This document shows, in pieces, positions 1 to 64,000 of a DNA stretch of 64,000 nt. The notes under the pieces are model-generated. The model was not told the origin of the DNA. It made no database searches and saw only the letters and a list, made by a program, of their open reading frames with translations. A program made the translations under genes and the position numbers. The stretch's first letter is position 1, and the number at the start of each line of letters is the position of its first letter. Location of the stretch: the NCBI RefSeq assembly GCF_022879595.1, contig NZ_CP084266.1, forward strand, positions 124,001 through 188,000, in the 5' to 3' direction. The stretch comes from Caballeronia sp. Lep1P3. GTDB taxonomy: Bacteria; Pseudomonadota; Gammaproteobacteria; Burkholderiales; Burkholderiaceae.

Positions 1-169
1 GAATGATCCACGCGCGATGGCGGTCGATGTGCGACTCGCTGCCATCGACCGCCATGCCCATCGCGCCATCGAAGCCGAGCACGATCTGATGAAAGTCGTG
101 CTCGTCCCACGCCTGCACCGCTTCATAGCGGCGCAGCGAAACGGTCGGGCGATGAAGCGGCGCGCTCAT
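1..169 (-). CDS. AraC-family transcriptional regulator, N-terminal fragment (runs off window)
   Basis: The first 56 codons read from an ATG at 169 down to the window edge. The peptide begins MSAPLHRPTVSLRRYEAVQA and continues with DFHQIVLGFDGAMGMAVDG and HIDRHRAWII. This looks like the cupin-type ligand-sensing half seen at the start of AraC/XylS regulators; the DNA-binding helix-turn-helix half would lie outside the window. The start lies 11 bases past the stop of the FKBP gene on the same strand, so the two may be co-transcribed. Family assignment rests on a short fragment and is moderate. Confidence 0.7.
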   Translation of the reverse strand, partial: MSAPLHRPTVSLRRYEAVQAWDEHDFHQIVLGFDGAMGMAVDGSESHIDRHRAWII

Positions 170-179
170 CGAGCAATGC

Positions 180-521
180 TCAGACGTCGAGCAGTTCCAC
201 TTCGAACACGAGCGTGGCGTTCGGCGGAATGACGCCGCCCGCGCCGCGCGCGCCGTAGCCGAGTTGCGGCGGAATGGTCAGGCGCCGCACGCCGCCGACC
301 TTCATGCCTTGCACGCCTTCGTCCCAGCCCTTGATGACCATGCCGCCGCCCAGCACGAAGGCGAACGGGTCGTTGCGGTCCTTGCTGGAATCGAACTTCT
401 GGCCGTCGGTCAGCCAGCCGGTGTAATGCACGCTGACGGTCTTGCCCGCGACGGCTTCCGCGCCTTCCCCAACGGTGACGTCTTCATACTTGAGACCGGA
501 ATCGGTCGTGACTGTCGACAT
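180..521 (-). CDS. FKBP-type peptidyl-prolyl cis-trans isomerase
   Basis: A compact 113-residue single-domain FKBP with no signal peptide, so probably a cytoplasmic proline isomerase/foldase. Visible family motifs are [18 protein letters not shown] near residue 30, [20 protein letters not shown] in the middle and [20 protein letters not shown] before the C terminus; the Tyr, Phe, Asp, Ile and Trp residues that line the FK506/proline pocket are all present. Length is normal for the minimal FKBP class in Burkholderiaceae. It lies 88 bases downstream of the Wzy-like gene on the same strand, but there is no reason to link it functionally to polysaccharide export. Confidence 0.95.
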
Positions 522-609
522 GGTTTGCTCCCTGGTTGCACGGCTCTACGCCGATGGTCGAAACCGACATTGTAGAGCGTAGCAACGATGGAAGCCGGAC
601 CCTGCGCGC

Positions 610-2046
610 TTACGAATGACGCCCGCGCGGATTCATTCTGCTGCCGATGCGCGGACGTTCGTGCGCGCTCATCGGCGACTGCACGCGCGCGCCGACGTTC
701 AGGCTCACCTGCACGCCGAACTCCGTGCCGATATGCGACCGTTCCATCGCGAGGCCTGCGGTGCGATCGTGCGCATCGCGTCTTGCGAGCTTGAGCGCAC
801 GCACGCGCACGTAAGCCATCGCGACGAAAGTCCACGGCGCGAGGTAGGCGAACTCGGGCACGGAGACCATCATCATCGTCCAGGTGGCCGCGCAGCACTG
901 GCGCAGCGCGATGCCGCGCGGGTCCCAGTCGAGCTTGAACGCGGGATACAGCATCAGCACGCTGATGCCGACCAGCCCGACCACGCCGGTATTCACGAGC
1001 AGCGTGGAGAAAAGGTCGGTCGAGCGGATGTAGCCGAAGCCGATGCCGAAGAGCTGATTGAACGGCGACGCATGCAGCCACAGGCGCAGGGATTCGAGGA
1101 AGAGCATGGCGCGGTCGGAGCCGGACTCGTTCTTTCCTTCGAGCTTGTCCAGCACCATCTGCTGGAAGAGATCGGCGATGTAGTCCTGCAAGATGAACGC
1201 GACGAGGCCCACGAGCAGAAGCCCGACCAGCGCCTTGATCGGGTTGATGCCGATCTTGCGCATGCGGATGAGCGCGAACACCGCATAGCCGATCAGCACG
1301 GTCGACGACGTACTCATGATCAGCGACACGCCGATGATCCACACAGGCCAGCGCAGGCGCGACGTGGCGTTGAAATAGACCCAGAAGGGGAAGATGGACA
1401 TCGCGTACATCGACGGTTCGCCTGTCAGCGCCTTGAGACGCTGGATCGACATGCCGCCCACGCTCATGACCTGGAACGAGCTGCCGTTCACCGTGCCGTC
1501 CGAGCGCACGATGCCGCGGCCGAACTGATCGCCGAATGCGCGGTTCGAGATGAAGTCGCCGGGCGAGCCCGTCAGCACGTAGTACACGACCTCGTACATG
1601 CCGTAGATCGCGAAGAGCGTCACGGCGGCGAGAAGCCACTGGTCCCATCGCGGCTTGTAGTAGTAGTAGACGTAACCCGCATAGAGCACGACGGCTGCCA
1701 CGTAGATGGACTGCGTGAACATGCTCTTGCGCATGATGAACGTGACGGGATCCTTGTCGTCGACAAGCTGTATCTTGCTGAAGTCGACATCGAAGGGCGC
1801 CAGGACGTCCGCAAGCTGCGTCGTGCAGAGCATGAGCAGCCAGACGAGAAGCGCCGCGCCCACGAAATGCATATAGCTCTTGCGCGAGCGGCCGCCGAAC
1901 AGCAGCACGAGCGGCACCGACAGGAAGCACATCAGATAGCCGATCGTCGTGCCCTGAATGGAAGGGATCACGAGGAACGACGTAACCGGCATCGCGAAGG
2001 CCCAGATCCGGTAATACGAGTCGATCAGCGTTGCTTTATCTTTCAT
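610..2046 (-). CDS. Wzy-like polysaccharide polymerase (O-antigen ligase/polymerase type membrane protein)
   Basis: A 478-residue polytopic inner-membrane protein with about ten hydrophobic segments, for example around residues 13-50, 60-75, 115-150, 230-285 and 345-400. A hydrophilic loop at about 165-225 is of the kind that forms the periplasmic active loop of Wzy polymerases. Its place immediately downstream of a Wzc-type co-polymerase, in a locus with a flippase and several glycosyltransferases, supports polymerisation of lipid-linked repeat units at the periplasmic face. Sequence conservation in this family is very low, so the call rests on topology plus context. The last 40 residues are polar and arginine-rich and may be a cytoplasmic tail. 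A hairpin between it and the Wzc gene suggests it could have its own promoter. Confidence 0.75.
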   Translation of the reverse strand: MKDKATLIDSYYRIWAFAMPVTSFLVIPSIQGTTIGYLMCFLSVPLVLLFGGRSRKSYMHFVGAALLVWLLMLCTTQLADVLAPFDVDFSKIQLVDDKDPVTFIMRKSMFTQSIYVAAVVLYAGYVYYYYKPRWDQWLLAAVTLFAIYGMYEVVYYVLTGSPGDFISNRAFGDQFGRGIVRSDGTVNGSSFQVMSVGGMSIQRLKALTGEPSMYAMSIFPFWVYFNATSRLRWPVWIIGVSLIMSTSSTVLIGYAVFALIRMRKIGINPIKALVGLLLVGLVAFILQDYIADLFQQMVLDKLEGKNESGSDRAMLFLESLRLWLHASPFNQLFGIGFGYIRSTDLFSTLLVNTGVVGLVGISVLMLYPAFKLDWDPRGIALRQCCAATWTMMMVSVPEFAYLAPWTFVAMAYVRVRALKLARRDAHDRTAGLAMERSHIGTEFGVQVSLNVGARVQSPMSAHERPRIGSRMNPRGRHS

Positions 2047-2153
2047 CGTAGAGAGTAGTGCTGCATCTGTGTTTGCTTCGCCGCCTCATGCCGACAGTCG
2101 AACGTTCACGATGAAACGCGGAACAAGTGGCGAGCAGCGACTCATACAAACAA

Positions 2154-2176
2154 CGCCGCGTGACGGGCACGCGGCG
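2154..2176 (-). terminator. Probable Rho-independent terminator after the Wzc-type gene
   Basis: A 9-bp perfect stem (CACGCGGCG paired with CGCCGCGTG) with a 5-base loop is followed, on the minus strand, by the T-rich stretch TTGTTTGTATG. It lies 50 bases past the stop codon of the Wzc-type kinase and would separate that gene from the Wzy-like gene. Confidence 0.6.
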
Positions 2177-2225
2177 CTTCGCTCATGCGTTCAGGCATTC
2201 AGGCTGTCATGCGTCGATGCGCGCA

Positions 2226-4580
2226 TCAATTCACCGGCTTGAACGTGCTCGTGTAGGCCGCCGCATAACCGTAGCTGCGTCGGTTGCTGCGGCGCTTCGG
2301 AATGGCGTTGAACACCGAGCCGACGAGACGCCCGCCCGCGCGATGCACCTTCTTCACCGTCTCCTCGATCTCCTCCTCGCTCTGGATGCCCGAACGCAGC
2401 ACGAGAACGGTCGAGCCGGCATCGCTCGCGACGATCGCGGCATCGGTCACGGCGAGGAACGGCGGCGTATCGATCATCACCAGATCGAACTGCTCGCTCA
2501 TGCGTGCGAGCATGTCGCGGAAGCCCGGCATCATCAGCAGTTCGGAAGGATTGTCGGGATAGCTGCCGCACGACAGGAACGAAAGGCCCGGCACGCCGAC
2601 ATGGCGGATCGCATCGGCTACGCCCATCTCGCCCTTCAATACTTCCGACAGACCGCCCGGATTCGACTGCTTGAAGAACGCTGCGATGTGTCCGCGACGC
2701 AAGTCGCCATCGATCAGCAGCACGCGCAGGCCGATTTCCGCGAGCAGCACGGCGAGGTTCGCCGCGACGAAGCTCTTGCCCGCCGAGGGAATCGGGCCGG
2801 TCAGCATGACGATGTTGTTCGGCGCATTCACGAGATCGCGATACAGCTCGGTGCGCACCGCGCGCAGCGCTTCGACGGCCGGATCGTGCGGATAGCGCGT
2901 CGCGAGCAGGCGCGCGTCGTGATCCAGTTCGCCGATGTTCGGCATCGTGATGCCGTCGTGCACGGCCTGCTTGTAATGCGGCAATGCCTTGGGCGGCGCG
3001 TTCGTCGCGGACGCGGCGCCCGAGTAACCGAGCGCGTGATCGACCGGAGAGACGGCGATCTCGTGATCCAGCATCTGCTGCTGACGGCTGAACAGCACTT
3101 CGCCGAGCACCGGCACCGAGAGGCGACGTTCGACGAACATCGGATCGGTGACGCCGATCATCGCGTGGCGACGCAGGAAGATGAAGAACGTGCCGACGAA
3201 GAAGCCGAGCGCCGTGCCCGCGACGATCACGAGCGGCTTGTTCGGCTTCACCGGGCGATGCGGGCGCAGCGCGTCATCGACGATATGCGCGCCGCCGGTC
3301 GTGCTTGCGCGGCGCACCGAAAGCTCTTCGGCCTTGTTCATCATGCCGAGATAGACGGTTTCGGCCACGCGCGCATCGCGAGTGAGCTCGGCGCTTTGAC
3401 GCTCGGAAGCGGGCATGCTGTCGAAGCGCGACTGAATCTGCTTGTTCGTCTGCTCGTATTGCGAGATCTGCTGATCGAGATTGCGCACTTGCGGGCTGTC
3501 GGGCGTGAAGCGCTGCAATGCCTGCGTGCGCTGCAGTTGCAGCATCGCGAGTTGCTGCATCGACGTGATGCTGCCTTGCAGATACGCCTGCGCTTCGTTG
3601 ATCGGCTGAACCGACTGCGACTTCGAACGGAACGCGCTCAAGCGGCCTTCGGCCTGCTTGAGATCGCTTTCGAGGCGCGGCAATTCCGAACGGATGAATT
3701 CGAGCGTCTTCGTGTCGTTGGCCTGACGGCTCGCGACTGCGGCGGCGAGATAAGCCTGACCGAGCGCGTTGGCGACCGCGGCCGTTTCATCGGGATCGTC
3801 GCCGTTATACGAGATTTCCACGATGCCCGTGTCCTTCGTGGACTCGGCCACCTTGATCGACTTGAGCAGCAGGTCGATTGCATCGAGCGTGTTGTAGCGC
3901 GTCACGGCGAAGTGAACACCCGGACGGCCGACGACGCCATCGACGAGCATGGTCACGCCATGCGCCGACGCGGGCTGGCCGATCTTGCCGCGCACGACCA
4001 CGTTGCCATCGGGGTCCTGAAGCTCGTACTGGTTATTGTCGAGCAGCGTGAAGTCGAGCTTCGCGTCTTCGAGTGAGGGCGGCACGTCGAGCCGGCTGAT
4101 GTGAAGATCCTCGCCGCCCCACGCATACGAGTTCATGCCGAACCACGCGGGCGCGAGATGGCCGCGCTTCGCGAACATGTCCGCGATCCAGCCGATCACC
4201 GGCATCGTGTGCGGCTTGACGCGGATGTCGAAGTGGAACTGGTTGACAACCGGTTCCAGCACCGAGCGGCTCTTCATGACCGAGATTTCCGCGGGCGCGA
4301 GCTGCATGGCCGACAGTTGCGGCTCCTGCGTCTGCATCTGACTTTGCGGCGCGATGCCGAGCGCGTTCGGGTCCGGCGGATCCACGCGGATGACGACATC
4401 CGACGAATAGATGGGCTCCGCGAGGAACGCGTAAGCGGTAGCGAGTGCGGCTGCCGCGCCGATGAACATCAGCAGGATGCCGATGTGATCGCGCAGCAGC
4501 TTGATCATGTCGCTTGCCGTGAATTCATTGTCGTCCTTGCCAGGACGCGAAGATCCGGAGTTGACGTATAGCGTGTTCAA
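2226..4580 (-). CDS. Wzc/BceF-type polysaccharide co-polymerase with tyrosine autokinase domain
   Basis: A bacterial tyrosine (BY) kinase and chain-length co-polymerase of 785 residues. The N terminus has a Wzz domain with a first membrane segment near residues 30-50. A long periplasmic coiled-coil part follows (GNVR-type region about 300-420), then a second membrane segment near 450, then the cytoplasmic kinase. The kinase shows Walker A (GPIPSAGKS, about 593), Walker A' (LLIDGDLRRG, about 618) and Walker B (LVMIDTPP, about 697). The C terminus carries a short tyrosine cluster (SYGYAAAY), the usual autophosphorylation site. I chose a TTG start at 4580 because AGGATA lies a few bases upstream and the upstream-extended frame is low-complexity. 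No partner phosphatase or Wza porin is in the window. Confidence 0.93.
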   Translation of the reverse strand: MNTLYVNSGSSRPGKDDNEFTASDMIKLLRDHIGILLMFIGAAAALATAYAFLAEPIYSSDVVIRVDPPDPNALGIAPQSQMQTQEPQLSAMQLAPAEISVMKSRSVLEPVVNQFHFDIRVKPHTMPVIGWIADMFAKRGHLAPAWFGMNSYAWGGEDLHISRLDVPPSLEDAKLDFTLLDNNQYELQDPDGNVVVRGKIGQPASAHGVTMLVDGVVGRPGVHFAVTRYNTLDAIDLLLKSIKVAESTKDTGIVEISYNGDDPDETAAVANALGQAYLAAAVASRQANDTKTLEFIRSELPRLESDLKQAEGRLSAFRSKSQSVQPINEAQAYLQGSITSMQQLAMLQLQRTQALQRFTPDSPQVRNLDQQISQYEQTNKQIQSRFDSMPASERQSAELTRDARVAETVYLGMMNKAEELSVRRASTTGGAHIVDDALRPHRPVKPNKPLVIVAGTALGFFVGTFFIFLRRHAMIGVTDPMFVERRLSVPVLGEVLFSRQQQMLDHEIAVSPVDHALGYSGAASATNAPPKALPHYKQAVHDGITMPNIGELDHDARLLATRYPHDPAVEALRAVRTELYRDLVNAPNNIVMLTGPIPSAGKSFVAANLAVLLAEIGLRVLLIDGDLRRGHIAAFFKQSNPGGLSEVLKGEMGVADAIRHVGVPGLSFLSCGSYPDNPSELLMMPGFRDMLARMSEQFDLVMIDTPPFLAVTDAAIVASDAGSTVLVLRSGIQSEEEIEETVKKVHRAGGRLVGSVFNAIPKRRSNRRSYGYAAAYTSTFKPVN

Positions 4581-5014
4581 AGGCGGTATCCTCTGTTCGA
4601 ATGTAAGCGTGGTGTTCCGGGCCGTGAAACAACGAAGAGCCCGCGCGGTCGGCCGCGGTACGTCTGTCGTAATTTTGATCCGGCGTTTGCCGGCAAGGCT
4701 CAAGGCTTGGGGCGTTGGCTCGTCGAGTTGCGCCCGAGCTAGCGAAGCGCGAATCGCGAAAACGCGAGGCGCTTTATCGATCCGCAGATGAGAGGAGGCG
4801 TTGCCTCACGCTGGCAGTGTGCGAATCGATACCTATGCTCAAAAGTTTTAGCGTCGGACCTATCTTCGGGTCCCGAACTGAATACGTCTGTTAAGTAGCG
4901 AACGAACTACTTCGCGCCAGAGCGGGCATGCCGGTTGCGCATGCGGCGATCGAAGTGATAGTTACTGATTCCGCTCATGGATCATGCGTCGCACGCACCT
5001 TTTTGCCTCTTGAT
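4581..5014. other. 434-base intergenic region upstream of the Wzc-type gene
   Basis: No gene seen. It separates the glycoside hydrolase gene from the Wzc-type gene, both minus strand. It holds two small inverted repeats: AAGTAG/CTACTT at 4893-4912 (8-base spacer) and GGACC/GGTCC at 4856-4873 (8-base loop). Neither is followed by a clear T run. The region is long enough to carry a promoter or a leader for the kinase gene, but I see no convincing -35/-10 pair. Confidence 0.6.
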
Positions 5015-6070
5015 TCAGGGCATCGGGTTCGCCTTGATGAAATCGCGCACGACGTCGAAGCGCGCCTTGTGCGTGCGGCCGTCGTCATGAATCACGCCGT
5101 AATTGCCGTCGCCTCCGAAGCGCTGATCGTCGTACAGCTCGTACAACGTGACGTTTTGAATGTCGTAGGTCTTGGCCATCGACACGAAGCCCCCAAGTGC
5201 ATCCTTGCTGACGAGATAGCCGCCAGGGTCCGCATGATTCGGGCGCACGCCGTATTCCGTGATCCAGATGGGCTTGCCATAGCTGTCGCGCAGACGCTTC
5301 AGCACGTCGACCTTCTGACCGCCCGCCGCCGTAATCGATCCCATGTTCGAGTACCAATGCCATGCGGTGATGTCCCACTTCGGGATAGGGTGGCCCTTGC
5401 TGCCGTCCGGCTGCGTGCCTGCGGCGAGCATGTCCGTGAAGCCGTAATGCAGCCAGCTGAACGACGTGAGCAGGATCTTCGCGTCGGGGTTCGCGCCGCG
5501 GATGCCCTTGATGAGTCCGAGAATCGACCCGCGCGCTTTCATGAACATCGCGTTGTCGTAATCCGATGGATGTTCGCCGCTGCGGTCCGAGCCGAGAATC
5601 GTCCAGTTGTCGTACTCATTGCCGACCTGATAGTACGTCACGAGTCCCTTGAGCACGGTGCCCGCCGTCTTGCCGAGCGCGTAGCCGCGTTCATACGTTT
5701 CCTCTTCGTTCGCGCGCTTTTGCGGCTCGAAAGGCGTCACGAGCGCGAGTACGCCGATGCATTGCTTCGCGGCCTGTCGCGCGAAATCGGCGACCATGTG
5801 CGCGCTTTCCTCGTTCGAAACATCTTGCGCGTAGATCGTGACGCCGAGATCGCGGAGCTGTGAAATCTGCAAGTCGTAGTCGCTCGACCGATACGCTCCG
5901 CGATGTTCGATGTGTCCTGCCACGCCGTAGAAGACCCCTGGCGAGCGGCTGCCGCATTGCATCTTCGGGTTGTTCGAATGCTCAGAACCGGCGGTTCGCG
6001 CATCAACCAGACTGGAGCCGCAAAGCAGCATGCCGACAAACGATGCCACCAACCATAACCTTCGCTTCAA
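5015..6070 (-). CDS. Secreted clan GH-A glycoside hydrolase in polysaccharide locus
   Basis: A 351-residue protein with an N-terminal Sec signal peptide (basic KRR start, hydrophobic LWLVASFVGMLLCG, probable cleavage after VDA). The rest reads as a (beta/alpha)8 barrel of clan GH-A: VGNEYDN near two-fifths of the length gives the acid/base Glu preceded by Asn, and WITEYGV later gives the nucleophile Glu. An exported hydrolase inside an exopolysaccharide locus would be expected to trim or release polymer, or to clear misrouted chains from the periplasm. The TTG start at 6070 has GAGGACC upstream, and an ATG 14 bases upstream is out of frame. The substrate cannot be read from sequence; GH39- or GH5-like families are both possible. 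Confidence 0.8.
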   Translation of the reverse strand: MKRRLWLVASFVGMLLCGSSLVDARTAGSEHSNNPKMQCGSRSPGVFYGVAGHIEHRGAYRSSDYDLQISQLRDLGVTIYAQDVSNEESAHMVADFARQAAKQCIGVLALVTPFEPQKRANEEETYERGYALGKTAGTVLKGLVTYYQVGNEYDNWTILGSDRSGEHPSDYDNAMFMKARGSILGLIKGIRGANPDAKILLTSFSWLHYGFTDMLAAGTQPDGSKGHPIPKWDITAWHWYSNMGSITAAGGQKVDVLKRLRDSYGKPIWITEYGVRPNHADPGGYLVSKDALGGFVSMAKTYDIQNVTLYELYDDQRFGGDGNYGVIHDDGRTHKARFDVVRDFIKANPMP

Positions 6071-6093
6071 TGTTCGGTCCTCATGAGAAGGGC

Positions 6094-7284
6094 TTAGCCG
6101 GGTACATCCGAGTGTTGCGGCGATGCCGGGTCGAACGCGCCACGGCACGGAACAGCGGGCATCATCACGTTTTGTGCCTGCGCGTCGAATGCTTCGCGCG
6201 AGAACCGGCGGCGGTAGTCGCTCGCGAGTCCGGTCATGGGAACGTCGCGCGCGGCGAAGATGCGTTCGACGAACGCGTCGTGATCGCCGGCGGGAAAGAG
6301 CAGCGCGTTCGGCAGATACGAATCCAGCCCCGATACGCGCGACACGACGATGGGCCGTTCCGCGAGCACCGCTTCGATCATGACGAGCGGCACGCCTTCA
6401 TAGGCTGATGGCAGCACGAGCGCATCGCTTGCGACGATATACGGAAGCACGTCGTTCTGCGGCCCGACGAGCCGCACGCATGCGGAAAGCGTCGGGTTTG
6501 CGTCGACCATCGCGGCAAGGCGCGCCGCGTCCGGGCCTTCGCCGACGATCAGCACGAGCGTGCGCCTGAACGCATCGGCGTGACGCTGTATGGCTTCCAT
6601 CAGGAAGTCTTGCCGCTTCTGCCTGAAGTTGATCCGGCCCACGTGCGTGACGATCGTCGTGCCGTCATCGGGCAAGCCGAGCGCGGCGCGCGCCGCCGGC
6701 TTGGTGAGCGTCGAACGGCTGAAGCGGTCGTCCACGTAGTTTTCGAGAATCATCGTGCGCGCATGCGGCGCGAGCGTGCCGAGCTTGTCGCGCAGATGTT
6801 CGTTGAGCGTCACGAACTCGTCGGGCATGCGATAAAGCACGCGCTTGACGAGCCATTTCAGCTTGTCGGTGAGGCTCGCGCCGGCGGACGCGTCGTCCAC
6901 GAGCGGCAAGTAGCTGAGCGTCGGCACGCGTGCATAGCGCGCGGCGAAGAGACCGGCGATTCCCGATGCAATCGTGCCCTGCGCGATCAGCAGTTTCGAC
7001 AGGCGCAGCGTGCGCAGCGTGGCCGCCGTCGAGCGGATCACGCGCAGCAGCGCGAACGGATTGCCGCGTATCGATTCGGCCGTATAAGAGAGACCGATGG
7101 TGCGCACCTTCGCGTGATGGCGAGCCAGTTCGCTCACGTAACGGAATAGTGCCGCGTTCGCCTTGGGGACGAAGATGTGCAGCGTCTCCACGTTCCCGCT
7201 CGAAATGAGCGCGAGCATGAAACGCTTGAGCATTTCCTCATGCCCTCCGTTGATGCCTGAATCGCAATAGATCCCAACGTTCAC
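6094..7284 (-). CDS. GT4-family glycosyltransferase
   Basis: A 396-residue GT-B fold glycosyltransferase. The N-terminal half starts MNVGIYCDSGINGGHEEMLK, with the glycine turn typical of GT4 acceptor domains. The C-terminal half has the nucleotide-sugar site: VTHVGRINFRQKRQDFLMEA (the Arg/Lys pair that contacts the diphosphate) and YEGVPLVMIEAVLAERPIVV, the E-x7-E signature. It probably adds one sugar of the repeat unit at the cytoplasmic face. The gene is 23 bases upstream of the hydrolase gene and 35 bases downstream of another GT4 gene. Donor and acceptor are unknown. Confidence 0.9.
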   Translation of the reverse strand: MNVGIYCDSGINGGHEEMLKRFMLALISSGNVETLHIFVPKANAALFRYVSELARHHAKVRTIGLSYTAESIRGNPFALLRVIRSTAATLRTLRLSKLLIAQGTIASGIAGLFAARYARVPTLSYLPLVDDASAGASLTDKLKWLVKRVLYRMPDEFVTLNEHLRDKLGTLAPHARTMILENYVDDRFSRSTLTKPAARAALGLPDDGTTIVTHVGRINFRQKRQDFLMEAIQRHADAFRRTLVLIVGEGPDAARLAAMVDANPTLSACVRLVGPQNDVLPYIVASDALVLPSAYEGVPLVMIEAVLAERPIVVSRVSGLDSYLPNALLFPAGDHDAFVERIFAARDVPMTGLASDYRRRFSREAFDAQAQNVMMPAVPCRGAFDPASPQHSDVPG

Positions 7285-7319
7285 CTTTTTCTCCCCTTAA
7301 GCGCGCGTTTTGCGCGTCT

Positions 7320-8399
7320 TTATGCTCTGTTTATGAACTGCATCAACAGTCGCGCGCTCTCCGTCCAGCGATATCGCTCGGCATGTGCGAGGCCGCGGCG
7401 CCTGAGGTCTTCACTCAGCTTAGGCGAATCCAGTAGTTCTCGCAGCTTCGCTGCAATGTCGTCGACCGAATAGGGATCGCAGTAGATGGATGCGTCGGCG
7501 CACGTTTCGGGCAGCGCGGCCGCGCGTCCCACGAGCGTCGGGCAGCCGTTGCGCATCGCTTCGAGCGGCGGAATGCCAAAGCCTTCGTAGATCGACGGAT
7601 AAAGGAAGCAAGCCGCGTGCTGATACAGCGCCTTGAGCTTTTCGTCGCTGACATAGCCCGCCTGCTTGACGTTCGGTGAACTCGACAAGTCCTGCGCCTT
7701 GCCGAAGATGGTCGCGTTTTTCATGCCGACGATGACGAGATCGATCGAGGGATCGTTCAGGCGCATGAAAGCTTCCACGAGGCGCTTGAAGTTCTTCGTC
7801 GGATTCATGCTGCTCACCGCGAGCACGTAGCGGTTGGGCGTGAGCTTCAGTTCGCCGATGACCGACGTATCCGGCACGACGTGATCCAGATGGTCCGCCG
7901 CGAGCGGCACGACGCCGATGCGTTCCGGATTCACGCCGACATGATGCGCGAGACGGTCGCGCGAGAACTTCGAATTCGTCATCACGCAACTGGACGTGCG
8001 CGCGAGAATCCAGAACATCACGCGATACCACATGCGGAACTTCCACGAGAAATGCGCGGGCGTGTCGAACACCGCGGCGTCGTGCATGTAGATGATCTGA
8101 TTCGGACGGAAGATCGAGCCCGAGTTGCTGAGATTGACGATGCGCGAGCGCCCCGCGAAGAGCGGCAACACGATCTGCTCCCAGAACACGCCCTTGCCGA
8201 AACCGAGTTCGACCGTCGGCACGCCGTCCACCGGCACGAGGCCGGGCTGCGGAGGCACGGCCAGCGTAAGGTGCGATCCTTCGGGCAACTTCATCAGCGC
8301 GGCGACGAGTTCACGCGCGACGCGCTGAACGCCGGTGGTCTTCTGGCTCGTGAAGCGACCGTTGTAGACGAGCTTGTGTGAGGCGATCGATGTGTCCAT
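7320..8399 (-). CDS. GT4-family glycosyltransferase
   Basis: A 359-residue GT-B enzyme. Its N-terminal half carries TTGVQRVARELV, a motif common in mannosyl/rhamnosyl-type GT4 enzymes. The donor site shows VSSMNPTKNFKRLVEAF and YPSIYEGFGIPPLEAMRNGC, the E-x7-E signature. I chose the ATG at 8399 because the next gene upstream ends at 8410; the longer frame would run inside that gene. Context makes it a repeat-unit assembly enzyme of the exopolysaccharide locus; the sugar it transfers cannot be deduced. Confidence 0.9.
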   Translation of the reverse strand: MDTSIASHKLVYNGRFTSQKTTGVQRVARELVAALMKLPEGSHLTLAVPPQPGLVPVDGVPTVELGFGKGVFWEQIVLPLFAGRSRIVNLSNSGSIFRPNQIIYMHDAAVFDTPAHFSWKFRMWYRVMFWILARTSSCVMTNSKFSRDRLAHHVGVNPERIGVVPLAADHLDHVVPDTSVIGELKLTPNRYVLAVSSMNPTKNFKRLVEAFMRLNDPSIDLVIVGMKNATIFGKAQDLSSSPNVKQAGYVSDEKLKALYQHAACFLYPSIYEGFGIPPLEAMRNGCPTLVGRAAALPETCADASIYCDPYSVDDIAAKLRELLDSPKLSEDLRRRGLAHAERYRWTESARLLMQFINRA

Positions 8400-8409
8400 G
8401 TCTTGCGCT

Positions 8410-9561
8410 TTAGAACTGTGAGTCGGAGCTGGTCTCGTACGATGCGACTTCGTTCGTGCCAAGCGGCTCGCGCGAAGGCTTTTCGGAACCGAATTCATAC
8501 ATCGAAAGCCATTGACGGAAGATGGTCTCCATCGAGAAGCGCTTGCTTGCCGAGACGCGCGCGGCCGTTCCCATGCGTGCGCGCAGATCGGGGCTGTCGC
8601 GCAGGCGCACGAGATAGCCTTCCATGTCCTCGATACTCTTCGCGACGAAGCCGGTCACGCCATGCTGCACGACGTCGCGATTGCCGACCACGTCGGTCAC
8701 GACTGCGGGAATGCCGGCCACCTGCGCTTCGATCAGCGCGATGGGCATGCCTTCCCAACGCGAGGTCTGCACGTAGACGTCGAGTTCGGATGTGAGTTCG
8801 AGCGCGCGTTCGCGCGTGACCCATCCGCTGCATGTGACCGCGCCGGTGTTTTCGGCGGGCACTTCGTCGGCATTGCCGCCGATCCACAGAAACTCGATCG
8901 ACGGTCCCTGCAAGTTGGAGGCAAGCTTCGCGAAGGCTTCGTGATTCTTCTGGTAGGACGCACGCCCGCTCATGCCGATGACGAGCTCGCCGTTGCGCTT
9001 CTCGACGCGCGGAAGAATCTCGTCGACGTTCACGCCGTTCTCAATCATCCGTGCGCGGGGCGCATAGACTTTCGTTTCGATTTCGCGCAGCTCGCTCGTC
9101 GAACACGCGACGATGGTGCCGCCCATGCGCGCGGCGATGCGCTCGAACGTGAGATAGGCGAACTGCTTGGCAGCCGATACGTCGCGCCGCAAGAACGCGA
9201 GGCCGTGCGGCGAATAGAAGACGCGCGCCCGCGGCGCCGCGATGCGCGCGGCCACGCGGCCGAGCACGCCCGCCTTCGACGAATGCAGATGCACGACTTG
9301 GGGATCGCATTCGCGCAACGCACGCACGAGGTCGCGCACGCCCGCCCAGTCGTTCTTGAGATGGACCTCGCGGCACATGCTGACATGCTTGAACTTGACG
9401 GCCGGATGGAACAGCTTCTCGAAGTTCGCCGGCGTTTCCGGCCGCATCGAATGAAGGATCGTTACGCCGACTCCTGCGGCCGCTGCGCGATTGGACAGCT
9501 GGGTCAGCATCGATAGCACCCCGCCGCCAAATGCCTCGGTTATATGGACGATCTCTTTCAT
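8410..9561 (-). CDS. GT4-family glycosyltransferase
   Basis: A 383-residue GT-B enzyme. The start MKEIVHITEAFGGGVLSML has the N-terminal glycine loop, VVHLHSSKAGVLGRVAARIA gives the acceptor-side helix, MSGRASYQKNHEAFAKLA the donor phosphate-binding segment, and TSRWEGMPIALIEAQVAGIP the E-x7-E signature. This layout resembles lipid-linked-sugar glycosyltransferases of capsule and exopolysaccharide loci. It is the first of three consecutive GT4 genes read in the same direction with gaps of 10 and 35 bases, so they almost certainly share a transcript. Confidence 0.9.
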   Translation of the reverse strand: MKEIVHITEAFGGGVLSMLTQLSNRAAAAGVGVTILHSMRPETPANFEKLFHPAVKFKHVSMCREVHLKNDWAGVRDLVRALRECDPQVVHLHSSKAGVLGRVAARIAAPRARVFYSPHGLAFLRRDVSAAKQFAYLTFERIAARMGGTIVACSTSELREIETKVYAPRARMIENGVNVDEILPRVEKRNGELVIGMSGRASYQKNHEAFAKLASNLQGPSIEFLWIGGNADEVPAENTGAVTCSGWVTRERALELTSELDVYVQTSRWEGMPIALIEAQVAGIPAVVTDVVGNRDVVQHGVTGFVAKSIEDMEGYLVRLRDSPDLRARMGTAARVSASKRFSMETIFRQWLSMYEFGSEKPSREPLGTNEVASYETSSDSQF

Positions 9562-10055
9562 GTTTGACTCTTCGATTGGCGATTCGCCGTGCGCCCCGCG
9601 GCACTCGCAATGGAGAAGAAAAGTGGCCTATTTGTTATCGATGATGGGCAACACACATTCACTCGGTTCAGCATACTAAGACGGTGCGAGCGCATCCACG
9701 TTCAAAGGAAAACACAATTTACGGAAACAAGCGCGCAGCATTGCAAGCCGAGTGTGGTATCGACCACTCGTTTTGCAAGCACCCCGATCGACCGCGTCGT
9801 TTTGCGTTGCCCGCTGCATGAATGCGGGTGCGAAGCGCTGCGTCAGCCTTGCATGTGCGAGCTGCCGAAGCCTTGCCTCATTCAACTGCGATGACACGTC
9901 CCGCGAATCGAGATTCGTGCGGGACGCCATGTCATTTGGTCATTGATTCGTTTTTAGAAGACTTCCCTGGCAGCCGGCGAGCGTTCCTTGCCGGCTTTCG
10001 CGAGCATTGCTGCGCGCCTGATCCTTCTTTGCTGAGGTTGATCGTTGCGATGAAG
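9562..10055. other. 494-base intergenic region upstream of the three GT4 genes
   Basis: No gene seen. It contains one good inverted repeat, AGCCGGC/GCCGGCT near 9970-10000, without a following T run on the minus strand. Base composition is lower in G+C than the neighbouring genes, as expected for a promoter-bearing spacer. I could not identify a convincing promoter. Confidence 0.55.
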
Positions 10056-10235
10056 TTAATTGACTTCGGGTTCGGGTTTCGCGTCGGAGGAAATGCGTTG
10101 CTTGAAGGCGATCTCGCAAACCTCCAGCAAGACCTTCAGATCCTTCACGGGCACCGCAGCCGATTGCATGCGCAAGTTCTCGGCGCTCTCGACGAGCTTT
10201 TGCACACGCTCGAAAGACAGGTCGTCTGATTTCAT
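10056..10235 (-). CDS. Small conserved-type hypothetical protein (59 aa) in the polysaccharide locus
   Basis: A 59-residue acidic, probably helical protein starting MKSDDLSFERVQKLVESAEN, with no signal peptide or membrane segment. I do not recognise its family. The ATG at 10235 is preferred over the upstream in-frame start because GCGGA lies just upstream and the extension reads through a palindrome. It stands alone between the flippase gene and the GT4 trio, with spacers of 257 and 494 bases on either side, so it is probably its own transcript. A small regulatory or adaptor protein is conceivable, but nothing in the sequence proves it. Confidence 0.55.
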   Translation of the reverse strand: MKSDDLSFERVQKLVESAENLRMQSAAVPVKDLKVLLEVCEIAFKQRISSDAKPEPEVN

Positions 10236-10244
10236 TCCGCGCTC

Positions 10245-10258
10245 ACAATAAGTATTGT
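10245..10258. promoter_or_regulatory. Perfect inverted repeat upstream of the 59-aa gene (operator-like)
   Basis: ACAATA and TATTGT arms separated by two bases form a perfect 14-base palindromic site ending 10 bases before the ATG of the small gene, overlapping the position of its ribosome binding site. It is AT-rich against a GC-rich background, which makes chance occurrence less likely. It could bind a dimeric repressor or fold in the mRNA; the binder is unknown. Confidence 0.45.
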
Positions 10259-10492
10259 CACGTAGTACCATAAACCCCGAAACTGCTTCCGTCCGTGCGG
10301 CAGCACACATACACGCCAGCAACTTTTAGAGTAGCGCGCTAAACGCGCGCGAGGACGGTGGCCGAGGTCCGTTCCGCCAGCAGCAGCGGGGCGAATTCCT
10401 CAGCCTTTGTGTTCTGAAGAACGTCGGGTAGCGAAAGGGACGTGCGGCACCAAAACGGAAAACCGCCATTGCTACGCAGGAAACGCGCCAGC

Positions 10493-11758
10493 TCACGAAC
10501 CCGCGCTTCCGGTCATTGGACGCTTCAGCAACGACACGCCCTCGAGGTGCAGCGTGAAAGCCATCGCCGCTGCAATGGCCGTTTCGACGATCAACACCGT
10601 GGCTGCGGCGCCCTGCTCGCCGAAGAGCTTGGCAAGCACCGCAAGCAAGCCGAAGTTCAACACGGCTGAGCCGATCAGCACGCGGCTGAAATGCGACTTC
10701 ATGCCAAGCGGAAGCATGGTTTGAACGCCGAAAAGGTCGGTAAGGCCGGACATCAAAGGAACGAAGGCCATCCAGCGCAGCACGTCTACGGTCGGGCCGA
10801 ACTGCGGGCCGTATAGCACTTTCACCGCGAGCGGCGCGCCAAAGAAAATGCCCACGGAAATGAGCGAGACAATCGTCCCTTGCAGCATGAACATCTTGCG
10901 CAGGAACGCGAACGCATCCTCGCGCGCGTGGTGCATGAGGAAGCTCACGCGCGGATAAGCAGCGGTCTTGAGCGGCCTCAGCATGTTCAGCGCCGCGCGG
11001 ATCAGCTTGTCGGCCGCCGCGAAATAACCGCCCGCGACGTTACCCGCAATGAACGTCAAAAGCACGATGTTGCTCGACGCATAGATGTCGACGAGCGAGG
11101 TCGCCATGAACACGCTCCATCCTTCCTTGAGACGCTCGATGATGACCTTGAGCGGCACATGAACGAAGTCGAGCTCGCGTCGAAAGTACAAATACGTGCA
11201 AATTGCGATACCCGACACGAGCGGCACGAGCGTGTTGACGAGCATTGCGATGTTGACGTCGTCGTGATGACGCACGAAGAGATACATGGCCGGGATGCTG
11301 AGCGCGCGGCCCACGAACACCAGCGCGCTGATCATCCCGAGGTCTTCGACGCCCTGGAAATACCAGGTCGGAATAAGCATCGAACCAATGGCCATGCCGA
11401 AGCCCACGAGCAGCAACTGGCGATTCTCGGCGAGCATCGGCACGACGAGCGTGAGCACCAGCAGCACGAGAAAGCCCGCGACAGAAAGCGCGATCTGCGC
11501 GTACATCGTCTCCCAGAAGACCCTTGAGCGCAGCGCGCGGTTTTCGCGATTGATGGATATCTTGGGTGTGGCCGTAAGAGAGAAGCTGAAGTTGGTCAGC
11601 GTGATGAAATACGCCGTGAAAGCCATGGCGAAGGAGAGGCGGCCATATTCGCTCGGCCCGAGAACGCGTGCGAGCCACGGAAGCGTCAAAAGCGGTGCAA
11701 GGTATGTCGATACCTGCAACGTCATCAGGATGGTGAAGTTCTTACGAAAAGAAGCCAT
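10493..11758 (-). CDS. Wzx-type oligosaccharide flippase (MOP superfamily)
   Basis: A 421-residue protein with about 12 hydrophobic segments spread over its length, matching the polysaccharide-transporter branch of the MOP exporter superfamily. The start MASFRKNFTILMTLQVSTYL, followed by LLTLPWLARVLGPSEYGRLS, is the classic N-terminal signature of RfbX/Wzx proteins (PxLxRxLGxxxYG). It should move undecaprenyl-linked repeat units to the periplasm for the Wzy-like polymerase encoded downstream. The ATG at 11758 was chosen because the longer frame adds a polar, non-homologous leader. The protein is slightly short for Wzx but complete at both ends. Confidence 0.92.
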   Translation of the reverse strand: MASFRKNFTILMTLQVSTYLAPLLTLPWLARVLGPSEYGRLSFAMAFTAYFITLTNFSFSLTATPKISINRENRALRSRVFWETMYAQIALSVAGFLVLLVLTLVVPMLAENRQLLLVGFGMAIGSMLIPTWYFQGVEDLGMISALVFVGRALSIPAMYLFVRHHDDVNIAMLVNTLVPLVSGIAICTYLYFRRELDFVHVPLKVIIERLKEGWSVFMATSLVDIYASSNIVLLTFIAGNVAGGYFAAADKLIRAALNMLRPLKTAAYPRVSFLMHHAREDAFAFLRKMFMLQGTIVSLISVGIFFGAPLAVKVLYGPQFGPTVDVLRWMAFVPLMSGLTDLFGVQTMLPLGMKSHFSRVLIGSAVLNFGLLAVLAKLFGEQGAAATVLIVETAIAAAMAFTLHLEGVSLLKRPMTGSAGS

Positions 11759-12175
11759 TGAGCGGTTTTTCCCGGCTTGAGTGCTGCCCTGATTTCGGCG
11801 ATGCAAAAAATGCTGATTGGCGCATAACCCATGGAACCCCCTTTCTGGCGGGCATTTGCCTGACAACGCTCGAAGCGAATAGTTTCGTCAAAGCGTAATC
11901 CGGCATGGCTGATACGCAAGGCCAAAAAGATGGAGCGCCCGTGTCGTTGAATTGACGACGGGCGCACGAAGGGTCATGTGCGAGATTGATGACTCAATAA
12001 CAGCAAGGCTCTGGCGTCAGTACCGGCCGCATTGCGGCGCGGGTATGACGCAGGACGTACCCGCCAGCATTAAACCGCAAAAAAAACTATTCTTCAGTGG
12101 GTTTGCACACGCACGTTCGGGCGCGTCGCGTGCCATGCCATCCAGGCATCATGATGCACGAAGATGACGGAATCG
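11759..12175. other. 417-base intergenic region upstream of the flippase gene
   Basis: No gene seen. On the minus strand it holds a T8 tract at 12079-12086, but its nearest upstream hairpin is about 25 bases away, so it is a doubtful terminator. A GCGGGTA/TACCCGC inverted repeat also lies near 12040-12065. The spacing suggests the flippase may have its own promoter, but none is clear. Confidence 0.5.
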
Positions 12176-13663
12176 CTATGCCGCCGCGCTATCCGCGCTT
12201 TCACGCGCGAGATCGCTTGCCGCATCGATGATCGCATCTTCACGCACGATGCAGTGCGCCGGCAAGCCGATGAACTTGCGCACCACATTGCGCGTGATCT
12301 GATCGACGACGAGCCGGCTCTCCGCGTTCGTGTCCATGAGGACGCGCGGCCAGTCGGTCGTGCCGCCGTTGAACACGAGGCCCTGTTTCGCGTGGCCGTT
12401 TCGATCCGGCTGGAACACGCCCATTGCGCCTGCACCGCCGATGTCCCAGCCGGTGAGCTTCACCGTATCGGCAAGTGCGACGAAGCCGTTAGGCTCGTGC
12501 GGCACGCCATCGACCTCATAACCGACGAGGCGGTCGAGCGCACCGAACGTCTCGCCGTTGCGAAGGCCCGTGCCCGCAAAGACCCAGTGATCGTCCTGAC
12601 GCACGGTATAGCCTATCGCTTCGCGCTCGCGCTTGATCCAGCCGCCGCGCAAGCGCTTCCACACGCCGTACTTGCCGCCGCCATAGCCGTAGCTCAGGCC
12701 GATTAGATCCGACTCGTCGTGCCCCGGCCACTGCGCGCCGAGGCGATTCATGATGGCGTAATCGCCGTCGATGGCGGCATCGCCGTAATCGATTGGGCGA
12801 AAGCACGTATTGCCGCTGAAGATCGCGAGATTGCCGCCCTGTGCGATGAAGCGCGAAACGCGCTCGCGCATCTCCTTGCTCCAGTATTCGTGATGCCCGA
12901 CGCTCAACATGCAGCGGTAGTCTTCGAGCGCAAGATCGGTGCCGCGATGCAGGTCATGGTCCGTATAGAAGTCGCATGCGATGCCTTCTGCGCGCAGCCA
13001 TCGAATGAACTTCGCGTCCCAATGCGTGAACTGCTGACGCGGCGAGCGCGGGTCGTAGGGATCGGTCGGCTCGCCGAGTTGCGCGCCGAGACCGCCGCCG
13101 GGACGCAGCAGACTCACGCGCGTTTGCGGATGCGTGCGGTGAATGGGGTCGCCGTAATAGCATCCGCCGCCCATCGAGTTGTACGCGTGGTAGGTATTGA
13201 CCGGCACGATATACGCGAGGTCGGCAGAGCGCTTTCTTGGCCGCGCGATGACGAGCGCCATGCTGTCGCTATCGGGCGGTCCGGCGAAGATCGGCTTGTG
13301 CGCGATGACACGACGTCCGAGGTCCGTCAATGGTTCACCGTTTGCACCAACTTCATACGCGATCGCGACATACGCACCGCTTTGAAGCGCGTCTCTATTC
13401 GGCTTGATCGTGATGACAGGCCAGCCCCAGTCCTGATCGAAGCGCACAGGCGCGAGACTTCCCGGCGACTGAAACACGACTCTGCCGTGCTTCATTTCGG
13501 CCTTGACGCTGCCGCCCGGCTGCGCGGCGACGCCGCCCACGCTCGTCAGGTTTTCGTCGTCGCCCTGATGATAAATGGCGATGCCAAAGCGCGAACCCGG
13601 CTGCACCGCGAGTTCGAACCAGTCGCCGGCGGTGAAGCCGGGTCTCATCGGATAGATCTGCAT
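12176..13663 (-). CDS. N,N-dimethylformamidase beta-subunit-like (DmfA2 C-terminal domain) protein
   Basis: A 495-residue protein resembling the large-subunit C-terminal domain of N,N-dimethylformamidase, a family also found scattered in polysaccharide loci. Recognisable segments are DLAYIVPVNTYHAYNSMGG and YYGDPIH in the middle, VGHHEYWSKEMRERV (conserved His/Glu/Tyr cluster) and FSGNTCFRP, then a beta-rich end. No signal peptide is evident. It begins 21 bases after the GT2 stop, with GAGGCG before its ATG, so the two are co-transcribed. True dimethylformamidase activity is not implied; the fold is glutamine-amidotransferase-like at its core, so an amide- or ester-cleaving role on a sugar substituent is a guess. 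Confidence 0.7.
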   Translation of the reverse strand: MQIYPMRPGFTAGDWFELAVQPGSRFGIAIYHQGDDENLTSVGGVAAQPGGSVKAEMKHGRVVFQSPGSLAPVRFDQDWGWPVITIKPNRDALQSGAYVAIAYEVGANGEPLTDLGRRVIAHKPIFAGPPDSDSMALVIARPRKRSADLAYIVPVNTYHAYNSMGGGCYYGDPIHRTHPQTRVSLLRPGGGLGAQLGEPTDPYDPRSPRQQFTHWDAKFIRWLRAEGIACDFYTDHDLHRGTDLALEDYRCMLSVGHHEYWSKEMRERVSRFIAQGGNLAIFSGNTCFRPIDYGDAAIDGDYAIMNRLGAQWPGHDESDLIGLSYGYGGGKYGVWKRLRGGWIKREREAIGYTVRQDDHWVFAGTGLRNGETFGALDRLVGYEVDGVPHEPNGFVALADTVKLTGWDIGGAGAMGVFQPDRNGHAKQGLVFNGGTTDWPRVLMDTNAESRLVVDQITRNVVRKFIGLPAHCIVREDAIIDAASDLARESADSAAA

Positions 13664-13684
13664 TGAGCGCCTCGCTGGGTTCTT

Positions 13685-14761
13685 TTATGGATTAGCGGCT
13701 GGCTTGCCGCTCAGGTCGCCTGGCGCAAGCGCGCGCGGCGTTGCGACAGGCGCGCGCAATTCCATGCCGAGCGCGCGCTTGACGATGCGCTTGGCCTGGA
13801 ACCAGCGCCGGTCCGCGACGATGCGTCGATGAAAGCGCAGTTCTCCGGGCGTGTCGGTGCGATTCGCGGCAAACAGGCGGTAACGCGCTGCGGTGGCTTC
13901 GATGATTTGCAGCGATTCATCGAATGCAGGGGTGTCGACGCGTGCCGCCTGAAAGCACGCATACGAAAAGACCTTATGGAACATCGCGAGCCAGAACGGA
14001 TCGAGCACGCCTCCATTGCAGCGCTGCAAAGTTTCTTCGGCGCAGACAGCGAGGCTCGTGACCGTGTAAGGCGTCGCGCGGGTCGTGATGCTGCCCGCGC
14101 GCCGCCGATAGAAGTAGAGCTCGTCCGCAAGACGATAAAGCGAGCGCGCGCGTGCATAGACGAGCGGAATCGCGGAGGCGTCTTCGTACACGCGTCCCGC
14201 TGGAAACTCGATGCCGTCCCACAGTTCGCGCTTATAGACGCGCGCTGCCGGGAACACCTGATAGACGCGCGCGAAGTCGAGCAGCGCCGACAGATCGCAT
14301 CGTCGCGGGCCGATGGTCGCCTGATCGATCAGCTTGACCTTGTCGATCACCTTGCCATTCGAATTGATGATGCCCACGTTGAATTCGACGATGTCCGCCG
14401 CGCTCCGGTCGAGCAGCGGCATGATCCTGGCGGTGAAATCGGCGGACCAGACGTCGTCGGAATCGAGAAAGCCGATATAGCGCGAAGACGCCTGCGCGAT
14501 CGCGCGATTGCGCGCGGCCGAGACGCCCCGGTTTTCCTGATGAATGACGTGGATGTTCTTGCCGCGTTCGGTGCGCTGCACCTCACGGATACGTTCGAGC
14601 GTGCGGTCTGTCGAACCGTCGTCGATGACGATGATTTCCATCTCGTCGGAGCGCGGCTGCGAAAGCGCGGATTCGAGAGAAGCGGCGATGTAGTGTTCGA
14701 CGTTATACGCCGGGATAACCACCGACAGCAGAGTCGGTGCGTCGCTGCGGGCGCGTGTCAT
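13685..14761 (-). CDS. GT2-family glycosyltransferase
   Basis: A 358-residue GT-A fold enzyme. The start TLLSVVIPAYNVEHYIAASL and EIIVIDDGSTDRTLERI form the nucleotide-binding Rossmann half, GVSAARNRAIAQA is the family loop, and YIGFLDSDDVW holds the metal-binding DxD-type motif. The C-terminal third is arginine-rich without membrane segments. It is the first gene of the polysaccharide block in reading order and probably adds a repeat-unit sugar from an NDP-sugar. The DmfA2-like gene follows it closely. The donor cannot be inferred. Confidence 0.9.
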   Translation of the reverse strand: MTRARSDAPTLLSVVIPAYNVEHYIAASLESALSQPRSDEMEIIVIDDGSTDRTLERIREVQRTERGKNIHVIHQENRGVSAARNRAIAQASSRYIGFLDSDDVWSADFTARIMPLLDRSAADIVEFNVGIINSNGKVIDKVKLIDQATIGPRRCDLSALLDFARVYQVFPAARVYKRELWDGIEFPAGRVYEDASAIPLVYARARSLYRLADELYFYRRRAGSITTRATPYTVTSLAVCAEETLQRCNGGVLDPFWLAMFHKVFSYACFQAARVDTPAFDESLQIIEATAARYRLFAANRTDTPGELRFHRRIVADRRWFQAKRIVKRALGMELRAPVATPRALAPGDLSGKPAANP

Positions 14762-15220
14762 AGGCTCGTGTCACCGGTTGAGGTTTTGATTGAGTCTTAC
14801 CGTGGCCGAGAGCGTGCTGAATGGTCGGCGTCTGTTTCCCCGAGTGCGGCCCTTAAGGACCTGCCGACCGTGGCGCTATCTTGAGAGGGAGCTTATGGCT
14901 AATTGTAAGGTTCGAATGTTCGACGACGCACGAATGTTCTGACGAGAAGCGGCCGCTTGGTGGTGAAGCCCGCATAGCGAAGGAAACTCAGTGCCTTGGG
15001 CGCGCCTGCTTCATCGCAAGGAAATGCACGGCGCGCACGCGTGAAAGCACGCACATGGCTTGCTAATAGACGCCGTGGCAAGCCCGCTTTCGAGCGACGG
15101 ATAAGCGTGGGGTGCTCACATATAATGGCCTTACGAAAGCCCGAACAGGTCGATGGTTCAGGCATTTCGCCTGACAACTCGGCGGCCGCTCGACGCGGCA
15201 ACTACCGCAATAATCGATAC
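14762..15220. other. 459-base divergent intergenic region
   Basis: No gene seen. It lies between the divergent GT2 gene and the histidine-kinase-like gene and must hold both promoters. A perfect -10 hexamer TATAAT stands at 15121-15126 on the plus strand, about 95 bases before the plus-strand gene, but no good -35 lies 16-18 bases ahead of it. Nothing was identified for the minus strand. Confidence 0.5.
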
Positions 15221-16360
15221 ATGCAAGGACCAATAACCGTGACCACGTCTTTCTCCAGTTCGGTCGAACGCACAGGCGCGCAATCCGGCGATCCGGCCGT
15301 GGCAGGAAACGATGGCGTGCTGGTGCTCGATACAGCCCAGCGCTGCATTTCGGCCGATGCCGCCTTCGCTCATATCTTCGATATCGATTTGGCCGCACTG
15401 CGCCAGCGCGCGCTCACGCAAAGCACCTTGCCGAAGCCGGTTGCCGCGGCGCTCGCCGACGCTGCGGATGCCGCGCTCGCCGGCAATGGCATCCGCCGCG
15501 CGCAAGTCTCGTTCGGCGAAGACGATGCCACGCGCAGCTTCACCATTCTCGCGCTGCCGGCGAGCGACTCCGTCACGCTGATCGTCTCGCCATGCGCGGG
15601 CGCGCCCGACGCGCAGGACAGCGCGACACGCCTCGCGCATCTGCGAGCGGAGGCGTCGCTTTTCATGCGCGATCATGTGCTGTCGATCGTTTCGCACGAT
15701 TTGCGCGGTCCGCTCAACGCAATTCATAGCTGGGGCTATGTGCTCGAACGCAAAGTCGATGCAAACGATCCCGCTGCGCAACGCGCGCTTGCCGGTATCC
15801 GCTCGGGCGTCGAACAGCAGGTGAAGCTCATCGAGCAATCCGTCGATAGGACGCGCGCGGAAACCAAGGCCGTCGCGCTTTTGCTCGCGCCCGTCGCGGT
15901 GCGTCCGTTGCTCGAACGAAGCGTGGCGCTTGCGCGATCCAGCATCGCGCGCGCGCGTGGCGTCGCCATCAACGTGGAGTCGCCGCTTGCGGAAGAGCAG
16001 GTCGAAGCCGATGCCGAGCGCCTCACGCAAATGCTCTGGCTCATGCTCGCGTTTGCCGCCGAAGCGAGCGCGCGCGATGCGAGCGTGCAAGTGTCGAGCA
16101 ACATCGAGGGCGGCATGTGGCGCACGGACGTGCGCTTCGTTGCATCGGCGCAAGCGCTCAACGATTCTTCGGCGCCGCATGTGCTCGAAGCCTTTGCGCG
16201 ACGTCAGGCGTTGGAGCCGCGCGAGAACGGGCGCATCGCGTGGGGACTCGCGCTTTGCAAGCGCGTGGCCGAAGCGCATGGCGGCGCGTTCGAGCATGCG
16301 AATATCGTCGATGGTGCGGAGGCCGTGCTATCGGCGCGCATTGCGGTTGCCGGGATGTAA
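15221..16360 (+). CDS. Histidine-kinase-like sensor protein with degenerate ATP-binding domain
   Basis: A soluble 379-residue protein. Residues about 20-125 look PAS-like (GVLVLDTAQRCISADAAFAHIF). The dimerisation/phosphoacceptor helix carries an intact H box, LSIVSHDLRGPLNAI, with His about 159. The C-terminal part aligns with HATPase_c by position and ends WGLALCKRVAEAHGG. However, the N-box Asn is absent (QMLWLMLAFAAEA where NLLxNAxK is expected) and the G1 Asp-Gly-Gly motif is not seen (VRFVASA). It may therefore not bind ATP, acting as a pseudokinase or histidine phosphotransfer protein. No response regulator is adjacent. GTG at 15239, with AAGGA ahead, is an alternative start. Confidence 0.75.
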   Translation: MQGPITVTTSFSSSVERTGAQSGDPAVAGNDGVLVLDTAQRCISADAAFAHIFDIDLAALRQRALTQSTLPKPVAAALADAADAALAGNGIRRAQVSFGEDDATRSFTILALPASDSVTLIVSPCAGAPDAQDSATRLAHLRAEASLFMRDHVLSIVSHDLRGPLNAIHSWGYVLERKVDANDPAAQRALAGIRSGVEQQVKLIEQSVDRTRAETKAVALLLAPVAVRPLLERSVALARSSIARARGVAINVESPLAEEQVEADAERLTQMLWLMLAFAAEASARDASVQVSSNIEGGMWRTDVRFVASAQALNDSSAPHVLEAFARRQALEPRENGRIAWGLALCKRVAEAHGGAFEHANIVDGAEAVLSARIAVAGM

Positions 16361-16422
16361 ATTCACTTTCGATTGCCTGTCGCCCATATACTGACGCTTT
16401 CCATTTCCGAAAGAGAGTTGCC

Positions 16423-17784
16423 TTGGCTCAGGTTGTCGCGCTCGTTGGCGCATTGTTGCTCGTCGCCCTCAATGGTTTTTTCGTGGCGGCGGAATTCGGG
16501 CTCGTCAAACTCAGGACGACGCGTGTCAAGGCCATCGCGCGAACGAATGGTCTGCCAGGGCGATTGCTGGCCAAGGTGCACGGCCAGCTCGATGCTTATC
16601 TTTCCGCGTGCCAGCTCGGCATCACGCTGGCGTCGCTTGGGCTCGGCTGGATCGGCGAGCCTGCTTTCGCAACGATTCTGCATCCGCTCTTTGCGCTTAT
16701 CGGCGTGCATTCGGAAAAGCTCGTCGAGTCCATCTCGCTCTTCTTCGCGTTCTCGGCCATTTCCTTTTTGCATATCGTCGTCGGAGAACTCGCGCCGAAG
16801 TCGTGGGCCATTCGTCGTGCGGAGCAAGTAGGCCTGTGGCTCGCGACACCGCTCTATGGCTTCTATTGGCTGATGTACCCGTTCATCTGGGTGCTGAATA
16901 CGAGCGCGATTCTCGTGCTGCGGCTCTTTGGCATGTCGGGGGAACATGGACACGACGCGCATTATTCAACCGATGAACTCAAGCTGATTTTGCGTGGACG
17001 GCGTCATGGCGGCGCGTCTTCCTATAACGCGGACGAGTGGAACACCATTGCGCATTCGCTCGATTTCAGCCGCATGACGGTCTCGGATCTGATGCGGCCT
17101 GCGCACGAACTCATCGGTCTGCGCAACGACTTGCCGGCGCGCGACAACCTTGCGGTGATTACGCGGCATCGCTTCAGCCGCTATCCGTTATACGCGGATG
17201 CGTCGGGCGAGCGGGTGATCGGCATGATTCATTTGAAGGACTTGTTGCTTGCGCGCGCGCCGGAGAGCCGCACGTTCAGCTTCAGTCTCACGAAAGACAT
17301 GAGCAAGCTCGACAAGCTGTCGCGCTATGTACGGCCGGTGCAGTATGTGGCGCCTAACTTGTCGGCGCTCGAACTATTCAGGCGCTTTCGCAAGGGTGCG
17401 CCGCATTTCGCGATTGTCGGCAGGAAGGGCGCAAAGCCGATCGGTTTCATCACGCTCGATAACTTGCTTGGCGCGCTCGTGGGCCAGATTCACGACGAAT
17501 TCCGTCAGGGTGATGCGGATTGGTCGCGCATGGACGACGGCACGCTGATGGGCAAGGGCTCGTTGCCCGTGGTGTCGCTCGAGCGTGCGCTCGGTATCGA
17601 TATCGATGAAGGGCGCGCCGAGTCCGTCGGCGGGCTCGTTATCAATGCGCTTGGCGATTTGCCCTCCGAAGGGCAGCGGGTCGGGTTCGATCGGTTCGAT
17701 ATCGTCGTCAAGAAGATGAATGGGCCTAGGATTGTGCTTGTGCGGGTTTATCCTCGTGAGGAGGCGTTTGAGGAGGCTCAATGA
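16423..17784 (+). CDS. CNNM/CorC-HlyC family membrane protein with CBS domains (hemolysin-family)
   Basis: A 453-residue protein with a CNNM membrane domain of four hydrophobic segments (about residues 1-25, 55-80, 95-120, 135-165), then a CBS pair (VSDLMRPAHELIGL; FRKGAPHFAIVGRKG) and a C-terminal CorC_HlyC domain (VVSLERALGIDI to VVKKMNGPRIVLVRVY). Related proteins act in Mg2+/Co2+ export or its control; the old hemolysin label is historical. I chose the TTG at 16423, 62 bases past the kinase-like gene, because AAAGAGAG precedes it and the longer frame overlaps the upstream gene. It may be co-transcribed with that gene. A repeat/hairpin follows its stop. Confidence 0.9.
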   Translation: MAQVVALVGALLLVALNGFFVAAEFGLVKLRTTRVKAIARTNGLPGRLLAKVHGQLDAYLSACQLGITLASLGLGWIGEPAFATILHPLFALIGVHSEKLVESISLFFAFSAISFLHIVVGELAPKSWAIRRAEQVGLWLATPLYGFYWLMYPFIWVLNTSAILVLRLFGMSGEHGHDAHYSTDELKLILRGRRHGGASSYNADEWNTIAHSLDFSRMTVSDLMRPAHELIGLRNDLPARDNLAVITRHRFSRYPLYADASGERVIGMIHLKDLLLARAPESRTFSFSLTKDMSKLDKLSRYVRPVQYVAPNLSALELFRRFRKGAPHFAIVGRKGAKPIGFITLDNLLGALVGQIHDEFRQGDADWSRMDDGTLMGKGSLPVVSLERALGIDIDEGRAESVGGLVINALGDLPSEGQRVGFDRFDIVVKKMNGPRIVLVRVYPREEAFEEAQ

Positions 17785-17812
17785 GACCTTTTTTTGTTGT
17801 GCTTAATTGTCT

Positions 17813-17867
17813 TGTCGGTCTATTGGCGTTGCCCCGCCCCGCACAGGGGCAGCCCAATAAACCGACA
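17813..17867. repeat. Imperfect inverted repeat, short copy of an interspersed element; possible bidirectional terminator
   Basis: Arms at 17813-17835 and 17846-17867 begin with TGTCGGTCTATTGGCG and end with its near-complement ACCGACA. They lie between the convergent CNNM and treY genes, after a T7 tract. The left arm matches both outer ends of the large inverted repeat at 27373-28012, so this is a short relative of that element. The hairpin could end transcription from both sides. Confidence 0.75.
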
Positions 17868-17898
17868 TAAGCAACGCCCCAGCGAGAGCAAAAAGAAC

Positions 17899-20850
17899 CT
17901 AACCCCCCGGTACTCCCTCCTCAACAAGCAAAGCAACCGGCATAACCCCAAGCGCATCGCGCAAAAATAGCCGCTCGCCATCGGCTTTAGGCGCATGAGG
18001 ACTGAGCCAATCGAACAACGCTCGCGAATGAAGCGCCTCGGGCAGAACGACGGAAGTATCGCCCCAAACGGAAGGGGAAACGAGCGGCAAATCGGGCGCA
18101 GAGCCGAGCAACGAAGCAGCATGCCGCGTCGCAATGACGATCGCATAAGCACTGCCCGCATGCCGCGCATAAGCGATGACATGCTTCGCATGCTCGCCCT
18201 GCACAGCCAAAGGCAGATACTCGCCCTGAGCAAACAGCGATTCGCAATGCTTGCGCAAGGCAAGCGCCCGGCGCACGAGTCCGAGCTTCACACGTCCGTC
18301 GCGCCAGTTGGCCATCTGCTCCGAAGGCGGTCCCTTCTCGTCGATTTCCTCAAGCCACTTGCGGCGCAATTCATAGTCCACAGGCCGGCGATTATCCGGA
18401 TCGACGAGACTGAAATCCCATAGCTCCGTGCCCTGGTAAAGATCCGGCACGCCCGGCGACGCGAGCCGCAAGAGCGTCTGCTGAAAGCTGTCGATCGCAC
18501 CGATCGGCCCGATGCGCTCGACGAACTTCGATAGCTCCTGCAAGAAGCCATTGCGACGCTGCGGCGCGACGATATCGAAGAGAAAGTCCCTGCACGCCTG
18601 CTCATACGCCTCGTCCGGCGCAAACCAGCTCGTGCGCAGCTTGCCTTCGCGTAACGCCTTCAATTGCCATTGCGCGACGCGCTCCGCAAGCTCCTGTACG
18701 CCGGCTTCGTCGTCGGGCGCGAGCGTGAGCGGCCAGCATCCGACGAGCGTCTGATACAGCATCGACTCGGCGGCGGGGCCGGGCGCCCAGTCCCTGCTGT
18801 CGCTCGTTTCGTTATGGCCGCCATTCGGTCCGCGTCGCAACGGCGCATTCAGCGTCGACCATGCCTTGAGCGTCGCGGCCCATTCGTCTGGAATCTCGCT
18901 CAATGCGGCGATGCGCGCGCGCACATCCTCGCCGCGCTTGTGATCGTGCGTCGCGGTGCACAGCATCGCATGCGGAAACGTGGCGAGACGCTCGCGGTTC
19001 GCCTTGTGAAACTCCTCCAGCGACAGCGAAAACTCGCCCGGATCGGCGCCCACTTCGTTGCGCGAGATGAGCCGTCCATAGCGATAGCACGCCGTATCCT
19101 CGACAGCCTTCGCCGCCACCGGCGATGTCAGCTGCGAAAACAGCGTTTGCGCCGCGCGCCGCTGCGATCCCGCCGATGCCTGCGGATTCTGTGCTTGGCC
19201 GGAAGCCGCCTGCGCCTGATTGCGATCGCGATCGCGGCCACGCTCCGCCGCACGTTCGCGCTGACGATCGTTCTTCTCGTTGCGTTCGTTTCGTTCGGTG
19301 TGCGATGCATCGTCGGGCAGCTTGCCGCCGAGCCACTGCGCCACCTGATCGAGTATGACGTGGTCCGCATGCGCAAGCGATGCGCGCGCGGCGTCGAGCG
19401 CCTGTAAGAAGTATCGGTCGTCCTCGGCACTGCGCACGCCGCCCACCGGATAGATGCGATACACCGGAAAGTGCACGACGAGTTCGGCAACCACACGGCG
19501 AATCGACGTGAACGTGTAGTCGCGCGTGGTCTGCGCATCGCGTGCGATGCGATGCAGCGCGCGTGTCACGCGATCGAGTTCCGCCGCGAGATTCTCCGCG
19601 AGAATCTTGCGCCGCGCGATCAACGCTTCGTCGGCGAAATTGCCGCTCTTGCCCGTGAGTTCCGCCCACAGCGCGGCAAGCGGTTCGGCGCCCGCGGGAT
19701 CGTGCAAGAGCGCGCCGACATCGTTCATGAAGTCGTAGCCGGTGGTGCCGTCCACTTGCCAGTCGCGACGCAGCGGCTCGCCGCGCGCAAGAATCTTTTC
19801 GACGACGAAGTACGTATGGCCATTGCCGTTGCGCAATGCCTCGGGCCGCTCGGCCGACAGCTCTTCGAGCCGCGCGCGCAGACGCTGGCAGTATTCGCGC
19901 GGCTCGGCCAGCCCGTCGACGTGATCGATACGCACGCCGTCGATAAGGCCCTCGGTGAAGAGCCGGAAAATGAGCGCATGCGATGCCTCGAAGACTTCCG
20001 GCCGTTCGACGCGCACGCCGCCGAGCGTGCTCACGTCGAAGAAGCGCCGCCAGTTCACTTCGTCCGCAGCGGTGCGCCACCATGCGAGGCGGAAATGCTG
20101 CCGCTCGAGCAGCCGATGCAGACGCTCGCGGCCCGCATTCGTCTCCGGCGAATGCGCCGCGAGAACCGCCTGGATCGCGGCCTGTCCGCCTTCGGTCTGC
20201 GCGATGGTCACGAGCGCCGTGCGCGCATCGGCGGCGCGCGGCTGATCGGCGGGCTGCGTCGTGAGGCCCGCGAAACGTTGCGCGAGTTCGGGCGCTTCTT
20301 GAAGCACGGCGGGGTAATCGACCGGACAGACGGGAAACACGTGCGAGTAGTACTCGATCACGAAGCGCCCTTCGTCCGCGCGATACGCGAGCTTGATCTT
20401 GCCGCCTTGCAGCTCCTCGCCATACGCGGCGCCGAGAAACGGCGCAAGCACCTTGCCGCGCAGCGCGGGATCGGGCGAATGCCAGTCCACATCGAAGAAG
20501 CGCGCATGCGCCGCGTGGCGTCCCCATTCGAGGATGTCCTGCCACCACGCATTCTCCGAGCCGCCGACGCCCATGTGATTCGGCACGACATCGACGATCA
20601 GTCCCATTTCATGCGCGCGCAGTTTCTCGACGAAGCGTCGCAAGCCTTCCTCGCCGCCGAGTTCGGGATTGACCTTCGTATAGTCGACGGTGTCGTAGCC
20701 GTGCGTGGAGCCGGATGTCGCCGTCGTGATCGGCGACGCATACGCATGACTCACGCCGAGCGAGGCGAAGTAGTCCACCTGCGCGGCGGCGTCGTCGAAC
20801 GTGAAGCCCTTGTGAAGCTGAAGCCTTAGCGTGGAGCGCGGTACGGTCAT
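17899..20850 (-). CDS. treY: Malto-oligosyltrehalose synthase
   Basis: GH13 enzyme of 983 residues that isomerises the reducing-end alpha-1,4 bond of malto-oligosaccharides to the alpha,alpha-1,1 trehalose bond. The start MTVPRSTLRLQLHKGFTFDD and YFASLGVSHAYASPI are family signatures. The catalytic regions are GVRIDHVDGL (nucleophile Asp about 308) and VVEKILARGE (acid/base Glu about 351), with VPDLYQGTELWDFSLVDPDN late in the sequence. A Gln/Arg/Asn-rich insert at about 520-560 is unusual, as most TreY proteins are 700-950 residues. The ATG overlaps the malQ stop by four bases, so translation is coupled. It is the last gene of the cluster and supplies the substrate for TreZ. Confidence 0.97.
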   Translation of the reverse strand: MTVPRSTLRLQLHKGFTFDDAAAQVDYFASLGVSHAYASPITTATSGSTHGYDTVDYTKVNPELGGEEGLRRFVEKLRAHEMGLIVDVVPNHMGVGGSENAWWQDILEWGRHAAHARFFDVDWHSPDPALRGKVLAPFLGAAYGEELQGGKIKLAYRADEGRFVIEYYSHVFPVCPVDYPAVLQEAPELAQRFAGLTTQPADQPRAADARTALVTIAQTEGGQAAIQAVLAAHSPETNAGRERLHRLLERQHFRLAWWRTAADEVNWRRFFDVSTLGGVRVERPEVFEASHALIFRLFTEGLIDGVRIDHVDGLAEPREYCQRLRARLEELSAERPEALRNGNGHTYFVVEKILARGEPLRRDWQVDGTTGYDFMNDVGALLHDPAGAEPLAALWAELTGKSGNFADEALIARRKILAENLAAELDRVTRALHRIARDAQTTRDYTFTSIRRVVAELVVHFPVYRIYPVGGVRSAEDDRYFLQALDAARASLAHADHVILDQVAQWLGGKLPDDASHTERNERNEKNDRQRERAAERGRDRDRNQAQAASGQAQNPQASAGSQRRAAQTLFSQLTSPVAAKAVEDTACYRYGRLISRNEVGADPGEFSLSLEEFHKANRERLATFPHAMLCTATHDHKRGEDVRARIAALSEIPDEWAATLKAWSTLNAPLRRGPNGGHNETSDSRDWAPGPAAESMLYQTLVGCWPLTLAPDDEAGVQELAERVAQWQLKALREGKLRTSWFAPDEAYEQACRDFLFDIVAPQRRNGFLQELSKFVERIGPIGAIDSFQQTLLRLASPGVPDLYQGTELWDFSLVDPDNRRPVDYELRRKWLEEIDEKGPPSEQMANWRDGRVKLGLVRRALALRKHCESLFAQGEYLPLAVQGEHAKHVIAYARHAGSAYAIVIATRHAASLLGSAPDLPLVSPSVWGDTSVVLPEALHSRALFDWLSPHAPKADGERLFLRDALGVMPVALLVEEGVPGG

Positions 20851-23051
20851 GGTGTTTCGGGCTTTGGGGTGTCTGAATTGTCTTGCTGCACGGAACGCTT
20901 GCGCGCCGAGTCCACGGCGAGCAGGCGGTCGCTGAATGCATCGTCGGCGAACATTTCTTCGACCGGCAGCGCGAGACGCCGCCGCCAGTTCGGATGCTCG
21001 TCGATGGAACCGGGCAGGTTCGGCTGCTCCACGAGGCCGAGCAGGTCTTCGAGCGGATACGTGACGAGCGGCGCGGGCGTCATGCCGACGAATGCGAGCG
21101 CTTCATCGATGGGCGCGTTGTCGATAGGCGGCGCCTCGACGTCTTTCGGCGCGATGCCCGCTTCCTGAAACGCGCGCCACAAATGCCCGCGATCCACGCC
21201 GCGCTCTTCCATCGCCGCTTCGACCGGATCGCGTCCGTCTTCGCGCGCCATCGTCTGGCCGATCTTCGAGCGCCATTCGATGTCTTCCCCGCGCCACCAT
21301 CCGTTGACGGTGGGCAGGTCGTGCGTCGTCGTCGTCGCGGTTACGCCGTCGCTCCATTCGCCCGGCGGCTTGAATCCTTCGCCATCCTGAGCACGTTCGA
21401 ACCATAGCACCCGAATACCTAGCAAACCCTGCTCCTGCAAACGCTCGCTGAAGCCGGGCGGCACGGTGCCGAGATCCTCGCCAACGACGATCGCGCGATG
21501 CCGCCACGATTCCAGCGCGATGAGCCGCAACAGGTCCTCGAACGGATAGCGCAGATACGCGCCGTCCTTCGCGCTTTCGCCTTCGGGCACGAGCCACAGC
21601 CGCCGCAAGCCGAGAATGTGATCGATGCGGATGCCGCCCGCCTGCGCGAACGCGGCGCGCAACATGTCGATGAACGCGGCGAAGCCCTGCATGCGCATCG
21701 CGCGCGGCGAGAACGTCGTGAGGCCCCACGATTGCCCGGCCTGATTGAAGAGATCGGGCGGCGCGCCGACGGACACGCCCGTCAGCATGTCGTCGCGATA
21801 CGACCATGCGTGACTGCCCGCGCTGTCGCAGCCGACCGCGAGATCCGCGACGAGGCCGACGGCCATGCCCGCATCGCGCGCGGCGTGCTGCGCGTGCATG
21901 AGTCCCTTGGCCGCGAGCCATTGCGTGAAGAGATGAAAGTCCACCTCGCGCCGATGCGCCTCGGCGAACGCGGCCACGGCTTCGCTGCGCGGATCGCGCA
22001 GGTCTTCGGGCCAGTTGCGCCAGTGACCTTCGCCGTTTTGCGCGAGTTGTTCCGCCTGCAGCGCTTCGAAGCGCGCGTGGTCTTCGAGCGCGCGTCCGCC
22101 TTCCTTCACGAACGCGGCGAAGTCCTTCGCGAACGGGGAATCGTCGTCTTGCGAGAAGCCGTCGAAGAGCGCGCGCAGCACGGCGATGCGCGCTTTCATC
22201 GCGCGCGGCCAGTCGATCAGCGAGAGGCGCTCGAGTTCGGTCAACTCATCGGCGACGCCCGCCTTCTCGATCGCCGCGCGCGCGGCCGGCGCGCCGAGCA
22301 CGGCCGCCGGGTCGATATGCGCGATGTTGAGAAAGAGCCGCGACGAAGGCGAGTACGGACTGCACTTGTTCGGCTCGGCGGTGAACATCGCGTGCATCGG
22401 GCTGATGGCGAGCGCATGGCTGCCGCGCTTCGCGGCCTGCGTCGCAAGCGCGGCGAGCGCGGTGAAGTCGCCCACGCCGCCGTCGCCGTTGCGCCGCACG
22501 CCATAGACTTGCGCGGCGACGCCCCAGAGCGGCGGCGCTTTCTGCGCATCGGCGTCCTGGCCGAGGGCGCGCCACGCATCGTCGACCGTATAGCAGCGCG
22601 CGGGCGCGACCGCGAGCGTCGTGCGATGGTCGTTGATGACGAGCGTGTGATAGCCCGGCTCGGCAATCGGCGCGAGCAGGGCGGTCTCGCCCTTGGGCGA
22701 CGTAAAGCGCCCGTCGATGACCTCGCCGCTTTCCATTTCGATGCGATAGCGCGCGCCCGACTTCGCCGCCGACACCGGCAGCGCGATGCCGCGATCCACC
22801 TCTGCCGTGATGAGCGGCGGCAGCTTTCGGCCACTCATTTCGGCATCGATGGCGGACATGCTCTGCTTGATCTGCGCGGCGTTGCCGCACGGCAGGCCGA
22901 GCTTTTCGAGCAGCACGCGCAGGGTTTTTTCCGGCACGCGCTGCGTGCTCTTGTGCGCGTCCTGCCACTCGACTTCGAAGCCCGCGCGTTGCGCGAGCGT
23001 TTCGATGGTCGAGCGCGGACGCGCTTCGTTTGCGGTGTTCGCGGCGCTCAC
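20847..23051 (-). CDS. malQ: 4-alpha-glucanotransferase (amylomaltase)
   Basis: GH77 enzyme of 734 residues that transfers alpha-1,4-glucan chains between malto-oligosaccharides and releases glucose. Catalytic motifs: IRIDHILGLRR (nucleophile Asp about 477), VVGEDLGTVP (acid/base Glu about 523) and TTTHDLPTVNGWW (transition-state Asp about 577). The N-terminal 150 residues form the beta-rich extension typical of proteobacterial MalQ. I chose a GTG start at 23051 that overlaps the treZ stop by four bases (GTGA); the longer frame would run through treZ. At its own end the stop overlaps the treY ATG, so treZ-malQ-treY are translationally coupled. Confidence 0.96.
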   Translation of the reverse strand: MSAANTANEARPRSTIETLAQRAGFEVEWQDAHKSTQRVPEKTLRVLLEKLGLPCGNAAQIKQSMSAIDAEMSGRKLPPLITAEVDRGIALPVSAAKSGARYRIEMESGEVIDGRFTSPKGETALLAPIAEPGYHTLVINDHRTTLAVAPARCYTVDDAWRALGQDADAQKAPPLWGVAAQVYGVRRNGDGGVGDFTALAALATQAAKRGSHALAISPMHAMFTAEPNKCSPYSPSSRLFLNIAHIDPAAVLGAPAARAAIEKAGVADELTELERLSLIDWPRAMKARIAVLRALFDGFSQDDDSPFAKDFAAFVKEGGRALEDHARFEALQAEQLAQNGEGHWRNWPEDLRDPRSEAVAAFAEAHRREVDFHLFTQWLAAKGLMHAQHAARDAGMAVGLVADLAVGCDSAGSHAWSYRDDMLTGVSVGAPPDLFNQAGQSWGLTTFSPRAMRMQGFAAFIDMLRAAFAQAGGIRIDHILGLRRLWLVPEGESAKDGAYLRYPFEDLLRLIALESWRHRAIVVGEDLGTVPPGFSERLQEQGLLGIRVLWFERAQDGEGFKPPGEWSDGVTATTTTHDLPTVNGWWRGEDIEWRSKIGQTMAREDGRDPVEAAMEERGVDRGHLWRAFQEAGIAPKDVEAPPIDNAPIDEALAFVGMTPAPLVTYPLEDLLGLVEQPNLPGSIDEHPNWRRRLALPVEEMFADDAFSDRLLAVDSARKRSVQQDNSDTPKPETP

Positions 23052-24943
23052 GTGCGTTGTCCCTCGGTCGGTTCCAGCCGGCGCGCGTCGTGCGCACTCG
23101 CGTATTCGTTCACGTCGCCGGTGAGCCAGGCGACGAACGTTCGGCCGCTCAGTTCGCCCTCGCTCGCGCGATCCTGCGCACGCGGCGGCGTCTCGAAGAT
23201 GACCTTGCCCTGCGGTGCATCCGAGAGCGCGACGGGCGCATCGGCGAGATTGAGTGCGATAGAGAGCGTCTCGCCGTCGCCGAGCTTCCAGCGCGCGACG
23301 AGCGCTTTTTCGCCGATCACGTTCGCCCCAAGCGATTTCGCGCCCTTCAGACGCGGCGTGATGAGCTTCGCGCGCACCGTCAGCGCCGAACGATAGAAGT
23401 GCAGCCATTCGAGACGATCGAGTTCGTCTTCTTTGTTCGCCACATTGGGCGACGACATCTCGAACGTGCGCTTGTCGTTCGGATCGGGAATCTGCGCGCG
23501 GCGCTTTTCATCGGTGAATGCGGAGAACTTCGCAAATTCCTTGCGGCGGCCTTCGCGAACGGCATCGGCGAGTTCGTCGTGATAGTCGGTGAAGAAGAGG
23601 AACGGCTGCTTCGAGCCGTACTGCTCTTCCATGAAAAGCATCGGGATTTGCGGCGAAATCAGCAGCAGGCCGGTGGCGGCATGAAGCGAATCATCATCGG
23701 TGAGCGAGCGCAGGCGTTCGCCCATCGCGCGATTGCCGACTTGATCGTGGTTCTGCAGAAACATCACGAAAGCCGTGGGCGGCAGATGTCCGCTCGGCTC
23801 GCCGCGCGGCGCGCCATCGTGAATGGGCGATGGATCGCCCTGATACACGAAGCCTTCGGCAAGCACGCGCGCGAGCTTTTCGATGGGCTTGTCCGAATAC
23901 GCCTCGTAGTAGCTCTCGCTCTCGCCGGTCAGCAGCACGTGCAGCGTGTTGTGGGCGTCGTCGCTCCATTGCGCGTCGAAGTGCTTTTCCAGCAGGCTCG
24001 CGGTGTTGTGCTCGTTCTCCAGCACGAGATGCACATGCCGCTCGGCTTCGACGGAACTGCGCACGCGATCCGCGAGTTCGCGCAGCCATTCGTCGTCGTT
24101 GATCGCGTGCACTGCATCGAGGCGCAGGCCATCGAAGCGATATTCGTTGAGCCAGTAGAGCGCGTTGTCGAAGAAGAAGTCGCGCACTTGCGGCCGTTCG
24201 AAATCGATCGCAGGACCCCACGGCGTGTTCACGCCTTCGCGGAAGAACGTCTTCGCATACGCATGCAGATAGTTGCCGTCCGGCCCGAAGTGGTTATAGA
24301 CGACATCGAGAAACACCATAAGGCCCAAACCATGCGCGGTGTCGATGAGCTGCTTGAGTTCTTCGGGGCGGCCATAGGCCGAATCGGGCGCATAGGGCAG
24401 CACGCCGTCATAGCCCCAGTTGCGCGTGCCGGAGAAGTCGTTGAGCGGCATCAGTTCGATGGCCGTCACGCCGAGCTGCGCGAGTTCCGGCAGACGCGCG
24501 GTGACGCCCGCATAACCGCCCATCGCGCCGACGTGCAGTTCATAAAGCACGGTCTCTTCCCACGGCCGGCCATGCCAGTTCGTGTTCGTCCAGCGATACG
24601 CGCGCGGATCGACGACTTCGCTCGGGCCATGCACGTCCTGCGGCTGAAAGCGCGATGCGGGATCGGGTACGGCGAGGTCATCGTCGAAACGATAGCGATA
24701 CAGCGTGCCCGCGCCTGCGTCGGCTTCGGCTTCGTACCAGCCGTCGCCGGTTGCCTGCATGTCGACGAGTTCGGGCGTCGTGCTGCCGGCTCGCTGAATC
24801 TCCACTTGAACGCGGTCGCGCGACGGCGCCCAAAAACGAAAGCGCGTGCGCGGATTCTCGCGTTCGGCGCCGGTCAGATGCGCGCCGAAAGGAAGGCAAT
24901 GCGCGTGTTGATGCTGGTGAGGATCGATCGGACGTTCGGACAT
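23048..24943 (-). CDS. treZ: Malto-oligosyltrehalose trehalohydrolase
   Basis: GH13 enzyme of 631 residues that releases trehalose from maltooligosyl-trehalose made by TreY. An N-terminal beta-sandwich (RFRFWAPSRDRVQVEI) precedes the barrel. Catalytic motifs are GLRLDAVHAI (Asp about 274), LVLENEHNT (Glu about 311) and FLQNHDQVGNRAMG (Asp about 399). It sits 96 bases downstream of glgX and overlaps malQ by four bases. Together with TreY it forms the glycogen-to-trehalose branch of the cluster. Confidence 0.97.
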   Translation of the reverse strand: MSERPIDPHQHQHAHCLPFGAHLTGAERENPRTRFRFWAPSRDRVQVEIQRAGSTTPELVDMQATGDGWYEAEADAGAGTLYRYRFDDDLAVPDPASRFQPQDVHGPSEVVDPRAYRWTNTNWHGRPWEETVLYELHVGAMGGYAGVTARLPELAQLGVTAIELMPLNDFSGTRNWGYDGVLPYAPDSAYGRPEELKQLIDTAHGLGLMVFLDVVYNHFGPDGNYLHAYAKTFFREGVNTPWGPAIDFERPQVRDFFFDNALYWLNEYRFDGLRLDAVHAINDDEWLRELADRVRSSVEAERHVHLVLENEHNTASLLEKHFDAQWSDDAHNTLHVLLTGESESYYEAYSDKPIEKLARVLAEGFVYQGDPSPIHDGAPRGEPSGHLPPTAFVMFLQNHDQVGNRAMGERLRSLTDDDSLHAATGLLLISPQIPMLFMEEQYGSKQPFLFFTDYHDELADAVREGRRKEFAKFSAFTDEKRRAQIPDPNDKRTFEMSSPNVANKEDELDRLEWLHFYRSALTVRAKLITPRLKGAKSLGANVIGEKALVARWKLGDGETLSIALNLADAPVALSDAPQGKVIFETPPRAQDRASEGELSGRTFVAWLTGDVNEYASAHDARRLEPTEGQRT

Positions 24944-25039
24944 GATTTCGTGCCTGGTTTGCTTTGTCGCATTGCCAATGTGATGCGTGCCGCCGCGAGC
25001 CTCGGTGCGTTGCCTGACGATGCCGTCGCTCGCGCGTCG

Positions 25040-27286
<2,247 letters not shown>

Positions 27287-27372
27287 TTTTGGCCTTTTTT
27301 GGGGTTTGTGAGGTGCTTTTTGTTCGCGGGCGCGGGGCGGTTCTTCGGGTTCTCTTCTGTGCTTAATTTTCG

Positions 27373-28012
27373 TGTCGGTCTATTTGCGTTGCCCCTGTGC
27401 GGGGCGGCAGTCACTTTCTTTGCTTGGGACCAGAGTAAGGCGCTAAAGCGCCAACTCTGGTCGACACAAAGAAAGTAACCAAAGAAAGCAGCTTCTGAGC
27501 CCGCAGCACTTAATGCGTGGGCAGCTTGCGGAAAGAGCATTGGCACTCGGTAAATAAACAGCCTTGAATGACCTTCCACGCCCGCTGAGCGCCAGGTCCT
27601 GCGAGCCCCTTGGCTCGATAACACCACATCCGCGTTTTGCGCTTGCGTCTGCGGTCCAGTCGTTAGTCGGCGGCGGGCGTCAATGAGTTTTGCGAGCGCC
27701 GGCGCATCAGCGTCGTTGAACCGCAAACACGTACAGGCGCACATACGCTTGCAAACGATGGTGTTAACGAGCCAAGGGGCTCGCAGGATGTGGCGCTCAG
27801 CGGGCGCGGAAGGTGATTCAAGGCTGTTTATAAGCTGAGTGCCAATGCTCTTTCCGCAAGCTGCCCACACATTAAGTGCTGTGGGCTAGAAAGCTGCTTT
27901 CTTTGGTTACATTCTTTGTGTCGACCAGAGTTGGCGCTTTAGCGCCTTACTCTGGTCCCAAGCAAAGAAAGTGACCCCCGCCCCGGGGAGGGGCAACGCT
28001 AATAGACCGACA
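27373..28012. repeat. 640-bp interspersed element with 254-bp inverted-repeat arms and a 132-bp centre
   Basis: The left arm (27373-27626) and right arm (27759-28012) are near-perfect reverse complements of equal length. Inside each arm is a smaller palindrome, GACCAGAGT...ACTCTGGTC around GGCGCTAAAGCGCC. Outer ends read TGTCGGTCTATTTGCGTT, the motif also found at 17813. There is no transposase frame; the open frames crossing it (peptides such as KKVTAAPHRGNANRP) are spurious translations that I recognise as recurring in Burkholderia-group annotations. It fills most of the 840-base glgX-glgB gap. A transcript would fold into a very long hairpin, which could cut read-through from glgB to glgX. 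Confidence 0.9.
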
Positions 28013-28031
28013 CGAGTTGCAACAACCCACT

Positions 28032-28121
28032 CAACCGCCGAGCAAGCAACCGCAGAGCAAACAACCGCAGAGCAAGCAACAGCAGCGTAAACAACCGCAG
28101 AGCAAGAAACCGCCGAGCAAC
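28032..28121. repeat. Six tandem copies of a 15-bp repeat just past the glgB stop
   Basis: Units follow the pattern CAACCGCAGAGCAAG with one to five changes per copy, in register from 28032 to 28121 with no spacers. They end 5 bases before the glgB stop codon and begin 19 bases from the inverted-repeat element. Direct tandem arrangement and absence of spacers rule out a CRISPR array. The array may vary in copy number between strains. Confidence 0.85.
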
Positions 28122-28126
28122 AAACC

Positions 28127-30347
<2,221 letters not shown>

Positions 30348-30367
<20 letters not shown>

Positions 30368-33300
30368 CCGGATTGTCCTTGGTTGCTCCGAATACGGGTC
30401 GCGTGCCGGGCGCGGGCGGCTCGCCCGTCTCGCCGAGCAGACGGCTCGCGAGCGACGCGAGGCCCCGCAGCGGAAGACCGATCCACGTCGGCCGGTTCGC
30501 CGCTTCGTAGCGGATTTCGTAGGCGGCCTTTTCGATCAGGAAGAGATCGAGCAGGGCGGAGAACGCGCTCTCGGCGGCGATCGGTTCGGGCGACGACGCG
30601 ATCGCATCCCGGTATTGCCGCATGAAGCTCTCCTCGCCGACGGCGCGCATGCGCTCGAAAAGCGCACGCTTGCGGTCGGCCACCTGCGCGGGCGCGCTCT
30701 CGGTCGTCGGTTGCGCCGCCGCGCTCGCATACGAGAGCGAGCGCAGAAGCCCCGCTACATCGCGCAGCGGACTCGTCTTTCTGCGGCGCTCTTCCAGCGT
30801 GCGCGCGGGTTCGCCTTCGAAGTCGATCAGATATGCATCGCCTTGCGCCATCAGCACCTGACCCAGATGGAAGTCGCCGTGGATGCGGATGCAAAGCGCA
30901 TCGGAGTCGGCGGTAACGAGCTTCTTCACCGCATCGACGAGCCTGTCGCGGCGATCCAGCAGACTCTGCGCGAGGAAGCGGTCATGTTCGTTGAAGCCGC
31001 CGATCTTCTGCGCGAGGATGTCGAGCGCGCTCGTAAGCAGTTGCACCGTGCCGTCGATCCAGCCCTTGACGTCCTTCGCGGTGGCGCGGCGCGGCGCGAA
31101 CGCTTCGTCGTCCGTCGGCGTGGCGAGCGCGACGTGCAATTCGCCAAGCCGCTTGCCGATGATGCCGATGATGTTCGCATAGCCTTCGAAGCTGCCTGCC
31201 TGCGCGGTCTGATCGGGCTTCGTCTCATCGGTTTCGCCGGTGACCGCGAGTTCATCGACGACGCGGCGCAGATAATCGAGCGCGTAATTCCAGGCATCGC
31301 CCTGATTGTCGACGAAGCCTTGCAGAATCACGAGCGTATGCGGCACGTCCTGCGGATCGACGCGCACCACTTCGCCATAGAGCGGGCCGGTGTTCGCATA
31401 GCCGAGCTTCGTGAGATAGCGGCTCATCTCCGCTTCCGGATGAATGCCGCCGACCACGCGGCGCACGAGCTTCAGCACGATCTTGTCGCCGATCACGAGC
31501 GAGCTGTTGCTCTGCTCGGCCGCGAGCCAGCGAATTTCAGGCGGCGAGGCCGGGTTGAGATCGAGCGTATCGAAGCGTTCGGTCGGGAGGAAGCGGATCT
31601 CGCTCTTCTGCACGGTCGTGACGACGGCGCGCTGCTTGAGCTTGATCAGGATGCCGTAGGTGAACTGCGGCACCGCGAACGCATCGGTGATATGGCCGAT
31701 CGTGCGGCCGCGCCGCACGCGCGCGAGTGCGAGCTGCATATAGAGCGGCGACGTGGTTTCCGTGCCCCAGGCAATCGACAGCGGCAGCACGTAGCGTTCG
31801 GTGTGATCGCCGACATCCGCTTCGATTTCCGTGAACGCGAAGCCCGCGCCTTCTATCGTCGTGAGCGCGGCAAGGCGCACCGCATGCAGCTTCTGATCCT
31901 TCGATGCGAACCACCGGCGCTTGCTCAGATAGCTCGGCAACACCTCGGATTCGAGCAGACGCACGTTCTCAGGCGTCGGACCCGTCTGCCCTGCGCGAAT
32001 CACCATGGTGACGAACTCCGGTAATTGCTCCGACGGCGCTTGCGACCATGCGGGGCGCATGTTGCCGGGGCATAGCTGGAACCACAAGAAACCGTAAGGC
32101 GGGAAGGTCAGCAGATACGTCAACTGGCCGATGGCGGGGAACGGTTGATCCGCGGTCATTTCGAGCGGCACGGAGCCGGCGAATTCCGACAGGTCGAGTT
32201 CCACCGCTTGCGGCGCGCGCGAAAGATTGGCGACGCAGAGAATCGGCGGCTCGCCATCGAGTTCGCGCAGATACGCGAGGATCTTCCGATTGCTCGGCTT
32301 CAGAAAGCGAATCTTGCCGCGCCCGAACGCATGCTTCGAGCGGCGCACCGCGAGCATCTTACGCGTCCAGTTCAGAAGCGAATGCGGATCGCGGCTTTGC
32401 GCTTCGACGTTGATTGCGTCGTAGCCGTAGAGCGAACCCATGACGGGCGGCAGCACGAGTTGTTCCGGATCGGCGCGCGAGAAGCCGCCGTTGCGGTCGG
32501 ACGACCATTGCATCGGCGTGCGCACGCCGTCGCGGTCGCCGAGATGGATGTTGTCGCCCATGCCGAGTTCGTCGCCGTAATAGATGACGGGCGTGCCCGG
32601 CATCGACAGGAGCAGCGAATTAATGAGTTCGATGCGCCGGCGGTCGCGCTCCATGAGCGGCGCGAGACGCCGGCGAATGCCGAGATTCAGGCGCGCGCGG
32701 CGATCGCTCGCATACGTGTTCCACAGGTAGTCGCGCTCGGAATCCGTGACCATTTCGAGCGTGAGTTCATCGTGATTGCGCAGAAAGATCGCCCATTGAT
32801 TCGTCGCGCCGAGTTCGGGCGTCTGCCGCATGATGTCCGTGATCGGGAAGCGGTCTTCGCTCGCAATCGACATATAGATGCGCGGCATCAGCGGGAAGTG
32901 GAACGCCATGTGGCATTCGTCTTCGTCGCCGAAGTATTCCTTCACGTCTTCCGGCCACTGGTTCGCTTCGGCGAGCAGCATGCGGTTCGGATATTCGGCG
33001 TCGATGGTCGCGCGAATCTGCTTGAGAATGGCGTGCGTCTCGGGCAGGTTCTCGTTGTTCGTGCCTTCGCGTTCGACGAGATACGGCACCGCATCCAGCC
33101 GCAGGCCGTCGATGCCCATGTCGAGCCAGAAGCGCATGATCTGCAGCACTTCCTTCATCACGGCGGGATTGTCGAAGTTCAAATCCGGCTGATGCGAATA
33201 GAAGCGATGCCAGTAATACTGGCCCGCGACCGGATCGTGCGTCCAGTTCGACGGCTCCGTGTCGATGAAGATGATGCGCGTCTCTTCGTACTTCTTGTCC

Positions 33301-33740
33301 GTATCCGACCACACGTAGAAGTTGCGATGATTCGATCCCGGCTTCGCGCGCCGCGCTCGCTGAAACCACGGATGCTGGTCCGACGTGTGATTGATGACGA
33401 GTTCCGTGATGACGCGAATGCCGCGCGCATGCGCTTCCTGAATGAAGCGCTTCACATCGGCGAGGGTGCCGTAGTCCGGATGCACGTTGCGATAGTCGGC
33501 GATGTCATACCCATCGTCGCGGCGCGGCGAGGGATAGAACGGCAGCAGCCAGATGGCGTCGACGCCCAGTTCCGCGATGTAATCGAGCTTCGCGAGCAGG
33601 CCCGCGAAGTCGCCGATGCCGTCGTTGTTCGAATCGAAGAACGACTTGATGTGAACCTGATAAATGATCGCGTCTTTGTACCAGAGCGGATCGTCGCTGA
33701 GTATCGACGTCTTCTTGTTGCGCTTCACCCTTGTATCCAC
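30348..33740 (-). CDS. treS: Trehalose synthase fused to maltokinase
   Basis: A 1130-residue two-enzyme fusion. Residues about 15-560 are GH13 trehalose synthase, which interconverts trehalose and maltose: [10 protein letters not shown] (Asp about 213), [11 protein letters not shown] (Glu about 255) and [13 protein letters not shown] (Asp about 320). The C-terminal part is a maltokinase of the aminoglycoside-phosphotransferase fold, with [13 protein letters not shown] (catalytic Asp about 953) and YLIDFEGEP (metal site about 973), which makes maltose-1-phosphate for GlgE. The GTG start at 33740 has GGAG six bases upstream and lies 65 bases past the glgE stop; the longer open frame invades glgE. 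The fusion should pass maltose between active sites. Confidence 0.96.
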
Positions 33741-33805
33741 GGTTTGCTCCAATGCTTTTGTAGGCGTTCGCTTGTCTGCTCGTTCCGCTCTCGCAATTAA
33801 CGTTC

Positions 33806-36800
33806 TCAGTCGGACTGTGGCTGCGGCTTGGGCTTCGGCAAACCCCACGTGGGCGAGATGCGCCAGATCGCGAACGGCAGCGAATGCGGATTGAGCCGCA
33901 CATGCTGGCGGCGTCCGCGCCACTCGAAACGCTCGCCGGTCATCTGGTCCTCGACCGCCACCGCATCCCATTCCTTCACGCCCCAGCGTTCGAGCGTCTG
34001 CCACGGCAACTCGATATCCGCGCCCTGCTCGTTGAACGGATCGAGATTGATCGCGACGAGCACGACGTTGTCGCCCGATGCATTCGCCTTCTCGAAGAAG
34101 AGAATGTGATCGTTATGCGCGGGCAGGAAGTTCACGCCGAGATGCGTCTGCAACGCGGGATTCGCGCGGCGGATGCGGTTGAGCGCCGTCACTTCCGCGA
34201 CGATGTTGCCGGGCCGGTTCCAGTCCCACGCCCTCAACTGATACTTCTCGGAATCGAGATACTCCTCGCTATTGGGCAGCGCGGCGGATTCGCACAACTC
34301 GAAGCCGCTATAAACGCCCCACAGTCCCGACAAGGTCGCGGCAAGCGCCGCGCGAATCACGAAGCCGGGACGCCCCGAACTTTGCAGGAAACGCGGATTG
34401 ATGTCCGGCGTATTGACGAAGAAATTCGGCCGGAAATATTCCTTCGCGTCCGTCTGCGTCAGATCGTGCATGTATTCGAGGAAATCGCGCTTTGTCTCGC
34501 GCCACGTGAAATACGTGTACGACTGCGAGAAGCCGAGCTTCGCAAGACGATTCATCACGCGCGGACGCGTGAACGCTTCGGCTAGGAACATCACGTCGGG
34601 ATGACGCGCGCGCACGTCGCCGATGACCCATTCCCAGAACGGGAACGGCTTCGTATGCGGATTATCGACGCGGAAAATACGCACGCCCGCCGCGATCCAG
34701 TGCAGGAACACGTCGCGCAGTGCGATCCATAGATCGGGCTTCGCGTCCTTCGCATAGAAGTCCGGATTCACGATGTCCTGATACTTCTTCGGCGGATTCT
34801 CCGCATAGCGCAGCGAGCCGTCGGGACGCCACGCGAACCACGTCGGATGTTCCTTGAGCCACGGATGATCCGGCGAGCATTGCACCGCGAAGTCGAGCGC
34901 GATCTCGAGTCCGTGTTCATGCGCGGCTTCTAGCATGCGCTTGAAGTCGTCGAGATTGCCGAGTTCCGGATGAACGGCGGTATGGCCGCCTTCCTTGCCG
35001 CCGATGGCGTACGGGCTGCCGACATCGCCGGGCTGCGCCGTGAGCGAGTTGTTCTTGCCCTTGCGGTTGGCGAGGCCGATCGGGTGAATCGGCGGGAAAT
35101 ACAGTACGTCGAAGCCCATTTCGCGGATGCGCGGCATCTTGCCGATGACGTCGATGAACGTGCCGTGGCGGTTCTCGTCGTCGCTCATCGAGCGCGGGAA
35201 GATCTCGTACCAGCTTGCGAAGCGCGCGGCGGCGCGCTCCGAGTCGATGCGGTACACGACCGGATCGCGCGACAGGAACGGCCGGTGCCGCGCGGCTTCG
35301 ACCGCCTTCGCCGTCGCGGGCGCGAGCACGAGTTCGAGCTTGCGCGCGTCGTCGGCCTTCGTGAATTCCTTGATGATCTTTTCGAGCGGACCGCTGTCCG
35401 AATCCTCGACGGTCTTCACTTCCGCGAGAATCAGCGCGAAGAGATGCTTCGCTTCCTGCACTTCGAGTTCGACGCTCTGTCCGGCTTTCAGCTTCTTCTG
35501 CATGTGATCGGCGAGCGACGCGTAGTCGTCGCGCCACGCCATCACCACGAATTCGTGACGGCCCACGCGTTCGAGCGGAACGCGCGCGGTCCACAAATCG
35601 TTGCCGAGCGGAAGCACGAGCGACATCGGCGTTTCGTGCCATTCGGTTTCGTCGGCGGCGCGCCATTGCACGGCGGCGGCGATCTTGTCGTGACCTTCCG
35701 CGAAGATCGCCGCCTGAATCTCGACCGCCTCGCCGACGATGCGCTTGGCCGGAAAGCGTCCGTGATCGACCGAAGGCGTGACGCTCTCGATCGACACGCG
35801 CGGCGCGTCGATCGCGGCCGTCACCGATTTCTTGTCGGCGGTTTTCGCGCCGCGTTTGACTTGCGGCTGCGCGAGCAGGATGAACGGCTCCGCTTCGGCG
35901 CGAAAGAGCCGCACTTCGCCCGCGTTGAGCGAGAGCGACGCGAGGCGCTGCGGCTTGGCTTTCGCGTCGTCGATGGGCGCAAAGCGCGTGTAGTTGCCGG
36001 GCACGCCTTCGAGCAGATGCGCGGTGTCCACTTGCACCGGCGCGACGAGATCCGGATTGATGACGACCAGCACCGCCGATTCGCTATCGCGCAAGTCGCC
36101 GCCCGCCGCGCGGATCAGCGCCGCGTAAGGCGTGCCCGCGCCGGTCAGCGCGCGCAGTTCGCCCACGTCGGAGAGCGTGCCTGTGTCGCGCTGCAGGCCG
36201 TTCGCGCGTTTGATCTGCGCGCGAAGATCGATGCGCGCCTCGCTCTTCGCGCGCTTGTATTCAGCCGCGACGCCGTATTGCTGCGACATCGGCAAGCCGA
36301 CGCCGTATTCGAAGCCCATCGGCACGAGAAGGCCGGTGCCGAGCGCGGCGGCCGTATCGAGCGCGCGGCAGTAGGCGCGTTGCACGAGCGCGGTGTCGCT
36401 CGTGTCGCTCAGATCGGCGATCAGGCGCGCGCCGAACGGCTCTTCGGGAAAGGCGATCGGCGGCGCGATGCGCGAGAGCGCCGCGTGTTCGTCGACGAGC
36501 CATGCGCCCCTGAAGTCCCACCAGCGCGTCGAGGCGAAGACCGCGTCGAATTCGGCATCGGCGAGCGCGCGCAGGTCCTCGCGCGACACGCCCACGGTCC
36601 ACGCGAGCCAGCGCGTCTGCGGATGCTTCTCGCGCACCGCCGCGCCGAGCCTGCGCCACACATGCGCGGGCACCGCGTGCGGCGAATCGAAGCGAAAGCC
36701 GCCGATGCCCGCATCCGCGATCGACGCAAGTTCGCGCGCCCACCATTGCGTCAACTGATGCGCGGCTTCGCCATCGGCGAAATTGGCGATGGCGACGTCG

Positions 36801-37207
36801 CGCTGACGCGGCGGCCGGCGCGGATCGAGCCGCGCGTCGGCGGTTTCGAACGGCTGGAACCAGTGTGCGTTGTCCTGATACAGCCCGCCTTCGGCGCTCA
36901 CGCGGTCGATCACGATATCGACGAGCAGCGTGATGCCGTGCTTTTTCGCGGCATCGGCGAGCTGGCGCAGGCCGTCGGCGGCGCTCGCGTCGCATTCGAA
37001 AACCGGGTGCAGGCGATGATGATCGGCGACGGCCTCGCGATGCCCGTTACTGCCGGGCACGAACGGCGAGCCGATCAGGACGTGGTCGAAGCCGAGAGAG
37101 GCCGCGTGCTCGAACTGGGCCGGCCACTCGGAGAGCGGGCCGACGAGAAGGGGATCGATGAAGTAGATACGGGGCGCATACGCATGATGAGCTTGATGGT
37201 TTTCCAT
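33806..37207 (-). CDS. glgE: Alpha-1,4-glucan:maltose-1-phosphate maltosyltransferase with extra N-terminal GH13-like domain
   Basis: A 1133-residue protein. The C-terminal 650 or so residues are GlgE, which elongates alpha-1,4-glucan with maltose from maltose-1-phosphate: EIFPRSMSDDENRHGTF and KGKNNS near its start, RIFRVDNPHTKP (nucleophile Asp about 846), LAEAFTRPRVM (acid/base Glu about 874) and VYSGFELCE. Upstream, residues about 1-430 are a second barrel-like domain with weak GH13 signatures (LLVDIVIDRVSAEG; GFRFDSPHAVP about 172) lacking a clear catalytic Glu. Standard GlgE is about 660-700 residues, so the first part is an added domain, perhaps a glucan-binding or scaffolding relic. 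It is followed by treS after 65 bases. Confidence 0.96.
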   Translation of the reverse strand: MENHQAHHAYAPRIYFIDPLLVGPLSEWPAQFEHAASLGFDHVLIGSPFVPGSNGHREAVADHHRLHPVFECDASAADGLRQLADAAKKHGITLLVDIVIDRVSAEGGLYQDNAHWFQPFETADARLDPRRPPRQRDVAIANFADGEAAHQLTQWWARELASIADAGIGGFRFDSPHAVPAHVWRRLGAAVREKHPQTRWLAWTVGVSREDLRALADAEFDAVFASTRWWDFRGAWLVDEHAALSRIAPPIAFPEEPFGARLIADLSDTSDTALVQRAYCRALDTAAALGTGLLVPMGFEYGVGLPMSQQYGVAAEYKRAKSEARIDLRAQIKRANGLQRDTGTLSDVGELRALTGAGTPYAALIRAAGGDLRDSESAVLVVINPDLVAPVQVDTAHLLEGVPGNYTRFAPIDDAKAKPQRLASLSLNAGEVRLFRAEAEPFILLAQPQVKRGAKTADKKSVTAAIDAPRVSIESVTPSVDHGRFPAKRIVGEAVEIQAAIFAEGHDKIAAAVQWRAADETEWHETPMSLVLPLGNDLWTARVPLERVGRHEFVVMAWRDDYASLADHMQKKLKAGQSVELEVQEAKHLFALILAEVKTVEDSDSGPLEKIIKEFTKADDARKLELVLAPATAKAVEAARHRPFLSRDPVVYRIDSERAAARFASWYEIFPRSMSDDENRHGTFIDVIGKMPRIREMGFDVLYFPPIHPIGLANRKGKNNSLTAQPGDVGSPYAIGGKEGGHTAVHPELGNLDDFKRMLEAAHEHGLEIALDFAVQCSPDHPWLKEHPTWFAWRPDGSLRYAENPPKKYQDIVNPDFYAKDAKPDLWIALRDVFLHWIAAGVRIFRVDNPHTKPFPFWEWVIGDVRARHPDVMFLAEAFTRPRVMNRLAKLGFSQSYTYFTWRETKRDFLEYMHDLTQTDAKEYFRPNFFVNTPDINPRFLQSSGRPGFVIRAALAATLSGLWGVYSGFELCESAALPNSEEYLDSEKYQLRAWDWNRPGNIVAEVTALNRIRRANPALQTHLGVNFLPAHNDHILFFEKANASGDNVVLVAINLDPFNEQGADIELPWQTLERWGVKEWDAVAVEDQMTGERFEWRGRRQHVRLNPHSLPFAIWRISPTWGLPKPKPQPQSD

Positions 37208-37576
37208 CGTTCGTCTTTTCCAGAGTCGTCCTGCGGTGGCGGGGATGCGGGCAACGAATCGCGATCACGCTCACGGGTCAAACTGGCCGAAGAGCCGGTC
37301 CGCACGTTGAGGCGCGTCTCGCGCGCCGCGCGTCGCGACAATCGGAAAACGCTGCGCGCTCAAGCGACGCACGCCCCGTCGCGCGCTCGCGATGCACCGT
37401 GCACCGGGCGCCGCAGCCGCTTCGTCGCGCTTGGCCGGCGCGCCACGGTCCCGAAAGGGATTTCCTGCCGGCATTGCACGGGGGGTAAGAGCATGGAACG
37501 TGCCGCGCCCGGGTTTATGCGTCGCCTGCCGTCGATACGGCGTGCGCGCATCCGGGACGGGCACGCGCGCCGGGCC
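37208..37576. other. 369-base gap between glgA and glgE
   Basis: No gene seen; the short frames crossing it are arginine-rich shadows. It is GC-rich throughout, with no clear terminator or promoter. Both flanking genes point the same way and belong to one pathway, so read-through is likely. Confidence 0.55.
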
Positions 37577-39265
37577 TCAGGCGCTTCTCGCGACGAGCGG
37601 CTTGCCGTGCTCGTGCGCGCCGTGCCGCAGCGCGCGGGCGGCAGCGGCGGCGGTGGCGGTAGCGGCGGCGGAAACGGCATCGGCAGGAGCGGCATCGGCT
37701 GCGCGGCGGAGACGGACGGCGGCGCGGATGGGGCGCAGGCCCGTGATATCCGAATAAAGCGCGATCATCTTCGCGACAGCCTCGCCCCAGCCGAACTCGC
37801 ACGACATCGCGTTGCGCTGCATTGCGCGCCAGACGGGCGGGCGCATGTACGCGTCGATCGCGCGGCTTGCGGCCGCGATGACGTCGTCGGGCGTTTCGCC
37901 GTCGAAGAGAAAGCCGGTGGGCGCGCGCGTCCCGTCATGCACGGCGATGGGCGCGTCGTGCGTGCCGTCGCGAACGTAGAGCGTCTCGCGTGCGGCGATG
38001 TCCGCGCCATGCCCCGCATCGACGATGGTGTCGGCAAGGCCGCCCACGCGCGACGCGACGGGCAGCGTGCCGTAGCGCATTGCGTACATCTGCGTGAGGC
38101 CGCACGGCTCGAAGCGGCTGCCGTGCAGAAGAATGTCCGCGCCCGCGTGCAGCGCGTGCGCGCGCCGCTCGTCATAGCCGATATGCACGCCCACGCGATC
38201 CGGCCACGCCTGCGCGAGCTTTCTGAAGCCCTTTTCGATATACGCCTCGCCCTGGCCGATCACCGCGAGCTGGAGCCGCGGATGACGCTCCAGCAGACGC
38301 GGCAGCGCTTCGATCACCACATCCGCGAGCTTTTGGCCCGTCATGCGGCTACCGATCGCCATGAGCGGCGCGAACGGATCGGCGGGCAGGCCGAACATGC
38401 GCTGCAGGCGGCGCTTGCAGGCGTGCTTGCCGCGCATGTCGTCGAACGAATAGTTGCGCTCGATGAGCGGATCGATGGCCGGATTCCACGTATCTTCGTC
38501 GATGCCGTTCACCACCCCCGAGAGCTTGCCGGCGCAGCTTTGCAGCACGCCTTCCATCAGATGCCCGAAGCGCGGCGTGAGAATCTCGCGCGCGTAGGTT
38601 TCGCTCACGGTCGTCACGCGGTCGCTGTGAACGATGCCCGCTTTCATCAGACTCAGCGCGCCATAGAACTCGATGCTCTTCGGATCGCTCAGCGCGTGCA
38701 CCAGCCACTTCTCCGGCACGCCGAGCGACGCACCGAGAGAGAGCGCGTAGTTGCCCTGGAACGCGAGGTTGTGGATCGTGAAAACGCTCTTCGCCTGCAC
38801 GTCGGCATGCTTCATCAGAAGCGGCGTGAGGCCGCTGTGCCAGTCGTGCGCGTGAACGATGTCCGGCTTCTTCACGCCGCGCACGCCTTGCGCGATCCGC
38901 ACGGCGGCAGCCGACAGCGTCGCGAAGCGCACGGCGTTGTCCGGATAGTCGCGGCCCTGCGCGTCCTGATAGAGGCCGGTGCGCGCATAAAGCGCATCGC
39001 AGCGCAGCAGGAGAACCGGCACGCCGGTATCGGGCATGCGCGCGCGCAGGAGCGCCGCGTCGCCGCCCGGCAGGCCGCGAAGCGTGCACAACTTGCTGAT
39101 GCCTTCCGCCTGGGCAATCGCCTTCGGGTAAGCGGGCAGAAGGATGGTCGCGTCGACGCCAGCGGCGCGCAGGGCGGCGGCATAAGCGCTGACCATATCG
39201 CCGAGACCCCCGGTCTTGGCGAGCGGGACGGCCTCGGAGGCGACCAGCAGTACGTTCAAAGGCAA
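37577..39265 (-). CDS. glgA: Glycogen synthase
   Basis: A 562-residue GT5 glucosyltransferase that adds glucose from ADP-glucose to alpha-1,4-glucan. The donor-site signature KTGGLGDM lies at about 16-23, HAHDWHSGLTPLLM in the N domain, and GSRFEPCGLTQMYAMRYGTL near the C-domain active site. I chose a TTG start at 39265 with AGGAG six bases upstream, giving the usual MPLNVLLVASEAVPLAKTGG beginning; a second TTG six bases further is possible. The last 60 or so residues are an alanine-rich tail absent from the usual 480-530-residue enzyme. It is the first gene of the cluster. No ADP-glucose pyrophosphorylase gene is in the window. Confidence 0.95.
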   Translation of the reverse strand: MPLNVLLVASEAVPLAKTGGLGDMVSAYAAALRAAGVDATILLPAYPKAIAQAEGISKLCTLRGLPGGDAALLRARMPDTGVPVLLLRCDALYARTGLYQDAQGRDYPDNAVRFATLSAAAVRIAQGVRGVKKPDIVHAHDWHSGLTPLLMKHADVQAKSVFTIHNLAFQGNYALSLGASLGVPEKWLVHALSDPKSIEFYGALSLMKAGIVHSDRVTTVSETYAREILTPRFGHLMEGVLQSCAGKLSGVVNGIDEDTWNPAIDPLIERNYSFDDMRGKHACKRRLQRMFGLPADPFAPLMAIGSRMTGQKLADVVIEALPRLLERHPRLQLAVIGQGEAYIEKGFRKLAQAWPDRVGVHIGYDERRAHALHAGADILLHGSRFEPCGLTQMYAMRYGTLPVASRVGGLADTIVDAGHGADIAARETLYVRDGTHDAPIAVHDGTRAPTGFLFDGETPDDVIAAASRAIDAYMRPPVWRAMQRNAMSCEFGWGEAVAKMIALYSDITGLRPIRAAVRLRRAADAAPADAVSAAATATAAAAARALRHGAHEHGKPLVARSA

Positions 39266-39403
39266 AATGGGCTCCTGTGCGGGCTGACGCGGCGATGGCC
39301 ATGCGCCTCGCTCTTGTTGTCGACGTAACGAGGAAGAGCCGGGCCGCGCGTTTTGATGCTGATCGAGTTTGTTCTGGAAATTGCTTGCGCAGTGCAGCAA
39401 TCC

Positions 39404-39419
39404 AGCAATCTACGTGCCA
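39404..39419 (-). promoter_or_regulatory. Sigma-54 (RpoN) promoter consensus upstream of glgA
   Basis: The minus strand reads TGGCACG-TAGA-TTGCT, an exact match to the sigma-54 consensus TGGCACG-N4-TTGCW with correct -24/-12 spacing. It stands about 140 bases upstream of the glgA start in the 388-base gap behind DUF1345 (39266-39653), facing the cluster. This predicts activator-dependent transcription of the glycogen/trehalose genes. No activator site was recognised. Nothing else was identified in that gap. Confidence 0.75.
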
Positions 39420-39653
39420 CCGGTGTTTCGCGTATGTGCGGCGCCCCACGATCATTTCGGACTTATGTTCGATCGGGGTCTGATTGCGCTCACGCCGCAG
39501 CACTGAGAAGCGCACGCGCGTGCCACGTGTAAAACTGACTGCGCCGCGCGCCGCGTTTTTACAAGGCGAATCTCGAAGAGCGTATGGCCCGCATGTGACA
39601 GGCGCATTGCGCGCCGCGCCGGGGAAGGCAGGAAGCCGACGAACGTTCGGCTA

Positions 39654-40307
39654 TCAGCCGCCGACCATGCTCGCCGCGATGTTGACGGAGAGCCCGAGCA
39701 CCGCGAGATTGAAGAAGAACGACAGCACCGATTGCGCGAGCGCCGTGCGCCGCGCGCTCGTCGAGCACAGCACGACATCGGAAGTCTGGGAAGCGACCGC
39801 GATCGTGAAGGAGAAGTAAAGGAAATCCCAATAGTCGGGTTTCAGATGGCGGTCGGGAAACTTGAGCGCCGGATCGCCGGACGGCGACCGATAGTAATGC
39901 CGCGCATAGTGCAGCGTGAACATCGTCGGGATGAGGAACCACGCGCCGAGCATCGTCGCGCCGGTGAGCGCGTAGTTCGGAAACGCGTGCGCGCCGAGGC
40001 TCTTCGCCGCCGCCAGTTCGACGACGATCGCGACGAGGCTCGCGATGGCCGCGAGACTCACGATCACCAGCACGGCGGCGGCGTTCTCGTCCTCACGTTC
40101 GGCGAGCGCCTGCACGTTGCTTTGCCGCGCAGTGGCCATCTGCAGCCAGATGAGCGCGAGATACAGCCACACGGCCGCGTCCCAGCCGATCAGCGCGCGC
40201 ACCGTCGCGCGCACATGCGCCGGAACCAAAGCGGCGATGAAGAAACCAACGAGCAGGCCGATGAAGGCGCGCGGGCGCGTGCGCAGGACGGGCGGGAGAA
40301 GGTTCAT
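39654..40307 (-). CDS. DUF1345 family inner-membrane protein
   Basis: A 217-residue membrane protein with about six hydrophobic segments. It shows the DUF1345 pattern: [16 protein letters not shown] early, [20 protein letters not shown] followed by HYARHYY in the middle, and [20 protein letters not shown] (conserved acidic/aromatic motif) before the last segments. The function of the family is unknown. I chose the ATG at 40307; the longer frame adds a polar leader over the divergent promoter region. It is divergent from the sugar dehydrogenase operon. Confidence 0.88.
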
Positions 40308-40368
40308 CGTCGCGAGAGAGAGAGTCGGCGTCGCCTGGAGCGAGCGATTATCACTGACGCGGCTTACA

Positions 40369-40401
40369 TCCAGATGAGATCCACATGAGAGCCACATGAG
40401 A
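40369..40401 (+). repeat. Three tandem copies of an 11-bp repeat before the dehydrogenase operon
   Basis: TCCAGATGAGA, TCCACATGAGA and GCCACATGAGA follow each other without gap and end 7 bases before the small-subunit ATG. Each copy carries a GA-rich core resembling a weak ribosome binding site. Copy-number change would alter the leader just ahead of the start codon. Confidence 0.75.
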
Positions 40402-40408
40402 TCGAGCG

Positions 40409-40906
40409 ATGTTCAAACGTAAGCGCGTGTCCTTCGCGATGCGTCGCGCGATGTTGACGGGCGCATGCGCTTCGGCGGCAGTTTCGGCTGCTTCCGTGTC
40501 TTCGACGCCAGCGGCGCCTGCCGCGCTGGACAGGTTCATCGCCGTATCGATGAAGCTCACCGGACGCAGCGGCTTCGATTCGCTTCTCGCGCAACGCGTG
40601 CATGCGGCGCTCGCGCACGCCGACGCGCAGTTCGACGCGAAGATCGCGCGGCTCGACCGGTGGCTGTCCACGCACGGCGGCACGCCGAGCGATGTCGTCA
40701 CCGCCGCGCTGCACGCGACGCAGCCGGACCTGGCAAAAACCGTCGGCGACACGATGCGCGCGTGGTATCTCGGCGTGGCGGGCGTTGGCGCGCAAGCCGA
40801 AGTCGTCGCGTTCGAGCGCGCACTGATGTTCGATCCCGTGCGCGACATGCTCACGGTTCCTTCCTACTGCCGCGGCCAGCCAGCCGACTGGGCGAGCAAG
40901 CCGTAA
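40409..40906 (+). CDS. Membrane-bound FAD sugar dehydrogenase, small (gamma) subunit
   Basis: A 165-residue protein of the sugar dehydrogenase/fructose dehydrogenase small-subunit family. In the characterised Burkholderia FAD-glucose dehydrogenase this subunit carries the Tat signal that exports the catalytic subunit bound to it. A twin arginine ([20 protein letters not shown]) begins the signal here; [17 protein letters not shown], then [18 protein letters not shown] and WASKP at the end, are family signatures. It is the first gene of a three-gene operon; the catalytic GMC gene starts 26 bases after its stop. Confidence 0.9.
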
Positions 40907-40931
40907 AACGCAAACGACAAAGGCATAGCGC

Positions 40932-42527
40932 ATGGCGGTTTCGACAGCGGGGGACGTGGTCATCGTCGGGTCGGGCGTGGCGGGCAGTCTCGTCGCGCAT
41001 CGGCTGGCTAAGGCGGGCGCGTCGGTCATCGTGCTGGAGGCGGGGCCGCGTCTCGCGCGCTGGCAGATCGTCGAGAACTTTCGGCGCGCGCCCGAAAAGC
41101 GCGACCCGTGCGCGCCTTATCCGCTCGAGCGCCACGCGCCGCGTCCCGAGCCGACGAATCCGGGCAGCTATCTCGTCAATCGGGGCGCGCAGGTGTATGA
41201 GCCGCAGTTTCTGCGGCTCGTCGGCGGGACGACGTGGCATTGGGCGGGCGCCGCGTGGCGGCTCCTGCCGGCCGATTTCGCGCTGCGCACGCGATACGGC
41301 GTCGGGCGCGACTGGCCGTTTCCGTACGAAACGCTCGAGCCGTGGTACGCGCAAGCCGAACGCGAACTGGGCGTCGCGGGACCGGACATCGATCTCGGCT
41401 CGCCGCGCTCCAGTCCGTATCCGATGCCTCCGTTGCCGCTCTCCTACATGGACCGGCGTTTCGGCGAAGTGCTCGCCGCGCAGTCGCTGCACGCGGTTCC
41501 CGAGCCGATGGCGCGCAACAGCCGCGTCTACGACGGCCGCCCGCCGTGCTGCGGCGCGAACAACTGCATGCCGGTATGTCCGATCGGCGCGCTCTATCAC
41601 GGCGCGACGCACGCCGACAAAGCCGAGCGCGCGGGCGCGACGCTGATCGCGCAGGCGGTCGCGTACCGCATCGAGTCGAACGAGCGGGGCGAGATCGTCG
41701 CGATCGACTACAAGGACCCGCACGGCGCGAGCACGCGCGTGACGGGCAAGCGCTTCGTCATCGCGGCGAACGGCATCGAAACGCCGAAGCTGCTGCTGAT
41801 GTCCGCGTCGGCGCGCTTTCCGAAGGGCATCGCGAACGGCTCGGATCAGGTCGGGCGCAATCTGATGGACCATCCGGGCATCGGCGTGAGCTTTCTCGCC
41901 AACGAAGCGCTGTGGCCGGGGCGCGGGCCGGTGGAGATGAGCTCGGTCGTCGATTTCCGCGACGGCGCGTTTCGCGGCCAGCAGGCGGCGAAGAAGCTGC
42001 ATCTGTCGAATGCGGCGCCGACGCTCGTCGTCACGGCGAAGCTGATCGAGGACGGGCTGACGGGCGGCGAACTCGACCGGCAAATCCGCGAGCGCTCCGC
42101 GCGGCGCCTCACACTCGGCAGCTTCCACGAGCAAGTGGCCTCGCCGGAGAACCGCGTGACGCTCTCCGCGCAGAAGGACGCGCTCGGGCTGCCGCGCCCC
42201 GAAATCACGTATTCGATCGACGACTACGTGCGCCGCAGCGGCGCCGACACGCGTGCGCTTTTTGCGCGCATAGCCGGCTGGTTCGACGGTCAGGAAATCG
42301 AATACGACGATGCGCTCGCGCCCAGCAGCCACATCATGGGCACGGCGATCATGGGCCGCGACGCGAACGATTCCGTCGTCGATGCCGATTGCCGCGCGCA
42401 CGAGCATCCGAATCTGTTCATCGCCGGAAGCGCGGTGATGCCTGCGGGCGGCTCGGTCAACTGCACGCTGACCATCGCGGCGCTCGCGCTGCGGCTCGCG
42501 GACACGCTGGAAGCGTCGTTGCGATGA
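40932..42527 (+). CDS. FAD-dependent GMC-family sugar dehydrogenase, catalytic (alpha) subunit
   Basis: A 531-residue GMC oxidoreductase. DVVIVGSGVAGSLVAHRLAK at the N terminus binds FAD, and LVGGTTWHWAGAAWRL is the family signature. PCCGANNCMPVCPIGALYH holds the cysteine set for a 3Fe-4S cluster, as in bacterial FAD-glucose and fructose dehydrogenases. GTAIMGRDANDSVVD and INCTLTI-like VNCTLTIAAL mark the C-terminal active-site region. It lacks its own signal peptide and is expected to be exported with the small subunit. It oxidises a sugar or polyol in the periplasm and passes electrons to the cytochrome encoded next; the exact substrate (glucose, fructose, sorbitol) is not readable. It ends overlapping the cytochrome ATG by four bases. 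Confidence 0.93.
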   Translation: MAVSTAGDVVIVGSGVAGSLVAHRLAKAGASVIVLEAGPRLARWQIVENFRRAPEKRDPCAPYPLERHAPRPEPTNPGSYLVNRGAQVYEPQFLRLVGGTTWHWAGAAWRLLPADFALRTRYGVGRDWPFPYETLEPWYAQAERELGVAGPDIDLGSPRSSPYPMPPLPLSYMDRRFGEVLAAQSLHAVPEPMARNSRVYDGRPPCCGANNCMPVCPIGALYHGATHADKAERAGATLIAQAVAYRIESNERGEIVAIDYKDPHGASTRVTGKRFVIAANGIETPKLLLMSASARFPKGIANGSDQVGRNLMDHPGIGVSFLANEALWPGRGPVEMSSVVDFRDGAFRGQQAAKKLHLSNAAPTLVVTAKLIEDGLTGGELDRQIRERSARRLTLGSFHEQVASPENRVTLSAQKDALGLPRPEITYSIDDYVRRSGADTRALFARIAGWFDGQEIEYDDALAPSSHIMGTAIMGRDANDSVVDADCRAHEHPNLFIAGSAVMPAGGSVNCTLTIAALALRLADTLEASLR

Positions 42528-43800
42528 CGAAGCGCGCGTTCGCCGTTCTTGCGCTGCTTGCGCTGGCCTTCGTGTTCCGCGACGCGGCGTTGGCCGCAGA
42601 CGTCGAGCGCGCCCGTATCTCGTGCGCGCGGGCGGCTGCATGGCGTGCCACACGGCGGACCCGGCGCGCCCGTTCGCGGGCGGCCGGGCTATCGCGACGC
42701 GCTTCGGCACGTTCTATACGCCGAACATCACGAGCGACCGCGCGACCGGTATCGGCGCGTGGACCGACGCGCAGTTCGTCCGCGCGATGCGCGAGGGCAT
42801 CGGCAGGCACGGCGAGCGGCTGTATCCGGCGTTCCCGTACACGGCCTACACGCGCCTCTCCGACAGCGACGTGCTCGCCATGCGCGCCTATCTCGCGACC
42901 GTGCCGCCCGTGCGCTACACGCCGCCGCGCCACGCGCTCGCCTTTCCGTTCGATCAGCGCTGGCTGATGGCCGTGTGGAACGCGTTCAATTTCTCGCCGG
43001 GGCGCTTCGTGCCCGATCCGGCAAAGAGCGCACAGTGGAATCGCGGCGCGTATCTCGTCGACGCGCTCGGCCATTGCGGGCAGTGCCACACGCCGCGCAA
43101 CCTGCTCGGCGGATTGAAGGACGGCGAGCGGCTCGGCGGCGCGACGGTGGCCGGCTGGCGCGCGGGCAATCTGACGCCCGCGCGCGTGGCGGGCATCGGC
43201 GCATGGCGCGACGACGAACTGCTGCGCTATCTCGCGACCGGCGCGGCGCCCGGCCGTGCATACGCGGTCGGGCCGATGGCGGAAGTCGTGGCGAACAGCA
43301 CGCAGTTTCTGAGCGGCGACGATCTGCGCGCGATGGTCGTCTATCTGCGTTCGATGCCGGTCGTGGCGGGCGACGAACGCGCGCCTTCGCGATGGAGCTT
43401 CGGCCAGCCGGCGAAGGTCGATGTGACGGCGCTCGACGCGATGTCCGTTTTCGCGCCGACCGCCGCGGCGCACGCCGATGGCGCGCGGCTTTACGCCGCC
43501 GCCTGCGCGAGCTGTCACGGCATCAGCGGCGAAGGCGAGGGCCGCGCGTTTCCGCCGCTCGTACACGACGCCGTGACCGGCGCGCTCGGCGCGATGGACC
43601 CGAGCAACCTCGTTCTCGTGATTCTGCACGGCGTCCAGCGCCCAAGTCGCGGCGCGAGCGCGTCGATGCCCGCGTTCGGCGCGCAACTGTCGGACGAAGA
43701 AATCGCCGCGCTCGCCAGTTTCGTGACGCGTCAGTTCGGCGATCCGCGCGCCGCCACGCGCGCGGCGGACGTCGCGCGGCTGCGCGCAATCGCGCAATAA
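42524..43800 (+). pseudogene. Tri-haem c-type cytochrome subunit of the dehydrogenase, broken by a one-base frameshift
   Basis: An ATG at 42524, overlapping the GMC stop, opens a good signal peptide (MTKRAFAVLALLALAFVFRD, cleavage after LAA). The frame then loses the family sequence near 42614-42618. The cytochrome continues one base back, as YLVRAGGCMACH and onward to 43800. Three haem motifs are present: CMACH, CGQCH and CASCH. Restoring a single base would give one 425-residue protein of normal size for this family, so one nucleotide is missing. As written, no exported cytochrome is made and the dehydrogenase could not pass electrons to quinone by its usual route. A sequencing error is the main alternative to a true inactivating mutation. 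Confidence 0.85.
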
Positions 43801-43941
43801 TCAACTTTTTCGGACATGTGCATTCGCGATCGAATCGTCAGGAACCCCGCAAGCGAAACGTCGCGCGTCGGCGATGCGAATTCCGCGACGAAAGCGACCC
43901 AGCGCGCACACGTCCCATTTCCCCGGCGCTAAGATCGACGC

Positions 43942-44679
43942 ATGAATGATCCTACTTATCCCGTCGTGTGCAGGCATCCCGCCAATGACGTCGGCCGCGA
44001 TTTCGTGGTCGGCGATCTGCACGGCTGCATGGATGCGTTGCGCTATCTGTTGCGCGAGATCGATTTCGACGGCTCGCGCGATCGCCTGTTTTCCGTCGGC
44101 GATCTCATCGATCGCGGCACGGATTCGCTCGCCGCGATCGACCTCATCGACAAGCCGTGGTTCTATCCGGTGCTCGGCAATCACGAGGATTCGCTGATCG
44201 CGGTGGCAACCGGCGAGATGCGCCGCCAGTCGTGGTACGCGATCGGCGGCGCGTGGGCCGAAACGCTCGCGGACGAACAACTGCGCCTGCTCGCGACCCG
44301 GCTCGCGCCGCTGCCGCTCGTGCGCGTCGTCGGCGAGGGCGCGCGGCGCTTCAACGTGCTGCACGCGGAATTTTTCGGCAGCGACGCGGATCTCGACGCC
44401 GCCGATTTCTCCGACAACACGCGCGGCGAGATGCTATGGGGCCGCTCGCTCGCGCTCGGCAACGGCGACCCGTCGCTGCAGCGCGGGCTGTCGCCGACCT
44501 ACTGCGGTCACACGCCGATGCGCGCGGTCCGGCAGATCGGCGCGCAGATTTATATCGACACGGGCGCGTTCGCAGCGGAAGGGCGGCTCACCATCGTCCA
44601 GGCGGGCACCGAGGAGCGCTGGTCGGTCAAGGAGCGCTGGGCCGCGTCAGAAGGCGCGCGCGAACTGGCGCTGCCTTAG
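43942..44679 (+). CDS. PPP-family metallophosphatase (serine/threonine phosphatase or bis-nucleoside type)
   Basis: A 245-residue cytoplasmic phosphatase with the full PPP metal-binding set: FVVGDLHGCMDALRYLL near residue 21, FSVGDLIDRGTDSL near 50, VLGNHEDSL near 74, then YCGHTPM and IYIDTGAF for the C-terminal histidine and aspartate. Length and motif order resemble the PphA/PrpA group and Ap4A-type enzymes; the substrate cannot be separated from sequence. It stands alone, 141 bases after the dehydrogenase operon and 73 before the topoisomerase gene. Confidence 0.9.
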   Translation: MNDPTYPVVCRHPANDVGRDFVVGDLHGCMDALRYLLREIDFDGSRDRLFSVGDLIDRGTDSLAAIDLIDKPWFYPVLGNHEDSLIAVATGEMRRQSWYAIGGAWAETLADEQLRLLATRLAPLPLVRVVGEGARRFNVLHAEFFGSDADLDAADFSDNTRGEMLWGRSLALGNGDPSLQRGLSPTYCGHTPMRAVRQIGAQIYIDTGAFAAEGRLTIVQAGTEERWSVKERWAASEGARELALP

Positions 44680-44752
44680 CCGGACCGGTTCCGAGGCACG
44701 CGCGTTGCTGTCATCGTCGCCATCAATCGAAAGTAGAAAGTCGAGGCGCGCA

Positions 44753-46102
44753 GTGGCGAAGAACGGTGGCAACGCGGGACGCAACGCCGGGCGTAAAAGC
44801 GGCAACGGGGCTGCGCAGGAAGCCTGCGCCGCGCAGAACGCCGTGGCTCAGGCGATCGTGGATGAGCTTCCGCCGGGCCTGCGCTACGTCGACGATTCGC
44901 GGCGCGGCTACACGCGCGAATGGATCGACGGCGCGTTCGTCTACTTCAATACGCAGGGCAAGCGCATCGAAGACGAAGCGGAGATTCGCCGCATCAACGC
45001 GCTCGCCATTCCGCCCGCCTACGTCGATGTCTGGATTTGCCCCGACGCGCGCGGCCACCTTCAGGCCACCGGGCGCGACGCGCGCGGGCGCAAGCAGTAC
45101 CGCTATCACCCGCAATGGCGCGAAACGCGCGACGCGAACAAGTACGAGCGCATGCTCGCGTTCGGCGCCGTGCTGCCGAAGCTGCGCGCCCGCGTCATGC
45201 GCGATCTCGCGCTCGACGGCATGCCGCGCGACAAGGTGCTCGCCACCGTCGTGCGCCTGCTCGATACGACGCTCATCCGCATCGGCAGCGAGGAATACGC
45301 GCGCGAGAACCGCTCGTATGGGTTGACGACGCTCAGAAAGCGCCACCTGAAGGTGTCGGCGGGGACGCTGCGGTTCAAGTTTCGCGGCAAGAGCGGCATC
45401 GAGCACGATGTCGCCGTGAGCGATGCGCGGGTCGCGCGCATCGTGAAGCGCTGCATGGACCTGCCGGGCCAGGACCTCTTCCAGTATCTCGATGCGGACG
45501 GCGAGCGTCATGCGGTGAGTTCGTCCGACATCAACGACTATCTGCGCGAAGTCACCGGCGCGGACTTCACGGCGAAGGACTACCGCACGTGGGCCGGCAG
45601 CGTGTTCGCGCTCGCGGCGCTCCGAAAGCTCAAATGGGAAACGGTGACGGAGGCGCGCAAGCACGTCGTCGGGACCATCAAGGAAGTGTCGCAACTGCTG
45701 CGCAACACGCCGGCGGTCTGCCGCAAGTGCTACGTGCATCCGGCGGTGATCGAGGCGTTCGAAGCCGGCGAACTGGCCGAGGCGCTGTCCGCGTCGCGCC
45801 GTCACGGGCTCAAGATCGACGAAGCCGCGCTCGTCATCTTCCTCGAGAAGGACGCGAAGCGCCGGGCGCGCGAGGCCGCGCGCGCGAACCGCAAGGGCGC
45901 CGCCGCGAGCGATGCGCGGCTCACCGGCCTGCTCGCGGAATCGAGCCGCAAGGCGCGCGCGGGCGCACTGAAGGGCAGCAAGAAGGACGCGGCGGCGCAG
46001 GCGCTTCAGACCGTCGCGCGCAAGACCGCGCCGAAGGCCGCGCGGCCCGCGACGAAAAAGCTGTCGCGCACGCGCACGTCGACGGCGGTGGCCATCGGCT
46101 GA
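44753..46102 (+). CDS. DNA topoisomerase IB (poxvirus/eukaryote type)
   Basis: A 449-residue type IB topoisomerase that relaxes supercoils through a 3'-phosphotyrosine. Recognisable parts: LRYVDDSRRGYTREWIDGAF at the start of the N domain, YRYHPQWRETRDANKYERM, then RLLDTTLIRIGSEEYAREN, YGLTTLRKRHLKV and KFRGKSGIEH (active-site Arg/Lys). The nucleophile Tyr is in VCRKCYVHPAVIEAF, about 326. After about 360 comes a basic, Ala/Lys-rich tail absent from minimal bacterial enzymes, probably binding DNA non-specifically. I chose a GTG start at 44753 with GAGG seven bases upstream rather than TTG at 44705. Confidence 0.93.
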   Translation: MAKNGGNAGRNAGRKSGNGAAQEACAAQNAVAQAIVDELPPGLRYVDDSRRGYTREWIDGAFVYFNTQGKRIEDEAEIRRINALAIPPAYVDVWICPDARGHLQATGRDARGRKQYRYHPQWRETRDANKYERMLAFGAVLPKLRARVMRDLALDGMPRDKVLATVVRLLDTTLIRIGSEEYARENRSYGLTTLRKRHLKVSAGTLRFKFRGKSGIEHDVAVSDARVARIVKRCMDLPGQDLFQYLDADGERHAVSSSDINDYLREVTGADFTAKDYRTWAGSVFALAALRKLKWETVTEARKHVVGTIKEVSQLLRNTPAVCRKCYVHPAVIEAFEAGELAEALSASRRHGLKIDEAALVIFLEKDAKRRAREAARANRKGAAASDARLTGLLAESSRKARAGALKGSKKDAAAQALQTVARKTAPKAARPATKKLSRTRTSTAVAIG

Positions 46103-46109
46103 TGCGCGC

Positions 46110-46835
46110 CTAGCCGACCTGATTCAGCTCGAACACGCAATCGATTGCGTCGCCATTCCAGTTGTATTCGAGATACGCGGCGTGGTGGCAATCGCGCAGC
46201 AGCGTCGTGCGCAAAGCGGCGAGGCATTCGCCCTTCGGATCGCGCACCGACGGATACACGATGCCGGGCGCGCCCGCCGCTCGCACCGCGCGGCCGAGCG
46301 TCTTGCCGTATGCGTACTCGTCGGGATCGAGAATGCGCGCATCCAGCCCCGCCCGCGCGATGCCGTCGCCGCGCAAATCCACCACTTCGCCGCGCGCCGT
46401 CACGCGATAGAGGCGCATTTGCTGGCGCAGCGGCGCTTCCTTCGTCGCGGCGAGAAAAATGCCCGCGTGATAGCGCGTCTCGGCAATCGCCGTCTGGCGC
46501 TCGCGCGCGCAGTAGAAGACGCCGTAGCTGCCGTCGGAAAAGCGGCTGCCGTTCGGGTTCAGATGCGTGAACGCGGCCATGATCGGCCCGCAGCCCGGTC
46601 CGAAGCAGCGCTCCTCGCGCGGCACGAGATCGAGTTCGCCGACTTCGGTGCGCAGGCGGTCGTTGGTCATGGCTTCGAGCGCATAGAGCGCGTCGAAATC
46701 CTGCGGCGACGCGACGCGGTCGAAGAGATTCACCGCCGGAAAGCGCGTGGGAATGACGCGATACGCCGGCGACCAGTGCACCTCGCCGTGCGGCCACGTG
46801 TCCCGCCAGTTCGATACAGCCTTGTCTCCCGTCAC
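46110..46835 (-). CDS. RES-domain toxin (NAD+ phosphorylase family)
   Basis: A 241-residue RES-domain protein. Members of this family form toxin-antitoxin pairs with DUF2384 proteins and deplete cellular NAD+. The conserved Arg, Glu and Ser that name the family fit YRVIPTRFP near 26, AIAETRYHAGIF near 115 and GIVYPSVRDP near 195, with GSYGVFYCARE before the Glu. It overlaps the antitoxin gene by four bases and is encoded second, the usual order. It is convergent with the topoisomerase gene, with only seven bases between stops. Confidence 0.9.
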   Translation of the reverse strand: MTGDKAVSNWRDTWPHGEVHWSPAYRVIPTRFPAVNLFDRVASPQDFDALYALEAMTNDRLRTEVGELDLVPREERCFGPGCGPIMAAFTHLNPNGSRFSDGSYGVFYCARERQTAIAETRYHAGIFLAATKEAPLRQQMRLYRVTARGEVVDLRGDGIARAGLDARILDPDEYAYGKTLGRAVRAAGAPGIVYPSVRDPKGECLAALRTTLLRDCHHAAYLEYNWNGDAIDCVFELNQVG

Positions 46836-47266
46836 GCCCAGCCGCCTCGCATCGCGTCGAGATACTGGCGCACGGCGACGAGATCGCTGACGTTGCCCGC
46901 CAGCATGCGATCGAGCGCGGGCCGTCCGCCGAACGGCGGCGCGCTGTTAGGGCGCTTGATCCAGCCGTCGGCGGCTTGCGGTTCCGGCAGCAGGATCTGC
47001 AGCGCCTTGTAGATGCCGAGAATGAGCGAAAGGCGTTCGAGCGTATCGCGGCCGAGCCGCGCCGATTGCGGCGCGGACTTCCACTTGAAGAAGGTGGAAC
47101 GGCCGGGAGAGCCTAGGAGCCTGATCTGCTCGTCCGTGGACAGCGCCCAAGCCTCGGCGATCTTTGCGAACGCGCGCAAGCCTGCGGCGGACAGTTCGCC
47201 GACGTTGAGCGCGGGGCGCGGCGCGCGGTCTGCCGCCGGCGATGCGACGTGTGCGGCATGAGGCAT
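46832..47266 (-). CDS. Xre/MbcA/ParS-type antitoxin (DUF2384)
   Basis: A 144-residue antitoxin paired with the RES toxin. The middle carries a helix-turn-helix-like region (AWALSTDEQIRLLGSPGRST, with FFKWK), and the C-terminal third is the DUF2384 toxin-binding domain ending VSDLVAVRQYLDAMRGGW, which plugs the toxin active site in known complexes. The end overlaps the toxin start by four bases. Two inverted repeats upstream (47269-47316) suggest autorepression by the complex. Confidence 0.9.
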   Translation of the reverse strand: MPHAAHVASPAADRAPRPALNVGELSAAGLRAFAKIAEAWALSTDEQIRLLGSPGRSTFFKWKSAPQSARLGRDTLERLSLILGIYKALQILLPEPQAADGWIKRPNSAPPFGGRPALDRMLAGNVSDLVAVRQYLDAMRGGWA

Positions 47267-47268
47267 GT

Positions 47269-47296
47269 CGTTAAGTCTCCAAAGGAACTCTTAACG
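47269..47296 (-). promoter_or_regulatory. Inverted repeat around the antitoxin ribosome binding site
   Basis: CGTTAAG at 47269-47275 pairs with CTTAACG at 47290-47296 across 14 bases that hold the GGAG ribosome binding site of the antitoxin. It may be an operator half-site pair or an mRNA hairpin presenting the binding site in its loop. Confidence 0.5.
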
Positions 47297-47304
47297 CATG
47301 TTAG

Positions 47305-47316
47305 TCCATATATGGA
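47305..47316 (-). promoter_or_regulatory. Palindrome in the toxin-antitoxin promoter region
   Basis: TCCATATATGGA is a perfect 12-base palindrome 39 bases ahead of the antitoxin ATG, flanked on both sides by TTAG/CTAA-like bases. Its AT-rich core overlaps a plausible -10 element. An operator for the antitoxin or toxin-antitoxin complex fits position and symmetry. Confidence 0.55.
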
Positions 47317-47351
47317 TTAGTTCAAGCGAAATCTCGCTTTTGCGCGATGAG

Positions 47352-47624
47352 TCACTCGTCGTCGTCGGACGGACCGTAGCGGCGGCCCGGCACGTGGGCC
47401 CGCAAGGCGTCGGCGATATCGGATGGCGTGCAATCGGCGCGCAGCACGCAGCGCTGCACGCGCGGATCGGTTTTCAGCGTCCACTCGACCGTGCGGTACG
47501 GCTCGCCCCCCGGCGGCTCGATCGGCGCGGACAGCCGGCAGCGGCTGAGCTTCAGCGCGGTATGGCTGCGCATCGCGCGAGCGAGATTGGCGAACGTCGG
47601 GCGCGCGGCAAAGTTGGCGGGCAT
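47352..47624 (-). CDS. Small hypothetical protein (90 aa)
   Basis: A 90-residue basic protein starting MPANFAARPTFANLARAMRS and ending with an acidic tail DDDE. No signal peptide, membrane segment or recognised domain. The ATG at 47624 has GAGGAA eight bases upstream, supporting translation. Near the middle, CVLRADCTPSDIADALRAHV could form a small alpha/beta unit. It is a single-gene unit downstream-facing toward the antitoxin promoter. Confidence 0.65.
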   Translation of the reverse strand: MPANFAARPTFANLARAMRSHTALKLSRCRLSAPIEPPGGEPYRTVEWTLKTDPRVQRCVLRADCTPSDIADALRAHVPGRRYGPSDDDE

Positions 47625-47835
47625 GGCACATTCCTCGTTGATAACTCCGATTCCGGATGCGCGGCGCCGTATGAACGCGGCGCGGGCTGAATCGCGAAAC
47701 GAGTGTGGCCGCGCAGAATTAAGCGCGGCTTAACCGTCGCCTGTTGAAGAAACAGCGCGACAAAGCGTCGCGTCGAGCGCAACGAAAGCCGTCAATGGGC
47801 GGTTCGGCATTTTTGCGACGCTGCGCGCCGTTTGT

Positions 47836-47870
47836 TTGCCGGGCGGCAGCGTTACTGTATATTCGTACAG
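47836..47870 (+). promoter_or_regulatory. Promoter with overlapping LexA (SOS) box
   Basis: A -35-like TTGCCG (47836-47841) and a -10 TATATT (47858-47863) are 16 bases apart. Over the -10 lies CTGTATATTCGTACAG (47855-47870), which fits the LexA consensus CTGT-N8-ACAG; with flanks it matches the E. coli 20-base consensus at 15 positions. A bound LexA would block this promoter, so the small genes that follow are predicted to be DNA-damage inducible. Confidence 0.7.
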
Positions 47871-47895
47871 CTTGTCAGCAACAAGGAGTTCGCCG

Positions 47896-48126
47896 ATGAT
47901 TTCCCGCCACGTTTCGCTCGAAGCCGCCGCGCTCGAACGTTTCATGCGCGCGACCCGCGCCGTGAACGCCGCGTTCGACGCCACGCGCGGCGAGCCGGAC
48001 TTCGAACTCGGCGCGCAGTCCGTCGCGCGGTCGCTCGAGCGCCTCGACGCCGCGCTCTGCGAACTCGAAACCTCCGAGCGCTCGCTCGACGCGATTCTCT
48101 CGCGCCGCGCGGGGCAAGGTCACTAG
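47896..48126 (+). CDS. Small hypothetical protein (76 aa), predicted LexA-controlled
   Basis: A 76-residue protein, mostly helical by composition: MISRHVSLEAAALERFMRAT is followed by AVNAAFDATRGEPDF and two heptad-like stretches (QSVARSLERLDAALCELETS). No domain recognised, no signal peptide. The ATG at 47896 has a strong AAGGAG seven bases upstream, which sets the start firmly. It follows the LexA-box promoter at once and the next gene begins 11 bases after its stop, so the two form one unit. A role in the response to DNA damage is an inference from the box alone. Confidence 0.75.
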   Translation: MISRHVSLEAAALERFMRATRAVNAAFDATRGEPDFELGAQSVARSLERLDAALCELETSERSLDAILSRRAGQGH

Positions 48127-48136
48127 GGCATCAACG

Positions 48137-48475
48137 ATGGAGCGAAACGACTTGAAGCTCGCATTCCTGACGATCGCTTTCGTGCTGGGGACGTCGCCCG
48201 TCATGGCTTCGCAGCGTTACACGGAAGTCTGGAACCCGCCGGAAGCGCAGCCAGCCCAGCCGCAGTTCGCCAAGGCCAAGCCGAAGGCGCACGCCGCATC
48301 GCGCATCGCGGCGAAGAAAAAGCGCAAGAGCGCGACGGCGGTCAAGCAGGTCGCCGACAAGGGCGCCATCGATCAGCCGATGGCCGCGCCGCGTGCGAAG
48401 GCGGCATCGCCGAAAGAGAGCGAGCCGGTGATTCCGCGCAAGATCGAGCCGAACGGGCAGGTCATGCGCGTCTAA
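48137..48475 (+). CDS. Secreted basic Pro/Ala/Lys-rich hypothetical protein (112 aa)
   Basis: A 112-residue protein with a clear Sec signal peptide (LKLAFLTIAFVLGTSPVMA, cleavage before SQRY). The mature part begins with YTEVWNPPEAQPAQPQF, followed by a lysine/alanine-rich stretch with KKKRK, and ends IEPNGQVMRV. It is predicted to be disordered and periplasmic. No family recognised. It is the second gene of the LexA-box unit and is closed by a strong terminator. Confidence 0.7.
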   Translation: MERNDLKLAFLTIAFVLGTSPVMASQRYTEVWNPPEAQPAQPQFAKAKPKAHAASRIAAKKKRKSATAVKQVADKGAIDQPMAAPRAKAASPKESEPVIPRKIEPNGQVMRV

Positions 48476-48497
48476 AGCGGGCATCGACGAAAAAAAA

Positions 48498-48524
48498 GAG
48501 GGGCGCTCCGATCGGGCGCCCCTC
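48498..48524. terminator. Rho-independent terminator (bidirectional)
   Basis: Stem GAGGGGCGC/GCGCCCCTC with a 9-base loop, preceded by an A run and followed by TTTATT. It closes the two-gene plus-strand unit, and the A run would serve as the T tract for the minus-strand DUF3309 gene. Confidence 0.9.
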
Positions 48525-48566
48525 TTTATTCGAGCCGGTCGCGGAGCGCGCACGCTCCGCAAGACG

Positions 48567-48725
48567 TCATATCCGGCCCATGAGCAATAGAACGATGACC
48601 ACGATCAGCACGACGCCGAGAATCCCGCTCGGTCCGTAACCCCAGCTGCGGCTGTGCGGCCAGGACGGAATGGCGCCGATCAACAGCAGGATCAGGATGA
48701 TCAGCAGGATGGTTCCGATCGTCAT
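48567..48725 (-). CDS. DUF3309 family small membrane protein (52 aa)
   Basis: A 52-residue protein made of two hydrophobic segments (TIGTILLIILILLLIGAI and ILGVVLIVVIVLLLMGRI) joined by a short polar loop with WPHSRSWGYGPSG. This is the DUF3309 layout seen across proteobacteria, often called stress-associated; function unknown. AAGGAG stands nine bases ahead of the ATG at 48725, so this start is preferred over the longer frame. Confidence 0.88.
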   Translation of the reverse strand: MTIGTILLIILILLLIGAIPSWPHSRSWGYGPSGILGVVLIVVIVLLLMGRI

Positions 48726-48893
48726 TTCACTTCTCCTTATAAAAGACCGCGCGACCATCCGGCTCGACGTGGCCTCCCAGGCAGCCTCGCGTCTTAGCGC
48801 AGCGGCATGGTGCCGCTGGCCGTCCGGCGTTGCGATCGACAAGGAGCGTTAAGCAAGGCCCGTGCCATTCGGCGCGAAGCCCCAAGCACAAGG

Positions 48894-48923
48894 CGGCACG
48901 CCCGAAAGCATCCGGGCGCGCCG
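48894..48923 (-). terminator. Possible hairpin terminator after the phosphate transporter gene
   Basis: CGGCACGCCCG and CGGGCGCGCCG pair with one mismatch around an 8-base loop, about 75 bases past the Pit stop. There is no good T tract, so termination is uncertain. Confidence 0.4.
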
Positions 48924-48999
48924 CCAGCGCGATTGTCAAAATGAAAGTCCGGGCGTCGCTGCGTGCAAAGTTTGCAATCCGGCGCCCGGCGGCGCGCGA

Positions 49000-50583
49000 T
49001 CAGAACACGCCGCGAAACACCCAGAACAGAAATCCCGCGAGCGCGATCGACACCGGCAGCGTCAGCACCCACGCGAGCGCGAGACTGCGCACCGTGCGCC
49101 ATTGCAAGCCGGAGCCGTTCGCGGCCATCGTCCCGGCGACGCCCGACGAGAGCACGTGCGTCGTGCTGACGGGCAGGCCGTACATATCGGCGGCGCCGAT
49201 GGTCAGCATCGCGACCATTTCTGCCGACGCGCCTTGTCCATACGTGAGATGCGTCTTGCCGATGCGCTCGCCCACCGTCACCACGATGCGCTTCCAGCCG
49301 ACCATCGTCCCCAGCCCGAGCGCGACCGCGACGGCGACTTTCACCCACGTCGGGATGAACTTCGTCGCGTGATCGAGCTGATGCTTGTAGTTGTCGACGA
49401 CGGCGAGATCGCTCGCGGAGAACGCGGGCGCCTTCTGCTTCTCCATCAGACGCAGCGCTTCGGACGCGATGTACATCTGATTGCGCACGTTGCGCACGTT
49501 GCCTTGCGGCACCGAGGCGATCGTCGCGCTCGGGCCGATTTGCGAATCGATGGACCCGATCAGCGCCTTCAGCGACGCGACGGTACCCGGCTCGAGCTTC
49601 TTCGTCTGCACGTACTTTTCGACTTGCTCGCGCGCATCGGACGCGGGCGCGGCGCCGCCGCTGTATCGGTCGAGCGCCTCGGATGCGCTGTGGCTCACCG
49701 CGAGAAACGTCTGCGTTTCCTCGGGCGTGACGGCCTTGTTGAGCGCGTAGGCAGTCGGGACGGTGCCGATCAGGATCAGCATGATGAGGCCCATGCCCTT
49801 TTGACCGTCGTTGGAGCCGTGCGCGAACGACACGCCGGTGCACGTCAGGATCAGCAGGCAGCGAATCCAGAACGGCGGCGGCGTGTTCTTCTTCGGCTCC
49901 TTGTAGAGCGCCGGCACGCGCACGACGAGTTTCAGCACATAGAGCAGGAGGCCCGCAAGCACGAAGCCGACGATCGGCGAAAAGAGCAGCGACTTGCCGA
50001 CCGACACCGCCTGACTCCAGTCGACGCCCGACGTTCCGTTGGTCCCGTGCAGCATCTGGTTCATGAGGCCGACGCCGATCACCGAGCCGATGAGCGTGTG
50101 CGAACTCGACGACGGCAGCCCGAGCGCCCAGGTGCCCAGATTCCAGATGATCGCCGCGATGAGGAGCGCGAAGACCATCGCGAAGCCCTGCGAGCTGCCG
50201 ACGCCGATGATCAGTTCCACCGGCAGCAGTTGCAGGATGCCGAACGCCACCGCGCCGCTCGAAATCAGCACGCCGATGAAGTTCCACGCGCCGGACCACA
50301 CGACGGCGAGATTCGGCGTGAGCGAATGCGTATAGATGACGGTGGCGACCGCGTTGGCCGTGTCGTGGAAACCGTTCACGAATTCGAACCCCAGCGCGAT
50401 CAGCAGTGCCACGCCGAGCAGAATGTACGGAAACACCGACGATTCGCGCACGGGTGCCAGGTCTTCGAAAAGATGCAGCACGCAGTAGACGGCGCCCGCG
50501 CCGATGGCGAGCAGAAATACGAGAAACGCGAGCCGCTGCCCCGGCGTGCGGCCCTGCGATTGGGGAAAGACAACCTGATTCAT
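49000..50583 (-). CDS. Low-affinity inorganic phosphate transporter, PiT family
   Basis: A 527-residue PiT-family symporter moving metal-phosphate or phosphate with a cation. The two PD001131 signatures are visible: FEFVNGFHDTANAVATVIYT near 67 and ADMYGLPVSTTHVLSSGVAG near 470. The core also has WALGLPSSSSHTLIG near 150 and GVSFAHGSNDGQKGMG near 265. A 100-residue hydrophilic insert at about 300-400 (SASEALDRYSG to KQKAPAFSASD) is cytoplasmic or periplasmic. The ATG at 50583 has AAAGGACG upstream. It is divergent from the ModE-type gene. No PhoU-like DUF47 gene is adjacent. Confidence 0.95.
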   Translation of the reverse strand: MNQVVFPQSQGRTPGQRLAFLVFLLAIGAGAVYCVLHLFEDLAPVRESSVFPYILLGVALLIALGFEFVNGFHDTANAVATVIYTHSLTPNLAVVWSGAWNFIGVLISSGAVAFGILQLLPVELIIGVGSSQGFAMVFALLIAAIIWNLGTWALGLPSSSSHTLIGSVIGVGLMNQMLHGTNGTSGVDWSQAVSVGKSLLFSPIVGFVLAGLLLYVLKLVVRVPALYKEPKKNTPPPFWIRCLLILTCTGVSFAHGSNDGQKGMGLIMLILIGTVPTAYALNKAVTPEETQTFLAVSHSASEALDRYSGGAAPASDAREQVEKYVQTKKLEPGTVASLKALIGSIDSQIGPSATIASVPQGNVRNVRNQMYIASEALRLMEKQKAPAFSASDLAVVDNYKHQLDHATKFIPTWVKVAVAVALGLGTMVGWKRIVVTVGERIGKTHLTYGQGASAEMVAMLTIGAADMYGLPVSTTHVLSSGVAGTMAANGSGLQWRTVRSLALAWVLTLPVSIALAGFLFWVFRGVF

Positions 50584-50806
50584 GTCGCGTCCTTTAGGCG
50601 TGGCGGTTTCGAGCGCTTGCGCCGGGCGAGAAGCCGGCGAGGGCTGAAGAGGCCATGTTTCATGGCGCATGTGTCGGTTTCATGACTTCGTGAACAGTTC
50701 TTGTTTCGTCTGACATGACGAGCAATCGTTGCCGAAGAGCATCGATATAATCGGCGGCATAGTGCGCGCGATTGACGCGCTTATTCGAACAATCGGGAGG
50801 CGACCG

Positions 50807-51631
50807 ATGACCATGACGACACCGCCTGCCCCGCGCGAGCCGCTCGAGTTCGCCGGCTCGGTATGGGTGAAAAGCGGCGACGAAACATTGGGCGGCGCGG
50901 CGCGCATCGCGCTGCTCGCCGCGATCCGCGACACCGGCTCCATCACCGCGGCGGCGAAAGCCGTCGGCATGAGTTATAAGGCGGCGTGGGATGCCGTCGA
51001 TACGATGAACAACCTCGCCGGCGAACAACTCGTCACGAGCGCCACAGGCGGGCGCGGCGGCGGCGGCACGACGGTGACGGCATCGGCGTTGCGGCTCATC
51101 GAGACGTACCGCGCGGTCGAGCGCGAGCATCGCAAATTCCTTCAACGTGTGGGCGAGGCCGTGGAAGGCTTCGAACGCGACTGGCAACTCATCGGGAGAC
51201 TGGGAATGAAAACGAGCGCACGCAACCAGCTTGCAGGGAAAGTCACGAAGATCACGCGCGGCGCGGTCAACGACGAAATCGAGCTGGGCTTGCCGGGCGG
51301 CCAGACGATCGTCGCGGTGGTCACGCACGAAAGCACCGAGGCGCTGGACTTGCGCGAAGGCGGCGACGCGTTCGCGCTCATCAAGGCGTCGTGGGTGATG
51401 CTGATGCAGGACGCGCCCGCGAAGCTGTCGGCGCGCAATCAGTTGCGCGGGACCATCGCGAGCGTCACGCGCGGCGCGGTCAATGCGGAAGTGACCTTGT
51501 CGCTCGACGATACGACGACGATCACCGCCATCATCACCAACCAGAGCGCCGAGACGCTCGGACTCGCGGAGGGCCAGAACGCAGTCGCGGTGATCAAGGC
51601 GTCGAGCGTGATCATCGGCGTGAACGACTGA
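50807..51631 (+). CDS. ModE-type molybdate-responsive transcriptional regulator with two Mop domains
   Basis: A 274-residue regulator. Residues about 25-110 are the winged helix-turn-helix (IRDTGSITAAAKAVGMSYKA, then AWDAVDTMNN); SGATGGRGGGG-like SATGGRGGGGTTVTASA forms the wing. Two molybdate-binding Mop/TOBE repeats follow, MKTSARNQLAGKVTKITRGA and LSARNQLRGTIASVTRGA. With molybdate bound, ModE proteins usually repress modABC, which are not in the window. GGGAGG six bases before the ATG fixes the start. A perfect TATAAT at 50746-50751 upstream is a likely -10. Confidence 0.93.
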   Translation: MTMTTPPAPREPLEFAGSVWVKSGDETLGGAARIALLAAIRDTGSITAAAKAVGMSYKAAWDAVDTMNNLAGEQLVTSATGGRGGGGTTVTASALRLIETYRAVEREHRKFLQRVGEAVEGFERDWQLIGRLGMKTSARNQLAGKVTKITRGAVNDEIELGLPGGQTIVAVVTHESTEALDLREGGDAFALIKASWVMLMQDAPAKLSARNQLRGTIASVTRGAVNAEVTLSLDDTTTITAIITNQSAETLGLAEGQNAVAVIKASSVIIGVND

Positions 51632-51639
51632 GCCAGCCG

Positions 51640-52338
51640 CTACGCGCGCGCTGCGGCCAGCGCACGCGGGGCGTCGAATTCCGCGCGGCGTTCGGGAATG
51701 CGGTAATTCTTTGTCTTCCAGCGCGCTCGCACATACGGGCGCTCGTGGCCGGACAGCCCGAGCGCGATCTCCGTGATCCAGTGCTGCGTCGGCACGGGCA
51801 CGCCGTGCAACGCCACGACGACGGCGGCAAGACTGGCCGCAACGGGCGTCGGCGAGAGCTTGCCCGGCTCCGCTTGCCACGCGATGCGCGCGAACGCCAG
51901 CGCGACGAACGCGCCGAGGATGCATCCGGCCACGACTTCCGACCACGAATGCGCGTTGACCGCGACGCGCGAACCGCCGACCGCCGCCCCGAGCAGCAAG
52001 CCGATTGCGACGCCGCCTGCGCGAATGGCCCCGCGCGCGGGCAACAGCGCGACAAACAGGGCGACGGGCAGGACGGATGTCGCCATGAACGCGTGACCGC
52101 TGATGCCCGTGAAATCGAGGTCGCGCATGCCGATTCCCCAGCCGATGAACGCGATCTTACTCAGCGCCACCGCGCCGCTGCCCGCGCCGAGCAGCCCGAG
52201 CCATTCGAACGTGTACTTCCAGCGATAGCCGAGCGCAAGCCACGCGGCCGCGGCCAGCGCGACAGGCAACATGACGCCGATGCTGCCGAGCGCCGTAACG
52301 CTCATCCAGAGAGAACGTGGTATTTGAAAATCGGTCAC
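51640..52338 (-). CDS. PAP2-family phosphatase, membrane
   Basis: A 232-residue membrane protein with about six hydrophobic segments and the PAP2 motifs FTGISGHAFMATSVLP (SGH) and GGSRVAVNAHSWSEVVAG (SRxxxxxH); the first lysine/arginine motif is weak. Members remove phosphate from lipid phosphates such as undecaprenyl pyrophosphate or phosphatidic acid. The C-terminal 50 residues are polar. It is convergent with the ModE gene, with eight bases between stops. Confidence 0.88.
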   Translation of the reverse strand: MTDFQIPRSLWMSVTALGSIGVMLPVALAAAAWLALGYRWKYTFEWLGLLGAGSGAVALSKIAFIGWGIGMRDLDFTGISGHAFMATSVLPVALFVALLPARGAIRAGGVAIGLLLGAAVGGSRVAVNAHSWSEVVAGCILGAFVALAFARIAWQAEPGKLSPTPVAASLAAVVVALHGVPVPTQHWITEIALGLSGHERPYVRARWKTKNYRIPERRAEFDAPRALAAARA

Positions 52339-52628
52339 GGTGTTGGTACGGGTGTTGCTGCACTGCGACAGAGATGCAGTCGAAAGCGTGAGGCAGTGCA
52401 GCAGTATACCGCTTCGGACGGAGACTAAATGTGCTGCCCGGTTTGGGCGTTTACAGGCGTATTCTGTCGCTATTTATCGGATACTGCGCCTAAAAGACGC
52501 CTTCTCGCTACCGAAAGACGCGGCGCATTCGAGCTAGCTCGCCCAAATGGTGTTATTGTGCAATGCAACAACGCGACGCGTCGATCACCGAGCGCGTCGT
52601 CCGATTCATGTGTAGAGGAACCAGCCGA

Positions 52629-53786
52629 ATGTCGAAAAGCCTTACCAAACTCTGGTTGCGCGGCTTGAGACGCATGGTCGCTGGCGAAGTCGAACCGATC
52701 CGCGTTCCGAAGCCGCGTGCTGCGGGCAAGCCGGGCCGCGCCAAAACCGTCAAGTCCAAGCTCAAGTCCGGCGCGGCCGCCAAAGCCGCCGCCGCACCCG
52801 CGTTCACGCGCCCCTCGACGGGCGAATCGCGCGTGCGGCCGCGTGCGTCGGCCTGGGCGCGCGGCAAATGGGACCGCTCGTATCACTCCGCGCCGCCCAC
52901 AGCCGGCCGCTTCGTGAACCATCTCTCCTACGCGCTGTACGTGCCGCCGAAGGCCGGCCTCGGAAAGCTCCCGCTCGTGGTGATGCTCCACGGTTGCCAG
53001 CAGAGCGCCGACGAGTTCGCGCAGGGCACGCGCATGAATCTGCTCGCTGACAAGTACGGCTTCGCGGTGCTTTATCCCGAGCAGTCGAAACACGATCACC
53101 CGCATCGCTGCTGGCGCTGGTACGAGGATTCGAGCAGTGGCGGCGGCGGCGAGGCGGCCTCGATCGTCTCCCTGATTCGCGCGGCCGTCGCGCAGCACGA
53201 CTTCGACCCCGAGCGCATCTACCTCGCGGGAATGTCGGCGGGCGCGGGCCTCGCGGCATTGCTCGCCATCAGATATCCCCAACTGTTCGCCGCCGTGGGG
53301 CTGCATTCGGGCGTCGTCTTCGGCGAGGCGAATTCCGCCATCGGCGCGATGGACGTCATGCGGCGCGGCAGTCGCAGCGACCCGGTCACGCTGATCGACG
53401 CCGCCGTCGATGTCCGCGACTATCCCGGCATGCCGGCGGTCATCGTTCACGGCGAACTGGATTCGGTCGTGTCGGCGACGAACGCCGAGCAACTCACGCA
53501 GCAGTTTCTGCGGCTGAACGGCTTCATCGATGCAGCGGGGAATCGCCGCGCCGGCGATCTTCGCGAGGAAACGCATGCGGACGGCGTCGTGCGCGATTAC
53601 TTCAAAAGCGGACGACGCGTCGTGAAGACGTCGATCGTGCGCGGGCTGGGCCACTCGTGGGCCGGCGGCGACGACACGGTGGCTTTCCATTCGTCGAAAG
53701 GGCCGGATTCAGCCGCGATGCTCTGGGAGTTTTTCAAGCACCAGCGGCGCTCCAATGAGGCCGCGCGGGATGCATTCGTGGCGTGA
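52629..53786 (+). CDS. PHB depolymerase-family esterase
   Basis: A 385-residue alpha/beta hydrolase of the PHB-depolymerase/LpqC family. The start is basic and alanine-rich (residues 1-60) without a clear signal peptide. The catalytic parts are LVVMLHGCQQSADEFAQGTR (oxyanion hole), YLAGMSAGAGLAALLA (GxSxG, Ser about 201), VIVHGELDSVVSA (Asp) and GLGHSWAGGDDT (His). Substrates may be polyester oligomers or feruloyl-type esters; without a leader an intracellular oligomer hydrolase fits best. The ATG at 52629 has GAGGAA ahead; an upstream ATG at 52563 is less likely. Confidence 0.9.
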   Translation: MSKSLTKLWLRGLRRMVAGEVEPIRVPKPRAAGKPGRAKTVKSKLKSGAAAKAAAAPAFTRPSTGESRVRPRASAWARGKWDRSYHSAPPTAGRFVNHLSYALYVPPKAGLGKLPLVVMLHGCQQSADEFAQGTRMNLLADKYGFAVLYPEQSKHDHPHRCWRWYEDSSSGGGGEAASIVSLIRAAVAQHDFDPERIYLAGMSAGAGLAALLAIRYPQLFAAVGLHSGVVFGEANSAIGAMDVMRRGSRSDPVTLIDAAVDVRDYPGMPAVIVHGELDSVVSATNAEQLTQQFLRLNGFIDAAGNRRAGDLREETHADGVVRDYFKSGRRVVKTSIVRGLGHSWAGGDDTVAFHSSKGPDSAAMLWEFFKHQRRSNEAARDAFVA

Positions 53787-53876
53787 CGCGCCGGACGCAT
53801 TGTTTCGGGTGTTGCAAAATCGTCTTTAGTATCAGCGTTCTAGCGGTAAAGGCTGGCGTCGAATCAGGGATTACCC

Positions 53877-53882
53877 TATAAT
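53877..53882 (+). promoter_or_regulatory. -10 element upstream of the DUF3563 gene
   Basis: A perfect TATAAT follows AGGGATTACCCT, a 4-base-arm palindrome, 43 bases ahead of the ATG at 53925; GTAACCCT just downstream pairs approximately with AGGGATTAC. A repressor or activator site near the promoter is plausible. Confidence 0.5.
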
Positions 53883-53924
53883 CACCTTCATAGGTAGTAA
53901 CCCTAGTTTCCAGCGAGGCCCAAC

Positions 53925-54098
53925 ATGTTCCTGCTCTCCCGCATTTTCCTTTTCCTGACCAAGTCCGCCGACCAGCGCGATCGCGAACGTGACGACGCAT
54001 ACCTCGCTGAAGCCACCGACATTTACGACCTCGAATACCGCATGAAGAAGCTGGACCAGCGCGCTGCGGCACGTCATCCGTCGTGGATGTCCAACTGA
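53925..54098 (+). CDS. DUF3563 family small protein (57 aa)
   Basis: A 57-residue protein beginning MFLLSRIFLFLTKSADQRDR and carrying the DUF3563 signature DAYLAEATDIYDLEYRMKKL before a basic end. The first 12 residues are hydrophobic, the rest an acidic/basic helix. Function unknown; the family is common in Burkholderiaceae. Its own promoter and a strong terminator make it a single-gene unit. Confidence 0.85.
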   Translation: MFLLSRIFLFLTKSADQRDRERDDAYLAEATDIYDLEYRMKKLDQRAAARHPSWMSN

Positions 54099-54134
54099 GC
54101 GGGTTTAATCGCGCAGCTTCGAGCGCATGAGAAA

Positions 54135-54154
54135 AGCCGGCCTGTGAGCCGGCT
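54135..54154. terminator. Rho-independent terminator after DUF3563
   Basis: AGCCGGC/GCCGGCT stem with a 6-base loop, A run before and T5 after. It sits between the convergent DUF3563 and BPSS1780 genes and can serve both. Confidence 0.9.
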
Positions 54155-54190
54155 TTTTGTCGTCTGCGCGCAGCCGGGGCCGCGCGAAAA

Positions 54191-55012
54191 TCAGGCGCCC
54201 GGCGCGCCGGACGCGGTCGGCAGATCGGGCGCGTCGGGCGTCTGCACGCCGAAGCATCCGCGATACGTCGCGTAGAACGAGCAGTACAGCGCCGTCGTCA
54301 CGACGATGGACGCGGGCATCAGCACGGCGAACGCCATGTCCTGTCCCGCGCCGAGCGCCTGCATCAGCGCGGTCAGCCCGAAGGAGACCGTGAGCGCGAC
54401 CGCGATCCATATCACGCCGTACAGGATGAACGCGCCGCGATTGCGCCAGCACGACACGACGCTGAAAAAGAGCGCCTTGGCCGTCGAGACGTCGTGCCAC
54501 GCGACGAGAACCGGCGCGAACCAGAAGAGCATCGCGACCGGCAGATAGCACGCCATCGCGACGATGACCGCGAGCGGGCTGAAGCTCGCCGCCATCGTTT
54601 CCGGATCGCCGGACGGGGAATTGCCCATCATCAGGCCGAGCAGCACGCCGCCGTCCACGAGCGCGGACATCGCGAAGATGACCGCCATCGCCGCGACATA
54701 CAGCGCGCCGAGCACCAGCAGCCGCCGCGCGACCACGCTGCCGTAGGAGCGGAAACCGTCGACGAGGATCGTCGGCCAGACGGGTTTGCCGGCGACCGTG
54801 TTCCGGCACGCCGCCATGAAGCCGACCGCGACGCCCGGAATGAAGAGCAGCGGCAATAACGGGCCGATGACCGGCACGCGCGAGATCAGCGTCATCACGA
54901 ACAGATAGGCGAAGAACACCGTGAGGAACGCGAACGGGTTGCGGCGGAACAGCCAGATGCCCTGGCGAAACCACACGTAGCCGGTCTTGGCGGGAACTTC
55001 GATGAGTCGCAT
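54191..55012 (-). CDS. BPSS1780-family membrane protein
   Basis: A 273-residue membrane protein with five or six hydrophobic segments; the start MRLIEVPAKTGYVWFRQGIW and the segment GIWLFRRNPFAFLTVFFAYL mark the family, named from Burkholderia pseudomallei. Function unknown. It begins 14 bases after the homoserine kinase stop, so the two form an operon; the pairing recurs in beta-proteobacteria as far as I know. Confidence 0.88.
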   Translation of the reverse strand: MRLIEVPAKTGYVWFRQGIWLFRRNPFAFLTVFFAYLFVMTLISRVPVIGPLLPLLFIPGVAVGFMAACRNTVAGKPVWPTILVDGFRSYGSVVARRLLVLGALYVAAMAVIFAMSALVDGGVLLGLMMGNSPSGDPETMAASFSPLAVIVAMACYLPVAMLFWFAPVLVAWHDVSTAKALFFSVVSCWRNRGAFILYGVIWIAVALTVSFGLTALMQALGAGQDMAFAVLMPASIVVTTALYCSFYATYRGCFGVQTPDAPDLPTASGAPGA

Positions 55013-55026
55013 GAGTGATCGCAGGA

Positions 55027-56004
55027 TTACCGTTGAGCGGAGGAAGACGCGGCCGCGGCGCTGACGCGCTCGCGCAGGATGCGTTCGAAGTGGCCGGGAT
55101 CGTGCGCGTTCAGCATTTGCGCTTCGCGCGGACGATGAAAGTCATACAGGCGCGAGACCCAGAAACGCATGGCGCCGGCGCGCAGCATGTCGTTCCAGTG
55201 GCGCTCTTCGGCCGGCGTGAACGGGCGCACGGTCTGATAGGCGCGCAGGAGCGCATCGACGCGCGCGGCGTCGAGCGCGCCCGTCGCGAGATCGATGCAC
55301 CAGTCGTTCACCGTCACGGCGACGTCGAAGAGCCACTTGTCGACGCCCGCGAAGTAGAAGTCGAAGAACCCGCCGAGCCGCGCGTGGTCGATGCCGTGCG
55401 CGAAGAGCACGTTGTCGCGGAAAAGATCGCAATGGCAGGGGCCTTCGGGCAGCGCGGCGTAGTCGGCCGAACTGAAGAACGCGGCCTGATGCGCGAGTTC
55501 CGACTCGATCAGCGCGCGCTGGCTCGCGCTCAGAAACCCGACGATGGCGGGCACGTTCTCCTGCCACCACGCCAAGCTGCGCAGATTCGGCTGATGCCGC
55601 GCGAAATCGCGGCCCGCGAGGTGCATGCGCGCGAGCATCTGCCCGACTTCGATGCAGTGCGCGGGCGTCGGCACGAGTTCCGGCGCGCCTTCGAGCTTCG
55701 TGACGATGGCTGCGGGCTTGCCATTCAGCATGCCGAAGAGCGACCCGTCGCGGCGCGGCATCGGATCGGGCACCGGCACGCGATGCGACGCGAGATGGCG
55801 CATCAGGTCCAGATAGAACGGAAGCTGCGTCGAGCTGAGATTTTCGAAGATCGTCAGCACGTACTCGCCATGCGTCGTCGTGAGAAAGAAGTTGCTGTTC
55901 TCGATGCCCGACTGGATGCCGCGAAATTCGACGGCATCGCCGAGATCGTAATGTTGCAGCCAGTCGCCGAGTTCGGCGTCAGAGACGGGGGTGAATACGG
56001 CCAT
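55027..56004 (-). CDS. thrB: Homoserine kinase (ThrB, aminoglycoside-phosphotransferase fold)
   Basis: A 325-residue kinase that phosphorylates homoserine on the way to threonine. It belongs to the APH-type ThrB of pseudomonads and beta-proteobacteria, not the GHMP-type of enterics. Motifs: [31 protein letters not shown] (phosphate loop), [13 protein letters not shown] (catalytic Asp about 190) and [20 protein letters not shown] (metal Asp). The neighbouring DUF2782 and polA genes are its usual partners in this group. Confidence 0.95.
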
Positions 56005-56051
56005 GCAGGAAACGTCGGTCGGTGAATGGCCCGTGGCGGGCCGAATGACGA

Positions 56052-56074
56052 AGCCCGCTCGAAGTGAGCGGGCT
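56052..56074 (-). terminator. Probable hairpin terminator between DUF2782 and thrB
   Basis: AGCCCGCT/AGCGGGCT stem of 8 bp with a 7-base loop, followed on the minus strand by a weak T-rich stretch. It lies 19 bases past the DUF2782 stop. Confidence 0.55.
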
Positions 56075-56092
56075 CCAAGCTAATGGGCGATG

Positions 56093-56503
56093 TCAGTAAC
56101 GCAGATTCACGGACGGCAGGCGCGTGCTAGCGCGGCCGTTGTCGCGCACTTGCGGCGACGTGTCCGCCGGCGCGCTCATCTGATAACGCGTGCCGAAATT
56201 CGAATGCACGTTGATCTCGACCGGCTTGCCCTTGTCGCGATACTCGGTGATTTCCGTCCCGTTCGGGCTCAATTCGTGAAAGCTCGGCGTGCGCGGGGGC
56301 GAAATCTCGACCTTGGAACTGACGTTCGCGGGCGGGCGATTGATGGACTTGAGATCGGGAAGGCCCGCTGCTTCTTCCGGCGACATGGCGTGCGCCGCCG
56401 GTTGCGCCGCCTGTGGATTCACGTTCGGCATCGGCTGCGCGTTCGCGCCAATGCTCGCGGCGGCGAGGACTGCCGCGGCGGCGGCAGAAAGAAGCGGCTT
56501 CAT
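56093..56503 (-). CDS. DUF2782 family secreted protein
   Basis: A 136-residue protein with a Sec signal peptide (MKPLLSAAAAAVLAAASIGA, cleavage after ANA). The mature part is proline-rich at first, then has the DUF2782 core GTEITEYRDKGKPVEINVHS and GTRYQMS. Periplasmic and of unknown function. The ATG at 56503 has GGAG ahead. It comes just upstream of thrB on the same strand, as in related genomes. Confidence 0.85.
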   Translation of the reverse strand: MKPLLSAAAAAVLAAASIGANAQPMPNVNPQAAQPAAHAMSPEEAAGLPDLKSINRPPANVSSKVEISPPRTPSFHELSPNGTEITEYRDKGKPVEINVHSNFGTRYQMSAPADTSPQVRDNGRASTRLPSVNLRY

Positions 56504-56677
56504 GATAGTTCTCCAGGGATGGCCGGATTCTAGCAAACCCTAGTGACGCCTACGCGCTGCCGGTTCAGCGTCGGAATCGCGAAACGCGGGCCGCCGCGCG
56601 ATAGGGGCTTCATGGCGCGCGCATTCTTCCGTGTTAATGTCGTTTGACCGAGAGGCATTCAAGACGGATACAAGATC

Positions 56678-58204
56678 ATGACAACCGACCGCACGCTGAC
56701 CACGCAGGGCACGCCCGCCAACGACTTCCCGACCGAATCTTTCGACGATCCCGTCGCCGCGGTCACGCGCCTTTCCGCGATCTACGAAGCGAATACCGCC
56801 TTCTTGCGCGATGCCTTCGCGCGCTACCGTCGCAACGAGCAGTTCGCGCATCGCGTGCGCGCGTGCTATCCGTTCGTGCGCATCCGGACCGAACTCAATA
56901 CGCACATCGATTCGCGCCGCTCTTACGGCTTCGTCGCCGGGCCGGGCATCTTCGAGACGACGATCACGCGCCCCGACCTCTTTGGCGACTACTACCGCGA
57001 GCAGCTGCGGCTCCTTGCCAAGAATCATCACGTAGGCATCGAAGTGGGCGTATCGGCCCAGCCGATTCCCATTCACTTCGCGTTCGCGGAAGGCATCCAT
57101 CTCGAAGGCGATCTCGACCGCGACCGCCTGCTCGCGATGCGCAACGTGTTCGATACGCCCGATCTCGCGCTCCTCGACGACCGCATCGTGAACGGCACAT
57201 ACGAGCCGGCGGCGGGCGAGCCGCATCCGCTCGCGCTCTTCACGGCGGCGCGCGTGGATTTTTCGCTGCATCGGCTGCGGCATTACACGGCGACTTCGCC
57301 GACGCATTTCCAGAACTACGTGCTGTACACGAACTATCAGTTCTACATCGACGAGTTCGTGAAGCTCGGCCGCGCGCTGATGTCGCGCGCCGACGATGAA
57401 GAGACGCGCGCGTATCGCAGCGAGTATTCGTCGTTCGTGGAGCCGGGCGATGTCATCACGTACAACGCGAATCTCGGCGAGCAACCCGAGGAAGGCGCGT
57501 CGCCCGCGCGTCTGCCGCAGATGCCGGCGTATCACCTGAAGCGCGCCGACGGCAGCGGCATCACGATGGTGAATATCGGCGTGGGACCGTCCAACGCGAA
57601 GACGATCACGGATCACATCGCGGTGCTGCGTCCGCACGCGTGGATCATGCTCGGCCACTGCGCGGGGCTGCGCAACACGCAGCGTCTGGGCGACTACGTG
57701 CTCGCGCACGGCTATGTGCGTGAGGATCATGTGCTCGATGCCGATTTGCCGCTCTGGGTGCCGATTCCCGCGCTCGCGGAAGTGCAGGTCGCGCTGGAGA
57801 AGGCTGTCGCGCAGGTGACGCAGCTCGAAGGCGTCGAACTCAAGCGCGTGATGCGGACGGGGACGGTCGCGAGCGTCGATAATCGCAACTGGGAATTGCG
57901 GGAGCATCGCGAGCCGGTGCAGCGGCTGTCGCAAAGCCGCGCGATTGCGCTGGATATGGAAAGCGCGACGATCGCCGCGAACGGCTTTCGCTTTCGCGTG
58001 CCGTATGGAACGCTGCTATGCGTATCCGATAAACCGCTGCATGGCGAACTCAAGCTGCCGGGAATGGCGGATCAGTTTTATCGCGCGCAGGTGGATCAGC
58101 ACTTGCAGATTGGCGTGAAGGCAATGGAGTTGCTGCGAATGAACGGCTTGTCGAAGCTGCATTCGCGCAAGTTGCGGAGCTTTGCGGAGGTGGCGTTTCA
58201 GTAA
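56678..58204 (+). CDS. amn: AMP nucleosidase
   Basis: A 508-residue enzyme that cleaves AMP to adenine and ribose-5-phosphate in purine salvage. An N-terminal Amn-specific domain (residues about 20-190, YEANTAFLRDAFARYRRNEQ) precedes the nucleoside-phosphorylase-like catalytic domain. The catalytic domain has VNIGVGPSNAKTITDHIAVL, AWIMLGHCAGLRNTQRLGDY and AIALDMESATIAANGFRFRV (the Asp/Glu-Met-Glu set for base and ribose binding). Full length. It is convergent with the LOG-type gene, another enzyme that acts on nucleoside 5'-monophosphates. Confidence 0.95.
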   Translation: MTTDRTLTTQGTPANDFPTESFDDPVAAVTRLSAIYEANTAFLRDAFARYRRNEQFAHRVRACYPFVRIRTELNTHIDSRRSYGFVAGPGIFETTITRPDLFGDYYREQLRLLAKNHHVGIEVGVSAQPIPIHFAFAEGIHLEGDLDRDRLLAMRNVFDTPDLALLDDRIVNGTYEPAAGEPHPLALFTAARVDFSLHRLRHYTATSPTHFQNYVLYTNYQFYIDEFVKLGRALMSRADDEETRAYRSEYSSFVEPGDVITYNANLGEQPEEGASPARLPQMPAYHLKRADGSGITMVNIGVGPSNAKTITDHIAVLRPHAWIMLGHCAGLRNTQRLGDYVLAHGYVREDHVLDADLPLWVPIPALAEVQVALEKAVAQVTQLEGVELKRVMRTGTVASVDNRNWELREHREPVQRLSQSRAIALDMESATIAANGFRFRVPYGTLLCVSDKPLHGELKLPGMADQFYRAQVDQHLQIGVKAMELLRMNGLSKLHSRKLRSFAEVAFQ

Positions 58205-58293
58205 GCTGCGTCGATCGAAAGCGGGCGTTATGGCGCCGCCCGCAGTGCCTTTGTCCAGCGCTCGTGATTGAAGAGCATGGCATGCATGAAAGA

Positions 58294-58324
58294 GACGAGG
58301 CCAACGCATAACGTCGGCCTCGTC
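58294..58324. terminator. Probable bidirectional terminator between amn and the LOG-type gene
   Basis: GACGAGGCC/GGCCTCGTC stem of 9 bp with a 13-base loop in the 131-base gap between convergent genes. T runs are weak on both sides. Confidence 0.55.
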
Positions 58325-58335
58325 GTCTTCACGCA

Positions 58336-59085
58336 TCACAAATAAAACATTCGATCCTCATCCGACTTGCTTTCAGCCGGCGCCTCCGCTGCCTGCTCGC
58401 GCTCCTCATAGAACCGCAATACAGCGTCGAGCACCTGATCCGGCTCGTCGATGACTTGCATGAGATCCAGGTCCTTCTCGCTGATCACGCCATTGGTCAG
58501 CAGCGTGTTCTTGAACCAGTCGAGCAGGCCCGCCCAGAACTCCGCGCCGACCAGCACGATCGGCACATGGCGCGACTTCTTCGTCTGAATGAGCGTGAGC
58601 ACTTCGGCAAGTTCATCGAGCGTGCCGAAGCCACCGGGCATCACCACGACCGCATCCGAATTCTTGACGAACGTGACCTTGCGCGTGAAGAAGTGACGAA
58701 AGCGCAGTGAGATGTCCTGCCATTGATTGCCGGACTGTTCGTGCGGCAATTCGATGTTGAGACCCACCGACGGAGACTTGCCCGCATGCGCGCCCTTGTT
58801 GGCCGCTTCCATGATGCCGGGACCGCCGCCCGAGATCACGGCGAAGCCCGCATCCGAGAATTTTTGCGCGATTTCGATGGTGCGCTGATAGTACGGCGAC
58901 TCCGGTTTCAGACGTGCCGAACCATAGATGCTGATGGCAGGACGGATCTCCGAGAGGTACTCGGTCGCCTCGATAAACTCTGCCATAATCGTGAACATCT
59001 GCCACGATGCGCGAGCCTTTTTGGCCGTCGCGCGCTCTTGATCTGCGAGTGATCGCAGACTCGGAATCACTTTTCTCTTGTTCAT
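58336..59085 (-). CDS. LOG-family nucleotide 5'-monophosphate nucleosidase (TIGR00730)
   Basis: A 249-residue Rossmann-fold protein of the lysine-decarboxylase-like LOG family. The motifs AVISGGGPGIMEAANKGAHA and VVMPGGFGTLDELAEVLTLI (PGGxGTxxE) form the active site that hydrolyses nucleoside monophosphates, either cytokinin precursors or ordinary purine/pyrimidine nucleotides as in PpnN-like enzymes. An N-terminal helical segment (about 1-50) extends beyond the minimal core. Its ATG is one base away from the polA ATG on the opposite strand. Confidence 0.92.
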   Translation of the reverse strand: MNKRKVIPSLRSLADQERATAKKARASWQMFTIMAEFIEATEYLSEIRPAISIYGSARLKPESPYYQRTIEIAQKFSDAGFAVISGGGPGIMEAANKGAHAGKSPSVGLNIELPHEQSGNQWQDISLRFRHFFTRKVTFVKNSDAVVVMPGGFGTLDELAEVLTLIQTKKSRHVPIVLVGAEFWAGLLDWFKNTLLTNGVISEKDLDLMQVIDEPDQVLDAVLRFYEEREQAAEAPAESKSDEDRMFYL

Positions 59086-59086
59086 A

Positions 59087-61825
59087 ATGCCTGAAGAACT
59101 CAGTCTTGAAGGTAAGACCCTGCTATTGGTCGACGGTTCTAGCTACTTGTACCGGGCTTACCATGCGATGCCTGACCTGCGTGGTCCCGACGGCGGTCCC
59201 ACCGGCGCACTGTATGGGATGGTGAACATGTTGCGGCGCCTGCGCCGCGAAATCAATGCAGAGTATAGCGCGTGCATCTTCGACGCGAAGGGCAAGACTT
59301 TCCGCGACGACTGGTACGCCGACTACAAGGCTAACCGTCCTTCGATGCCCGATGACTTGAGCAAGCAGATCGAGCCCATCCATGTGGCAGTGCGCGCGCT
59401 CGGCTGGCCGCTCGTCATGATCGAAGGCGTGGAAGCCGACGACGTCATCGGTACGCTCGCGGTGCAGGCCGAAAAACGCGGCATGAAAGTAATCGTGTCG
59501 ACGGGCGATAAGGATCTGGCTCAACTCGTGACGGATCATGTCACCCTCATCAATACGATGACCAACGAAACGCTCGATCGCGCAGGCGTCATGGCGAAGT
59601 TCGGCGTGCCTCCGGAACGCATCGTCGATTATCTTTCGCTCATCGGCGATACGGTCGACAACGTGCCCGGCGTCGAAAAGTGCGGACCCAAGACGGCGCT
59701 CAAATGGCTCACTGCATACGAAACGCTCGATGGCATCGTCGCACACGCAAGCGAGATCAAAGGTGCGGTAGGAGACAATCTGCGCAAGGCTCTCGACTTC
59801 CTGCCGATGGCGCAAAAGCTCGTGACCGTGCACACGCAATGCGACCTGGCTTCGCAGATCGACTCCATCGAAGAGACATTGCAGACGCGCCCCGAAGCGC
59901 GCGATGAACTGCGCGACGTGTTCCTGCGTCATGGCTTCAAGACGTGGCTGCGCGAAATCGAAATAGCGGATGCCGTCGAAGGCCCGACCGACACGCCGCC
60001 CGCCGAAGTCACCGAGATCGTTCATCACTACGAGACCGTGCAGACGTGGGAGCAGCTCGATGCCTGGCTCGCGCGCATCGACGCCGCGGATATCACGTCG
60101 TTCGATACGGAAACCACGTCCCTCGATCCGATGGTCGCGCAGATCGTGGGCGTGTCGGTGGCGGTCGAAGCGGGACACGCGGCGTATATTCCGGTCGCGC
60201 ATCGCGGGCCGGACGCGCCCGTGCAACTGCCGCGCGACGAAGTGCTCGCGAAGCTCAAGCCGTGGCTCGAAGATGCATCGAAGAAAAAGGTCGGCCAGCA
60301 TCTGAAGTACGACGAGCAGGTTCTGGCGAATCACGGCATCGAATTGCGCGGCGTGGAGCACGACACGCTGCTGCAGTCGTATGTGCTGGAGTCGCATCGT
60401 CCGCATGACATGGACAACCTCGCGCTGCGGCATCTCGGCGTGAAGACCATCAAGTACGAAGACGTCGCGGGCAAGGGCGCTTCGCAGATCGGCTTCGACG
60501 AAGTGCCGCTCGAGAAAGCCGCCGAATACGCCGCCGAAGACTCGGATATCACGCTGCGCCTGCATCGGACGCTGTATCCGCAAGTCGAAGAGGAAGAAGG
60601 CTTGCTGCGCGTGTATCGCGACATCGAGATGCCGACTTCGCGCGTGCTGCGCAAGATCGAGCGCAACGGCGTGCTGATCGATCGCGAGAAGCTCGATGCG
60701 CAGAGCACTGAGATCGCGAAGAGGCTAATCGAGTTGCAGGCCGAAGCGTACGAGCACGCGGGCGGCGAGTTCAATCTCGGGTCGCCGAAACAGATCGGCC
60801 AGATTTTCTTCGAGAAGCTGCAACTGCCCGTCGTGAAGAAGACGCCGAGCGGCGCGCCTTCCACCGACGAAGAAGTGCTGCAGAAACTCGCCGAAGACTA
60901 TCCGTTGCCCAAAGTGCTGCTCGAACATCGCGCGCTGTCGAAGCTCAAGTCCACCTATACGGACAAGCTGCCGCGCATGGTCAATCCGTCGACGGGGCGC
61001 GTCCATACGAACTACGCGCAGGCCGTCGCGGTGACGGGGCGCCTGTCGTCGAACGAGCCGAATCTGCAGAATATCCCCGTGCGCACCGGCGAAGGGCGGC
61101 GCATTCGCGAGGCGTTCATCGCGCCGCCGGGAAGCAAGATCGTGTCGGCGGATTATTCGCAGATCGAACTTCGCATCATGGCGCATATTTCCGGCGATGA
61201 ATCGCTGATGCGCGCGTTCAAGGAAGGCGAGGACGTGCATCGCGCCACCGCGTCCGAAGTCTTCAGCGTGACGCCGCTCGAAGTCGACAACGATCAGCGG
61301 CGCATCGCGAAGGTCATCAACTTCGGCCTGATCTACGGCATGAGTTCGTTCGGGCTCGCGTCGAATCTCGGCATCACGCGCGATGCCGCGAAGCTCTATA
61401 TCGACCGATATTTCGCGCGCTATCCGGGCGTCGCCGCGTATATGGACATCACGCGCACGACCGCGAAGATGAACGGCTTCGTCGAGACCGTGTTCGGGCG
61501 GCGTCTGTGGCTCCCCGAAATCAACGGCGGCAGCGGGCCGCGCCGTCAGGCGGCGGAGCGCGCGGCCATCAACGCGCCGATGCAGGGCACGGCCGCCGAC
61601 CTCATCAAGATGTCGATGATCGCGGTGCAGGACTGGATCGAAAGCGCGGGCCTGCGCACGAAGATGATCATGCAGGTCCACGATGAACTCGTGCTCGAAG
61701 TGCCCGAAGAGGAACTGCCGGACGTGCGCAAGCGCCTGCCCGAGCTGATGTGCGGCGTCGCGGCGCTGAAGGTGCCGCTCGTCGCGGAAGTGGGCGTCGG
61801 CAACAACTGGGAAGAGGCGCACTGA
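59087..61825 (+). CDS. polA: DNA polymerase I
   Basis: A 912-residue PolA with all three activities. The N-terminal 5'-nuclease (LLLVDGSSYLYRAYHAMPDL; SIIGD-like LSLIGDTVDNVPGVEKCGPK) comes first. The 3'-5' exonuclease follows with SFDTETTSLDPM near 340 and YAAEDSDITLRLH. The polymerase domain shows SADYSQIELRIMAHISGDES (motif A), RRIAKVINFGLIYGMSSFGL (O helix) and MQVHDELVLEVPEEEL (motif C). It repairs gaps and removes RNA primers. The ATG at 59087 is preferred over TTG at 59078; a weak ribosome binding site precedes it. Its promoter must lie inside the divergent LOG-type gene. Confidence 0.98.
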   Translation: MPEELSLEGKTLLLVDGSSYLYRAYHAMPDLRGPDGGPTGALYGMVNMLRRLRREINAEYSACIFDAKGKTFRDDWYADYKANRPSMPDDLSKQIEPIHVAVRALGWPLVMIEGVEADDVIGTLAVQAEKRGMKVIVSTGDKDLAQLVTDHVTLINTMTNETLDRAGVMAKFGVPPERIVDYLSLIGDTVDNVPGVEKCGPKTALKWLTAYETLDGIVAHASEIKGAVGDNLRKALDFLPMAQKLVTVHTQCDLASQIDSIEETLQTRPEARDELRDVFLRHGFKTWLREIEIADAVEGPTDTPPAEVTEIVHHYETVQTWEQLDAWLARIDAADITSFDTETTSLDPMVAQIVGVSVAVEAGHAAYIPVAHRGPDAPVQLPRDEVLAKLKPWLEDASKKKVGQHLKYDEQVLANHGIELRGVEHDTLLQSYVLESHRPHDMDNLALRHLGVKTIKYEDVAGKGASQIGFDEVPLEKAAEYAAEDSDITLRLHRTLYPQVEEEEGLLRVYRDIEMPTSRVLRKIERNGVLIDREKLDAQSTEIAKRLIELQAEAYEHAGGEFNLGSPKQIGQIFFEKLQLPVVKKTPSGAPSTDEEVLQKLAEDYPLPKVLLEHRALSKLKSTYTDKLPRMVNPSTGRVHTNYAQAVAVTGRLSSNEPNLQNIPVRTGEGRRIREAFIAPPGSKIVSADYSQIELRIMAHISGDESLMRAFKEGEDVHRATASEVFSVTPLEVDNDQRRIAKVINFGLIYGMSSFGLASNLGITRDAAKLYIDRYFARYPGVAAYMDITRTTAKMNGFVETVFGRRLWLPEINGGSGPRRQAAERAAINAPMQGTAADLIKMSMIAVQDWIESAGLRTKMIMQVHDELVLEVPEEELPDVRKRLPELMCGVAALKVPLVAEVGVGNNWEEAH

Positions 61826-61953
61826 AGCATCGGCAACGAGCGTATGCCCGGCATGCGGCGGCGGCGCTTGTGAATGCAGCGCCAACTCACGCACAATGAG
61901 TCATCGGGCGAGCAACGGCGCCTTGCGCATCTTCAAGACAGAGGGAGAGCTTC

Positions 61954-63318
61954 ATGCACCGCTTCATCATCGTCGGCGGCGGGGCCGGCGGTCTCGAACT
62001 CGCGACGCGGCTCGGCGACCGTTTCGGCTCGAGCGAAGGCAAGGCCGACTCGAAACCTCCGCGCGCGCAGGTCACGCTCGTCGACCGCAATCCGACGCAC
62101 ATCTGGAAGCCGCTCCTGCACGAAGTCGCCGCGGGCAGCATGGACCCGTTCACGCAGGAACTCGAATACGCGGCGCAGGCGCTCTGGCATGGCTTCGAAT
62201 TTCAGCAGGGCGAACTCGTTGGTTTGAATCGTGCGGCGAGACGCATCACGATCGGCGCACTGCGCGACGACGAAGCCGGCGAACTGCTGCCCGAGCGCGA
62301 ACTGGAATACGACACGCTCGTGATCGCCATCGGCAGCACGACGCATTTCTTCGGCGTCGAGGGCGCGCAGGAGTATTCGATCGCGCTCGATACCGTCGGC
62401 CAGGCCGAACTCTTTCGCAAGCGGCTGATCGCGGCGTGCATGCGCGCCGAGCACTTCGCGCCCGAGCCTGTCGCGGCGGGCGTCGAGGAGGAGCGCGTGA
62501 TGGAAGCCGCGCCGCGCATTCAGATCGCGATCGTCGGCGCCGGCGCAACGGGCGTCGAACTGTCGGCGGAATTGCGCAACACGGCGCAAGTGCTGTCCGC
62601 CTACGGCCTGCACAAGCTCGATCCGAAGCACGACATCGGCATCGCGCTGATCGAAGCGGGGCCACGCATTCTGCCCGCGTTGCAGGAGCGCGTGTCGTCG
62701 GCCACCGCCGAACTGCTCACGAAGCTCGGCGTGACACTGTTGACGGGTGAAACCGTCGCGCAGGTCTCGCGCGATTCCATACGCACGGCGAGCGGCAAGA
62801 TTATCCGGGCGGATTTGACCGTCTGGGCGGCCGGCATCAAGGCGCCCGCCGTGTTGACTCGGCTCGACGGCTTGCCGACCAACCGGCTCGGCCAGTTGAT
62901 CGTGCGCCGCACGCTGCAAACCGAAACCGACGACGACATCTTCGCGCTCGGCGATTGCGCCGCGTGTCCGTGGCCGGGCAACGAGCGCAACGTGCCGCCG
63001 CGCGCGCAGGCGGCGCATCAGCAGGCGAGCTTTCTGTTCAAGGCGTTCGAGCGGCGCATGCAGGGCAAGCCGCTGCCGGAATACACGTATCGCGATTTCG
63101 GGTCGCTGGTGTCGCTCGGGCATTACAGCGCGGTCGGCAATCTGATGGGCGGGCTGATCGGCGGCAACATGCTGATCGAAGGACTCTTCGCGCGGTTCAT
63201 GTACATGTCGCTGTATCGGCTGCATGTCGCGGCGCTGCATGGCTACGCGCGCATGGTCCTCGACACGTTCGCGCACTGGCTGCGCCGGTCCACCGCGCCG
63301 CGTGTGAAACTGCACTGA
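61954..63318 (+). CDS. ndh: Type II NADH:quinone dehydrogenase
   Basis: A 454-residue flavoprotein that oxidises NADH with quinone without pumping protons. FIIVGGGAGGLELATRLGDR at the N terminus binds FAD, and IQIAIVGAGATGVELSAELR near 190 binds NADH. DDIFALGDCAACPWPGNERN is the FAD-ribityl motif, and RAQAAHQQASFLFKAF faces the quinone site. The C-terminal end is amphipathic and Arg-rich (RFMYMSLYRLHVAALHGYAR), suited to membrane attachment. It follows polA by 128 bases, in the same direction. Confidence 0.93.
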   Translation: MHRFIIVGGGAGGLELATRLGDRFGSSEGKADSKPPRAQVTLVDRNPTHIWKPLLHEVAAGSMDPFTQELEYAAQALWHGFEFQQGELVGLNRAARRITIGALRDDEAGELLPERELEYDTLVIAIGSTTHFFGVEGAQEYSIALDTVGQAELFRKRLIAACMRAEHFAPEPVAAGVEEERVMEAAPRIQIAIVGAGATGVELSAELRNTAQVLSAYGLHKLDPKHDIGIALIEAGPRILPALQERVSSATAELLTKLGVTLLTGETVAQVSRDSIRTASGKIIRADLTVWAAGIKAPAVLTRLDGLPTNRLGQLIVRRTLQTETDDDIFALGDCAACPWPGNERNVPPRAQAAHQQASFLFKAFERRMQGKPLPEYTYRDFGSLVSLGHYSAVGNLMGGLIGGNMLIEGLFARFMYMSLYRLHVAALHGYARMVLDTFAHWLRRSTAPRVKLH

Positions 63319-63549
63319 CCGGCGCGCAGTCGCACGGCAAGCTGTTTAGAATGAGCGGCGCGCGTAATCATCGCGCGCGCGGGCATGCGGCTTTATCGCC
63401 CGAATCCAGTCGTGTAGCGCCGCGCTCGTGCCTCGCGTGATCGGGCAGGCGCGGTTTCCGGTTCAGCGCCATCGGTGCGGCTGTGGCTCGACGACGCCAG
63501 CGCGCTCGCATCGGCGGCGCTTTGGCGGCTCTTGCCGCAGGAGCTTCGT

Positions 63550-64000
63550 ATGCTGACCCCTGAAGTCGACAGTCTCATCCCGCACGTTCCGTTCAACCGG
63601 CGCAACTTCATCAAGGCCGCTTTCGGCACAGGCTTCGCGGCTGCCGTGCTGCCCGTTTCAGCGCAGACGATTCACACCGATGCCGATGGCCTCGAGGCAG
63701 GCGCGATCGGCGTGCGCGGCGCGGACGGCACGCTCGTCCCGGCGTATCGCGCGCAGCCGAAGGGCAAGACGCATTTGCCGGTCATCATCGTGATTCACGA
63801 GATTTTCGGCGTGCACGAACATATCGCCGATGTCTGCCGCCGGTTCGCCAAGCAGGGCTATCTCGCCATCGCGCCCGATCTTTACACACGACAAGGCGAT
63901 GCATCGGCGTATCCGTCGATTCAGCAGCTCAACGATCAGCTCGTGTCCAAGGTGACAGACGCGCAAGTGATCTCCGACATCGACGAAACGGTGAAGTGGG
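63550..64000 (+). CDS. Dienelactone hydrolase-family protein with Tat signal (runs off window)
   Basis: The first 150 codons of a gene cut by the window edge. The start MLTPEVDSLIPHVPFNRRNF includes a twin arginine, continuing FIKAAFGTGFAAAVLPVSAQ as a Tat signal, so the protein is exported folded. The mature part has the dienelactone hydrolase pattern IIVIHEIFGVHEHIADVCRR (oxyanion Glu) and GYLAIAPDLYTRQGDASAY; the catalytic Cys, Asp and His would lie beyond the edge. GGAG precedes the ATG at 63550. Substrate unknown. Confidence 0.88.
   Translation, partial: MLTPEVDSLIPHVPFNRRNFIKAAFGTGFAAAVLPVSAQTIHTDADGLEAGAIGVRGADGTLVPAYRAQPKGKTHLPVIIVIHEIFGVHEHIADVCRRFAKQGYLAIAPDLYTRQGDASAYPSIQQLNDQLVSKVTDAQVISDIDETVKW

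Follow-up and report, generated by a model that had tools for sequence, protein, structure and literature searches.

What governs the expression of genes for storage glucan and trehalose in Caballeronia is the question raised by a 64,000-nucleotide stretch of the genome (hereafter the window), in which glgA, the first of eight such genes, is preceded by a -24/-12 element. The preliminary description of this DNA predicted RpoN- and activator-dependent control of the cluster from that element, and knew of no description of such control for GlgE-type clusters. The latter statement was too strong, since an rpoN mutant of Pseudomonas fluorescens shows lower expression of glgA, glgX, glgB, glgE, malQ, treZ, treY, and treS (PMC8202526), and the authors of that study cite the same RpoN effect for P. 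aeruginosa. For the family to which Caballeronia belongs, the literature yielded no account of a sigma-54 promoter at glg or glgE, supplements and most subscription papers lying beyond reach. As far as found, what is new here is thus a known type of regulation on a target not so described in this family, RpoN-dependence in Pseudomonas being already known. Here, we present the evidence that the glgA element is very probably a real sigma-54 promoter that is widespread in the family, and we discuss which activator may act on it.

The Promoter Element before glgA

The element TGGCACG-TAGA-TTGCT (TGGCACGTAGATTGCT) occupies positions 39404-39419 on the minus strand and, as first described, has no mismatch to TGGCACG-N4-TTGCW, with GG at -24, GC at -12, and the fixed spacing all present. 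The consensus itself is given as TGGCACR-N4-TTGCW (Barrios 1999, as cited in PMC4371752) or as GGCACG-N4-TTGC (PMC5979394). The first base of the element lies 160 nt upstream of the glgA TTG start at 39259. Transcription from sigma-54 promoters begins 12 nt after the C of the -12 element, which places the predicted +1 near 39393. At and after the -12 element there is an 8-bp tandem duplication (GATTGCTG-GATTGCTG, 39395-39410, minus strand), the first copy of which keeps the spacing to -24 intact; it is absent in 29 aligned relatives, whereas L056, another relative, carries its own, similar duplication.

With at most one mismatch allowed, TGGCACG-N4-TTGCW is matched four times in the window against a shuffle mean of 0.92 (none of 100 shuffles reached four), two of these matches being perfect, and four sites in the window score at least 11 of 12. 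Because the whole genome (6.18 Mb) holds five perfect matches compared to one for the pattern read backwards as a control, the perfect match by itself is enriched but modest evidence, and is not decisive. The background in the named relatives, with the true sites counted in, is 0.09 sites scoring at least 10/12 per kb and strand. The second perfect match in the window (TGGCACGGGCCTTGCT, 48852-48867, minus strand) lies 3' of a gene for a PHO4-type phosphate transporter and ahead of an open reading frame (ORF) for a small DUF3309 protein (48567-48842, minus strand). A further perfect consensus elsewhere in the genome (L161, G000 C2:506653-506668, minus strand) stands upstream of an 81-residue ORF with no Pfam match.

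Genes Downstream of the Element

That the element faces glgA and precedes eight genes on the same strand is borne out by the placement of the glgA start and by profile matches. All eight genes are on the minus strand. The glycogen synthase gene glgA (37577-39259; TTG codon 39257-39259) matches NCBIfam NF001899 with 640 bits (cut-off 459); the NCBIfam models begin at residue 48-50 of the ORF, and the same TTG or a CTG is used in this genome and in 29 relatives. It is followed by the maltosyltransferase gene glgE (33806-37207; PF11896 at residues 469-658, PF21702), a treS-maltokinase fusion (ORF limits 30348-34004; TIGR02456 937 bits, TIGR02457 589 bits), the true start of which lies further in because the ORF overlaps glgE, and the branching enzyme gene glgB (28127-30367; TIGR01515 901 bits), so that glgE, treS-maltokinase, and glgB, the set of the GlgE pathway, are present together. 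Further downstream are the debranching enzyme gene glgX (25040-27286; TIGR02100 1009 bits), treZ (23048-24943; TIGR02402 696 bits), malQ (ORF limits 20847-23408; TIGR00217 331 bits), and treY (17899-20850; TIGR02401 977 bits). The N-terminus of GlgE is extended by about 460 residues, which have no Pfam match above cut-off and over which many family members align. A weaker sigma-54-like site (CGGCACGTTCCATGCT, 37490-37505, minus strand, score 10/12) is found in the glgA-glgE gap of 369 nt.

The expectation that the promoter serves the whole cluster holds in that eight same-strand genes lie downstream, and is weakened by a long inverted repeat of 646 bp (27370-28015, no strand; 257-nt arms, 92% complementary, 132 nt apart) that separates glgB from glgX and may split the glg/tre transcript in two. 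The gap between these genes measures 840 nt, and one end of the repeat (27317-27420) matches Rfam RF02421, the candidate Burkholderia sRNA Bp1_684, with 46 bits (gathering 44). Related repeats are present at this place in six of six Caballeronia relatives checked, with gaps of 662-833 nt, and the glgB-glgX gap, as judged from alignment ends, is about 20 and 50 nt in G150 and G244.

Conservation within Caballeronia

Lack of conservation upstream of glgA in relatives had been named beforehand as a refutation of the promoter. A GlgA match was obtained in 57 of 58 Caballeronia genomes, and the upstream region was readable in 52 (genomes with a match that are left out of the count: G005, G015, G027, G045, and G050). 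The element is kept in 51 of these 52, with a varying spacer, and it recurs in other genera and before glgE-led clusters, as described below. More specifically, TGGCA[CT]-N5-TTGCT was matched in 50 of 51 loci, 109-174 nt before the glgA start, the sole miss (L057) being a reduced genome in which glgA is fragmented and the element absent; L055 is one more locus with the element (TGGCACAGCTATTGCT). In the scoring of glgA upstreams as a whole, 20 of 158 loci escaped the start-codon expression, among which L039, L055, L066, L068, L103, and L111 were then scored and L054 gave no result.

The Caballeronia alignment has to be read with its construction in mind, as its rows were picked with the element expression and the fixed columns of the element are fixed by construction. 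Its informative parts are the pass rate of 50/51, the variable spacer (TAGA, CCGA, AGCG, ACGT, CGCC, and others), and the low-information upstream flank, in which the 40 columns before the element carry 0.02-1.01 bits each, mostly below 0.5; downstream of the element the columns carry 0.08-1.66 bits and are partly conserved.

Conservation in Other Genera

The comparison was extended to genomes grouped by genus, in which g1 is Caballeronia, g20 Paraburkholderia, g24 Ralstonia, and the genome G063 Chitinasiproducens; we take g3, g10, g11, and g25 to be Cupriavidus, Pandoraea, Burkholderia, and Trinickia, respectively. Upstream of glgA, Ralstonia shows TGGCATAG[GC]TCTTGCG in 8/8 loci. A -24/-12 element is also present in 19/19 Paraburkholderia loci, and in 13 of them its distance to the start is 84-93 nt. 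In g15 the element stands at -114 in L039 and at -428 and -443 in L069 and L070, and the Chitinasiproducens loci (L068 and L103) have a score-8 element only. Among the glycogen synthase genes of Enterobacteriaceae and Alphaproteobacteria that were scored, none has an element scoring at least 10. Castellaniella, outside the family studied, has GGGCACGCGAATTGCT 55 nt before glgA (L111, score 11).

In Paraburkholderia genomes with both glgA and glgE, the two genes are on different contigs or far apart. Upstream of glgE, 60 loci (20 + 40) were hand-chosen from 148 genomes with glgE, and 47 of them have a site scoring at least 10/12, with a score of 9 in 11 more. In the first 20 loci, 14 score at least 10 near the gene, three g25 loci and L196 score 9, L194 has a distal site only, and L201 has its element 1.95 kb up. 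In the other 40 loci, 33 score at least 10 near the gene (g3 12/12, g10 5/5, g11 12/14, g20 4/4, g25 0/5) and the remaining 7 score 9; on the antisense strand of the same 40 loci, taken as a control, matches occur in 7 loci over ~70 kb. The g25 element is CGGCATGCA[AT]C[CG]TGCT, with a score of 9. Most g11 loci have a second sense-strand site scoring at least 10 about 760-870 nt up, so the near site is not singled out by score alone, and three g3 loci have an additional sense-strand site at about 1.3 kb. Outside the family the element was found in 1 of 11 glgE loci, where glgE may not lead its operon.

Loci within one genus are non-independent. Taken together, a sigma-54-type element is conserved in position and orientation across relatives, upstream of both glgA and glgE and in several genera, and it is this conservation rather than the quality of the match that decides in favor of a glgA promoter, as far as sequence comparison can tell.

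An Inverted Repeat and a Dyad Upstream of the Promoter

Upstream of the element lies the inverted repeat TGTAAAA-N22-TTTTACA (39528-39563, no strand), which is unique in the genome; even the relaxed form TGTAAA-N14..30-TTTACA has its single genomic occurrence here, upstream of glgA, and no other genomic target of the full repeat was found. Its right arm contains a 13-bp dyad of the type TGTM-N5-TACA with one mismatch (AGTCAGTTTTACA, 39528-39540, minus strand), 121 nt before -24, which is a putative activator site. In Caballeronia the repeat (GTGTAAAA-N22-TTTTACAC) begins 101-149 nt before -24, and the repeat expression matched 39 of 50 loci, the span being 38 bp in 37 of these 39 with a diverging middle; in the 11 other loci, the window included, an outer base of the repeat is changed (by eye).

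The dyad recurs in other genera, in the region where an enhancer would be expected. When 131 promoters were compared, all eight fixed positions were matched in 46 of them vs. 1 of 655 dinucleotide shuffles, and at least seven positions in 87 vs. 48 of 655, with the qualification that the motif was chosen post hoc and defined on the same sequences used to score it. At the threshold of seven, it is found in 39/50 Caballeronia promoters (with the dyad located elsewhere, about -203, in at least 6), 13/15 Paraburkholderia glgA promoters, 8/8 in g25, 16/18 in g11, and 10/14 in g3, and it is rare or absent in Paraburkholderia glgE (1/11), Ralstonia (0/8), g10 (0/5), and g16 (0/2) promoters. One half of the Caballeronia repeat recurs before glgE in g11, where 17 sites of the box TGTAAAAACGNCAG turned up in 16 of 41 genomes; ten of the 12 box loci read have a -24/-12 element and then glgE, L202 has the box and the element without glgE, and L203 has neither.

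Candidate Activators and Two rpoN Genes

The genome encodes 13 strong enhancer-binding proteins (bEBPs; PF00158) and two rpoN genes, 46% identical to each other. One rpoN neighbors genes resembling hpf and ptsN (by eye). The second (rpoN2; C1:2134727-2136211) is near otsA (TIGR02400 above cut-off) and a divergent bEBP pair, all within about 10 kb (L282, G000 C1:2126000-2145900). One protein of the pair has the arrangement receiver-AAA-Fis and the other AAA-Fis without a sensor domain; the GSFTGA loop is kept in both, and no listed profile model reaches its cut-off for either protein. In named relatives, a motif expression found no bEBP gene within 10 kb of glgA.

The pair was present in 14 of 15 genomes inspected. 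It lies 47-60 kb from the glgE start in 5/5 g11 genomes and 32-33 kb from it in 3/4 g10 genomes; G202 has just a receiver-type gene in the neighborhood of glgE (30 kb), its pair being elsewhere. A closer association is seen in g3, where the sensorless bEBP is the immediate same-strand neighbor upstream of glgE in 9 of the 26 genomes carrying it (G059, G122, G140, G156, G177, G201, G217, G232, and G237); a closer reading of 12 g3 loci confirmed five adjacencies and found no bEBP before glgE in the other seven. The linkage at 30-60 kb is weak evidence by itself, and the direct adjacency, seen in nine related genomes, carries more weight. The arrangement differs among genomes: G244 has the order glg cluster, rpoN2, and pair, in Ralstonia (G154) about 1 kb separates the pair from rpoN2, and the pair stands beside otsA in G205 and precedes glgE in G140. 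A search between the two bEBP genes for autoregulation via the same box gave a single half-box, in Ralstonia (five genomes), and this idea was rejected.

Three of 29 g3 genomes with glgE have no match to the sensorless bEBP (G227, G247, and G257); G257, which has no close homolog of the pair and is the one genome of the 15 inspected without it, nonetheless keeps the promoter. Furthermore, some g10 genomes have two such pairs (two each in G142 and G238), hence paralogs of the pair exist. Because of these paralogous pairs and the g3 genomes without the pair, we slightly lowered our estimate that the divergent pair is the activator of the glgA promoter, which we now regard as an even chance, and lowered marginally that of a dedicated module, discussed below.

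Alternative Explanations

It could be argued that the sigma-54 match arose by chance or is the remnant of a decayed site, with glgA transcribed from a promoter of the sigma-70 or another type, as the genome has five perfect matches and the window four sites scoring at least 11; the position-specific conservation across genera makes this highly improbable, and a simple scan found no sigma-70-like site in 36900-39900 (0.6 in shuffles), which is weak evidence. The upstream repeat might, in turn, be the terminator of the DUF1345 gene (39654-40397, minus strand; PF07077 192 bits) directly upstream of the promoter region, the end of which also precedes glgE in three Paraburkholderia loci (L182, L183, and L188; by eye). 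The repeat does lie between this gene and glgA and has a GC-rich middle, but no terminator was called there, RNA of the stretch folds worse than shuffles (z +1.66), the span is constant in 37/39 loci despite the diverging middle, and half of the repeat recurs before glgE in g11. Given that neither a terminator call nor a stable fold was obtained, the terminator reading was rejected, and we hold it to be improbable.

With sigma-54 dependence accepted, the activator could be a global one, for instance NtrC, which would couple glucan and trehalose to nitrogen status; the preliminary description had expected a link to nitrogen or another stress. NtrC binds the dyad GCAC-N7-GTGC, and none was seen by eye in the glgA upstream sequences compared; the conserved upstream element is, by eye, unlike this type, a GGCACG-N2-CGTGCC palindrome in one subclade's glgA upstreams has a different spacing, and the uniqueness of the full repeat suits a dedicated over a global activator. 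The genome does encode an NtrC-looking bEBP (L165, by eye), and NtrC is reported to control exopolysaccharide and motility in B. cenocepacia (PMC5491218), but the main text of that paper and of PMC5979394 contains no match to glycogen, trehalose, or glg. Lacking both a site and such a match, the nitrogen link via NtrC finds no support and was rejected; we consider it very unlikely. A different possibility is that RpoN2, not RpoN1, reads the glgA promoter as part of a dedicated module with the bEBP pair. In line with this, rpoN2 lies within 10 kb of the pair and otsA in the source genome, is separated from the pair by about 1 kb in Ralstonia G154, and in G244 has the glg cluster on one side and the pair on the other; its role in R. 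solanacearum has, in addition, been described as enigmatic (PMC4371752). The available text of the same paper, however, gives no phenotype for rpoN2 and reports that Cupriavidus has no rpoN2, yet g3, presumably Cupriavidus, keeps the promoter, and the stretches inspected around the pair in G140, G150, G205, and G212 contain no rpoN2. All in all, a reading by RpoN2 appears rather unlikely.

Proposed Mechanism and Comparison with Known Systems

We return to an RpoN promoter starting the glgA transcript with an activator at the upstream dyad, which as a whole is the best explanation and only slightly less certain than the promoter itself. A closed complex of RpoN-RNA polymerase would occupy -24/-12 and would be opened by an AAA+ enhancer-binding protein at the TGTM-N5-TACA dyad, about 120 nt further up; the dyad used would be the one inside the TGTAAAA-N22-TTTTACA repeat. 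The most likely activators are the divergent bEBPs, one with a receiver domain and one without a sensor domain, which may bind the dyad in response to an inducing signal. The transcript would start at glgA and probably continue into the glgE-treS-glgB block. Of the control originally predicted, dependence on sigma-54 is very likely in view of the conserved promoter, and a dedicated activator is plausible only.

The -24/-12 element, its spacing, and the putative activator site upstream resemble consensus sigma-54 promoters, with the difference that the available text of PMC4371752 and PMC5979394 does not name a glycogen-GlgE-trehalose operon as a target. In the list of 40 predicted sigma-54 sites of R. 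solanacearum, the part shown holds no glg gene, and "glg" is absent from the text (PMC4371752). Neither glycogen nor trehalose is matched in the main text of PMC5979394, PMC5491218, PMC5552954, PMC4676750, PMC12316311, or PMC3162934, and RpoN is not mentioned in the available text of a review (PMC11046441). In P. phymatum, nifA mutant bacteroids have lower treS (PMC8305402).

The closest likeness in gene set is to the RpoN-dependent glg/tre genes of P. fluorescens, which differ in that they form mainly two adjacent reversed operons, compared to eight genes on one strand in Caballeronia, and in that the evidence is transcriptome data, with no promoter or activator assigned in the available text (PMC8202526). 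An enhancer-binding protein acting on glgA is also seen in Pseudomonas, where the sigma-54 activator CbrB represses glgA, with an "incoherent" site placement, in P. putida (PMC6296734) and stimulates it in P. syringae (PMC8982409); CbrAB is described as exclusive to Pseudomonads. Drying and osmotic stress are linked to alpha-glucan and trehalose synthesis in Pseudomonas (PMC8084333).

The candidate activators themselves can be compared to known bEBPs acting in pairs. HrpR and HrpS are two related bEBPs that are encoded together, at least one of them without a sensor domain. The divergent pair may be analogous in that related bEBPs are encoded together and at least one is sensorless, and it differs in being divergent and having a receiver domain in one member; a mixed ring would be only a guess.

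Implications for Storage Metabolism in the Family

A more tentative reading, which we find possible though doubtful, is that of a dedicated sigma-54 storage module across the family, in which the bEBP pair would switch on the glycogen-GlgE-trehalose genes via TGTM-N5-TACA, in some lineages with its own RpoN2 and linkage to otsA, and perhaps as a mixed ring. The promoter would have survived rearrangement of the operon, which would leave glgA and glgE with a promoter each in genomes where the two genes are separate. If this were true, the rpoN2 of the family would gain a role. At the least, two candidate activators can now be named, and a concrete hypothesis can be offered for the second rpoN, called enigmatic in Ralstonia solanacearum. 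A single predicted promoter thereby becomes a testable rule for the whole family, in which alpha-glucan and trehalose synthesis appear to be under activator-gated sigma-54 control.
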